A DNA stretch of 39,215 nt from a virus, in IMG/VR virus record IMGVR_UViG_3300033145_001968, positions 1 through 39,215 of that record. One strand, 5' to 3'. The notes beneath the pieces were generated by a model, which had not been told where the DNA came from, did no database searches, and saw only the letters and a list, made by a program, of their open reading frames with translations. Positions within the stretch are counted from its first letter, which is position 1. Each line of letters starts with the position of its first letter. This document shows positions 1 to 39,215 of this stretch, piece after piece. The position numbers and the translations under genes are program-made.

Positions 1-1050
1 GTCGCCAAGTACTGCGACCTCTGCGGCTGTCCGGTTCCCCTGCCCGGCCGTCTGGACACGGACGAACTTGACGACATCACCGCCAGCAACCTATGCCTCA
101 TGGCCGACTCCCCGCGCATTCAGGCCGAGCAATACGTCCTCGTCGGCCCCGGCGACTTCGACCTCGAGGCCCTGGACAACGCCGACTGGCGGCCCAACGA
201 ATACCTCGGCCGCCCCAAGGCCCGCGCGCCCAAGCGTCTCGCCAGCCCGCCGCGCCAGACGCGCGAAGCCTGGCCCCTGCCCCGATGCCGGAAGCCGACC
301 ATCCGGGCCCTGACCGTCTGCGTCGACTTCGACGACCTGCTGGCCATCACCCTGCCGCGGGCCATGCCGCACTTCGCCGAATTGATCGTCGTCACCGCGC
401 CCGAGGACGAAGCCACGGCCGAGATCGCCCGCCTCTGCGGGGCCGGCCTCTACCGAACAAATGCCTTCTACCGCGACGGCGCCGTTTTCAACAAGGGCCT
501 GGCCATCGAGGAAGCCCTGGATTGGATGGGCCGCCGCGGGTGGCTTTGCATCCTGGACGCCGACGTCGTTCTGCCGGCCGACCTCCAAGTCCTCCTGCCG
601 CCCATGCAGCCCTGGAACCTCTACGGTTGCCACCGCCGCATGTGCCTCGAGCCCGCCGACTACACCGGCCAGACCGACTGGTCCCGCTGGCCGCGCAAGC
701 GCGACTACGAACTGGCCGGTTACTTTCAGATCTTCAGCGCCGACGACCAGGCCATCAGCGGCCACCGGCCCTGGTACGGCGTCGACTGGCGACACGCCGG
801 CGGCTGCGATTCGGATTTCCAGAGCCTGTGGCCGCCGGCGCACCGCGTCCGCCTGGACTTCGACGTCCTGCACCTGGGCCGCGACGGCGCCAACTGGAAT
901 GGCCGGGCCACGCCGCGCATCGATGGCATCGACAACTCGGCCGAGGCCGAGCGCAACGCCGCCACCCAACGCCAGATGATGACCGCCCGCCGCCGCAATC
1001 TGAGCCTGCGGGGGGAGCGAATTGAAAAAACAGGACGGAATCCGTCCTGA
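1..1050 (+). CDS. Glycosyltransferase (GT-A) domain of the radical SAM-glycosyltransferase fusion (3' part)
   Basis: This is the continuation of the gene that starts at 38511; frame 1 is open from base 1 to the stop at 1048-1050. The first residues finish the cysteine-rich end of the radical SAM half (YCDLCGC). A linker follows, then a domain with GT-A features: a beta strand (LTVCVDF), a segment with NKGLAIEEAL, and a DAD motif at bases 556-564 (residues 383-385 of the fusion) that would bind the metal and nucleotide-sugar. Near the end, HLGRDGANWNGR resembles the tail of phage GT2-like enzymes. An ATG at 100 could start a stand-alone transferase, but it has no ribosome site and lies within the uninterrupted frame. 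Donor and acceptor cannot be told from sequence. A short hairpin (1033-1049) overlaps the stop region. Confidence 0.82.
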   Translation, partial: VAKYCDLCGCPVPLPGRLDTDELDDITASNLCLMADSPRIQAEQYVLVGPGDFDLEALDNADWRPNEYLGRPKARAPKRLASPPRQTREAWPLPRCRKPTIRALTVCVDFDDLLAITLPRAMPHFAELIVVTAPEDEATAEIARLCGAGLYRTNAFYRDGAVFNKGLAIEEALDWMGRRGWLCILDADVVLPADLQVLLPPMQPWNLYGCHRRMCLEPADYTGQTDWSRWPRKRDYELAGYFQIFSADDQAISGHRPWYGVDWRHAGGCDSDFQSLWPPAHRVRLDFDVLHLGRDGANWNGRATPRIDGIDNSAEAERNAATQRQMMTARRRNLSLRGERIEKTGRNPS

Positions 1051-1189
1051 ATTTGCACAACCGCCCACAACGGCGCGTGACAAGCCCCTGGCCAGCCAGT
1101 AAGCTCGGAGCCCTTGAAGATGGAAACATCGAGACCCTACGGAGGACCACCATTGAAGCGTTAACCTAGAAACTCTCACGTCCCAGAGA

Positions 1190-1207
1190 GCCCCGCGGCC
1201 GCGGGGC
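1190..1207. other. 18-bp perfect GC palindrome
   Basis: The sequence GCCCCGCGGCCGCGGGGC reads the same on both strands. It lies 24 bp before the terminator stem. It could be a protein-binding site or an RNA hairpin; nothing in the sequence decides between these. Confidence 0.6.
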
Positions 1208-1231
1208 GATTCGGTGACCACGCGACGAATC

Positions 1232-1274
1232 AAACCGCCCTCTCCTGTACAGGGGGAGAGGGCGGTTTTTCTTT
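1232..1274 (+). terminator. Strong rho-independent terminator
   Basis: A perfect 14-bp stem (1232-1245 with 1255-1268) closes a 9-base loop and runs into a T tract (ttttt-c-ttt). It would end transcripts of the terminase and glycosylation region, separating them from the LamG and head genes. The flanking bases make it partly bidirectional. Confidence 0.88.
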
Positions 1275-1311
1275 GGGCCTTCGATTTGGTGCCGCCAGCC
1301 CTGGAGAACTG

Positions 1312-2043
1312 ATGCGACCGTTTGACCCCTTCATCATCGACGCCAACACGCGCCACCTCTACCACTTCCACAATCGCACGATGAGCGACCGGGGAAGCGC
1401 CGGCGACGACCTGAGCGGCGTTGGCGGCCCGACCCTTGACGATGACGGACTGCATTGTGCGAACGGCAGCAAGTACGCCACCACGGGAGCGGTGGTTGAC
1501 TGGAGCGGCATGGCCAACATAACCATGCAAGCCTGGGCACGATTCACCGGGGCCCAGGACCATGCCGTTTGGGAGTACCCCTTCTCCTGGTTCCTGGACG
1601 GCAACAACTACTTCAGGGCCGGACTTCTGCCGACCTCGGGAACCTACCCCTTACTGTACGTCGCCGCAAAATTCGCGGGGTCTTTGGTCTATAGCGCCAA
1701 AGAACTCTCGGCCGATCAGTGGGCCGTCATAACCGCCGCCGGCGGCTGCCACTGGGGGGCCACGGCCTACCTCAACGGCGCCGCCAGCGCCGTGAAACTG
1801 TACCTCAACAACACCCTCTCCCTGACCAAGGGCGGAACGCTGGGAGCCATTGCCGGCGGCAACGGGAAACTCAACGCCGGCTCCTACGCATCCAATGCCG
1901 CGTACGCCTGGACGGGATGGGTCGACAACCTGAAAGTCAGCGACGAGCTGCTGACCTCGTTCCCGCTGGTCCGCTTCACCGAGGGCCGCCGCGGCGTCGC
2001 CCGCGGCCCAGGCCTCGACGCAATCGCGGGGGTGGCGGCATGA
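1312..2043 (+). CDS. LamG/concanavalin-like virion protein
   Basis: About 243 aa. The ATG at 1312 has GGAG seven bases upstream; an in-frame ATG at 1273 lies on the terminator and is rejected. The protein has the general look of a LamG/concanavalin jelly-roll: an N-terminal FDPFIIDANTRHLYHFHN strand pattern, a central WARFTG strand, and a late segment (GWVDNLKVSDELLTS) typical of the last LamG strands (usually DDVRIY-like). Such domains in phages bind carbohydrate or decorate tail fibres and capsids. It sits between the sugar-modification island and the gpW/portal genes and overlaps the next gene by 4 bp. A role as decoration or receptor-binding protein, possibly a target of the island's enzymes, is inference. 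Confidence 0.65.
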   Translation: MRPFDPFIIDANTRHLYHFHNRTMSDRGSAGDDLSGVGGPTLDDDGLHCANGSKYATTGAVVDWSGMANITMQAWARFTGAQDHAVWEYPFSWFLDGNNYFRAGLLPTSGTYPLLYVAAKFAGSLVYSAKELSADQWAVITAAGGCHWGATAYLNGAASAVKLYLNNTLSLTKGGTLGAIAGGNGKLNAGSYASNAAYAWTGWVDNLKVSDELLTSFPLVRFTEGRRGVARGPGLDAIAGVAA

Positions 2044-2945
2044 TCCGACTCGATCTCGAAAACGACGACTACGACCTGACCTCCGAGGCCACGGTCCTGA
2101 CCCACACCCTGCCGGCCAGTCCGACCGAACACCTGGTGGGCGCCTGGATCGACTGCTCCAACCTCCACGCCGGAATCGGCACGCTCACCGTCCGCGCGAC
2201 TGCTGACGATATGGAGGTTTTCCACTCTGTCATCGACAAGCGGGACCTGACTGGTCGCATACTGTCGATCCCGCCGCTCATGTTTCGGGCCCCGATGGAG
2301 ATCAAGCTGCTGCTGACCAGTTCCAACGCCAACGACACTGTGGTTGACGTGACGGCCGTCCTTTCCAGCCACGACCTGGACTACGCGCTTTCGTTTCAGG
2401 CCGCCGAGGCCTCGCCCACCGCCGGGTCGCTGGCCAAGCTCATCAAGGACGCGGCCACCGCCGCCGCCCTGTCGGCCGTCTCGACCCTGGTCGGCCAGCG
2501 GGCCACCCCGGCCCAGGTCCTCACCCAGTCGGCCGCCGCCCTGGCGGCCCTGCACCTGGACCACCTGATCGGCGTAGCCTGCGACAGCGACGACATCGCC
2601 CAGCACGTCGTCGACAACAGCATCCTGGCCCTCATCCTGGCCCAGGGCGGCGACATCAGCGACTACAACGACACCACCGATTCCCTGGAGGCCCTCCGCG
2701 CTCGCCTGGGCGGCGGCGGCCCCATCCCCTTCACCTACACCCTGACCGAGGACGACCTGGTGACCCCCATCGCCGAGGCCCTGGTCCAGGTCTACACCGA
2801 CTCGGCCATGACCAGCCTGGTCACCCAGGCCCACACCAACACCGCCGGCCAGGCCGCCTTCAACCTTGCCGCCGGGACCTACTACCTGAGGTGCACCAAG
2901 AGCGGTTACTCGTTCGACAACCCCGACACGGAGGTCGTCAGCTAA
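2040..2945 (+). CDS. Virion-associated protein with C-terminal carboxypeptidase-regulatory-like beta-sandwich
   Basis: 301 aa. It starts with ATGA overlapping the LamG gene stop and ends overlapping the gpW-like gene, so the three are probably co-translated. Residues 1-120 form a beta-rich domain. An alanine-rich helical stretch follows, then a glycine linker (LGGGGPIPF). The last 70 residues (TLTEDDLVTPIAEALVQVYTD... TYYLRCTKSGYSF) resemble the CarboxypepD_reg/Ig-like beta-sandwich found on phage fibres and decorations. No catalytic motif is visible. Adhesion or decoration is the likely role, inferred from domain type and neighbours. Confidence 0.55.
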   Translation: MIRLDLENDDYDLTSEATVLTHTLPASPTEHLVGAWIDCSNLHAGIGTLTVRATADDMEVFHSVIDKRDLTGRILSIPPLMFRAPMEIKLLLTSSNANDTVVDVTAVLSSHDLDYALSFQAAEASPTAGSLAKLIKDAATAAALSAVSTLVGQRATPAQVLTQSAAALAALHLDHLIGVACDSDDIAQHVVDNSILALILAQGGDISDYNDTTDSLEALRARLGGGGPIPFTYTLTEDDLVTPIAEALVQVYTDSAMTSLVTQAHTNTAGQAAFNLAAGTYYLRCTKSGYSFDNPDTEVVS

Positions 2946-3193
2946 TGGCCACAGGATCCGGAACCGGAACACCCGTCGCTGCGACCACCGCCGCCACCAT
3001 GGTTGCCGCCATCGAGACCGCCCTGGCCGCCAACCCCATCGGGACGGTCCGCGTAACCATCGACGGCCAGACCGTCGAGTGGGACCGCAAACAGGCCCTT
3101 AACGAATTGAAATTCTGGGAAGCCCGCGTCGCCCGCGAGGCCTTCACCCGGCCGCGAGCCGCCGGCCTTAACCTTTCCACACAGCCAGGATGA
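2945..3193 (+). CDS. gpW-like head-tail joining protein
   Basis: 82 aa. The ATG overlaps the previous stop (TAATG) and the gene ends overlapping the portal start, exactly the place of lambda gene W before portal B. The pattern VRVTIDGQTVEWDRKQALNELKFWEARVAR followed by a basic, proline/glycine tail matches the gpW layout: helix, beta hairpin with DGR-like turn, helix, basic tail. gpW-type proteins plug the connector after DNA packaging and allow tail attachment. Similarity is judged by eye and by gene order. Confidence 0.68.
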   Translation: MATGSGTGTPVAATTAATMVAAIETALAANPIGTVRVTIDGQTVEWDRKQALNELKFWEARVAREAFTRPRAAGLNLSTQPG

Positions 3194-4662
3194 CCATGAC
3201 GCAACTGAGCCCCGAAAACTTCGCCGACCTTCGACCCGCCCGCCGGCGAGCCCTCGGCTACGATGCCGCGACCTCCAGCCGCCGCCGCCGGGCGCCGGTG
3301 GGGATCCTCAAGACCGAGGACGACCACCTGACCGTGACCGGCCGCAAGAAACTCATCGGAACGGCCCGCGACCTCCGCCGCAACTACGCCATCGCCAAGT
3401 GGATGGTCACCAAACACCTGGACTTTGTCTCGACCTTCACCTTCCAGGCCCGCACCAAAGACGAAGGCCTGAACACCGAGATCGAAAACCTGATGCGACA
3501 CTGGGGCCGCCGGGCCAACTGCGACGTGGCCGGCCGCCACAACCTCGGGCGGCTGACCCGCCTGTGGGAAGCCTCCCGCACCCTGGACGGCGACGTCTTC
3601 GTCCTGCGCCTCTCCGACGGCCGCCTGCAGTCTATCGAGGGCGACCGCGTCCGCACCCCGGCCGCCAAGGCCAAGCTGCCCGACGGCGTCAAGGCCAAGG
3701 ACATGACCCACGGCGTCAAGACCTCCCCCGCCGGTAAGGCCCTCGGCTACGCCGTCCACAAGCGCGTGCCCAAGTCAAGCCGCTTCGAGTTTCACCGCTA
3801 CCTGCGAGCCAAACACGTCGAGCCCCTGGGCTACTATGACCGCATCGACCAGGTCCGCGGGATCTCGCCCATGGCCCCAGCCATCAACGCCCTGCAGGAT
3901 ACCCACGAAGCGTTCACCTACGCCCTGGCCCGGGCCAAGGTCGCCCAGATGTTCGGCCTCGCCTTCTACCGCGACGCACCGGAAGGAGGCCTGGGCGACA
4001 TTACCCACACCGAGGACGGCGACGGCAACGAGGACAAATCCAGTTACACGGTCGACTTCGCCAAGGGGCCGGTCATCCTGGACCTGGAGCCCGGCGACCG
4101 GGCCGAATTCATTGAGAGTAACGCCCCATCCCAGGAATTCCAGGGCTTCACCCTGGCCCAGATCGCCATGGCCCTGAAGTGCCTCGACCTCCCCTACAGC
4201 TTCTACGACGAGAAACACACCAACTATTACGGCAGCCGCGGGGCCCTGATTCAGTACATCCAGAGCGCCGGCATCAAGCGCAAGGACCTCCAGGAACTGC
4301 TCGACCGCCTGACCCAGTGGCGGCTGGGCCTGTGGATTCTCGATGGCGACCTGGTTCTGCCGCGCGGCATGACCATCGCGGACGTGGTCTGGGAATTCGT
4401 GCCCACCGGCCTGCCCTGGTGGAACCCCCTGCAGGAGGTCAAGGCCGACGCCCTGGCCATCGACAAGGGCCTGACCTCGACGTCCCGGGCCACCAAACAG
4501 CGCGGCGAGGACGCCTACGAGATCGCCCGCGAGGAAGCCAAGTTCAGGATTTATGCGGCGACCCTCGAGGCGGAGGTCCGCACCGCTCGCCAGGGCCTGG
4601 GCCTGCCCGAAGAAGCCGCCCCCGCCAAGCCAACACCCGCCGCACCGGAGGACAAACAATGA
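3190..4662 (+). CDS. Portal protein, lambda family
   Basis: 490 aa. It forms the dodecameric portal ring at the capsid vertex, through which DNA is packaged and to which the connector binds. Features of the lambda-type portal (Phage_portal_2) are visible: an N-terminal RRNYAIAKWMV segment, LSDGRLQSIEGDRVRTP, the HVEPLGYYDRIDQVRGISPMAP core, and SFYDEKHTNYYGSRGAL near residue 345. The C-terminus is acidic, proline- and alanine-rich. ATG 3190 overlaps the previous stop; ATG 3196 has a better-spaced AGGA and may be the true start. It overlaps the protease gene (ATGA). Confidence 0.93.
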   Translation: MTMTQLSPENFADLRPARRRALGYDAATSSRRRRAPVGILKTEDDHLTVTGRKKLIGTARDLRRNYAIAKWMVTKHLDFVSTFTFQARTKDEGLNTEIENLMRHWGRRANCDVAGRHNLGRLTRLWEASRTLDGDVFVLRLSDGRLQSIEGDRVRTPAAKAKLPDGVKAKDMTHGVKTSPAGKALGYAVHKRVPKSSRFEFHRYLRAKHVEPLGYYDRIDQVRGISPMAPAINALQDTHEAFTYALARAKVAQMFGLAFYRDAPEGGLGDITHTEDGDGNEDKSSYTVDFAKGPVILDLEPGDRAEFIESNAPSQEFQGFTLAQIAMALKCLDLPYSFYDEKHTNYYGSRGALIQYIQSAGIKRKDLQELLDRLTQWRLGLWILDGDLVLPRGMTIADVVWEFVPTGLPWWNPLQEVKADALAIDKGLTSTSRATKQRGEDAYEIAREEAKFRIYAATLEAEVRTARQGLGLPEEAAPAKPTPAAPEDKQ

Positions 4663-5897
4663 GCCATCGCCCCGACCACACGTGGAGCCTGACCACCCCG
4701 GTCTTTGACATCCCGCCCGAGGAAATCGACCTCGAGCGCGGCATCATCCGCGGGGCCGCGGTCGTCACCGAGGGCGAGGCCCAGGGACACGGCATCAATC
4801 TGGACGCCGACTTTGTGGAGGACGTAATCCGCCATGGGAAACGACGAAAGAGCGGGCTCAAGGTCCGATTCGGACACCCCAACATGTCCAGCACCGCCCT
4901 CGGGTCGTTCCTTGGACGGGCCAAATCGTTTCGGCGTGATGAGGTCGGTGGCGCGGCTGTTGCACGGGCTGACATCTACCTCTCCAACGAAGCCAAGGAA
5001 ACCCCCAACGGGGACCTCCACGGCTACGTGATGGGCATGGCCGCCAACGAGCCGGACATGCTCGGAATGAGCATCGTCTTTACCGGCGGCACACCCTACC
5101 GCAAGCCCGATGCCGACGGCAAGGTCGACGAGAACGGCCCCCTCTTTGCCCGCCTGGAGAAACTCCACGCCGCCGACCTGGTCGACGACCCGGCCGCCAA
5201 CCCGGACGGCCTGTTCGCCACCAGCGCCTGGAACCAGGCCACCTTCGCCGGCCAGGTCTCAGAATTCCTGGACACCCACCCGGAGATCTTCGCCGTCGTC
5301 GAGACCCACCCCGAGGTCATCGAGAACTTCCTGGCCCGCTACAGGGCCCACCTCAAACCGAAAGGACCAGCCATGGACAACTCCGCCACCACCACCCTCG
5401 GGGCAGACGCCGCCGAGGACACCAATCCGAAAACCGACGACGACGCCCGGACGGGCGACGACGCCGCAGCCGAGGGCCAGGCCACCGCAGACGCGGAAGC
5501 CGCAGCCGCCGGCGACGACCCCAAGCCGGACACCGAGGACGATCCCAAGCCGGACGCCGACGACGACCCCAAGCCGGACGCCGGCCTCGCGGCCGCCCCG
5601 GCCCGCGTCGAGTGCCGCCGCTTCGTCGAGGCCTTCGGGGCCCAGGGCGGCCAGTGGTACGCCGACGGCCTCTCGTTCGAGCAGGCCCAACAGAAGCACA
5701 GCGCCGCCCAGGACCAGCGCATCACCGACCTGGAGGGCAGGCTGCAGTCGGTCGACCGCGGCGAGACCCAGCCCCTCGAGGCCGACGACGCCGACGGCGA
5801 GAAGCCCAAGACCACCGCCGAGAGGCGGAGGCCACAAGGGACGGCCGGAGCCCTGACGACCATCAACGAGAAAAAGGCCAACAAGGCCGGCCGCTAG
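4659..5897 (+). CDS. Prohead maturation protease fused to scaffold domain
   Basis: 412 aa. Residues 1-200 look like a capsid maturation protease. An N-terminal beta strand (ERGIIRGAAVVTEG) is followed by a FGHPN segment (H73) and PDMLGMSIVF (S138), candidates for the catalytic His and Ser. The rest is a scaffold: low-complexity acidic residues with three KPD repeats encoded by 24-bp DNA repeats (5517-5579), then a coiled-coil (AAQDQRITDLEGRLQSV). A well-formed ribosome site and in-frame ATG at 5373 would give the scaffold alone. It sits between portal and capsid, as in lambda C/Nu3 or HK97-type phages. Exact protease family is uncertain. Confidence 0.85.
   Translation: MSHRPDHTWSLTTPVFDIPPEEIDLERGIIRGAAVVTEGEAQGHGINLDADFVEDVIRHGKRRKSGLKVRFGHPNMSSTALGSFLGRAKSFRRDEVGGAAVARADIYLSNEAKETPNGDLHGYVMGMAANEPDMLGMSIVFTGGTPYRKPDADGKVDENGPLFARLEKLHAADLVDDPAANPDGLFATSAWNQATFAGQVSEFLDTHPEIFAVVETHPEVIENFLARYRAHLKPKGPAMDNSATTTLGADAAEDTNPKTDDDARTGDDAAAEGQATADAEAAAAGDDPKPDTEDDPKPDADDDPKPDAGLAAAPARVECRRFVEAFGAQGGQWYADGLSFEQAQQKHSAAQDQRITDLEGRLQSVDRGETQPLEADDADGEKPKTTAERRRPQGTAGALTTINEKKANKAGR
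5373..5897 (+). CDS. Scaffold protein from internal in-frame start (nested in protease gene)
   Basis: AAAGGA at 5361-5366 is six bases before an in-frame ATG at 5373, inside the protease gene at residue 239. Initiation there would make a 174-aa acidic, coiled-coil scaffold protein without the protease domain. This is the arrangement of lambda C and Nu3. The product would help assemble the prohead and then be degraded. The internal start is inferred from the ribosome site and domain boundary. Confidence 0.62.
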   Translation: MDNSATTTLGADAAEDTNPKTDDDARTGDDAAAEGQATADAEAAAAGDDPKPDTEDDPKPDADDDPKPDAGLAAAPARVECRRFVEAFGAQGGQWYADGLSFEQAQQKHSAAQDQRITDLEGRLQSVDRGETQPLEADDADGEKPKTTAERRRPQGTAGALTTINEKKANKAGR

Positions 5898-5984
5898 TCG
5901 CCGCCGCCCGCACCGTGACGAGACACCGAAAGCCGAACGCAAGACCCAACGCAAGATCGAACGCAACCCCAGGAGGTAAGAACA

Positions 5985-6917
5985 ATGGCTAACGACTTTG
6001 TAACCCTCGCAGAACTGGTCCAGTTGAACGACCAGCGACTGGCCGACCGGGACATCAGCGACCTGCTCGATGACGCCCCCATCCTGGCCGCCCTGGCCGC
6101 GGACACCGTGGACGGGACCACCCATAAGTACCTCAAGGAGACCGGCGCCCCGACGGTCGGCTTCCGCGAGGTCAACAAGGGCCGCGACCTCTCCAAGTCC
6201 GCCGACACCCTGGTCGAGATGGCCCTCAAGATGCTCGACGCCAGCCTGCGCGTCGACAAGGGCCTGGCCATCGGCTACCGCCACGGCAAGGAAGCCTTCA
6301 TGGGCCGCGAAGGCGGCCGCCACCTGAAGGCCGCCTTCCACGCCGCCGAAAAGCAGTTCATCTACGGCAGCGTGATCGACGGCGAGGGCTTCCTCGGCCT
6401 GGCCGACGCCCTGGACAACCAGGACGACGCCATGGTCATCGACGCCGGCGGGACCACCGCCACCACCGGCTCGAGCGTCTGGCTCATCCGCACCGTCGCC
6501 GACCTCGACGCCGTGGCGGCCATCCTCGGCAACGACGGCGTCTTTGAGGTCGGCGAGATCGTCGAGCAAGAGGTCCTGGACCCCAGCAGCAAGCCCTACA
6601 CGGGCCTGACCCAGAGCATCCTGGGCTGGCTGGGCCTGCAGGTCGGCGGGGCCAGGGACATCGCCCGCATCGCCAACATCACCGAGGACTCGAGCAAGAC
6701 CCTGACCGACGACATGATCTCCAGCGCCCTGGCCCTCATGCCCAAGCTGCCGACGTTCATGGCCATGAGCCGCCGCAGCCGCAAGCAGCTGCAGCAGGCC
6801 CGCACGGCCACCAACAGTACCGGAGCCCCGGCGCCGTTCCCGACCGAGGCCTTCGGCGTTCCCATCATCGTCTCCGAGAGCATCACCGACGTCGAGGTCC
6901 TGATCGAGGACGCCTGA
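5985..6917 (+). CDS. Major capsid protein
   Basis: 310 aa, with the strongest ribosome site in the region (AGGAGG). It comes directly after protease/scaffold, as capsid genes do. It has no long N-terminal delta domain, as expected when the scaffold is separate. An N-terminal helix (LAELVQLNDQRLADRDISDLLDDAPILAAL) is followed by a TTHKYLKETGAPTVGFREVN segment and a spine-helix-like region. The C-terminal half (LTDDMISSALALMPKLPTFMAMSRRSRKQLQQAR... FGVPIIVSESI) is typical of HK97-fold capsid proteins, where the P-domain ends with a conserved PIIVSDS-like strand. The 87-bp gap before it holds short near-repeats of CGAACGCAAGA. Confidence 0.85.
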   Translation: MANDFVTLAELVQLNDQRLADRDISDLLDDAPILAALAADTVDGTTHKYLKETGAPTVGFREVNKGRDLSKSADTLVEMALKMLDASLRVDKGLAIGYRHGKEAFMGREGGRHLKAAFHAAEKQFIYGSVIDGEGFLGLADALDNQDDAMVIDAGGTTATTGSSVWLIRTVADLDAVAAILGNDGVFEVGEIVEQEVLDPSSKPYTGLTQSILGWLGLQVGGARDIARIANITEDSSKTLTDDMISSALALMPKLPTFMAMSRRSRKQLQQARTATNSTGAPAPFPTEAFGVPIIVSESITDVEVLIEDA

Positions 6918-6945
6918 GCCTGACCAGGCCAGAGGAAACGCCGCG

Positions 6946-7326
6946 ATGACCAGTCCATTCGAAACCGCCGCCGCCGGCATGGCCGCAACACTGCAGGCCG
7001 CCGCCGGCATAACCGTGACCTACCGCCGGGGCGAAGCCTCGGCGGAGGTTACGGCGGTTCCGTCGGACCGGGAAATCGAGGTCATCGGGGCCGACGGCCT
7101 CCCGGAGATCGCCCACCTCCGCGACTGGATAATCACCGCCGCGGCCCTGGCCGCCTTTGGAGACCCGGCCGCCGGCGACCAGATCGACGAGACCCGCGGG
7201 ACGACCCTTTACACCTGGGACGTCATGCCGCCCACGCCGGGCGAGCCCGCCTTTAGCCCCTGCGATACGGCCCGACAGAGCCTGCGCATCCACACCAAGG
7301 CCACGGCCGAAACGGAGACCACCTGA
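6946..7326 (+). CDS. Head-tail connector (head completion) protein candidate
   Basis: 126 aa, immediately after the capsid gene and 1 bp overlapping the next. It is beta-rich and begins with a short helix (FETAAAGMAATLQAAAGITVTYRRGE). Its pattern fits the small head-completion or stopper proteins that attach below the gpW/adaptor ring in siphophages. The call rests on length, position and fold pattern, not on a diagnostic motif. Confidence 0.55.
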   Translation: MTSPFETAAAGMAATLQAAAGITVTYRRGEASAEVTAVPSDREIEVIGADGLPEIAHLRDWIITAAALAAFGDPAAGDQIDETRGTTLYTWDVMPPTPGEPAFSPCDTARQSLRIHTKATAETETT

Positions 7327-7541
7327 TGGCGCCGCCCGAACAGCCGCAAATCACCGAGCCCCTCGACGAATGGGTCGAGCGGCTGATCGACCGCGCCCTG
7401 CTGAAACACCAGGCCCGGGACCCGCTGGTCGGGCGCGTGACGAAACTTGAAATCCGCCTGGCCCGCATGGTGGGCTACATGGCCGGAGCCGGAGCCGTCG
7501 GAGGCTTCCTGGCCGGCCTGCTTATCAAAATGCTGCCCTGA
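7326..7541 (+). CDS. Small single-pass membrane protein in the head-tail operon
   Basis: 71 aa. Residues 1-47 are charged and helical (DEWVERLIDRALLKHQARD...). Residues 48-70 form one hydrophobic segment rich in glycine and alanine. It starts on the last base of the preceding stop codon, so it is tightly coupled to structural genes. It could be a holin-like or membrane-anchored accessory protein. No lysis gene is adjacent, so function is left open. Confidence 0.6.
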   Translation: MAPPEQPQITEPLDEWVERLIDRALLKHQARDPLVGRVTKLEIRLARMVGYMAGAGAVGGFLAGLLIKMLP

Positions 7542-7554
7542 CAAGGAAGGCCAC

Positions 7555-7989
7555 ATGGCCAGCATCGCCGCACAAATCGCCGTCGCAGTCGTCACCGAGC
7601 TAAACGGGAACTCCTTCAGCCAGGAATTCACCGCCAGCCGCACCTGGTCGCCGGACCTGGACCGCAAGGACCTGGACGCCCTGACCGTTACGGTCGTCCC
7701 GCGTCGCCGCGAGAACTTCGAGCGGGCCGCCCGGACCAGCCATCGCAGCGAATACACCATCGACGTCGGCCTTCAGAAGGCCGTCGACCCGGCCGACAAC
7801 GACGCCGTCGACGCCCTGGTCCTGCTGGCCGAGGAAGTCGCCGACTACATGGCCGACCGGGCCCTGGCCGCCTACGCCGCGGCCAAGATTTTCCGCGTCG
7901 CCCAGGACCCCCTGGCCGACTTCGAGGACCTCAGAACCAACCGACAGTTCACCGGCATCGTCAGCCTGACCTACCTGGTCGTGGCCTGA
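7555..7989 (+). CDS. Tail terminator / minor tail protein candidate
   Basis: 144 aa, ribosome site AAGGAAGG. It lies just before the tail tube gene, where siphophages carry the tail terminator (lambda gpU-like) that caps the tube and docks to the head. The fold pattern agrees: helix (IAVAVVTELNGNSF), strand (TVTVVPRRRENFERAARTSHRSEYTIDVGLQKAV), helix (VLLAEEVADYMADRAL), and a final strand (FTGIVSLTYLVV). No catalytic motif is present. Confidence 0.6.
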   Translation: MASIAAQIAVAVVTELNGNSFSQEFTASRTWSPDLDRKDLDALTVTVVPRRRENFERAARTSHRSEYTIDVGLQKAVDPADNDAVDALVLLAEEVADYMADRALAAYAAAKIFRVAQDPLADFEDLRTNRQFTGIVSLTYLVVA

Positions 7990-8011
7990 CACAGAAAGAA
8001 AGGACATGACC

Positions 8012-8458
8012 ATGGGAATCGTATTCGGAAAAGACTGCAAGCTCTATCGCAACGCCGGGAGTTACGAGTCGCCGGACTGGAACGAGATCGTCAACGTCAA
8101 GGACCTGACCCTGCCGCTGGAAAAGAGCGAGGCCGACGTCACCGTCCGCGGCTCCGGCGGCTGGCGACAGACCGCGGCGGTCCTGAAGGACGGGACGGTT
8201 ACCTTCCAGATGCAATGGGACCCCGACGACGAGGACATGCAGGCCATCCGCGATGCCTACCTCAACGACACCAGCATCGAGTTCTGCATCCTGGACGGCG
8301 CCATCGACGAGGCCGGCAACCAGGGCCTGCGGGCGACGATGGACGTTTTCACCTTCGGCCGCAACGAGCCCCTGGAGGAAGCCCTGACCGTCGACGTGAC
8401 CATCAAGCCGGCCTACAACGCCGCCAACGCGCCCGAGTGGTACACGTCGACGACGTAA
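8012..8458 (+). CDS. Major tail tube protein candidate
   Basis: 148 aa. ATG 8012 is chosen over ATG 8006 because AAGGA (8000-8004) is seven bases from 8012 but only one from 8006. The protein is beta-rich, with features of siphophage tube proteins: an N-terminal NVKDLTLPLEKSEADVTVRGS stretch, then VTFQMQWDPDDEDMQAIRDAYLNDTSIEFCILDG, and a late strand (LTVDVTIKPAY). It lies between the tail terminator and the tail chaperones, and a strong hairpin follows it. Confidence 0.78.
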   Translation: MGIVFGKDCKLYRNAGSYESPDWNEIVNVKDLTLPLEKSEADVTVRGSGGWRQTAAVLKDGTVTFQMQWDPDDEDMQAIRDAYLNDTSIEFCILDGAIDEAGNQGLRATMDVFTFGRNEPLEEALTVDVTIKPAYNAANAPEWYTSTT

Positions 8459-8474
8459 CAGAAACCAGCGCACC

Positions 8475-8511
8475 GCGCCCGGCGGCCCATGCCCATGTCG
8501 CCGCCGGGCGC
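8475..8511 (+). terminator. GC-rich hairpin after the tail tube gene (attenuator candidate)
   Basis: A perfect 11-bp inverted repeat (8475-8485 with 8501-8511) closes a 15-base loop between the tail tube and tail chaperone genes. It lacks a T tract, so it is more likely an attenuator or mRNA-stabilising end for the highly expressed tube transcript than a full terminator. Confidence 0.5.
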
Positions 8512-8532
8512 CAAATTCCGGGGACCTGCACA

Positions 8533-9015
8533 ATGCACGCTTTCACCGACACCAAAGGCCGGGCCTGGGACGTCGAGATACACGTCCAGGCCCTGCGCAA
8601 CCTGAAAGCCAAGGCCGAGGTCGACCTCATGGACCTGGCCGACGGCCAACTGCTCGAACAACTGTCGTCCCGGCCCGACGTCCTGGCCCAGGTCCTCTGG
8701 GTCCTGGTCGAGGCCCAGGCCAAGGCCGCCGGGATCACCCCCGAGGCCTTCGCCGAGGGCCTGGCCGGCGACGTCATCGACGACGCCACCGCGGCCCTGC
8801 TGGGGGAACTGGTGGATTTTTTCCCGAGCCGCCGGAGGGCGGCCCTCAAGACGGCCCTGGAGAAACTGAACGCCCTGGAGAACCTGGCCGTGGAGAAGGC
8901 GATCGAGCTTCTAAAGAGCGACCGCCTGGACAAACGCCTGGAGAGCGAACTCGACGCGCTTGGCGAGCAATTGACCGCCTCGCCGGAATCGTCGGCATCG
9001 ACCCCGCCAGACTGA
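8533..9015 (+). CDS. Tail assembly chaperone, first frame (gpG-like)
   Basis: 160 aa. It follows the tail tube gene and precedes a second overlapping frame and the tape measure, as lambda G does. An N-terminal beta region (FTDTKGRAWDVEIHVQALRNLKAK) is followed by helical, alanine-rich segments (VLAQVLWVLVEAQAKAAGITPEAFAEGLAGDVIDDATAALLGELVDFFP) typical of this family, then a charged coiled-coil. These proteins coat the tape measure while the tube polymerises. A U-UUU-UUC heptamer at 8817-8823 falls in the correct phase for -1 slippage. Confidence 0.72.
   Translation: MHAFTDTKGRAWDVEIHVQALRNLKAKAEVDLMDLADGQLLEQLSSRPDVLAQVLWVLVEAQAKAAGITPEAFAEGLAGDVIDDATAALLGELVDFFPSRRRAALKTALEKLNALENLAVEKAIELLKSDRLDKRLESELDALGEQLTASPESSASTPPD
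8817..8823 (+). other. Candidate -1 slippery heptamer T-TTT-TTC
   Basis: The heptamer reads codons TTT TTC in the first chaperone frame. The -1 frame is open from about 8763 to the stop at 9314. It is the only canonical slippery heptamer I found in the overlap. It lies nearly 150 bases before the part of the second frame that looks conserved, which argues for caution. Confidence 0.4.
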
Positions 9016-9035
9016 CCTGGCGGCAACTGGACAAC

Positions 9036-9314
9036 ATGGCCGAGGGCCGCCTGACGACAGAGTGGGCCCAGACGGCCACAGCGTTGGCCCTGCAGGCCAA
9101 CTGTAACCGGGATCCCAAGAAACGCCCGACGCCTTTCGAGCCCCGGGACTTCATGCCCGAGGCCCTGGGCGGTCGCCCCAGCGACCCCCGCGACACCAGC
9201 GACACCAAAGGCCAGGGCTTAAAGATAACCGCGGAGAACATCGGAATTCTTAAGGAAGTTTTCATCGACGGACCTCGCAGGAAAGGATCCCCCCATGCCG
9301 ACCCCGACCACTGA
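9036..9314 (+). CDS. Tail assembly chaperone, second frame (gpT-like), probably a frameshift extension
   Basis: The frame is given from its first ATG, but the conserved part begins upstream. In the -1 frame relative to the preceding gene, bases about 8970-9035 encode DRLAGIVGIDPARLTWRQLDN, which runs into MAEGRLTTEW. GIDP...LT.R.L..MAEGR is a hallmark of the second chaperone frame in siphophages. There is no ribosome site before 9036. The product is therefore probably made as a frameshifted G-T fusion or by re-initiation. It ends 20 bp inside the next gene. The exact slip site is not settled. Confidence 0.7.
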   Translation: MAEGRLTTEWAQTATALALQANCNRDPKKRPTPFEPRDFMPEALGGRPSDPRDTSDTKGQGLKITAENIGILKEVFIDGPRRKGSPHADPDH

Positions 9315-9834
9315 CCTATGGCATCGAATCGTCAAGGCCGCCTTGAGTTACAACCGTTGGACCGTCTTGTTCCTGGCCCTCCTGGCCGGCCTGGTCGTCT
9401 ACGCCAGCGGATGCCGGCCCACCGTAACCAGCCCCCTGACCAACCAGCCGGTCAACCGGGCCGAACTCGAGCGCGACATCGCCATCGGCGGCGAACAGCT
9501 GCGCATCCGCGGCGTGGCCCTGACCAACGACTACACGACCTACAAATCCGACGTCGACCGCTGGGCCACGGCCACCGAACGGGCCTCCATCGAAATCGAG
9601 GAAAAGGAGACCGGCCTGGCCGAACTGCTGAGCGGCCTGGTCGACCCCATTACAGCCGTCGCCGCGGGAACCGCCAATCCAGCCAGCCTGATTCCATACG
9701 GGATTTCAGTCTTGCTGGCCCTGGTCCTCGGGCGCCGCGACAAGAGCCGGTCCGACAGCGCCGCCGCCGACCTGCGCGCCGACAACGACCGCCTGCGCCT
9801 GCTGGTCGAACGAGCGGCCGGCGGCGTCACTTAA
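9295..9834 (+). CDS. Membrane-anchored protein with lipobox-like N-terminus
   Basis: 179 aa, ribosome site AGGAAAGGA. Residues 21-40 form a hydrophobic segment ending in ASGC (C40), which resembles a lipoprotein signal peptidase site. The middle is charged and helical (residues 50-110). A second hydrophobic segment covers residues 131-146, and the end is a basic coiled-coil. It is odd between tail chaperone and tape-measure genes. Possible roles include a tail or injection-related membrane protein, a superinfection-exclusion lipoprotein or a spanin-like factor. None can be assigned. Confidence 0.6.
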   Translation: MPTPTTDLWHRIVKAALSYNRWTVLFLALLAGLVVYASGCRPTVTSPLTNQPVNRAELERDIAIGGEQLRIRGVALTNDYTTYKSDVDRWATATERASIEIEEKETGLAELLSGLVDPITAVAAGTANPASLIPYGISVLLALVLGRRDKSRSDSAAADLRADNDRLRLLVERAAGGVT

Positions 9835-9845
9835 GCGAGGACGCC

Positions 9846-10319
9846 ATGCCGGCCGTACAGATGGGAATCAAATTCACCATGTTTTTTGACCGCCGCGCGG
9901 TCATCGACGCGGTCGCCAGGGCCAACCGCCGTAGCCTGTCCAAGGCCGGCGGTTGGCTCCGCCTGGCGGCTCGCCGCAGCATCCGCAGCCGCAAGAGCAT
10001 CAGCAAGCCCGGGAGCCCCCCCTCCAGCCACACCAGGGTCCTCAAGGACGGCATCCTCTACGGATACGACGCGGTCCGCGAGGACGTCGTCGTCGGGGCC
10101 GTCATCCGCCGCGGGGCCGACCGCGACCGCCTGCGCGGACCCCGGGCCCCGGAACTCCTGGAGAAGGGCGGAACCGTGACCCGCCTGATCCGCCGCGGCG
10201 GCCGCAAGCGACGCCTCCGCATGACCTACCGGGCCCGGCCCTACATGGCCCCGACCCTGGCCAAGGCCCGCCAGTCGGACGCCCTGGCCCCGATCTGGAA
10301 AAACAGCGTTCGAGGATGA
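9846..10319 (+). CDS. HK97 gp10-like tail completion protein candidate
   Basis: 157 aa, highly basic. The N-terminus is a strand (VQMGIKFTMFFD), followed by a helix (RRAVIDAVARANRRSLSKAGGWLRLAARRSIRSRK), a central region, and a C-terminal RARPYMAPTLAKARQSDALAPIW. The family typically ends RPFLRPAL..A.... These head-tail connector proteins help join tail to head. Here the gene lies after the chaperones rather than before the tail terminator, which is unusual but seen in related phages. Confidence 0.6.
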   Translation: MPAVQMGIKFTMFFDRRAVIDAVARANRRSLSKAGGWLRLAARRSIRSRKSISKPGSPPSSHTRVLKDGILYGYDAVREDVVVGAVIRRGADRDRLRGPRAPELLEKGGTVTRLIRRGGRKRRLRMTYRARPYMAPTLAKARQSDALAPIWKNSVRG

Positions 10320-10376
10320 CCCGCAGCGGCCAACGGCCGCAAGACAAAGTAAGCCAGTGACAAGAGGACAAGAAAA

Positions 10377-12659
10377 ATGCCGGGAGCATCGGGAGTAAGA
10401 GCCGGCCGGGCCTACATCGAACTCTTCGCCAAGACCGGCCCCCTGAACCGTGGCCTGCGCCGGGCCCAGGCCCGCCTCAAGGCCTTCGGCCGCGGAGCCA
10501 TGGTGGTCGGTAAAAGTCTGGCCATGGCCGGCGGCGTCTTAGGGCTCCCCCTGGCCATCGGGGCTAAGGTTTTCGCCGACTTCGAGACCCAGATGGCCAA
10601 CGTATCGACCATGCTCGACAAGCCCAAAGAACACATGGCCCGCTTTACCGCCGGCGTCCGGGCCATGAGCATCGAATTCGGCGAGTCGACCGAGACCCTG
10701 GCCCGCGGCCTGTACGACATCCTCTCGGCCAGCATCGCCCCCTCGAAGGCCATGGACGTCCTGGCCGTGGCCGTCAAGGCCGCCAAGGGCGGCATGACCG
10801 ACACCGCCGTTGCGGCCGACGCCATCACCACCATCCTGAATTCCTACGCACTCTCGGCCGACCGAGCCGGCGACGTTTCGGATCTGCTGTTCAGCATCGT
10901 CAAGCGCGGCAAAACGACCTTCGCCGAACTCGCCCCGGCCATCGGCATGGTCGCCTCGACCGCCGCCGTCGGCGGCGTCAGCCTCGAGGAACTCGGGGCC
11001 ACCCTGGCCACCCTGACCCGGGCCGGCCTGCGGACCGAGAACGCCGTGACCGCCGTCAACCGCGTGATCGCCAGCTTCCTGAAGCCCACCGACGACGCCG
11101 CCGACTACGCCAAAAGCCTGGGCTTCGAACTTTCCTCGGCCACCCTGAAGGCCGAAGGCCTGGCCGGCGTTTTCAGCCGCATCGCCAAGCTGCCGCCCGA
11201 GGCCATCGCCAAGTTGTTCCCCAACATCCGCGCCCTGCGCGGCGTCCTGCCGGCCCTGAAGAACATGGAAGGCCTGGCCACCGACCTGACGGTTATGGCC
11301 GAGCGGGCCGGGGCGGCCGACGTGGCCTATAAGAAGATGGCCGGGACCCTGACCGTCGCCCTGGCCCGCATAAAACAGGCCGCCCTCGGCGTGATGAGCC
11401 AGGTCGGAAAGGCCCTGGCCGGTTCGCTGAAGGTCGCCTCGAAATTCGCCGTTCACTACGGGAAAATCCTGGCCGAGACCATCGGGGCCCACAAGGGCCT
11501 GGTCCTGGTCGTCGCCGCCGTCGCCGTCGGCCTGGTCGCCGCCGGGGCCGCCATGATCGTCTTCGGCCTGGCCGTCAGCGGAGCGGCGTCCGTCCTGGGC
11601 CTGATCGGATCGGTGGCCGGGGCCATCCTCTCGCCGCTGGGCCTGGCCATCGGAGCCATCGCCGTCCTGGGTGCCTACCTGGTCAAGGCCACCGGAGCCG
11701 GCGGAAAGGCCCTGGTCTGGCTCTCCGAGAAATTCGGCCAACTGAGGGACTACGTCGTCGAGGCCGTCCAGGCCATCAGCCGCGCCCTGCAAGCCGGCGA
11801 CACCGGCCGAGCGGCCAAGATTCTCTGGCTCGGTCTCAAGCTGGCCTGGCTACAAGGAACCCATGCCCTGGCCGGCCTCTGGCTCGACTTCGACCGCACC
11901 TTTCAGAGCGCCATCAGCGATACCATGTTCGGCATGCTGGCCCTCATGGAAAACGCCTGGCATGGCATCCAGACCGTCTGGGCCCAGGGCCTCTCCGGCC
12001 TGAAGGGCCTCTGGGTCCTGTTTTCCGACGCCTTCGCCAAGGGCTGGGAGGTCATGTCGACGGCGGCCGAGATGGGTAGCAACCGACTCAAGGGAGCCAT
12101 GGACGAAGCCTTCGACCCCGCGACAGCCAACGAGAAGCTCTGGCAAGACCACCTGCAGCGCATCAAACAGATCAACCAGACCACCACCGAGCGCCTGGTC
12201 GACCTGGGCGCCGCCCGGGACAGCCAACTGGGACGGCTCGACGCCCAACACAAAGCTGCCCTGGCCGGCATCAGCGAGGCCAACCAGGAGGCCCGTCGAC
12301 AGATCGAAAAGGAACACCGCAAGGAATCAAGAACGGCCGCGGCCGCCTTGGCCAAGGCCCGCCAGGAGTACCGCGACGCCCTGACCGGCGTCACCGGCCC
12401 CGGGGGCATCGGCGACGGCGGCGGCCCCGACGGCCTGGGCGGCCCCGGCGACATCGTCAACCGACTCCAGGCCGCAATCGCCAACCTGCCCCGGGCCGCC
12501 AAGGACATGACCACGGCCGGGACCTTCAGCGGGGCCTCGGCCGGCCTGCTGGGGGCCCGCTCGGCCATGGACCGCACCGCCGCGGCGACCGAGGCCACGG
12601 CCCGCAGCGTCGAACAACTGAACAGCCAGGCCCGGCGCGGCCGACTCGTCTTCACCTGA
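10377..12659 (+). CDS. Tail tape measure protein
   Basis: 760 aa, the largest tail gene and placed after the chaperones. The N-terminal part (AYIELFAKTGPLNRGLRRAQARLKAFG... KVFADFETQMANVSTM... ETLARGLYDILSASI... AITTILNSYALSADRAGDVSDLLFSIVKRGKTTFAELAPAIGMVASTAAVGGVSLEELGATLATLTRAGLRTENA) matches the PhageMin_Tail core. Hydrophobic segments lie at about 372-440, and a charged coiled-coil lies near 600-660 (AARDSQLGRLDAQHKAALAGISEANQEARRQIEKEHRKESR). Its length sets tail length and it takes part in DNA injection. Confidence 0.95.
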   Translation: MPGASGVRAGRAYIELFAKTGPLNRGLRRAQARLKAFGRGAMVVGKSLAMAGGVLGLPLAIGAKVFADFETQMANVSTMLDKPKEHMARFTAGVRAMSIEFGESTETLARGLYDILSASIAPSKAMDVLAVAVKAAKGGMTDTAVAADAITTILNSYALSADRAGDVSDLLFSIVKRGKTTFAELAPAIGMVASTAAVGGVSLEELGATLATLTRAGLRTENAVTAVNRVIASFLKPTDDAADYAKSLGFELSSATLKAEGLAGVFSRIAKLPPEAIAKLFPNIRALRGVLPALKNMEGLATDLTVMAERAGAADVAYKKMAGTLTVALARIKQAALGVMSQVGKALAGSLKVASKFAVHYGKILAETIGAHKGLVLVVAAVAVGLVAAGAAMIVFGLAVSGAASVLGLIGSVAGAILSPLGLAIGAIAVLGAYLVKATGAGGKALVWLSEKFGQLRDYVVEAVQAISRALQAGDTGRAAKILWLGLKLAWLQGTHALAGLWLDFDRTFQSAISDTMFGMLALMENAWHGIQTVWAQGLSGLKGLWVLFSDAFAKGWEVMSTAAEMGSNRLKGAMDEAFDPATANEKLWQDHLQRIKQINQTTTERLVDLGAARDSQLGRLDAQHKAALAGISEANQEARRQIEKEHRKESRTAAAALAKARQEYRDALTGVTGPGGIGDGGGPDGLGGPGDIVNRLQAAIANLPRAAKDMTTAGTFSGASAGLLGARSAMDRTAAATEATARSVEQLNSQARRGRLVFT

Positions 12660-12677
12660 TCGGAGAAAGGCCTCCCC

Positions 12678-12896
12678 ATGGCGATCACCATTACCGAATT
12701 CTGGAGAAGCCGACTCTACCAGGTCGGACAAACCAGCCAGCTCGACATGCTCTACACAATCCAAGGGGCGGCCGATTACGGCGACGCCTACGCGAAGCTG
12801 CTCACCCTGGCCACGCCGACCCTTGACGGCCTGAACCGGACCGAGGCCACCGTTGATCCCATCGGGCCTGAACTCTGGCGCGGCTCGGCCCAGTGA
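12678..12896 (+). CDS. Distal tail protein, N-terminal fragment (split gene, part 1)
   Basis: 72 aa. The sequence reads smoothly into the next gene: ELWRGSAQ at its end and VTYKSRPGTG at the next start would join as one beta strand if the ribosome moved back one base. The stop and the next GTG overlap as GTGA. Either the two halves are translated separately by termination-reinitiation, or one ancestral protein of about 270 aa has been split. Function is probably distal tail, from its position after the tape measure. Confidence 0.6.
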   Translation: MAITITEFWRSRLYQVGQTSQLDMLYTIQGAADYGDAYAKLLTLATPTLDGLNRTEATVDPIGPELWRGSAQ

Positions 12897-13495
12897 CCTA
12901 CAAAAGCCGTCCCGGGACCGGGGCCGCTGCCTTCGCCTTCGACACCACCGGGGCCACCCAACACATTACCCAGGACATCTCCACGCCCATCAAGAGCGCC
13001 ATCGGAACCACCCCGGCCCCGGACTTGGGCGGCGCCATCGGGGCCACGCCCAACGGCGTCGAGGGCGTCGACATAACCGTGCCCTGCTACAAATGGACCG
13101 AAACCCACTGGATCAGCAACGCCTTCGTCGATGACGCCTACCGCAAACTCCTGGCCTACCTGACCGGCCACACCAACGACGCCCCCTTCCGCGGCTTCGC
13201 CATCGGCGAGATCCTCTTCCTGGGCGCCCAGGGCGCCAGCCGCGGCGACGATGAGGACTGGGAGGTCACCTTCCATTTCGCCGAGAGCGACAACCACGAC
13301 GACATCGTCGTCGGCGACATCGACAACATCGAAAAGAAGGGCTGGGAATACCTGACCATCCAGTACGAATGGACCGAGGTCGGCTCGGGCGCCGAGAAGG
13401 TCATCGTCCCGCAGCCTAAACACATTTACGTCCACCAGGTCTACTATGACGGCGACTTCGGCAACCTGGGCCTGGGCGACGACGGGGGAACCTGA
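12893..13495 (+). CDS. Distal tail protein, C-terminal part (split gene, part 2)
   Basis: 200 aa, GTG start overlapping the stop of the previous frame. It has a conserved-looking FAFDTTGATQHITQDIST motif, then GGAIGATPNGVEGVDITVPCYKWTETHWI and KGWEYLTIQYEW. Proteins with this pattern occur after tape measures in phages and prophages of high-GC bacteria and are presumed baseplate or distal tail parts. It overlaps the next gene by one base. Confidence 0.65.
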   Translation: MTYKSRPGTGAAAFAFDTTGATQHITQDISTPIKSAIGTTPAPDLGGAIGATPNGVEGVDITVPCYKWTETHWISNAFVDDAYRKLLAYLTGHTNDAPFRGFAIGEILFLGAQGASRGDDEDWEVTFHFAESDNHDDIVVGDIDNIEKKGWEYLTIQYEWTEVGSGAEKVIVPQPKHIYVHQVYYDGDFGNLGLGDDGGT

Positions 13496-14343
13496 TGGCC
13501 AAGGCCGACCATCTGCGCAAGGTCCAGGCCGGCGACGAGTTCGACATGCCGGCCCGGACCTTTAACGCCTTCGTCGACGCCGCCCAGGCCGGGAAGGTGA
13601 CCCACCTGGGCCTGCCCCGGGCCGCCGGCCAGAGCCGCCGCACCAACGGCCCCCTGCCAGTGAGCCAGCCGCGGTCGACCGTCCTCGTGAAGAACTCCAG
13701 CGGCGGCGACCTGGGCCGTTTCAGCATCCTGGGGATAGACGACGCCCTGTGGGACCCCACCGAACAGCCGGGCCAATTCCAGAGCCAGGAGGCCCTGCAG
13801 CTGGTCCTCATCGGCGACACGCCGGCCCTCGCCGACCACCTGGGCCGCTTCGTTATTCTGGCCGGCCCCATTGCCGCCGGTGCGATCGGCCCGGCCTGGC
13901 TGGACGGCATCTGCCCGGCCCGAGTCGACGTCGACGACGCCGACCATCCATTCTGCGACATCAAGGACGCCTCCACCGGAGCGCTACAGTCCGGCTTCGC
14001 CGGGGGGGCCCGCATCCTCTGGAAACCCGCCGGGACCGGCGACGGGAAATGGTGCTACATTCGCCTCGGCGACCCGGGCGCCCAGACCATCCAGCATGCC
14101 ACCGTCCAGACCCAGGCGGCCAGCCACGGCGGCCTCTACACCCTGCGGCCCCTCAACGGCGACGGCGGCGGCGCCGACGACATCCAGGCCCAGCGGGTCG
14201 ACGAACTGGGGACCTCCTGCGTCCTGGAACTGGCCGACACCGGCCGCTACGTCTCCTATTTTCGGAACCTGAACCCCGACGGGACCTTCACCGCCGACTA
14301 CGGATTCCGCGTCCAGACCTGGGGCGGCGGCCAGGAGCCTTAG
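13495..14343 (+). CDS. Tail protein of unknown function
   Basis: 282 aa. The N-terminal domain (KVQAGDEFDMPARTFNAFVDAA) is followed by a long beta-rich region (VLVKNSSGGDLGRFSILGID, DHLGRFVILAGPIAAGAIGPAWLDGICPARVDVDD) and a short domain with WCYIRLGDPG. Position in the distal tail operon and beta-richness suggest a structural component. I do not recognise the family. Tight coupling to neighbours (1-bp overlap upstream) supports it as a real gene. Confidence 0.65.
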   Translation: MAKADHLRKVQAGDEFDMPARTFNAFVDAAQAGKVTHLGLPRAAGQSRRTNGPLPVSQPRSTVLVKNSSGGDLGRFSILGIDDALWDPTEQPGQFQSQEALQLVLIGDTPALADHLGRFVILAGPIAAGAIGPAWLDGICPARVDVDDADHPFCDIKDASTGALQSGFAGGARILWKPAGTGDGKWCYIRLGDPGAQTIQHATVQTQAASHGGLYTLRPLNGDGGGADDIQAQRVDELGTSCVLELADTGRYVSYFRNLNPDGTFTADYGFRVQTWGGGQEP

Positions 14344-14363
14344 CCGAAAAGACGGGGAGAGCG

Positions 14364-15455
14364 ATGGCCCTCAACCAACCATCCGCCGACGATTTCATTA
14401 CCGAACTGGCCGCAGCTCGCACGGCCCGGACCCGCATGTACGGCTCGAGTAAGGACGGCGACCTGCCCCTGCCGGCCGACGTCGACGTGCCCTGCTGGGG
14501 CCCGACCTACGCCCAGGTCAACCAGGTGCGGGCCCTCTACGATGCCCTGGTGGCCCTGATGGTCGACAGTACCTGCGACGACTGCGGATCGACGGCCCTC
14601 TCGGCCGCGTCCTGGACGGGCTCCCGCGACAACGACGACGAGATCTCCGGCCAGGTCGGCATGCAACACCTGGACCCCGCCGCCAGCGGAACTTGGGCCA
14701 CCGGGAGCGGCGGCGTCGGCGGCCGCCTGGGGATCTGCGACATCGTCATCGCCGAACACATAAGCGAACTGGCCACCGTCCGTGGGACGATGACCTGGTA
14801 TATCGACATCGATCCCGCCGAAAGTTACGTGGCCAGCCCCACGGAGTGCGACGCATCCTGCCCGGGGACGTCCGGCCTGGTCTGTAACACCCAGACCAAC
14901 TGGGCGGCCAAGACGGCCTGGATGTGCGACTCGACGGCCGGCCAGAAAGTCGACGCCACCGGCGGCGCCGTAGAGGTCGGCTTCATCCAGAACTTGACCT
15001 GCTGCGAGTTTCAGGAAGTCGGCAGCCTGAACTGGTATCACGAACTGTGCGGCCACATCGACGAATGGGGCCCCGGATGTAACGGGGCCTGGCAGCAACT
15101 ATTCGAGGCCTGCGTCGAGGTCCTCAAGGCCCGCACCGTCGGCTACGATTACGACGCCATCGTGGTCTGCGAGAATCCCGGCCAGGTCCACAGTCCCGGC
15201 GTCGGGGCCTCGGCCAACGGGTGGACCGTCGAGTGGACCTGCAGCCACGGCATGGCCGCCAGCGAGGACGACGACGTGTGCGGCCTTTTCGGCCTCTGCG
15301 ACGCCGGGGCCTGTGCCCTCTGGGACGGTTGCCACGAGGGCGGCGCCCCCGGCGAGGACTACGTCGAGGGCTCGCGGACCATGTGCGACATCAGCGACGG
15401 CGACAAGGAAGAAGTTTGCACGGCCATGATCGGACACATTAAGGCGACCGCATGA
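14364..15455 (+). CDS. Cysteine-rich tail protein
   Basis: 363 aa, ribosome site GGGGAGAG. It contains about 21 cysteines (near 6 percent), including CDDC, ECDASC, CC and a CGLFGLCDAGACALWDGC cluster near the C-terminus. Such density suggests disulfide-stabilised knots or metal sites. The N-terminal 80 residues (DDFITELAAARTARTRMYGSS... PTYAQVNQVRALYDALVALMV) are helical and may join it to the virion. It lies at the distal end of the tail operon, where receptor-binding proteins usually lie. A surface-exposed adhesin is plausible but inferred. Confidence 0.65.
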   Translation: MALNQPSADDFITELAAARTARTRMYGSSKDGDLPLPADVDVPCWGPTYAQVNQVRALYDALVALMVDSTCDDCGSTALSAASWTGSRDNDDEISGQVGMQHLDPAASGTWATGSGGVGGRLGICDIVIAEHISELATVRGTMTWYIDIDPAESYVASPTECDASCPGTSGLVCNTQTNWAAKTAWMCDSTAGQKVDATGGAVEVGFIQNLTCCEFQEVGSLNWYHELCGHIDEWGPGCNGAWQQLFEACVEVLKARTVGYDYDAIVVCENPGQVHSPGVGASANGWTVEWTCSHGMAASEDDDVCGLFGLCDAGACALWDGCHEGGAPGEDYVEGSRTMCDISDGDKEEVCTAMIGHIKATA

Positions 15456-15964
15456 TGATCCCGCTTACCCCGCGACAGGAAATCGACGGCCACGCCTGGC
15501 GAGCCGTCCTGCACATCGCCGGCCCGTCGGCCCTCGGCGCCTTCCTGCAGCGACGCATCCGTCAGCTGATCGCCGAGGCGGAGCTGGAGACTGAGTGGCT
15601 GGCCAGTCCGGAGCGGCGCCAGATGGAAGCCGGAAACGCCCTGCCGGCCCCCGTCTCGGTTGCTTCCGAGCCATTGGCCCAGACCACCCGGCCGGCCTTC
15701 GCCGCTCAACGGGCCGACCTCTGCCTGGCCTGCGACCGCCACGACACCTGCCCCCTGTGGGAACACAAACTGCGGCGGCCCTGCCGATTCAAGAGTTACC
15801 TGCGCCGCCCGAACGCCCTGTGCCTGGGCGACCAGCCGCCGCGCTGGGGTCCGACTCTGGGCGACAACAAACCACCGGCCGCCAGCGCGGCCGACCCAGC
15901 GGCGGCCAGAGGTCCCCGGCCCGCGGCCGCCGCGCACACACAAGCGCCGGAGGCCACCGAATGA
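15452..15964 (+). CDS. Small protein with CxxC-type cysteine cluster
   Basis: 170 aa, ATGA overlap with the preceding gene. Residues 1-60 are helical (ALGAFLQRRIRQLIAEAELETEWL). A cysteine/histidine cluster follows near residues 90-125 (CLACDRHDTCPLW ... RPCRF ... ALC), which could bind zinc or iron. The tail is proline- and alanine-rich and probably disordered. Function unknown; it is co-transcribed with tail genes. Confidence 0.6.
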   Translation: MMIPLTPRQEIDGHAWRAVLHIAGPSALGAFLQRRIRQLIAEAELETEWLASPERRQMEAGNALPAPVSVASEPLAQTTRPAFAAQRADLCLACDRHDTCPLWEHKLRRPCRFKSYLRRPNALCLGDQPPRWGPTLGDNKPPAASAADPAAARGPRPAAAAHTQAPEATE

Positions 15965-16194
15965 GCCGCAACGGCGACGACATACCGCGGCCCCGCCCAG
16001 GCCCCCCGGACGCCACCGGAGCCGTCCAGGAATTCTGCGACGGCCTGTGGTGTCTCAACGCCCCCAGCCAGGCCCGCAGCCTTTCCCAGGCCGTCCAGGA
16101 ATACCGCGAAGGCCTGGACACCGCCGGCCAGATCAAGGCCATCCTGGCCCGAGCCGGCCAGCGCCTGGTCGACGCCCTGGGGCGCAGTCCATAA
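15961..16194 (+). CDS. Small late-operon protein, 3' end altered by the HicBA insertion
   Basis: 77 aa, ATGA overlap with the preceding gene. It is a helical protein (AVQEFCDGLWCLNAPSQARSLSQAVQEYREGLDTAGQIKAILARAGQRLVDALGRSP). Its last codons lie in the first copy of a 25-bp direct repeat. The second copy, 1009 bp downstream, would give an alternative ending (GRVSPS-stop). The original C-terminus therefore probably differed by a few residues. Function unknown. Confidence 0.6.
   Translation: MSRNGDDIPRPRPGPPDATGAVQEFCDGLWCLNAPSQARSLSQAVQEYREGLDTAGQIKAILARAGQRLVDALGRSP
16161..16185 (+). repeat. 25-bp direct repeat, left copy bounding the HicBA cassette
   Basis: Identical to 17170-17194 and mismatched on both sides of the repeat. 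It lies in the 3' end of the last late-operon gene. The intervening 984 bases hold the HicBA pair and differ in base composition from their surroundings. Confidence 0.92.
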
Positions 16195-16215
16195 GCGCGT
16201 GTGCGGCCAATGCGA

Positions 16216-16470
16216 CTAACTATCAAGCATGTCGTGGCGTGTGACCCCGAAGGCCCGGTAGATTCTGCCGACGTGGGCGTTGGTGATTTCTCTGCCGGGA
16301 TGGTCGGAAAAGCGATGACCGATGGTGACGACAGAATGGCGCCCGCCTGGATCCACCGAGTGCGGACCGGTGATGACCTTATCACTTCCCTTGCCACCAC
16401 GAAGGGTGAATAGGGGCGCCTTGTTGAAGTACCGTCGAACGTGAATCCATTTGACGCGTGGCTGACTCAT
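16216..16470 (-). CDS. hicA: HicA-like toxin (mRNA interferase family)
   Basis: 84 aa, starting inside the stop of the antitoxin gene (ATGA overlap). HicA toxins are small double-stranded-RNA-binding-fold ribonucleases that cut mRNA. The pattern FTLRGGKGSDKVI followed by RHSVVTIGHRFSDHPGREITNAHVGRIYRAFGVTRHDML matches the family layout (glycine-rich loop, VVPxH strand, EI...LR.I.R..GI helix). In usual HicA the glycine-rich loop carries the catalytic histidine (GSH). Here the residue is aspartate (GSD), so activity may be altered. It is the second gene of a two-gene operon. Confidence 0.72.
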   Translation of the reverse strand: MSQPRVKWIHVRRYFNKAPLFTLRGGKGSDKVITGPHSVDPGGRHSVVTIGHRFSDHPGREITNAHVGRIYRAFGVTRHDMLDS

Positions 16471-16859
16471 GTGCAGAGCAGATCGCTGCGCAGGTCATGG
16501 GAATAGGCGGCGCGCCTCTGAGGGATGTCCTGAACGTCCGTCGGCCAACTCTTGGGCCATGGGCCGCAGACGCGTTGTGTAATCACGCTGATGATCGAGT
16601 CCGGGAGTTTCTCTGCCGATTCGGCCAGCCTCTGGATCTCCGGCGGGGCGTCCTGGCCGACCTGGACGCGCTCGTCCTTCGCCGCCTCCGCAATCAAATT
16701 CCTGACGGCTCCGACGAGGTCAACGACGGCCTCGACGATACTATCGCCCACGCCAATCTGGTCCGTGCGCAGACTGTGCGCAACCCAGCACTGATCCTCA
16801 CTGGACGGATAGACGACGACGCGGTCGTTGTCCAAGCTGGCGACTCTTTTTCCTGCCAT
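16467..16859 (-). CDS. hicB: HicB-like antitoxin
   Basis: 130 aa, first gene of the reverse-strand pair. The segment VVVYPSSEDQCWVAHSLRTDQIGVGDSIVEAVVDLVGAVRNLIAEA has the partial RNase-H-like fold pattern of HicB (VAHSLE.D..G.GDT..EAL..L). The antitoxin would bind HicA and repress the operon. I see no clear DNA-binding domain at the C-terminus, though 7-bp inverted repeats near the promoter could be an operator. Base composition is less extreme than that of phage core genes. Confidence 0.7.
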   Translation of the reverse strand: MAGKRVASLDNDRVVVYPSSEDQCWVAHSLRTDQIGVGDSIVEAVVDLVGAVRNLIAEAAKDERVQVGQDAPPEIQRLAESAEKLPDSIISVITQRVCGPWPKSWPTDVQDIPQRRAAYSHDLRSDLLCT

Positions 16860-16893
16860 GGCATCGATCCCGATTCAGTGGCGACATTGCGAA

Positions 16894-16922
16894 GGCCGGT
16901 GACCCTCGGCGAAAGACCGGCC
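16894..16922. promoter_or_regulatory. Inverted repeat at the hicBA promoter (operator candidate)
   Basis: GGCCGGT (16894-16900) and ACCGGCC (16916-16922) form a perfect 7-bp inverted repeat with 15 bp between arms, just downstream of the -10 box. This is a suitable place for autorepression by HicB or HicAB. Confidence 0.45.
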
Positions 16923-16955
16923 AGTATAATATAGCCCAGATTCTTGTCGAGTCAA
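16923..16955 (-). promoter_or_regulatory. Sigma-70-like promoter of hicBA
   Basis: On the reverse strand, -35 TTGACT (16950-16955) and -10 TATATT (16928-16933) are separated by 16 bp; an alternative -10 TATTAT gives 18 bp. The antitoxin ATG is about 65 bp downstream. Confidence 0.6.
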
Positions 16956-17169
16956 ATTTCCCCAAAGCACCACCCCCCGCCATTTACATTCTATCGGCCT
17001 CGGCGTCCGACTGGCCCAAAAAAACGGCCCGACCCTTTCCCCCACCCCAGTATGTTGTGTTGTTCTTTCGGCGACCACACTATGTAGGACACCCACTCTA
17101 CTGGTATAGACGCCGGGCCTGCAAGAAAATTCCCGACATTTTTCCTCGTCGCTCGTGGCCTGCCTCGGC
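16956..17169. other. Non-coding part of the HicBA insertion
   Basis: Together with the promoter this makes 336 bases without a gene (16860-17195). It holds homopolymer runs (aaaaaaa, cccccaccccc) and more AT than its surroundings. I found no gene, tRNA or transposase remnant in it. Confidence 0.5.
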
Positions 17170-17194
17170 GCGCCTGGTCGACGCCCTGGGGCGC
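17170..17194 (+). repeat. 25-bp direct repeat, right copy bounding the HicBA cassette
   Basis: Exact second copy of 16161-16185, 1009 bp away. After it, the sequence still reads in the frame of the gene ending at 16194, to a stop at 17208-17210, as though this copy were the original gene end. Confidence 0.92.
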
Positions 17195-17195
17195 G

Positions 17196-17414
17196 TCAGC
17201 CCCTCTTGAGGTCCTCGACGATCTTAAGAATCTTGTCGATTTTGGGCTCCCTGGCCAGAACAACCGCGACCGCCGCCCCACAGTGCCGGCAACGCGCCAC
17301 CATGTCGCCAGGACGGAAGCGACTAGCCCCGGACATCATAGACTCGGTCAAATCCACCAATTCGAGCGAATTTGGCCTCTTGCATTCAGGATTCGGACAC
17401 CTTGTGAACGCCAT
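17196..17414 (-). CDS. Small zinc-ribbon protein
   Basis: 72 aa. ATG 17414 has GGGAGAAGG just upstream; a longer upstream frame is rejected. CPNPEC near the N-terminus and CRHCG at residues about 48-52 form a four-cysteine zinc ribbon. A basic helix (EPKIDKILKIVEDLKRG) ends the protein. It could bind nucleic acid or act as an adaptor. It is last of three reverse-strand genes and converges on the late operon. Confidence 0.65.
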   Translation of the reverse strand: MAFTRCPNPECKRPNSLELVDLTESMMSGASRFRPGDMVARCRHCGAAVAVVLAREPKIDKILKIVEDLKRG

Positions 17415-17431
17415 AGCCTTCTCCCTTCCGT

Positions 17432-17638
17432 TTAGCCGTGATGCCACCAGGCCCCGACCTTGGCCAGGATGACACCCAGGCCGCCACCGAGGACGCAGAG
17501 TTGTCCGACCAGGATCACCGCGGACGACTCGGCTGCGGCCCACATGACGCCTCCAACGATCATCGACACGGCCGACAAGACCATGAGGCCCTTCCAGCGC
17601 TTGCCCGTTTTCTCGATCGTCTGCACCTGCTTGCTCAT
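17432..17638 (-). CDS. Small two-pass membrane protein
   Basis: 68 aa, ribosome site GGAGGGG eight bases before ATG. Two hydrophobic segments (residues 15-35 and 40-60) are joined by a short loop (AAAESSA), with basic residues at the N-terminus. Size and topology are compatible with a holin or with a superinfection-exclusion protein. No endolysin is next to it, so this is not assigned. Confidence 0.62.
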   Translation of the reverse strand: MSKQVQTIEKTGKRWKGLMVLSAVSMIVGGVMWAAAESSAVILVGQLCVLGGGLGVILAKVGAWWHHG

Positions 17639-17715
17639 CCGATTGGCCCCTCCAGTCTCAAGGGACGACCCGTTGCCACATCATAGAACGGGCTCCTTGG
17701 TCAATTTCCAGCGCT

Positions 17716-17925
17716 TCATATTTTCGCCACGGGAGCGACGGCCTTGTCCGCCGCCGGCGGAGCCTTCAACTTGGCCAACTCTTTTTCCAGCCGGGCGATC
17801 TTCCGCTGGAGCATACTGACGGTGGCCTTCAGCCTGGCGTTCTCGGCCTGCGCGTCGGCCGCCGCCGGCCGCGCAAAACAGGCCGTCGCAACGATCGCCA
17901 GAACAACCATCATGGTCCGCCTCAT
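17716..17925 (-). CDS. Secreted or periplasmic small coiled-coil protein
   Basis: 69 aa from ATG 17925; a TTG at 17943 is an alternative start. Residues 1-25 form a typical signal peptide with a probable AAADA cleavage site. Residues 27-54 form a leucine-heptad coiled-coil (ENARLKATVSMLQRKIARLEKEL). The end is alanine/proline/valine-rich. It would act outside the inner membrane. A spanin-like or Lpp-like role is speculative. Confidence 0.6.
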   Translation of the reverse strand: MRRTMMVVLAIVATACFARPAAADAQAENARLKATVSMLQRKIARLEKELAKLKAPPAADKAVAPVAKI

Positions 17926-17991
17926 GTTCGTGGCCCCGCTCAATGTTAATTTCTTTTTTCACAGTTGGCGCGCCTGCGCGAGCGGCGTATA

Positions 17992-18020
17992 TTACATACT
18001 GGTTCACTGCCCACTATAGA
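17992..18020 (+). promoter_or_regulatory. Candidate forward promoter before the 18104 gene
   Basis: TTACAT (17992-17997) and TATAGA (18015-18020) are spaced 17 bp. The segment 17985-18060 is AT-rich compared with the genome. It lies between diverging genes at 17925 (reverse) and 18104 (forward). Confidence 0.42.
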
Positions 18021-18103
18021 CCGCAAGCCTCGCCATGCAGCTAACATATATATATCCAGCCCCGCCTACATACCGCTTGGATTGGAGAAAGGATTCCCCT
18101 GCC

Positions 18104-18295
18104 ATGGTCGCCAACCTCGTTGTGGACGTGCCCCTGACCCAAGATTGCCGAAATCACCTGCTGACGCTGCTCTATGAATCCCGCCACCAGTGCCCACCGG
18201 AAAGGTTCCTCGCCGCCAGCGGGGCCGCCCTGGCCCTGGCCGAAAGCGGGGCCAAAATCGCCGGCACCCAGGAACGCCTGGCCCTGGCCGGTTAG
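18104..18295 (+). CDS. Small helical protein of the lysogeny region
   Basis: 63 aa, ribosome site AGAAAGGA. The sequence is helical (DCRNHLLTLLYESRHQCPPERFLAASGAALALAESGAKIAGTQERLALAG) with no recognised motif. It ends 4 bp inside the convergent reverse-strand candidate repressor. Function unknown. Confidence 0.5.
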   Translation: MVANLVVDVPLTQDCRNHLLTLLYESRHQCPPERFLAASGAALALAESGAKIAGTQERLALAG

Positions 18296-18546
18296 GGCCT
18301 TTTGTCGCCCTTCCGCGGCAGCGTTGGCTTCGCCACGTCCTCGATCCCCAGGCCGTCGGCCAGCCGCTTGCCCAGCTTGACCCGGGCCAGGATCCTCACC
18401 TGCTGGTCACGGGGAACCCGCGAGAAGGCCCGGATTGCCGCCGCCCCCACGTCGCTGACCCCGGCCCCCAATTTCTCGATAAGTGAGTCCAGAAGGGCGT
18501 TGTCCGCCGCGTCGATAAAGAGCCCTCTGCGTATCTTTTCTCCCAT
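18292..18546 (-). CDS. Ribbon-helix-helix-like candidate repressor
   Basis: 84 aa from ATG 18546; an ATG at 18555 is also possible. The N-terminal pattern IRRGLFIDAADNALLDSLIEKLGAGVSDVGAAAIRAF resembles a ribbon-helix-helix fold: one basic strand, a helix, a short turn, then a second helix. The remainder is basic. It is transcribed away from the early operon, with a strong rightward promoter in between, which is the usual place for a phage repressor. No peptidase or oligomerisation domain is present. The repressor role is inferred from fold pattern and position. Confidence 0.5.
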   Translation of the reverse strand: MGEKIRRGLFIDAADNALLDSLIEKLGAGVSDVGAAAIRAFSRVPRDQQVRILARVKLGKRLADGLGIEDVAKPTLPRKGDKRP

Positions 18547-18627
18547 GGCCCCCATTATGGCAAGAACCCCCCCGCGACCACTGAAAACTCACTCAAAAAA
18601 GATTACAAAAATCTGCTAAAAAGACTA

Positions 18628-18655
18628 TTGACACACGACACAATACGGCGATAAT
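18628..18655 (+). promoter_or_regulatory. Strong rightward early promoter
   Basis: TTGACA (18628-18633) and GATAAT (18650-18655) are spaced 16 bp, in an AT-rich stretch (18580-18660) that stands out from the GC-rich genome. Transcription would start near 18662, about 24 bases before the Cro-like gene. It probably drives the whole replication operon. Confidence 0.72.
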
Positions 18656-18685
18656 GCTGGCAGACGCACACGGAGGCAGCCAGCC

Positions 18686-18991
18686 ATGCCCAGAACCCTA
18701 CAGGATTACGTCTCTGACTCAGGCGGCCGGGGCCAGGTGGCCCCCGCCATCGACTGCCACGAGGTTTCCCTTGGCTCGTGGTGCCGGGGCAAGATGCCCA
18801 GCGACCGCATGGCCAAGCGACTGGCCGACTATTTCGGCATCACCGTGCCCGTGCTGCGGGCCGCCATCGAGGCCGGCCGCCAGAAGTCTACCCCAGGTCG
18901 GGCCTCGGGGACCCTGAATTCTGCCGGCCAGCGCCATAGCGATATGGCCCCGGCCCGCTCCGCGGCGGAAAAGGCCAGCCCGAGTGGCTAG
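18686..18991 (+). CDS. Cro-like helix-turn-helix protein
   Basis: 101 aa, ribosome site GGAGG nine bases upstream. Residues 15-60 (GQVAPAIDCHEVSLGSWCRGKMPSDRMAKRLADYFGITVPVLRAAIEAG) follow a Cro/XRE-like helix-turn-helix plan, with SLGSW..GK in the recognition-helix region. The C-terminal 35 residues look disordered. It is the first gene after the early promoter, like lambda cro, and probably tunes the lysis-lysogeny choice. A palindromic operator candidate lies in its own 3' end. Confidence 0.58.
   Translation: MPRTLQDYVSDSGGRGQVAPAIDCHEVSLGSWCRGKMPSDRMAKRLADYFGITVPVLRAAIEAGRQKSTPGRASGTLNSAGQRHSDMAPARSAAEKASPSG
18931..18946. promoter_or_regulatory. Operator candidate, copy 1
   Basis: GCGCCATAGCGATATG shares 15 of 16 bases with a second copy at 19009-19024 and contains the near-palindrome GCCATA-GCGA-TATGGC. 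It lies inside the Cro-like gene. Confidence 0.48.
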
Positions 18992-19008
18992 TATTTTTTT
19001 TGGCCGCG

Positions 19009-19024
19009 GCGCCATAGCGCTATG
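19009..19024. promoter_or_regulatory. Operator candidate, copy 2
   Basis: GCGCCATAGCGCTATG contains the perfect 12-bp palindrome CATAGCGCTATG. It lies between the Cro-like gene and the next gene, 78 bp from copy 1, and just after a run of eight T. It could be a protein-binding site for the Cro-like or ribbon-helix-helix protein. Confidence 0.52.
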
Positions 19025-19044
19025 AGATTGGAGGGTAAGCCCCC

Positions 19045-19332
19045 ATGCACCAACGGGTTCCGCAAACCACCGCTTACCGAAAAATCCGCAGCAAGGTGGT
19101 CGTACCCGCCGGGGCCACAGCCCTTCTGTACGACAAGCTGGCCGAGTGCATCGGGGCCTCGAACCTGGCCACGGCCCTGGACGTCCGGCCCGGGGCCGTC
19201 AAGCTTTCGCTGCTCAGGACCCTCGAACAGGTAATCGCCCTCACGGCCGTCGACGACCTCTGCCTGCAGGACCTGATGGTCAAGGCCCGCCAGATCGTCC
19301 GCGAGTACGGCCTGGAGGCCGAGATTGAATAG
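19045..19332 (+). CDS. Early protein of unknown function
   Basis: 95 aa, ribosome site GGAGGG. It has a basic strand (YRKIRSKVVVPAGATALLYDKLAECI) and helical segments (LATALDVRPGAVKLSLLRTLEQVIALTAVDDLCLQDLMVKARQIVREYG). It resembles small phage regulatory proteins in size, but no helix-turn-helix is convincing. It follows an operator candidate and is part of the early operon. Confidence 0.55.
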   Translation: MHQRVPQTTAYRKIRSKVVVPAGATALLYDKLAECIGASNLATALDVRPGAVKLSLLRTLEQVIALTAVDDLCLQDLMVKARQIVREYGLEAEIE

Positions 19333-19379
19333 CCAGACCGACCCGGCCGCCTGACCCGCATCGGAGAACGTCGCCGCCC

Positions 19380-20000
19380 ATGTCCCACGTCGCCGCCACA
19401 AGCCGCCAGGCCTACCTCTTTCTGCCCGACCGGAAGATCACCGGCCAGAAGCTGGCCATCCTCGAGTGCCTGGTCGCCGCCGGCCCGCTGACGCGGCTGC
19501 AGATCGCCGAGGCCACCGGCCTGGGCATCAACGCCGTGACCGGCCGCGTCGGCGACCATCCCCACGGCCTGATCGCCATGGGCCTCGCGCAGACCTGCGG
19601 CCGCATCTGCATCAACAACGACCCGCGCCGGCCCTCCTACGTCCTGTCGGCCACGGGCGCCGGCCTGGAATACATCCGCAACGGCGGCCCAATTGCGGTC
19701 GCCGACCAAGACCCTCGGACGCGTCCGACGCACCCGCCGAATGTACCGAGCCCGGACGCGACCATGGGCCCGGACCTGGCCGACTGCCCCGGCCGGGCCG
19801 GGCCCCCCTCCACTGACCAAGGCGGACGGGGCGGCCGGATTTTTTCGCCCGGCCCCGGGGGACCACCACCCCGCGGGCCGCGGACTCCTTCGCCGGCCGC
19901 CCCCAGCCTTTTTGATACCGGGACCCCGCCCCGGGCTCCCGACCAGAACCGCCGACCGGACGGCCGGCTCTCGTCTCGCCGACGGAGGACCGCCCCATGA
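19380..20000 (+). CDS. Winged-helix protein with disordered proline-rich tail
   Basis: 206 aa. Residues 20-105 fit a winged helix: KLAILECLVAAGPLTRLQIAEATGLGINAVTGRVGD, then a strand pair ending PSYVLSATGAGLEYI. The remaining 100 residues are proline-, glycine- and arginine-rich and probably disordered. It may be a transcription or replication regulator of the early operon. It overlaps the next gene by 4 bp. Confidence 0.58.
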   Translation: MSHVAATSRQAYLFLPDRKITGQKLAILECLVAAGPLTRLQIAEATGLGINAVTGRVGDHPHGLIAMGLAQTCGRICINNDPRRPSYVLSATGAGLEYIRNGGPIAVADQDPRTRPTHPPNVPSPDATMGPDLADCPGRAGPPSTDQGGRGGRIFSPGPGGPPPRGPRTPSPAAPSLFDTGTPPRAPDQNRRPDGRLSSRRRRTAP

Positions 20001-20233
20001 CCATCCGCCAGACACTGCGCGGCCTGTACGACTACGGCACCCTGGCCCTCGGCTACTACGTCGACGGGACCGACATCGAACTCATCGAACGACGCGACCG
20101 GCGAAACCGCCGCCTCCGCTGGCCGACCCATGGGCCGACCGCGAGGCCCCTGAGCGAGCGCGTTGTGATCACCACCCTATGGGTCGTCGCCGCCGCGGCC
20201 GCGGCGACGTGCCTGGCCTTCCTGCTGGGGTAG
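19997..20233 (+). CDS. Small single-pass membrane protein
   Basis: 78 aa, ATGA overlap with the winged-helix gene. The first 55 residues are charged and arginine-rich. Residues 58-77 are a hydrophobic segment (ITTLWVVAAAAAATCLAFLL). It would be a tail-anchored inner-membrane protein with a cytoplasmic basic domain. Function unknown. Confidence 0.52.
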   Translation: MTIRQTLRGLYDYGTLALGYYVDGTDIELIERRDRRNRRLRWPTHGPTARPLSERVVITTLWVVAAAAAATCLAFLLG

Positions 20234-20269
20234 CCAGGCCAAAAGAGTACCGACGTGGGAGTCGAACCT

Positions 20270-21256
20270 GTGAACCGGACCGACCTCTTCCAGCCCGGCC
20301 GATACGTCGCCCTGCCGGACGTCCTGCTGCGTCGCCCCGACCTGCGGCCCGCCGCCAAATGCGTATGGGCCGCCCTGGCCAGCCACCTGGGCCCCGACGG
20401 AACCGAGGTCTGGCCCAGCATAAACCGCCTGGCCCGCCTGACCGGCCTGCACCGCGACACCATCATCATCGCCATCGCCTCCCTCGAGCGGGCCCAACTG
20501 CTCATCGTCGATCGCACCCCGGGCCGAAGCAGCCACTACCGAATCCTGCAGCCCCAGGCCGGTCTTTTTGCCGCGGCCGACGGCTCCGCCGACCGGTCGG
20601 AAAAACCAACCGGTCGGAAAAACCGACCGGTCGGAAATCCCGACGACACCGGTCGGAAAAACCGACCACCACCAGTCGGAAATCCCGACCCCCCTATTAA
20701 GGACTGTAGTGAAGTACTGCAGGAACTACTCCCCCCCAACCCCCCCGAGGGGGCTTCTTCCGGCCACAGCCTCGACGAAACAACGGCCAGAATCGCCACC
20801 GCCTTCCAGGTTGCCTTCCGACACGGTCCGACGGCCTCCTGGACCCGGGCCATCACCAGGGAATACAACCACGGCGACCGAGCCCGCCTGGCCGCCATCG
20901 ACGCCGACGTCCTGCGGGCCACCAAGGCCCGTTGCCGCCAGGCCCATCCGCCCCGCCGCCTGAACCTGGCCCGGGTGCTGGAGACCATCGCCGAGACCAC
21001 CGAAGCCGCCGCCGCCGCCCTGGCCACCGGAAGCCGCGAGGCCCAGCGAGCCGCCGAGGCCGCAGCCGCAACCGAAGCCAGCGCCGCCGACCGGGCTCGC
21101 CGCCTGGAGACCTACCGGGCCCTGCCGCCGGAGGTCCGGGAACACTACCGAACCAAGGCCCGCGAGATGCGCTTTTCCCAGAAGCCCGAACTCGTCGAGA
21201 CCCTGGCCGCCTTCATGGCGGCGAACGACAACGCCCTTCAGGGGGCCCCGGCATGA
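20270..21256 (+). CDS. Replication initiator-like winged-helix protein (lambda O-like layout)
   Basis: 328 aa. GTG 20270 is chosen because GGGAG lies eight bases upstream; GTG 20255 has a weaker site. Residues 10-100 (YVALPDVLLRRPDLRPAAKCVWAALASHLGPDGTEVWPSINRLARLTGLHRDTIIIAIASLERAQLLIVDRTPGRSSHYRI) are a typical phage replication winged helix, as in RepO-like N-domains. A low-complexity linker encoded by five DNA iterons follows. The C-terminal 150 residues are helical and could recruit a helicase. The layout (DNA-binding domain, iterons in the linker, C-domain) recalls lambda O. It is probably the replication initiator. Confidence 0.72.
   Translation: MNRTDLFQPGRYVALPDVLLRRPDLRPAAKCVWAALASHLGPDGTEVWPSINRLARLTGLHRDTIIIAIASLERAQLLIVDRTPGRSSHYRILQPQAGLFAAADGSADRSEKPTGRKNRPVGNPDDTGRKNRPPPVGNPDPPIKDCSEVLQELLPPNPPEGASSGHSLDETTARIATAFQVAFRHGPTASWTRAITREYNHGDRARLAAIDADVLRATKARCRQAHPPRRLNLARVLETIAETTEAAAAALATGSREAQRAAEAAAATEASAADRARRLETYRALPPEVREHYRTKAREMRFSQKPELVETLAAFMAANDNALQGAPA
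20589..20685 (+). repeat. Five iterons inside the initiator gene (candidate replication origin)
   Basis: Copies of CC(G/A)GTCGGAAA(AA/T)CC lie at 20593-20607, 20610-20624, 20627-20640, 20649-20663 and 20672-20685, at spacings of 17, 17, 22 and 23 bp, near one to two helical turns. Copies 1 and 3 overlap the 12-bp palindrome CCGACCGGTCGG. A somewhat more AT-rich stretch (ctattaaggactgtagtgaag) follows. This matches the iteron-plus-AT arrangement of lambda-type origins. Confidence 0.72.
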
Positions 21257-21543
21257 CCGCCCAGCTGGAGATCTTCGGGCCGCAACCGGACGCCGTGGTC
21301 GACGTGACTCTGGCCCTCTTTGCCCGCCGCCGGCGAAGCGGAGAGGTCGACATCGCCGACCACCGCGTCCCGGCCCTGGCCGCCTGCCTCGAGGAATTCG
21401 GCCGCCCAGACGACGCCCGCCGCTGCCGGGCCCAACTACGGACCCTGATCCGCCTGGGCCACTACAGCCGGGCCATCAAGGTCGGCCGGACCACCGTCTG
21501 CATCCGCAACACCGATCCCCTGGCCTGGAGGCGGCGACTATGA
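21253..21543 (+). CDS. Small helix-rich early protein
   Basis: 96 aa, ATGA overlap with the initiator gene. It contains a winged-helix-like stretch (VDIADHRVPALAACLEEFGRPDDARRCRAQLRTLIRLGHYSRAIKVGRTTVCIRN) and could be a second DNA-binding factor acting with the initiator. No diagnostic motif is seen. Confidence 0.55.
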   Translation: MTAQLEIFGPQPDAVVDVTLALFARRRRSGEVDIADHRVPALAACLEEFGRPDDARRCRAQLRTLIRLGHYSRAIKVGRTTVCIRNTDPLAWRRRL

Positions 21544-21546
21544 CCA

Positions 21547-21624
21547 CGCGCAACAATCCCCGGTTTCCGAGCGAACCGGGTTTGACGGAGGCCGACAGCC
21601 ACCCGACAGATGCTGAGAAAGGAG
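21547..21624 (+). promoter_or_regulatory. Duplicated leader, copy 1 (before the ParB-like gene)
   Basis: About 78 bp that align with 28733-28808 at roughly 72 percent identity by hand alignment. The first 12 bases (CGCGCAACAATC) and the last block (GACAGATGCTGA...AAGGAG) are conserved. It includes a perfect 7-bp hairpin CCCGGTT/AACCGGG and the ribosome site of the next gene. Confidence 0.6.
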
Positions 21625-21633
21625 AAACGAACC

Positions 21634-24000
21634 GTGAAACGCAGAAAGAAGAAGGCGAATAGCGACGCCGCGGGCGTCGCGGCCACGGTCGCGGCCGTCG
21701 AGCAAGGCGACCTGGCCGAGGGCATCACCGTACCTGAGCGGGAGAAGAGAGAGCGGCCGCGGGCGGACCTGGTGCTGGTCCCGGTAAAGGACATCACCGT
21801 CCAGGCCAACGCCCGGACGCGAATGGACGAAGGGCTCCTGGCCAATCTGGAGGCCTCGATTCGGTCCCTCGGCCTGATGGAGCCGGTCATCGTCCACAAG
21901 CGCGGGGCGGCATTCGTCATGATCGCCGGCCACCGTAGGCTTGAGGCGGCCAAGCGGGCCGGCGAGGACCTGATCGAGGCCAAGGTCTACCACGACCTGG
22001 ACGACCAGCTCGCCGTCCGGATGCAACTGACGGAGAACCTGCAGCGCGAGGACCTCAACCACATCGACGTGGCCATGGCCCTGGGCCGGGCCACAAAGGC
22101 CGGGCTGATGGTCCCGCAGATCGCCGCCCAGATCAACGCCTCGGATGACTACGTCCGCAAGCACCTGAACCTGCTGCGGCTCTGCGCCCCCGTCCGGGAG
22201 CTGGTCGCCTCGGGCCGGCTGCCGGTCAAACAGGCGGAGCTGCTGACCCTGGTCGGCGACGACAAAGGCCAGATCGACCTGGCCGGCTCGGCCGTTGAAA
22301 TGAAGTACTCCACGGGCAAGAACCCCGGCTGGAAGCATGACAAACCATGGGGCGGAAAGCCTGGGGATCCGCAGGACTACGTCATGCCGGCGGCGAAGCT
22401 GAGAGACATGGTCTCCTGGCGACTGAAGGGCCTGGCTGCCGGCGGCTGGCCGCTCGACAAGCCCTATGCCGGCCAGCGGGCCTGTGCCGGTTGCCCGGAC
22501 AATTCCGAGACCAGGGCCGACGACGCCATGCTCTTCGAGGGCGTCCGACCCCAGCACAGCAACCGCAAGGGCTACTGCGGTGACGGCACCTGCTACGCCA
22601 AGAAGCTGCGTCTGCGAGAGAAGGACCTGACCAAGAAACGCGCCGAGGCCAAGAAGGCCAAGGCCAAGAAGATCGCCAAGGCCAAGCGGGCCGGCCTGGC
22701 CGTCTGCCCGGCCTGCAGCCGGATCCTCGACGAGAAAGAGAAGCTGGCCAAGAGCCCGGTCTCGGGCGAGAAAGCCTGCCCCAAGTGCGTGGCCAAGGAC
22801 CAGAAGAAAGCCGACCGCGGCTATGGTGGGAACTACGAAGAACAGCGGAAGGCCCGCGAGAAGAAACTCGCGGTCATGAAAAAGGCCTTCCCCGGCACCC
22901 CGGGCCAGCGCTACGCCGTCGCCCTCTGGAACTACGGGTCCAAGAGCATGGCCGCCGTGCGGAGCTTTGTTGTGGCCGGCGACCTTCCGCCTGACGCCGC
23001 GGTCATCGCCGCCCGCCTCGGAATCGCCTTCGGCGTCGACCACTCGGGCTGGGGAACGCAGCTGAACAAGGACCGCAAGGCCCTGGCCGCCGAACTCGCA
23101 AAGCCCGACGTCTCACTATCCCCCAAGCAGCTGGCCCAGTACCTGCCGGTCGACCGCGACCTGGACCGCCGGCCCCGCGTCGAGGAATACTCCTGCGAAA
23201 TTGCCGGCGTACCCCTGACCAGCCGGACGCTCTCGGCCATCACCCTGACCGAGGCCCTGGCCGGCCGTTGGGGCGTCGAACTCCCGCCGCGCCCGCAGAA
23301 GCGAGCCTTCGCCAAACCGCCGGCGGCGGCCAAGAAAACGACGGCCCAGAGATTCGCGGCGGAGAGGAAGGCGGCGAAGGCGGCGGCCAAGAGGAAGGCC
23401 GGCAAGGCGAAAACAGAGAAGGCCAAGAAGGGCGTCTGCCGGGCCTGCGGCTGCACACAAGCCAAGGCCTGCCCCGGCGGCTGCTCGTGGCGGGACCGCC
23501 CGAAGAACACCCTCTGCAGCAAGTGCGACCCCCAGGCCCTCTTCGCCAACATCGTCGCCGGCGACAAGGACTTCTCCGCCAGCAGCGTCCAGTGCTGCCG
23601 CAGCGTCCACGTCCTCGAGGCCGCCCAGGACTTCGGCCTCAAGGAAAGCTGGCATCGGACGGCCGTCAAGAAACGGCTGGCCGAGTTGAAGGCCCAGACA
23701 CCGGCGGGTGATGGAAAGAAAAGCGTCGGTCAGATCCTGGCCGAGACCGACCTGTTCTGCACCCGCCAGTGTGACGACTGCTCGATCGGCTGTGCGATGC
23801 CGGGAGATCGTCACGAGCGGATGCGCTTCGCCATCGAGAAGGGCAAGAAGGCCGAAGGCCTGCCGGCCATAGAACGGTGCACCGACGCGGCGTTCCTCAC
23901 CAAAGCCCTCCAGATCGGCAAGGGCGACTGGCGGCGCAAGGCGATCCGCGACCGGATCCTTGGCCTGGACGAAGAGATGAGCGAGGACAAGGACACATGA
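21634..24000 (+). CDS. Large ParB-like protein with zinc clusters
   Basis: 788 aa from GTG 21634, which has GGAG nine bases upstream; ATG 21610 lacks a ribosome site. Residues about 45-190 are a ParB/Spo0J nuclease-type domain (VLVPVKDITVQANARTR... FVMIAGHRRLEAAKRAG... AVRMQLTENLQREDLNHIDVAMAL) followed by a ParB helix-turn-helix. Cysteine clusters appear near 285-390. A lysine/alanine-rich linker comes near 570-600. A second zinc module follows (CRACGCTQAKACPGGCSW... CSKC), seen in other phage ParB-like proteins. It is much longer than chromosomal ParB (about 300 aa). Segregation, gene control and nucleotide-dependent clamp functions are possible. Confidence 0.82.
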   Translation: MKRRKKKANSDAAGVAATVAAVEQGDLAEGITVPEREKRERPRADLVLVPVKDITVQANARTRMDEGLLANLEASIRSLGLMEPVIVHKRGAAFVMIAGHRRLEAAKRAGEDLIEAKVYHDLDDQLAVRMQLTENLQREDLNHIDVAMALGRATKAGLMVPQIAAQINASDDYVRKHLNLLRLCAPVRELVASGRLPVKQAELLTLVGDDKGQIDLAGSAVEMKYSTGKNPGWKHDKPWGGKPGDPQDYVMPAAKLRDMVSWRLKGLAAGGWPLDKPYAGQRACAGCPDNSETRADDAMLFEGVRPQHSNRKGYCGDGTCYAKKLRLREKDLTKKRAEAKKAKAKKIAKAKRAGLAVCPACSRILDEKEKLAKSPVSGEKACPKCVAKDQKKADRGYGGNYEEQRKAREKKLAVMKKAFPGTPGQRYAVALWNYGSKSMAAVRSFVVAGDLPPDAAVIAARLGIAFGVDHSGWGTQLNKDRKALAAELAKPDVSLSPKQLAQYLPVDRDLDRRPRVEEYSCEIAGVPLTSRTLSAITLTEALAGRWGVELPPRPQKRAFAKPPAAAKKTTAQRFAAERKAAKAAAKRKAGKAKTEKAKKGVCRACGCTQAKACPGGCSWRDRPKNTLCSKCDPQALFANIVAGDKDFSASSVQCCRSVHVLEAAQDFGLKESWHRTAVKKRLAELKAQTPAGDGKKSVGQILAETDLFCTRQCDDCSIGCAMPGDRHERMRFAIEKGKKAEGLPAIERCTDAAFLTKALQIGKGDWRRKAIRDRILGLDEEMSEDKDT

Positions 24001-24602
24001 AGGGCTCCCGCCCCCTGACAACCTCCGAGGTCCGCAAACTTCTGGCCGCCTTCGACCGGCCCGGACAACACCCCGCCTGGGCCAAGCGAAACCGATGCCT
24101 GTTCGTCCTGGGCATCACCTGCGGCTTTCGCATTTCGGCCATCCTCTCGCTGGCCCGCAGCGACGTCATGACCCCGGCCGGGAAGGTCGCCAAGACCGTC
24201 AGCATCGCCAGGCGCCACCAGAAGGGCCGCCGCGAGGGGATGACCAAGCCAATCAACGCTTCGCTGCGGACGGCCCTCGAGGCCTGGCTCTGGGCCCAAC
24301 AGAATCTCGGCTATGACCGCGGCGACACGCCGCTGTTCGTCTCGAGCCAGGGCCGCCAGGCCATCGGTCGCGGCCAAGCCTACCGCATCATCCTGGCCGC
24401 CGCCCGGGCCGCGGGCCTTGACGGGCGGATTGGCACCCACAGCATGCGCAAGACCTCCGGCATGCGCATCTACCTGGCCACCGGCAAGGACATCCGGGCC
24501 GCCCAACACCACCTGGGCCACGCCGACGTCGGCAGCACCGGCCAATATCTGGACCCCGACGAAGCCGCCGTCGACCAGGCGATCGAGAAAATGGAGATCT
24601 GA
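23997..24602 (+). CDS. Short tyrosine recombinase (catalytic domain only)
   Basis: 201 aa, ATGA overlap with the ParB-like gene. All core residues are present: R45 (CGFRISAIL), H148xxR151 (HSMRKTS), the GH box H175 and Y184. It lacks the N-terminal core-binding and arm-binding domains, so it is the size of fimbrial FimB/FimE recombinases. It is distinct from the integrase at 30744. Its coupling to a ParB-like gene suggests a role in resolving multimers or in a DNA-inversion event, but no target site was found. Confidence 0.88.
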   Translation: MKGSRPLTTSEVRKLLAAFDRPGQHPAWAKRNRCLFVLGITCGFRISAILSLARSDVMTPAGKVAKTVSIARRHQKGRREGMTKPINASLRTALEAWLWAQQNLGYDRGDTPLFVSSQGRQAIGRGQAYRIILAAARAAGLDGRIGTHSMRKTSGMRIYLATGKDIRAAQHHLGHADVGSTGQYLDPDEAAVDQAIEKMEI

Positions 24603-25507
24603 TGAGCGCAAGCGACGGCCGACCCAAAATTACCGCCCTCTCGTCCTGGTTTGGAGGCAAGCGGACCCTGGCCCCCACGATCGTCGAGGAACTCGGCCCC
24701 CACCGCGCATATTGGGAGCCGGCCTGCGGCAGCATGGCCGTCCTATTCGCCAAGCCGCCGTCCAACCATGAGACCGTCAACGACCTGCACGGCGACCTCG
24801 TGAACATGGCCCGCGTCATCGCCTCGGACGCCGCCTTCGCCCTATACGACCGCCTGATGCGGACCGTCATGTGCGAGCCGCTCGTCACCGACGCCCGCGC
24901 CCACGTCGCGGCCGACATCGACGCCCCCGCCAGCGGGACCGGCGGCGACGCCGACCGGGCCTACTGGTACTTCGTGCTTTCCTGGGCCGCCAGAAACGGC
25001 GTGGCAGGGGCGGCGCGTATGACTTTCCAAATGGCCGTCCGCTGGACCTCCGGCGGCGGCAGCGGCTCGGTCCGCTTCCGAAGCGCCGTGGACAGCCTGC
25101 CCTGGTGGCACCGCCGCCTCCGGAACGTGGAGATCTTGCGGCGCGACCTGTTCGACGTGGTGCCGCGCATCGCCGACCAGCAGGGAACGGTCATCTACAT
25201 GGACCCGCCGTACCTTCGCCGCGGCGGCCGGTCGGGCGCCCAGGCCTACCTCTACGAATTCGGGGCAGGCGACCACCGCACCCTTGCCGAACTGCTCGCC
25301 CGCTTCAAGGCCGCCCGCGTGGTCGTCAGCTACTACGACGACCCGCAACTCGCCGAACTCTACCCCGCGCCGCACTGGACCAAGCGGCTCGTCTACCGCC
25401 AGAAGAACCTCCACGTTCAGAGCCGCCGCGGAGTCGGCAAGTCCACCGCCCCCGAGGTCCTGCTGCTGAACGGGCCAAGCTACGCCAACAAGGAGCCGGA
25501 GAACTGA
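24602..25507 (+). CDS. DNA adenine methylase, D12 (Dam) class
   Basis: 301 aa, overlapping the recombinase stop by one base. The family motifs are clear: FGGK near residue 17 and EPACGS near 39 (SAM binding), then DPPY at residues 201-204 (catalysis on adenine N6). The end carries the family tail with E(V)LLLN. The enzyme probably methylates phage DNA, protecting against restriction or marking the origin. Target sequence cannot be told. Confidence 0.92.
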   Translation: MSASDGRPKITALSSWFGGKRTLAPTIVEELGPHRAYWEPACGSMAVLFAKPPSNHETVNDLHGDLVNMARVIASDAAFALYDRLMRTVMCEPLVTDARAHVAADIDAPASGTGGDADRAYWYFVLSWAARNGVAGAARMTFQMAVRWTSGGGSGSVRFRSAVDSLPWWHRRLRNVEILRRDLFDVVPRIADQQGTVIYMDPPYLRRGGRSGAQAYLYEFGAGDHRTLAELLARFKAARVVVSYYDDPQLAELYPAPHWTKRLVYRQKNLHVQSRRGVGKSTAPEVLLLNGPSYANKEPEN

Positions 25508-25509
25508 CC

Positions 25510-26208
25510 ATGGCCGAGAGACCCCTGGCATTTTGCGCCCAGATGAGCCTGGCCGCCCGCGACGGCGACAAGACCGAGACCCGGCGGATCATCAAGGACG
25601 TCCCGGAACGGACCACGACCTGGACCCGCATGCGGGAACCCGTCAGCGGCCGCGACTACTTCCTGCCCTGCCGCAAGCGAAGATTCTGCGGATCCGCCGG
25701 CATGCAGACACAACTGATCCCGACGGCCAAGAGCCCCATCCTGGCCTTCGCCGACAAGGGCGACCTGCTCTGGGTACGCGAACCCATCTATGCCTCGGCC
25801 CCCTCCGCCGAGAGCGCCGACCAGTGGGCCGTCTACAAAGCCGACGATGCCCCGACCGACACCGCCTGGCGATGGAAACCGCAGGGCCTGCCGGGCCGCT
25901 ACATGCCCAAGGCCCTGGCCAGGACCTGGCTCGAAGTAACCCGCCCGGTCCGCGTCGAGCGGCTGCAGCAGATCACCACCGCCGGAGCGCTGGCCGAAGG
26001 CATCGCCACCTGGTTTCATGGCCTGACCGCCGAGCAAGTCGCGGCCGCCGGCCAATGGGGTCGCCAGCACCCCAAGATCAAGCCCGTCGCCATCCAGCTA
26101 TACGGCGCCCTCTGGGACAGCCTCAACGCCGACCGCGGTTACCCCTGGGACGACAACCCCCGGGTCCAGGTCGTGGCCTTCAAGAGAACGGAGCCGCCCA
26201 ATGGCTAA
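25510..26208 (+). CDS. ASCH-like phage protein
   Basis: 232 aa. It belongs to a well-known phage family of unknown role: an N-terminal DGDKTETRRII segment, the GDLLWVREPIY strand, RYMPKALARTWLEVTRPVRVERLQQIT, and an ending with LWDSLN...WDDNPRVQVVAFKR. The ASCH fold is thought to bind RNA or nucleotides. It overlaps the next gene by 8 bp. A larger frame starting upstream is a shadow of the methylase gene. Confidence 0.8.
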   Translation: MAERPLAFCAQMSLAARDGDKTETRRIIKDVPERTTTWTRMREPVSGRDYFLPCRKRRFCGSAGMQTQLIPTAKSPILAFADKGDLLWVREPIYASAPSAESADQWAVYKADDAPTDTAWRWKPQGLPGRYMPKALARTWLEVTRPVRVERLQQITTAGALAEGIATWFHGLTAEQVAAAGQWGRQHPKIKPVAIQLYGALWDSLNADRGYPWDDNPRVQVVAFKRTEPPNG

Positions 26209-26542
26209 GACCGAGCCCAAGCGCGAGCTGACCGACGAGGTCTACACCATCGACGAGGTCGCCCAAATCCTGAAGGTCACCCGCCGCCAGGTCGAACTCC
26301 TGGTGCAGCGCAAGCAGCTGCGGGCCGCGCGCGTCGGCCGCTGGCTGCGGATACACCGCGACGCCGTCTGGGAATTCCTGAAGGCCGACGGCCGCCTCCG
26401 GCTCGCCGCCGACAAGACGATAGTCCGGGCCATGGACAAGGCCAACGACGCCCGCCAGAAGGCCGAACGCGAGGCCGCCCAGGGCCGCCAGGAGATCGCC
26501 CGCCTGACCAAACGCCTCCGCCGGCAGAAAGGACGCCACTGA
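26201..26542 (+). CDS. HTH_17/excisionase-family DNA-binding protein
   Basis: 113 aa. Residues 14-60 (YTIDEVAQILKVTRRQVELLVQRKQLRAARVGRWLRIHRDAVWEFLKA) are the MerR-like winged helix-turn-helix of excisionases and related regulators. The C-terminal 45 residues are a charged coiled-coil. It could be a regulator or a recombination directionality factor for the short recombinase. The second such protein, at 30490, sits next to the integrase. Confidence 0.82.
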   Translation: MAKTEPKRELTDEVYTIDEVAQILKVTRRQVELLVQRKQLRAARVGRWLRIHRDAVWEFLKADGRLRLAADKTIVRAMDKANDARQKAEREAAQGRQEIARLTKRLRRQKGRH

Positions 26543-26553
26543 TGCCGCTGAGT

Positions 26554-27117
26554 CTAGCCGCCAGAACGCATACGCCCGGGGAGTTTGAGTTCTTTCCCGG
26601 TGGCGAGAGAACGGGGGGGGTCTTGGCTCCATGCGTCGGCGAGGTCGAAAGCGTTGGGCGACTCGTCGTCGTATTTGTACGTCGGCCTGAGCTTCTCTAT
26701 CAGATAAATGAGGCCCCCGTGGTAGCGGCGGTAAAGCAGCGTCTCGTCGACGTGCCCCACTTGGATCTGCAACGCGAGCAGATCGAGGGCCGAGACGATC
26801 TCCCAGCAGTCCACGTCCCTGTGATCTCCCGGAAACCTCTCGAAAGAATCGTCGTCCCTGCCTACGCGGCGGTAAACGTCCTGGTCGATCCGCGCGAAGC
26901 AATCAAACGTGGCCTTCACTCTCACTTGGTCACTGCGGCCTTGATGGGCGTCCCTTGTGACCTTGAGCGTCTCAGAGCGGAAGTAGAGAGTAGCCAGAAC
27001 GCCGAGGATCGAAACCACCACCGCGACGACGCCCAGAACGGACTCGGGATAGGCCGTAATCGCCCAAGCCCCGATACCGACGGCAGCAATCGCAACAACA
27101 AGCAGAAGAAAACGCAT
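26554..27117 (-). CDS. DUF4760-like membrane protein (moron)
   Basis: 187 aa from ATG 27117, which has GGAGGTG directly upstream. Two transmembrane segments (residues 3-21 and 25-45) are followed by a cytoplasmic helical domain (FDCFARIDQDVYRRVGRDDDSFERFPGDHRDVDCWEIVSALDLLALQIQVGHVDETLLYRRYHGGLIYLIEKLRP). This resembles DUF4760-type proteins. The gene opposes all neighbours, has more balanced codon use, and has its own promoter. A lysogenic conversion or superinfection-exclusion role is inferred. Confidence 0.72.
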   Translation of the reverse strand: MRFLLLVVAIAAVGIGAWAITAYPESVLGVVAVVVSILGVLATLYFRSETLKVTRDAHQGRSDQVRVKATFDCFARIDQDVYRRVGRDDDSFERFPGDHRDVDCWEIVSALDLLALQIQVGHVDETLLYRRYHGGLIYLIEKLRPTYKYDDESPNAFDLADAWSQDPPRSLATGKELKLPGRMRSGG

Positions 27118-27141
27118 AGAACACCTCCGATCTGGTCGGCC

Positions 27142-27170
27142 AGTATGGACCACGGAATGGCAAGTGTCAA
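27142..27170 (-). promoter_or_regulatory. Promoter of the DUF4760-like gene
   Basis: On the reverse strand, TTGACA (27165-27170) and CATACT (27142-27147) are spaced exactly 17 bp. The start codon is about 25 bases downstream of the -10 box. This is one of the best sigma-70-type promoters in the window. Confidence 0.75.
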
Positions 27171-27194
27171 GGTGCCGATGAGAGGATACCACTG

Positions 27195-28067
27195 ATGCCG
27201 ACTGACATCGAATGGTGCGACGAGACCTGGAACCCCATCATCGGCTGCAGCAAAATCAGCGCCGGCTGCCGCGGTTGCTACGCCGAACGCATGGCCGCCC
27301 GCCAGGCCGCCATGGGCCGCGAGGACTACCAACACGTCGTCACCCCGGCCGGGAACTGGCTCGGCCAGACGCGGTTTGTGGAGTCGGCCTTGGACAAGCC
27401 CCGCCGCTGGACGCGCAAGCCGCGCCGCATTTTCCTGGGCTCCATGACCGACATCTTCCACCGTAGCGTCCAGCCGCAGTGGCTAGACCGGGTGCTGGAG
27501 GTCGTCGCCGCCGGCAAGATGCACACCCACCTGGCCCTGACCAAGCGGGCCTCGAGCATCGACCCGAAACTCTACGACGCCAGCGACCAGGCCCCGCGCC
27601 GCCTCCTGGCCGCCGGCGAGACCATGGCCAACCTGCACCTCGGCGTCACCATCGAAAACCAGGTCGCCGCCGACATCCGCCTGCCGCACCTGATGGAACT
27701 GGCCGCCTGCGGCTGGACGACCTACGTCTCCTGCGAGCCCCTGCTTACCCACCTCGACCTGGCCAACTTCCTCGGCCCGGCGCGCCTGGCCGGCGTCATT
27801 GTAGGCGGCGAAACCGGACCGCAGGCCCGACCCATGAACCCCGAGTGGGTACGCTCGATCCGCGACCAGTGCGCCGCCGCTGGCGTCCCGTTTTTCTTCA
27901 AATCCTGGGGAGCCTGGGTGCCGGACAGCTACCGCGACTGGCGCAAGCACGAACGCATCTGGCTCGAGCCCGACGGCCCGAGCATGTGGCGACACGGCCA
28001 GGAGGCGAAACAGTTAGACCGACACCGCCTCCTGGACGGCCGCCGACACAATGACCTGGCGGCCTGA
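27195..28067 (+). CDS. DUF5131 (Gp37/Gp68 family) phage protein
   Basis: 290 aa. The opening TDIEWCDETWNPIIGCSKISAGCRGCYAERMA with C18, C25 and C28, then IFLGSMTDIFH, GVTIENQ, YVSCEPLL and GGETGPQARPMNPEWVRSIRDQC are all hallmarks of DUF5131. The cysteine arrangement suggests a radical-SAM-like Fe-S enzyme, but the reaction is not known to me. The family is common in phages near DNA metabolism genes. Confidence 0.9.
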   Translation: MPTDIEWCDETWNPIIGCSKISAGCRGCYAERMAARQAAMGREDYQHVVTPAGNWLGQTRFVESALDKPRRWTRKPRRIFLGSMTDIFHRSVQPQWLDRVLEVVAAGKMHTHLALTKRASSIDPKLYDASDQAPRRLLAAGETMANLHLGVTIENQVAADIRLPHLMELAACGWTTYVSCEPLLTHLDLANFLGPARLAGVIVGGETGPQARPMNPEWVRSIRDQCAAAGVPFFFKSWGAWVPDSYRDWRKHERIWLEPDGPSMWRHGQEAKQLDRHRLLDGRRHNDLAA

Positions 28068-28083
28068 CGAAAGGACCCAAGCC

Positions 28084-28368
28084 ATGGCAAAAAACCAGTA
28101 TGACGCGCTGAGCCGCGCCGTCGACGCCTTCGCCGCCCGGATGAAACAGAAACTCCACGCCCAGGCCCACCGAGGATGGTCCGGCTGGAACGCCGCCCAC
28201 TACCGCAAGCACCTCGCCAACAACATGGTCGTCGCCGCCGCCCGCCTCTACGCCGGCGACCAAGGCCAGGACCTGCAGCAAGCCGTCGACGTCGCCAACT
28301 ACGCCATGTTCCTGGACCACCTGGACGCCGAGGCCGCCGCGAAACAACGAAAGGACAAGCCCAAATGA
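28084..28368 (+). CDS. Small conserved-looking phage protein
   Basis: 94 aa from ATG 28084; an upstream in-frame ATG at 28051 overlaps the preceding gene and lacks a ribosome site. The sequence is helical, with GWSGWNAAHYRKHLANNMVVAAARLYAGDQGQDLQQAVDVANYAMFLDHL. It may be a small accessory protein in nucleotide or DNA metabolism. It overlaps the next gene (ATGA). Function not recognised. Confidence 0.65.
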   Translation: MAKNQYDALSRAVDAFAARMKQKLHAQAHRGWSGWNAAHYRKHLANNMVVAAARLYAGDQGQDLQQAVDVANYAMFLDHLDAEAAAKQRKDKPK

Positions 28369-28730
28369 CCCACAGCTACATGGTCGAACAGATGGCCCGA
28401 TGCGACCGATGCGGAGCCTGCTGTCGCCACAGCATCCTCGAGGCCGACGTCGCCGACGCCATCCGCGAACCCGCCCTCTGGGACAAGGGCCTGGTCATGA
28501 ACGGCCTCGGCAAGATCGAGGACGAAGCGGAGTGGGCCATCAACCTGAACGGCTCGCCCGAAGCGCCGGCCTGCGTATTTCTGGAGGGCAACGGCTGCTC
28601 GATCTACCCGACCCGGCCGCAAATGTGCGTCGCCCACCTGCCCGGCAGCCCCCGATGCACCGACTCCCGGAAGGCCGAAGGCCTGGACCCCGTCGCCCTG
28701 ATGGAGGACTTCAAAGACGCCGACTGGTAA
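28365..28730 (+). CDS. YkgJ-family cysteine-cluster protein
   Basis: 121 aa. CDRCGACC at residues 13-20, then ACVFLEGNGCSIYPTRPQMC, are the two halves of the YkgJ/CxxCxxCC cluster, which binds zinc or an Fe-S cluster. The RPxxC ending is typical. The exact function of the family is not established. It is coupled to the small gene before it. Confidence 0.85.
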   Translation: MTHSYMVEQMARCDRCGACCRHSILEADVADAIREPALWDKGLVMNGLGKIEDEAEWAINLNGSPEAPACVFLEGNGCSIYPTRPQMCVAHLPGSPRCTDSRKAEGLDPVALMEDFKDADW

Positions 28731-28732
28731 GC

Positions 28733-28808
28733 CGCGCAACAATCTGCGGTAACTTAGCGAGCCGGCCCTGAACGTGGCTGGCAAGACCCTGACAGATGCT
28801 GAAAGGAG
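28733..28808 (+). promoter_or_regulatory. Duplicated leader, copy 2 (before the helix-hairpin-helix gene)
   Basis: Aligns with 21547-21624 (see that entry) with a 2-bp gap. It fills most of the 84-bp gap between two genes and includes the AAGGAG ribosome site. An imperfect inverted repeat (gccggcc/ggctggc) occupies the position of the hairpin in copy 1. Confidence 0.6.
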
Positions 28809-28814
28809 CCGGAC

Positions 28815-29354
28815 ATGAGCGAGGACAAGAAAAAGCCGGACCAGCAGCCCGAGGCGACTGACCCGGCCACCGCAGCCGCCGCAATTCGCATGGCCCAGGA
28901 CCTGAAAGGCCTGCACACCAGCCTGGGCCAGGCCAAGAAGGACCTCGGCGTCGCCCAGACCAAGCACACGGCGACGGGCGACCGCGTGAGGGCCGCCCGC
29001 AGCCGGATCACCGAGATCACCCAGAACATCCTGACCAAGATCGGCAAAGAGACCGCCGACCTGCCCCTCTTCGACGGGCTCGCCGAACCTGGTGACCCCA
29101 ACGCCTGGCGCGAGGTCCCCATCGACCAGATCGTCACCCTGCCGCGAATCGCCAAGGCCCTGAAGGCGGCCGACATCACCACGCTCGGCTCGCTGCGGGA
29201 CTTCACGGCCCGCCAGGCCGACGATGGCTTCGTCGACGAGCCGCTGACGGTCATCGACGGCATCGGGCCGGCCGCCAGCGAGCGGATCACCAAGGACCTC
29301 GACGCCTGGCGGATAACCGCCCTGGTCCAACACCCCGAATGGACCGAGGCCTGA
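28815..29354 (+). CDS. Helix-hairpin-helix protein with coiled-coil
   Basis: 179 aa. Residues 20-75 are a charged coiled-coil (GLHTSLGQAKKDLGVAQTKHTATGDRVRAARSRI). Near residues 155-165 the motif VIDGIGPAASERI is a helix-hairpin-helix (GIGPxxA), which binds DNA without sequence specificity. It shares its leader with the ParB-like gene, so the two may be co-regulated. Function otherwise unknown. Confidence 0.68.
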   Translation: MSEDKKKPDQQPEATDPATAAAAIRMAQDLKGLHTSLGQAKKDLGVAQTKHTATGDRVRAARSRITEITQNILTKIGKETADLPLFDGLAEPGDPNAWREVPIDQIVTLPRIAKALKAADITTLGSLRDFTARQADDGFVDEPLTVIDGIGPAASERITKDLDAWRITALVQHPEWTEA

Positions 29355-29384
29355 GACCGACAACCCAAAGGAAAGGACAGACCC

Positions 29385-29942
29385 ATGAGCGAAGCCACGG
29401 AACCGAAACGGCTGGACCTGCGACTGGTCGAACGCCCCGAGATTACGCAAATGACCGACGCCGTCGGCCGCGTCCTGCAGGGATTCACCCTCGAACCTTG
29501 CCGGACGCAACCCGGAGTGCCCGCCGACAAACAGTGGATGGCCCGCCTGGTATTCCGCGACGCCCCGCCGCCGATGATCGCCTGCCCGGGACGGCCGGAC
29601 CATCTGCTCAACGCCGCCAAGGCCGCCGCCATCCTGCAAGAAGCTGGCCTGGGGTATCCCCAGGACCTCGCCCCCGCCCCGAACGCCGACGCCCCGGCCA
29701 GCGACCACAAGGAACGACTGCGGCTGGCCTTGGTCGAAGCCGAGAGCGTCCTGCATGTGGCCGCCCGGGACATCGGGGAATGGTGCCAATTGGCCGACGC
29801 CCAGCGCGCCGCGCACGAGGACCCCGACCACGCACCACTTATGCCGACGAAACGCGCCACCAAAACCAGCCGCACCACCAGGGGCCATTGCCAGCGCCTG
29901 GCCGGCCAGCTGAGAGAACTCGCAGGAGAACTAAGGACATGA
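29385..29942 (+). CDS. Unknown accessory protein
   Basis: 185 aa, ribosome site AAAGGA. N-terminal half is mixed alpha/beta (RLDLRLVERPEITQMTDAVGRVLQGFTLEPCRTQPGVPADKQWMARLVFRD); the C-terminal half is helical and charged. I do not recognise the family. It overlaps the next gene by 4 bp. Confidence 0.6.
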   Translation: MSEATEPKRLDLRLVERPEITQMTDAVGRVLQGFTLEPCRTQPGVPADKQWMARLVFRDAPPPMIACPGRPDHLLNAAKAAAILQEAGLGYPQDLAPAPNADAPASDHKERLRLALVEAESVLHVAARDIGEWCQLADAQRAAHEDPDHAPLMPTKRATKTSRTTRGHCQRLAGQLRELAGELRT

Positions 29943-30472
29943 CCGCCACCGCCACCTATCTGACAATCGCCTTCATGGCCGCCGTCAACGCCGTGGCCAT
30001 CGTCGGGACCGTCCTGAACGTCCGCAAGAGCCGGGCCTGCTTCGCCTTCTGGATGATCTCCAACGCCGGAGCCGTCGCCTACAGCCTGGCCCTGGCCATG
30101 CGCTGGCTGCAGCCGCCGGCCTGGGCCATCGTTGTTCAGGTGCCGACCTTCGCCCTCTACTTCGCCCTGGCCATCTGGGGATGGCGAGCCTGGGGCCGAC
30201 CGCAACCGATCGAGCGAAAGCCGCCCGAGCGACAGCCGCCCCGCCTGACCATCAAGCGCGGCATCTTCGCCGACCGCATCGTGGTCAGCCTCGATGGCCG
30301 CCCCGTCATGGTCCAGGACATGGGCGACACGACCGGCGCCGACGCCATCCTGCAAGCCTGGGCGAACACCGCGAAGAAACCGAACACGATAATCCTGGCC
30401 GCCAAGAGCGTCACCATCACCAGGACCACGCGGCATCCGCCGGCCTACGGCCAGCCGCACCACGCGAACTGA
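29939..30472 (+). CDS. Three-pass membrane protein
   Basis: 177 aa, ATGA overlap with the preceding gene. Hydrophobic segments cover residues 5-27, 34-53 and 60-80; the rest is a soluble domain (LTIKRGIFADRIVVSLDGRPVMVQDMGDTTGADAILQAWANTAKK). The membrane half is PnuC/YgjV-like in size and residue pattern, but no transport motif is visible. Function unknown. Confidence 0.65.
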   Translation: MTATATYLTIAFMAAVNAVAIVGTVLNVRKSRACFAFWMISNAGAVAYSLALAMRWLQPPAWAIVVQVPTFALYFALAIWGWRAWGRPQPIERKPPERQPPRLTIKRGIFADRIVVSLDGRPVMVQDMGDTTGADAILQAWANTAKKPNTIILAAKSVTITRTTRHPPAYGQPHHAN

Positions 30473-30489
30473 AAACGGAGAGACCCGAC

Positions 30490-30747
30490 GTGACCGCCAA
30501 GCAACAGAACGCCTACCCCGGCCTGGCCGACTATGGCGACATCATGACGCTGGAGGAAGTGGCCCAGTACCTGCGGGTCTCCAAGCCGACCGTCAGCCGA
30601 ACGGCCCGGCTGGGCGGCCTGGTTATCCTGGAACTCAGCCCACAGTGCCGCGGCGTTCGCAAGGCCGACCTGGTCGAGTACCTGGACCACCAAGCCCAGC
30701 GGGCCCGCCAGAGGGCCGACCAGCGGCCCCGGGCACCAGCACACTAG
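30490..30747 (+). CDS. Excisionase-like helix-turn-helix protein
   Basis: 85 aa, GTG start with GGAG ten bases upstream. Residues 17-70 (DIMTLEEVAQYLRVSKPTVSRTARLGGLVILELSPQCRGVRKADLVEYLDHQ) are a MerR/excisionase-type helix-turn-helix. It converges with the integrase gene and overlaps its stop by 4 bp. The likely role is recombination directionality factor (Xis) for the attP-integrase pair. Confidence 0.78.
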   Translation: MTAKQQNAYPGLADYGDIMTLEEVAQYLRVSKPTVSRTARLGGLVILELSPQCRGVRKADLVEYLDHQAQRARQRADQRPRAPAH

Positions 30748-31931
30748 CCCTGCAGCCGACCGATGGCCTCCCGCAGAGCCGGCGAGAGGTCGCCTTTGTA
30801 GTGCTTCTGCGTTGTCATGTAAGAGGCATGGCCGAGAAACTCCTGGACCACCGCCGGCGACGTGCCGGCCGACAACAGGTGAGTGGCAAACGAGGAACGC
30901 AAGTCATGGCGACGAATCGTCGAGAGCCGCAATGCCCGACGCACCAACTCCACCAGGGCCGCCGCCGGCCGCCCGCCCAGGAGCCCCTCGAGGGCCGCCT
31001 CTACGGCGGCCGCGTCGTCGGCCCGGGCCAGGGCCAGCCAATCGATGGCCTGCCAGAGGTCGGCCCCGTCGACACCGTCAAAGGTCTCGGCCAAGGCCGT
31101 CCGGGCCGCCCGCCGAGCCACCCGCACCCAGGTCGAGACCAGGCCGTCGGCCGTCCAGCGAAAGAGCCGATCCGCCGAGCCCGCGCCGAGCCTGGCCTCA
31201 GAGAGCCGGTCGCGGAAGCCCTGGTCGGGATGCACCGGCACACGGTACTCCTTATCCGTTTTGGTCGAGCGGACCTCGACCGTCCAAGATTCGAAGTCGA
31301 ACTGCTCCCAGACCAAAGCCAGAGCCTCGCCGCGCCGCATGCCAGTGAACCACAGGACGTCCATGAACAACTGCAGATTCGGGCGGCCCTCGGCCCGCAG
31401 CAGACGGAATTCCTCCAGCGACACCACGCGCGGGGCCTTCTGCCCGCGGACCTTCAGCATCGGAACGTCCGACGCCACGTTCGCACCGACCAGGCCGAGC
31501 CGACGAGCCCGGCTGAGCCAAGAGCGGAGCATCCGCAGCTCCTTGTTCACCGTCGAGGCTGCCACCTGCGCGAAGCGGGCGGTCTTGAAAGCCGCGACCA
31601 TCGCCGCCGAGACCTCACCAAGCCACAAGGGCCGACAGACCCCGCGAAAGCGGGCCTCGCAGTCGACCTCGAGCCGCCGCGTCGAGACGGCCTTCTCAAG
31701 GAACTCGGCGTCGGCCAAGTAGGCCGCCCAATAATCACCCCACCGCAATCGCACCTGGTCAACATACAGCCCGCGGTTCAGCCGCCGCTCGAGGTCCCGG
31801 ACCCAGGCCTCGGCCTCGGCCTTCGAAAGACCATAGAGCGACTTCTGGTGCCGGCGACCGTCCTGCCCGTACCATCCAGCATACCGACAGCCGCGGTCCT
31901 TCCGCACAAAGAGCCAAGCCCGCTTCGGCAT
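30744..31931 (-). CDS. int: Phage integrase, tyrosine recombinase family
   Basis: 395 aa. ATG 31931 is chosen because GGAAGGG lies about eight bases upstream and the arm-type repeats begin outside it; a longer frame to 32039 runs into attP. The N-terminal arm-binding region (RKDRGCRYAGWYGQDGRRHQKSLYGLSKAEAEAWVRDLERRL) precedes a core-binding domain and the catalytic domain. The active-site residues are R199/R200 (TGMRRGEAL), H342xxR345 (RHDLRSS), H368 (LGH) and Y378 (QKHY). It recombines attP with a host tRNA gene. Confidence 0.95.
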   Translation of the reverse strand: MPKRAWLFVRKDRGCRYAGWYGQDGRRHQKSLYGLSKAEAEAWVRDLERRLNRGLYVDQVRLRWGDYWAAYLADAEFLEKAVSTRRLEVDCEARFRGVCRPLWLGEVSAAMVAAFKTARFAQVAASTVNKELRMLRSWLSRARRLGLVGANVASDVPMLKVRGQKAPRVVSLEEFRLLRAEGRPNLQLFMDVLWFTGMRRGEALALVWEQFDFESWTVEVRSTKTDKEYRVPVHPDQGFRDRLSEARLGAGSADRLFRWTADGLVSTWVRVARRAARTALAETFDGVDGADLWQAIDWLALARADDAAAVEAALEGLLGGRPAAALVELVRRALRLSTIRRHDLRSSFATHLLSAGTSPAVVQEFLGHASYMTTQKHYKGDLSPALREAIGRLQG

Positions 31932-31973
31932 AACACCGCCCTTCCACGCCAGAAACGCCCACGCGGCCGCAAG

Positions 31974-31995
31974 GAGTGGAACCCAAATGGAACCC
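31974..31995 (+). repeat. Arm-type repeat pair, left
   Basis: Contains TGGAACCCA at 31977-31985 and 31988-31996, 11 bp apart. The 22-bp block matches 32204-32225 at 21 of 22 positions. Confidence 0.75.
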
Positions 31996-32066
31996 AGACA
32001 CGACAGAAGGGGAGGGCTGGACAGGCCAGCCCTCACCATAAACGCCGCACTCGCAGCGGTTTATAT

Positions 32067-32117
32067 TGGCGAGGCCAACGGGACTCGAACCCGCAACCTT
32101 CGGATCGACAGTCCGAA
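32067..32117 (-). other. attP core: 3' half of tRNA-Asp(GTC)
   Basis: On the reverse strand the sequence is the 3' half of a tRNA: anticodon stem-loop TTCGGA-CTGTCGA-TCCGAA (anticodon GTC), T-arm GCGGGTTCGAGTCCCGT, acceptor TGGCCTC, discriminator G73 and CCA. G73 with GTC fits tRNA-Asp. The 5' half is missing, so it is not an expressed tRNA. It is the part that would rebuild the host gene after integration. Confidence 0.85.
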
Positions 32118-32203
32118 TCCGAATCCCACGTCATAGCCCAATCTGACCTGACGACATTAACAACCACGACAACCGCTGTCAACCATTGCCGCCGCAACCC
32201 ACC

Positions 32204-32225
32204 GAGTGGAACCCAAGTGGAACCC
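32204..32225 (+). repeat. Arm-type repeat pair, right
   Basis: Contains TGGAACCCA at 32207-32215 and TGGAACCCG at 32218-32226, in the same orientation and spacing as the left pair. Confidence 0.75.
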
Positions 32226-32332
32226 GCCGCCAGGTTTTTAGGTACTGGCTGGCGACCGTCGGAGGTGATAGACCCGAGAACAACCGCCCCAGACAAGTGA
32301 CTTTCTTTCTTTCAGAATCGACGGAGGATTTG

Positions 32333-32437
32333 ATGACACAGAGCCAGAAACCATGCAAGAAAACGCCGACCTGCTGCGACGTTATCGTCCAGCGATGGCA
32401 GGACTTCACGGGACAGGGGGCCACCCGCGATGGCTAA
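32333..32437 (+). CDS. 34-aa peptide resembling the C-terminus of a phage DNA methylase
   Basis: It has a very good ribosome site (GGAGG, five bases before ATG) and ends overlapping the next gene by 8 bp. CDVIVQRWQDFTGQGA is the typical last segment of phage DNA-modification methylases (CDVIxxRWExFTGKKA), but no methylase body precedes it. It may be a relic, or a stand-alone small protein kept next to the terminase operon. Confidence 0.58.
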   Translation: MTQSQKPCKKTPTCCDVIVQRWQDFTGQGATRDG

Positions 32438-33062
32438 GGGCCGACCAACCGAGGACGACTTCCTGGTCGAGGACATCCTGAGCGAAGGCCGGGACCCGCT
32501 GGAGACCGAGGCCATGCCCCAGGCCCGGGCCCACCGCCTCTCACCCCGCCGGCGCTACGAGCGTATGCAACAGAAGGACGCCCTCGAGGACGTCCTGGCC
32601 GGAACGCCCGTCGAGGGTGAATCCGTCCACATCCTGAGCCGCGCCCGCTTCGACTTCTGGACCTGGGTCCCGGCCATGCTCGACTGGATAGACCACAGCC
32701 CGGACCTATACTGCTCGACCTGGACCCTGAGCCGGGGCAACGTCGTTGAGCTGCTCGAACTCTGGGACGCCGGCCGGATCGACCGGGCCCACTTCCTGAC
32801 CGGCCTCTATTTCAAGCGACGAGAGACCGCCGTCTACACCCGGCTCCTGGAGGGCATCCGGGCCCGCGGCGGACGATACCGCTCGAGCCGAAACCACGCC
32901 AAGGTCCTGCTGCTGGCCAACCCCGACCGCAAGGCCTGGCTCACGGTCGAGGGCTCGGCCAACCTGACCAGTAACCCCAGGACGGAGAACTACATCGTCA
33001 CCAACGACCGCGGCCTCTGGGAATTCCACCGCGGCTGGATGGAGGAACTACTCCGCACGTGA
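32430..33062 (+). CDS. Phospholipase D-like domain protein
   Basis: 210 aa. The C-terminal half holds one PLD half-site: H156xK158 (NHAKVLLL), then EGSANLTSNPRTENYIVT with the GSANLT box. The N-terminal part has a PLD-like beta-alpha fold (ARFDFWTWVPAMLDWIDHSPDLYCSTWTLSRGNVVELLELW). With one HKD it may dimerise. Phages often carry such a gene ahead of terminase; a role in packaging-associated DNA processing is possible. It overlaps the next gene as GTGA. Confidence 0.78.
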   Translation: MAKGRPTEDDFLVEDILSEGRDPLETEAMPQARAHRLSPRRRYERMQQKDALEDVLAGTPVEGESVHILSRARFDFWTWVPAMLDWIDHSPDLYCSTWTLSRGNVVELLELWDAGRIDRAHFLTGLYFKRRETAVYTRLLEGIRARGGRYRSSRNHAKVLLLANPDRKAWLTVEGSANLTSNPRTENYIVTNDRGLWEFHRGWMEELLRT

Positions 33063-33628
33063 GCAACGACCACCTCGACAAGGTAATCCTGCTGCTCGTC
33101 AGCGGCCTGGGCCAGGCCGCCATCGAAGCCGTCTGCCGCGAGAAATTCCAACTCGACGCCAAGGCCACCGCCGCCCTCATGGCCCAGGCCAAGAAACAGA
33201 TCACCCTCGCCGCCGACTACGACCGCGACCAGGAGATCGGGACCAGCTACATCCGCCTCAAGGACCTTTACAGCCGGAGCCTTAAGGTCCAGGACTTCAA
33301 GACGGCCCTGGCCGCCCAGAAGGAAATCAACAGGCTGCAAAACCTCTACCCCACGCCCAGTGAAGGAGGCGCCGCAGCCGAGGACGGCGACCTGGGCCAG
33401 GCCCAGGCCACCATCGCCGAAGCCATGGCCCACCTGGAGCCTCTCTGCCTCGGCCAGCCCGGCGACAACCTGCCCGACCTGGCCCGGCTGGCCGCCTGCC
33501 GGATCCTGAACGGGACCATCGTCAAGCCGCCCCGGCGGCCCGCCACCAAGAAGAAGGCTAAGAAAAAGACCAAGAAGAAGGCTAAGAAAAAGACCAAGAA
33601 GAAGACCAGGAAGAAAGCCGCCAGATGA
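33059..33628 (+). CDS. Terminase small subunit candidate with lysine-repeat tail
   Basis: 189 aa, GTG start overlapping the preceding stop. It has a helical N-terminal half (HLDKVILLLVSGLGQAAIEAVCREKFQLDAKATAALMAQAKKQIT) resembling a DNA-recognition domain, then an oligomerisation-like helical region (GTSYIRLKDLYSRSLKVQDFKTALAAQKEINRLQNLY). The end is a KKKAKKKTKKK tail built on 24-bp repeats (33548-33619). Its place directly before the large terminase supports the call, and the histone-H1-like tail would bind DNA. Confidence 0.65.
   Translation: MSNDHLDKVILLLVSGLGQAAIEAVCREKFQLDAKATAALMAQAKKQITLAADYDRDQEIGTSYIRLKDLYSRSLKVQDFKTALAAQKEINRLQNLYPTPSEGGAAAEDGDLGQAQATIAEAMAHLEPLCLGQPGDNLPDLARLAACRILNGTIVKPPRRPATKKKAKKKTKKKAKKKTKKKTRKKAAR
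33548..33619 (+). repeat. Three 24-bp tandem repeats encoding a lysine-rich tail
   Basis: The first two units (33548-33571 and 33572-33595) are identical and encode KKKAKKKT; the third (33596-33619) has diverged and encodes KKKTRKKA. Such repeats can vary in number between relatives. Confidence 0.8.
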
Positions 33629-35694
33629 CCGCCACCGCAAAAGCCTACCATCGACACCGCGACGCCGCCCGGCAACGCCAGGCCAGCCTGAGCCTGGCCG
33701 GCCGCAACATCGACGCCATCCCGGCCGTGGCCGACCCTGCCCGGAAGATCGCCTGCGCGACCGACCTGCGGCTATTCTGCGAGACCTACTTTCCGCGGAC
33801 CTTCTACCTGCCCTGGAGCGACGACCACCTGGCCGTCCTGGCCAAGATCGAGGACGTCGCCCTCCACGGCGGCCAGTTTGCCCAGGCCATGCCCCGCGGC
33901 GGCGGCAAGACCACCATCGTCGAGACCGCCTGCCTGTGGGCCGCCCTCTACGGATGGCGGCGATTCCTATGCCTGATCGGAAGCGACGAGGACCACGCCA
34001 AGGGCATGCTGGAGAGCATCAAGAGCGAGCTGGAGAACAACGACCTCCTGCTGGCCGACTTCCCCGAGGTCTGCCACCCCATCCGCAGTCTGGAGCGGGC
34101 CAGCCAGCGAGCCACGACACAGCTTTACAACAACCGCCCGACCCTGCTGACCTGGTCGACCACGACCATCATCCTGCCGACCATACCGGGCTCCCGGGCC
34201 AGCGGGGCCCTGGTCCGAGTGGCCGGCCTGCTGGGAAGCTTCCGCGGCATGAAATACAAGCGCTCCGACGGCAGCACCGTCCGCCCCGACATGGTCGTCG
34301 TCGACGACCCGCAGACGGACGAATCCGCCCACAGCCGGAGCCAATGCGAGACCCGCGAGAGAATCCTGGCCGGAGCCGTCCTCGGCCTGGCCGGCCCGGA
34401 CAAGGCCATCGCCGGCTTCATGCCCTGCACGGTCATCGTCGAGGACGACCTGGCCGACCGCATCCTGAACCGCAAGCGGAACCCCGACTGGCAAGGCGAA
34501 CGGATGCAGATGCTCTATGCCTTCCCGACCAACCAGGAACTCTGGGACCAGTACGCCGACATCCGCCGCATCGCCCTGGACAACCACGGCAACATCGCCA
34601 AGGCTACCGCCTTCTACAAAAAGAACCGCAAGGCCATGGACGCCGGGGCCCGCGTCGCCTGGCCCGAGCGACACGAACCCGACGAGGCCAGCGGACTGCA
34701 GTGCGCCATGAACCTCCTGCTTAAGGACGAACGGGCCTTCTTCGCCGAATACCAGAACGACCCCCAGCCGGAAATCGTCACCGACGCCAAGGTCCTGACC
34801 TCCGAACAGATCACCGCCCAGATCAACGGCCTGGGCCGCGGCGTCGTACCCCTCGGCACCGAACACGTTACCGCCTTCATCGACATCCAGGGCCAGGTGC
34901 TATACTGGCTCGCCGCGGCCTGGGAGGACGACTTCACCGGCGCCGTCATCGACTACGGAACCTGGCCACCGCAGCGACAACAGTATTTCTCCATGCGCAA
35001 CGCCCGCATGACCCTGGCCCGAAAATATCCAGCCACGGCCGGCGACGTCCACGCCCGCGTCCAGGCCGGCCTGCGGGACCTGCTGGCCGACCTCCTGCTG
35101 CGGGACTGGCCCAGCGAGGATGGCTCCAACCGCCGCATCGGCCGCTGCCTGGTTGACGCCAACTGGGGCGAGACCTCCGACGACATCTACCTGGTCCTGA
35201 GCCGCAGCCCACACAAGGCCCTCCTGCTGCCGGCCCACGGCGATCCAGTCGGACCGCACAAGACGCCATATTCCGAGTACCGCCGCAAGAAAGGCGAACT
35301 CATCGGCTGCCATTGGCGGGTGCCGCGCCGCAAGGAAGGCCGGACCATCCGCCACGTCCTGACGGACGTCTACTGGTGGAAAAGCCTGGTCCACGGCCGC
35401 CTGGCCATGCCCATCGGGAGCCGCGGCGGCCTGGCCCTTTTCGGGAACCGGGCCTCGGCCCACCGCCTGCTGGCCGACCACCTGACCGCCGAATTCCCCG
35501 TCCGCACCGAGGGCCGCGGGCGGACCGTCGACGTCTGGAATATCAAACCTTCGCGGCCCGACAACCACTGGCTCGACTGTCTGGTCGGCGCCGCCGTCGC
35601 CGCCTCCATCGACGGCGCCAGCCCAGACGGCCGGCCGACCCGCCGGGCCGCCAAGAAGAAACCGAGGCGCAACCGTGTCGCCTACATGACCTGA
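33625..35694 (+). CDS. Terminase large subunit
   Basis: 689 aa. It is the motor and nuclease that packages DNA. Walker A is P90-RGGGKTT (K95), Walker B is MVVVDDPQ (D227, D228). The C-terminal RNase-H-like nuclease has candidate metal ligands D420 (FIDIQ), D511 (LVDANWGE) and D651 (HWLDCLVG). The N-terminal segment (LRLFCETYFPRTFYLPWSDDHLAVLAKIEDV) is the usual adenine-binding region of this group. It overlaps the small subunit gene (ATGA). Confidence 0.93.
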   Translation: MTATAKAYHRHRDAARQRQASLSLAGRNIDAIPAVADPARKIACATDLRLFCETYFPRTFYLPWSDDHLAVLAKIEDVALHGGQFAQAMPRGGGKTTIVETACLWAALYGWRRFLCLIGSDEDHAKGMLESIKSELENNDLLLADFPEVCHPIRSLERASQRATTQLYNNRPTLLTWSTTTIILPTIPGSRASGALVRVAGLLGSFRGMKYKRSDGSTVRPDMVVVDDPQTDESAHSRSQCETRERILAGAVLGLAGPDKAIAGFMPCTVIVEDDLADRILNRKRNPDWQGERMQMLYAFPTNQELWDQYADIRRIALDNHGNIAKATAFYKKNRKAMDAGARVAWPERHEPDEASGLQCAMNLLLKDERAFFAEYQNDPQPEIVTDAKVLTSEQITAQINGLGRGVVPLGTEHVTAFIDIQGQVLYWLAAAWEDDFTGAVIDYGTWPPQRQQYFSMRNARMTLARKYPATAGDVHARVQAGLRDLLADLLLRDWPSEDGSNRRIGRCLVDANWGETSDDIYLVLSRSPHKALLLPAHGDPVGPHKTPYSEYRRKKGELIGCHWRVPRRKEGRTIRHVLTDVYWWKSLVHGRLAMPIGSRGGLALFGNRASAHRLLADHLTAEFPVRTEGRGRTVDVWNIKPSRPDNHWLDCLVGAAVAASIDGASPDGRPTRRAAKKKPRRNRVAYMT

Positions 35695-35716
35695 CCCGAA
35701 CATAGGAGACCGACCC

Positions 35717-36001
35717 ATGGCCAAGAAGAAAACGAGGAAAAAAAGAAGGTCGAAAACACAATCCGCCAGAACCAGGACCCCCGGTCGCCCGCGACCAACC
35801 GCCGGACCGACACCGGTCGTCGTCGTCGAACCGTCCCGCTGCAAGAAATGCGGCTCGACCGACCGCGAGCATTACAGCCACACCACGGTCCGGGACATCG
35901 CCGGCGTCCGGCCCGATGGGATGGCCTACAGTAAGATTTTCTGGCGACGGACCCGCTGCCAGAACTGCGGCCAGGCCCGCATCGATAAGACTTACGAATG
36001 A
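35717..36001 (+). CDS. Basic zinc-ribbon protein
   Basis: 94 aa, ribosome site GGAG. The first 30 residues are lysine- and arginine-rich. A four-cysteine ribbon follows (CKKCGSTDREHY ... RCQNCGQARI). It links the terminase operon to the sugar-modification genes and overlaps the next gene by 4 bp. It may bind DNA; function unknown. Confidence 0.68.
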   Translation: MAKKKTRKKRRSKTQSARTRTPGRPRPTAGPTPVVVVEPSRCKKCGSTDREHYSHTTVRDIAGVRPDGMAYSKIFWRRTRCQNCGQARIDKTYE

Positions 36002-36780
36002 CCGCGCCGACCCACAGCATCATCATCCCGCACCGCGACCGGAACCTCCACCTGGCCGCCTGCATCGACCGCCTGCACCAGGCCTTTGCCCATTGCCACG
36101 TCGGCCATGAGGCCTGGGAAGTCGTCGTCGTTGACAGCGGCTCGAGCATACCGCCGGCCACCGGCGCCGCGGCCGTCCGCCTGGTGCGCGACGAGAAGTC
36201 GCCGCCCGTTTTCTGCAAGGGCCGCGCGCAGAACCTCGGCATCGAGGCCGCCCGCGGCGACGTCCTGACCTTCCTCGACGCCGACAGCCTGGTCGGCCTC
36301 GACTGGCCCCGCGGCGCGATCGCGCTGCTCGCCCGCCCCGACCTGACCCGCCTCTGCTACCGCGTCCGCTACCTGCCGGAGGGAGCCAACCTGGCCGACC
36401 TCGAGGCCCACTTTGCCGACTATGACAGCCACGCCCTCGCCTTCGAAGCCTACCGCAATCCGGGCCGCAACCGGGCGCCGGACAAGGAGGATGACGCCGT
36501 CTTTGGAAACAGCCAATTCTCGATCGCCCGCCAGAACCTCGGGGGCCTGCGATTCGACGAACGCTACATCGGCCGCGGCTTCGAGGACCTGGAATTCACC
36601 TGGCGAATCTGGTTCGCCTACGGGAAGCGCTACCGAGGCCAGATCATCACCGCCGGACACAGCGCCATGTTTCACCAGCTGCACCCCTACCGGGCCGCCG
36701 ACTGGTACGACCGGGACCTCAGACACGCCAACCGCAACCGCTACGTTAAGGAACTCCGCGATGCCCCAAGAACTACCTGA
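35998..36780 (+). CDS. GT2-family glycosyltransferase
   Basis: 260 aa, ATGA overlap upstream. N-terminal GT-A domain: HSIIIPHRDR, VVVVDSGSS, KGRAQNLGIEAARGDVLTFLDAD with the DAD metal motif. The C-terminal RFDERYIGRGFEDLEFTWRIWFAYGKR is the acceptor-side GxGxED motif seen in galactosyl/N-acetylgalactosaminyl-transferase-like enzymes. It transfers a sugar from a nucleotide donor; the acceptor is unknown. A cytoplasmic soluble enzyme (no signal or membrane segment). Confidence 0.88.
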   Translation: MTAPTHSIIIPHRDRNLHLAACIDRLHQAFAHCHVGHEAWEVVVVDSGSSIPPATGAAAVRLVRDEKSPPVFCKGRAQNLGIEAARGDVLTFLDADSLVGLDWPRGAIALLARPDLTRLCYRVRYLPEGANLADLEAHFADYDSHALAFEAYRNPGRNRAPDKEDDAVFGNSQFSIARQNLGGLRFDERYIGRGFEDLEFTWRIWFAYGKRYRGQIITAGHSAMFHQLHPYRAADWYDRDLRHANRNRYVKELRDAPRTT

Positions 36781-37213
36781 CCTCACGCCGGAGCGGCTCG
36801 CCGCCATCAGCCGCATCCGCGACCGCACACCCGAGGCCCTCCTGGGGCCATGGACCGCGCCGGTCTACCATCCGCCAGCCGAGCCCCGCCCGGGCCGGGC
36901 CTTCTTCGCCGTCGAATGCTTCCGCCGCCACATGACCGACGAGGCCTGGCAACTGCAGATGGGCCTGCAGGCCGCCGGCTACACCCTCTATGGCCGCGGC
37001 TTCCCCCTGGAGCCGGTCCGCGGCCGGCCGGGTGACGAGACCGACGTCGCCGCCGTCTGCCACCGCGAGAACCCCGGCGCGGCAATCGTCCAGGACACCC
37101 GCGAGTGGGACCCCCTCAAGGGCTCGGCCTATGACAAACGGGCCGGCTTCACCAACATCGACCATGGAGGCCCTGGCCAGGCGGCCCGACATCTTCCGCC
37201 TGACCGTCTTTAA
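36761..37213 (+). pseudogene. Glycosyltransferase, N-terminal part (frame-split gene)
   Basis: 150 aa. It begins inside the end of the GT2 gene and reads as a Rossmann-like N-terminal domain (GRAFFAVECFRRHMTDEAWQLQMGLQAAGYTLYGRGFPLEPVRG... AIVQDTREWDPLKGSAYDKRAGFTNID). After about 37162 the frame turns to unrelated residues and stops at 37213. The conserved-looking continuation is in the next frame (37164 onward). A +1 ribosomal shift, a mutation or a sequencing error could explain it. If joined, the protein would be about 379 aa. Confidence 0.6.
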
Positions 37214-37901
37214 GGACGCCTGGCTGGACCGCCCCTACAGCCGCCAGGGCCACCGGCGAATCGACCCCCACGCCTACATAACCTATTACGATGCCCGCCT
37301 GCTGGCCTGGATGTGCCCCTGGCTCCGCGAGGACCAGCTGCTGCGGACCTACCACAGCCTGGACCCGGCCGACGTGCCGCCCTTCCGCGCCGATCGTCCC
37401 GGCTGGGCCATCATCACCGGGGCCACCAGCCCGGCCGTCTACCCCCTGCGCCAAAGAATCGTTAAGGCCATCAGGACGGCCCGCAACAAGACCCGCCTGG
37501 CCATCCTGACACACCCCGGCTATGGGGCCTTCGGCGTCCAGACGGCTACCTACATGGCCATGCTCAGCCGCTACCGGGTGGCCGTTTGCACAAGCTCGGT
37601 TTTCGGCCTGCCGCTGCGGAAGATCATCGAGGCCACGGCCTGCGGCTGCGCCGTGGTGACCGACCTGCCGAGGGCCGAGAAGATGCCCGGCATCGACCAG
37701 AACATGACCCGCGTGCGCTTCGACGCCACCGTCAAAGAGGTCCTGGCCGCCGTCGACCAGGCCGCAACCGCATGGGACGCCGACCGCCAGGCGAGCCGGG
37801 CCCGGGCGGCCGTCCTGCACTACAACTGGCGCGGCCTCTATGCCCGCCTGGCCACGGCCATCGAGGCCAAAAGGAGAAGCCATGCAAGCCCGACCAAGTG
37901 A
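37164..37901 (+). CDS. Glycosyltransferase, C-terminal part (frame-split gene)
   Basis: 245 aa from ATG 37164, which has no ribosome site. It begins MEALARRPDIFRLTVFKDAW, which would follow NID of the upstream frame if one base were skipped. Later, AVCTSSVFGLPLRKIIEATACGCAVVTDLPRAEKMPGI is the nucleotide-sugar-binding half of GT-B/CgeB-like transferases (E-A..CGC.VVTD). The end overlaps the methyltransferase start by 20 bp. It may be expressed alone or as a fusion with the upstream part. Confidence 0.65.
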   Translation: MEALARRPDIFRLTVFKDAWLDRPYSRQGHRRIDPHAYITYYDARLLAWMCPWLREDQLLRTYHSLDPADVPPFRADRPGWAIITGATSPAVYPLRQRIVKAIRTARNKTRLAILTHPGYGAFGVQTATYMAMLSRYRVAVCTSSVFGLPLRKIIEATACGCAVVTDLPRAEKMPGIDQNMTRVRFDATVKEVLAAVDQAATAWDADRQASRARAAVLHYNWRGLYARLATAIEAKRRSHASPTK

Positions 37902-38514
37902 CCTGATCCGCCGCCGCGAGGAATTCGGCCTGCTGGCCAACATCGCCCGTCTGCGCCAGGAACAAGCCGGCCTCGATCCCACGGCATCCCGAACGGCCAT
38001 CGAGATCGGCGTCGACAAGGCCGCCTTCAGCGTCGCCTTCCTGCAGCACTGGACCGGCCAACGGCTCTATTGCGTCGACCCCTGGGAAACCGACATGGCC
38101 GGTTACGATGACCCGCTCAACGCTGGCGGCCGCGACCGCGAGCCCGACATGCAACTGGCCGTCAAGGCCCTGGCCCCACACAATGACCGCGCCCAGATTC
38201 TCCGGATGACCAGCCGGGAGGCGGCCCCCCAAGTCACCGAGCCCATCGAGTTTGTCTATATCGACGGTAATCACCATCGGGAGTACGTCCTGAACGACTG
38301 CCAAACCTGGTGGCCCAAGATCGGCCATGGCGGCATCCTGGCCGGCCATGACTTCAACGGCGACTGGGAAGCCGAGACCCATGCCGCCCTTGAGGCCTTC
38401 CTACAGAAAGCCGACCTGCCGCCGGTCGTCGACTACGTCCTCGGCGACGCCGCGTCGTGGTACATCTTCAAACCCATCCCACCGGAACCCGACAAGGAGG
38501 AACCCGAGAAATGA
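37882..38514 (+). CDS. SAM-dependent methyltransferase (Methyltransf_24 type)
   Basis: 210 aa, ribosome site AAAAGGAG. The Rossmann motifs are clear: AIEIGVDKAAFSVAFLQHW (motif I-like), LYCVDPWETD (motif II), FVYIDGNHHREYVLNDCQTWWPKIGHGGILAGHDF (IDG-H and GHDF, typical of this family). Such enzymes methylate sugars or small molecules. Overlap on both sides with sugar-modification genes supports a role in the same pathway. Confidence 0.85.
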   Translation: MQARPSDLIRRREEFGLLANIARLRQEQAGLDPTASRTAIEIGVDKAAFSVAFLQHWTGQRLYCVDPWETDMAGYDDPLNAGGRDREPDMQLAVKALAPHNDRAQILRMTSREAAPQVTEPIEFVYIDGNHHREYVLNDCQTWWPKIGHGGILAGHDFNGDWEAETHAALEAFLQKADLPPVVDYVLGDAASWYIFKPIPPEPDKEEPEK

Positions 38515-39215
38515 GACCGCCGAGCGAAATGGCCATAATTCAGATCGACGTCACCAACCACTGCCAGCGACGCTGCGCCAACTGCACCCACCTGGTGCCA
38601 CACGGCCGGCCCTGGTTCATGGACCGCGAAACCTTCCGCCAGGCCGTCGACAGCCTCGAGGACTTCCCCGGCGTGGTCGGCATCATCGGCGGCGAGCCGA
38701 CCCTGCACCCCAAGATCGACCAGATGATAGACTACCTCCACCACCGCCGCGGCCGGGCTCGCAGCGGCCTGTGGACCAGCGGCGGCTCGAAATTCGCCCG
38801 GCTCCAGGCCCAGGTCAAAGAACAGGTCGGATACCTGAACCTCAATCCCCACCAAGGCGAGGTCCGCCACCAGCCGGTCCTGGCCGCCATCTGCGACCTG
38901 GTCCCGGACCCGGCCCAGCGCCGCCGCCTGATTGACAACTGCTGGGTCAACCTTAAGTGGTCGGCCTCGATCACCCCGCGCGGGGCTTACCTTTGCGAGG
39001 TCGCCGCCAGCCGCGACATGCTGGGCCCGCCGAGCGAGGCCGTCGGCCTGCCCGTCGAACCCGACTGGTGGCGACGCCCCCTCGAGGACTTCGCCGACCA
39101 GGTCGCCAAGTACTGCGACCTCTGCGGCTGTCCGGTTCCCCTGCCCGGCCGTCTGGACACGGACGAACTTGACGACATCACCGCCAGCAACCTATGCCTC
39201 ATGGCCGACTCCCCG
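38511..39215 (+). CDS. Radical SAM domain of a radical SAM-glycosyltransferase fusion (5' part; continues at base 1)
   Basis: The ATG overlaps the stop of the preceding methyltransferase (ATGA), so the pair is probably translationally coupled. The frame is open to the window edge and continues at base 1, giving a predicted protein of about 546 aa. Residues 18-25 hold the radical SAM cluster motif CxxxCxxC (C18, C22, C25). A GGEPT motif follows near residue 60, as in the SAM-binding strand of this superfamily. Cysteines 162, 202, 205 and 207 look like ligands for a SPASM-type auxiliary Fe-S cluster. The family makes a 5'-deoxyadenosyl radical from S-adenosylmethionine to modify sugars, peptides or nucleosides. 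The substrate here is unknown. Its neighbours are glycosyltransferases and a methyltransferase, so a sugar or glycoprotein substrate is inferred. Confidence 0.88.
   Translation, partial: MRPPSEMAIIQIDVTNHCQRRCANCTHLVPHGRPWFMDRETFRQAVDSLEDFPGVVGIIGGEPTLHPKIDQMIDYLHHRRGRARSGLWTSGGSKFARLQAQVKEQVGYLNLNPHQGEVRHQPVLAAICDLVPDPAQRRRLIDNCWVNLKWSASITPRGAYLCEVAASRDMLGPPSEAVGLPVEPDWWRRPLEDFADQVAKYCDLCGCPVPLPGRLDTDELDDITASNLCLMADSP
39102..39215. repeat. Terminal direct repeat, second copy (first copy at 1-114)
   Basis: These 114 bases are identical to bases 1-114. The radical-SAM reading frame that runs off the right edge continues in the same frame at base 1. This is the usual sign of a circular assembly, or of a circularly permuted headful-packaged genome, with a unit length of about 39,101 bp. 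A true short terminal repeat cannot be excluded from sequence alone, but the repeat lies inside a gene, which favours an assembly overlap. Confidence 0.93.

Follow-up and report, generated by a model that had tools for sequence, protein, structure and literature searches.

An uncultured phage carries, between its terminase and portal genes, an operon that encodes glycosyltransferases, a SAM methyltransferase and a fusion of a radical SAM domain to a glycosyltransferase, and related modules recur in the late operons of other phages. This island is very probably a glycan module of some kind. The best explanation as a whole, which we hold with slightly better than even confidence, is that the late-operon module assembles and chemically alters an oligosaccharide, most likely on a virion surface protein. 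Below, 'the window' is the whole stretch of 39,215 nucleotides that was analysed.

A gene island between terminase and portal

An exact comparison of the ends of the record revealed a direct repeat (Table 1), so the record is circular and the island is continuous across the contig ends, extending from 35998 to 39101 and then on to 1050 across the junction. All of the genes that an earlier note had placed here, between the terminase and zinc-ribbon genes and the head genes, were found at their positions. That note had also taken the gene overlaps as the mark of one operon, a reading borne out by ATGA junctions at 35998 and 38511, 20-base overlaps at 36761 and 37882, and the terminator-like hairpin that closes the island.

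Table 1 Features of the island, its borders and its flanking genes (window coordinates).
Feature	Position	Strand	Evidence
Terminase large subunit, GpA type; 5' border of slot	33625..35694	+	PF20454 2.2e-13; phrog_38 1.4e-31
Small AT-hook-like and zinc-ribbon protein	35717..36001	+	4 invariant Cys in 13 aligned relatives
GT2 glycosyltransferase	35998..36780	+	PF00535 1.3e-12
GT-B-like glycosyltransferase, N-terminal part (frame broken)	36761..37213	+	aligns to N-terminal half of intact L257 protein
GT-B-like glycosyltransferase, C-terminal part	37164..37901	+	PF13524 4.8e-6
Methyltransf_24 SAM methyltransferase	37882..38514	+	PF13578 9.8e-17
Radical SAM Twitch domain, N-terminal part of 546-aa protein	38511..39215	+	PF04055 1.9e-6, just below the Pfam cut-off; model pLDDT 94.6
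Terminal direct repeat, 114 bp	39102..39215 (= 1-114)		exact repeat; circular assembly
Rest of 546-aa protein: Twitch end, linker, GT-A (~301-900)	1..1050	+	model pLDDT 88.2, GT-A fold
Intrinsic terminator-like hairpin closing the island	1232..1268	+	15-pair stem, then T-rich tail
LamG-like protein (label by eye only), possible surface protein	1312..2043	+	ORF call
CarboxypepD_reg-like domain protein; possible decoration or adhesin	2040..2945	+	PF13620 9.9e-5, from the window protein set, tied to this ORF by its sequence
gpW-like head-tail joining protein	2945..3193	+	small homologous ORFs 5' of portal in relatives
Portal; 3' border of slot	3190..4662	+	PF05136 1.2e-41

The GT-B-like transferase had been described as split. 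It is a single intact gene in two related loci, L257 (375 aa) and L337 (342 aa), whereas in the window copy a 1-base frame change near 37162-37173 interrupts the frame, with homology to L257 running on through it; this alignment shows one gene, and the alternative of two separate GT-B genes was rejected. The frame change may be either a mutation or a sequencing error, two causes that cannot be told apart, and if the break is real the window GT-B may be inactive. The first frame ends in CTT TAA (37208-37213), which resembles a release factor 2 +1 shift site, probably by chance; a programmed +1 shift there, judged by eye, was rejected because the second-frame homology to L257 already starts near 37173.

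Directly after the terminator the earlier note had pointed to a LamG-like gene as a candidate target. The open reading frame is there, but the LamG label found no match in Pfam or by PDB sequence search, and this protein as the target of the glycan is only a guess. Among 50 phage records, Laminin_G_3 exceeded its cut-off in 12 and lay within 5 kb of the radical SAM gene in 7 of these, too few to claim an enrichment of LamG near the modules.

Elsewhere in the window are two integrase-family genes (30744-32039, minus strand; 23877-24602, plus strand). A complete tRNA-Asp(gtc) gene (32067-32140, minus strand) directly adjoins the same-strand integrase and is a likely attachment region. The window also encodes a 796-aa protein with ParB N-terminal and HTH domains (21610-24000), a D12-type adenine DNA methyltransferase (24602-25507) and a DUF5131 protein (27195-28067, assigned by sequence).

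The radical SAM-GT-A fusion protein

The fusion protein has 546 aa and is read from 38511 through the contig ends to 1050. For the model of its radical SAM part, the best fold match was SpeY (Z 14.1-14.6, with 216 of 234 residues aligned); BtrN matched with Z 12.3 over ~180 residues, and the peptide-modifying Twitch/SPASM enzymes scored lower (SuiB 10.8 and PqqE 10.0; SuiB, PqqE and anSME all at 9-11). Identity to SpeY and BtrN is 17-20%, and the profile matches are all weak, those to BtrN (0.001) and SpeY (0.0012) being tied with that to YydG. In an alignment of 64 sequences, Cys 18, 22 and 25 of the CX3CX2C motif are invariant, as are the four Cys (144, 162, 202 and 205) of the auxiliary-cluster site, which is not the seven-Cys SPASM motif. 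BtrN oxidises 2-deoxy-scyllo-inosamine (DOIA) and has an auxiliary cluster ligated by four Cys (PMC9012708). The common Twitch fold does not fix the reaction of the radical SAM domain, and fold or function of such enzymes is hard to predict from similarity networks (PMC6231123). We put the chance that the radical SAM protein is a sugar oxidase at about even. We know of no biochemistry for any member.

The model of the GT-A domain matches many GT-A transferases, the best being chondroitin polymerase (Z 16.8). The DxD motif, here D86-A87-D88 (DAD), and a C-terminal H191, to which we would assign a metal role, are invariant in 12 aligned rows.

The window radical SAM domain groups with those of L257, L325, L269 and L331, whose GT-A genes are separate, and the other radical SAM-GT-A fusions (L309, L313, L316, L323 and L307) form a separate clade, which implies that the fusion either had more than one origin or has been lost. 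L307 holds a glycosyltransferase (Glyco_transf_7C/Glyco_tranf_2_2), radical SAM, GT-A and MT24 in one 997-aa chain, the methyltransferase part of which also matches the rhamnosyl O-methyltransferase/CmcI family. In L269, a second radical SAM/SPASM protein (8314-9438) adjoins the module.

Recurrence of the module and variability of the slot

Scans of viral contigs with single sequences (radical SAM-GT and GT2) and with a strict DNA pattern found nothing, and profile scans were needed to find relatives. In 392 sampled Planctomycetota genomes, the radical SAM protein had three chromosomal matches: one is a fragment, and the other two (L254; L255, next to Wzm/Wzt-like ABC genes) lie amid glycan-synthesis genes. 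With an alignment of these chromosomal homologues, 76 viral loci were found, and a profile of the C-terminal GT-A domain gave 71 loci, 36 of them with radical SAM. Judged only by its terminase relatives, the window phage had at first seemed to be the sole carrier of the island, a reading rejected once the GT-A profile had found further loci.

Several of these loci place the module as in the window. In L405, the order is TerL, GT2, a P-loop gene (by eye sulfotransferase-like), GT2b, radical SAM, GTc and portal, and L347 has the same order from TerL to portal with a methyltransferase in addition; the L405 terminase is 49% identical to that of the window and the L347 fragment 27%. L337, the left end of which is cut within GT2, runs GT2, GT-B, methyltransferase (by eye), inserted genes, radical SAM, GT-A and portal, which is the window's order. 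In L336 and the near-identical pair L339/L361, GT-A lies immediately 5' of portal. The GT2 counterparts in L337, L347 and L405 are 42-44% identical to the window GT2, and module proteins retain ~37-49% identity in several phages. Chance is ruled out, as this gene set is present in other phages too. In L257, the module lies between a tail gene and the tape measure, which is 58% identical to that of the window, and the methyltransferase is 3' of radical SAM; related modules thus occupy different late-operon sites. TerL (phrog_2) lay within 10 kb of the module in 13 of 20 cases, a weak measure because the records are short.

The search for homologous clusters that the earlier note had proposed thus found modules between terminase and portal (L405 and L347) or directly 5' of portal (L336, L337 and L339/L361). 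Homologues scattered among unrelated loci with no link to terminase would have spoken against the idea; instead the terminase-portal position repeats, but some modules lie elsewhere in late operons.

The partners of the radical SAM gene also recur. MT24 is present in 23 of 50 phage records and, in 19 of these 23, lies within 3 kb of radical SAM, with ~6 expected under uniform placement. NDP-sugar epimerase and MT24 each account for 12 of 119 neighbours; the control genes 6-8 places away (n=109) were mostly structural singles, with neither family among the 25 families listed in the control tally, beyond which a single match to either is possible. A P-loop gene beside the L331 module (9411-10004) matches Sulfotransfer_4 (4e-27), and P-loop genes beside modules at L405 3003-3542, L347 2598-3176 and L339 479-997 are L331-like by eye (FVTGTGRCGS). 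Some module glycans may be sulfated.

Where terminase relatives of the window phage lie in genome contigs, almost all of these contigs belong to Planctomycetota, chiefly Phycisphaerae, and by this sequence kinship the phage is a virus of Planctomycetota bacteria. Radical SAM, GT-A, GT2 and GT-B were found in none of the 222 nearest terminase-containing loci within the fetched DNA. An AT-hook-like/zinc-ribbon gene lies directly 3' of terminase in 15 of the 222 (for example L009, L010, L018-L021, L024, L038, L053, L056 and L058), and the slot from zinc-ribbon to portal contains metallophosphoesterase-like genes, membrane proteins or nothing in the relatives; in L014, L020 and L024, a metallophosphoesterase-like gene (by eye) sits there on the opposite strand. 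With the island in none of these relatives and the slot holding unrelated cargo or empty, the interval serves as an accessory site for cargo within the structural operon, and virion assembly in this group does not need the module. The island had been assigned to a core structural operon as opposed to an accessory locus; its absence from all 222 relatives, the varying cargo of the slot and the modules found elsewhere do not support that argument.

Proposed function and relation to known systems

Our observations cover the genes and their operon, the position and recurrence of the module, the predicted folds, and the conservation of ligands and catalytic motifs, whereas we infer the activity of the enzymes, the identity of the sugars, the order of the steps and the target. 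Two or three transferases (GT2, GT-B and the GT-A half of the fusion) would transfer sugars, and the Methyltransf_24 enzyme would O-methylate one. The Twitch domain, fused to the last transferase, would take a hydrogen from a sugar carbinol and pass the second electron to the auxiliary 4Fe-4S cluster, giving a keto (or further changed) sugar, much as SpeY and BtrN act on aminocyclitols. The glycan would then be placed on a virion surface protein during particle assembly. The sugar donors would have to be supplied by the host, because no gene for nucleotide-sugar synthesis was noted in the window. The virion is favoured as the target because the module sits in the late operon in several phages, and we regard this assignment as evenly balanced.

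Alternatively, the module could change the polysaccharide of the bacterium, resulting in receptor masking, superinfection exclusion or conversion. Phage glycosyltransferases alter the host surface in serotype conversion, the chromosomal radical SAM homologues of L254 and L255 have polysaccharide or glycan genes around them, the phage looks temperate from its integrases, and L331 has a K1-lyase-type tailspike just 5' of the module, which points to dealings with the host capsule. However, the module is in the structural operon of several phages, and such an operon is normally expressed late in lysis, not in lysogeny; nor was a flippase or membrane anchor noted in the window island. We consider host-surface remodelling unlikely, if the most serious of the alternatives.

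Improbable is a RiPP-like maturation in which the radical SAM enzyme modifies a peptide or protein and the transferases decorate the same peptide. Twitch/SPASM enzymes often modify peptides, YydG/EpeE is among the weak profile matches, and SuiB, PqqE and anSME match the model, but SpeY and BtrN rank above these peptide enzymes, the genes that repeatedly accompany radical SAM encode glycosyltransferases, NDP-sugar epimerases and MT24, and no obvious precursor peptide was noted.

DNA is an established substrate of phage glycosyltransferases (Pyle et al. 2024, as cited in PMC12619734), and the module adjoins terminase; the earlier note had named DNA as a possible target. Sugars on modified bases are nonetheless a very improbable product, because the window has no base-hydroxymethylation gene: Pfam found no thymidylate synthase-like, hydroxymethylase or related family among the 34 other window proteins, the D12 adenine methyltransferase being the only DNA-modifying candidate. 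Just as improbable is a functionless, decaying gene cassette, which would fit the GT-B frame break and the variable slot, but every other frame is open, no catalytic motif has been lost and the module persists in several phages.

It is probable that certain phages place an unusual sugar chain on themselves or on their host. More tentatively, and with somewhat less than even confidence, we propose a hitherto undescribed virion-glycan pathway in uncultured phages in which a Twitch dehydrogenase-GT fusion would lead to oxidised, methylated and in some cases perhaps sulfated sugars on particle proteins, encoded by a cassette that moves between late-operon slots. Seen on dozens of contigs from uncultured phages, a module with radical redox chemistry would extend the repertoire of phage-made sugars, suggest new shielding or host-recognition devices and offer a source of carbohydrate-active radical enzymes. 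The interval between terminase and portal is also shown to take cargo in phages of Planctomycetota and their relatives.

The earlier suggestion that no phage equivalent had been described held in our searches. At 1e-5, tblastn matched the window GT2, GT-B C-terminal part and radical SAM-GT to none of the 50,697 phage records, and three relatives from different clades likewise had no match there; the window methyltransferase had only distant matches, nearly all in cyanophages. No paper on this enzyme combination was found among openly licensed articles. To our knowledge, virion glycosylation is known from few phages. The mycobacteriophages Che8 and Rita are reported to carry glycans on capsid and tail proteins (Freeman et al. 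2023, as cited in PMC11256854), and phage-encoded glycosyltransferases are common to these systems and the window; the mycobacteriophage enzymes are encoded near the 3' end of the genome (PMC11256854), whereas those of the window lie between terminase and portal with radical SAM. The tblastn search at 1e-5 with the window GT2, GT-B C-terminal part and radical SAM-GT gave no match to the mycobacteriophage transferases either, but glycosyltransferases diverge fast. T4-like DNA glycosylation also uses phage glycosyltransferases, but the window lacks a base-hydroxymethylation gene. Nucleotide-sugar and polysaccharide auxiliary sets of environmental phages similarly bring together glycosyltransferases, methyltransferases and NDP-sugar epimerases; here, in contrast, a Twitch radical SAM domain is fused to GT-A and the module recurs at the terminase-portal slot. 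SpeY and BtrN share the CX3CX2C motif and the four-Cys auxiliary site and are the best fold matches, but the phage radical SAM is fused to, or beside, glycosyltransferases. Judged from genes and models, the module would function in the manner of a glycan-synthesis system that includes a dehydrogenase-like radical step.
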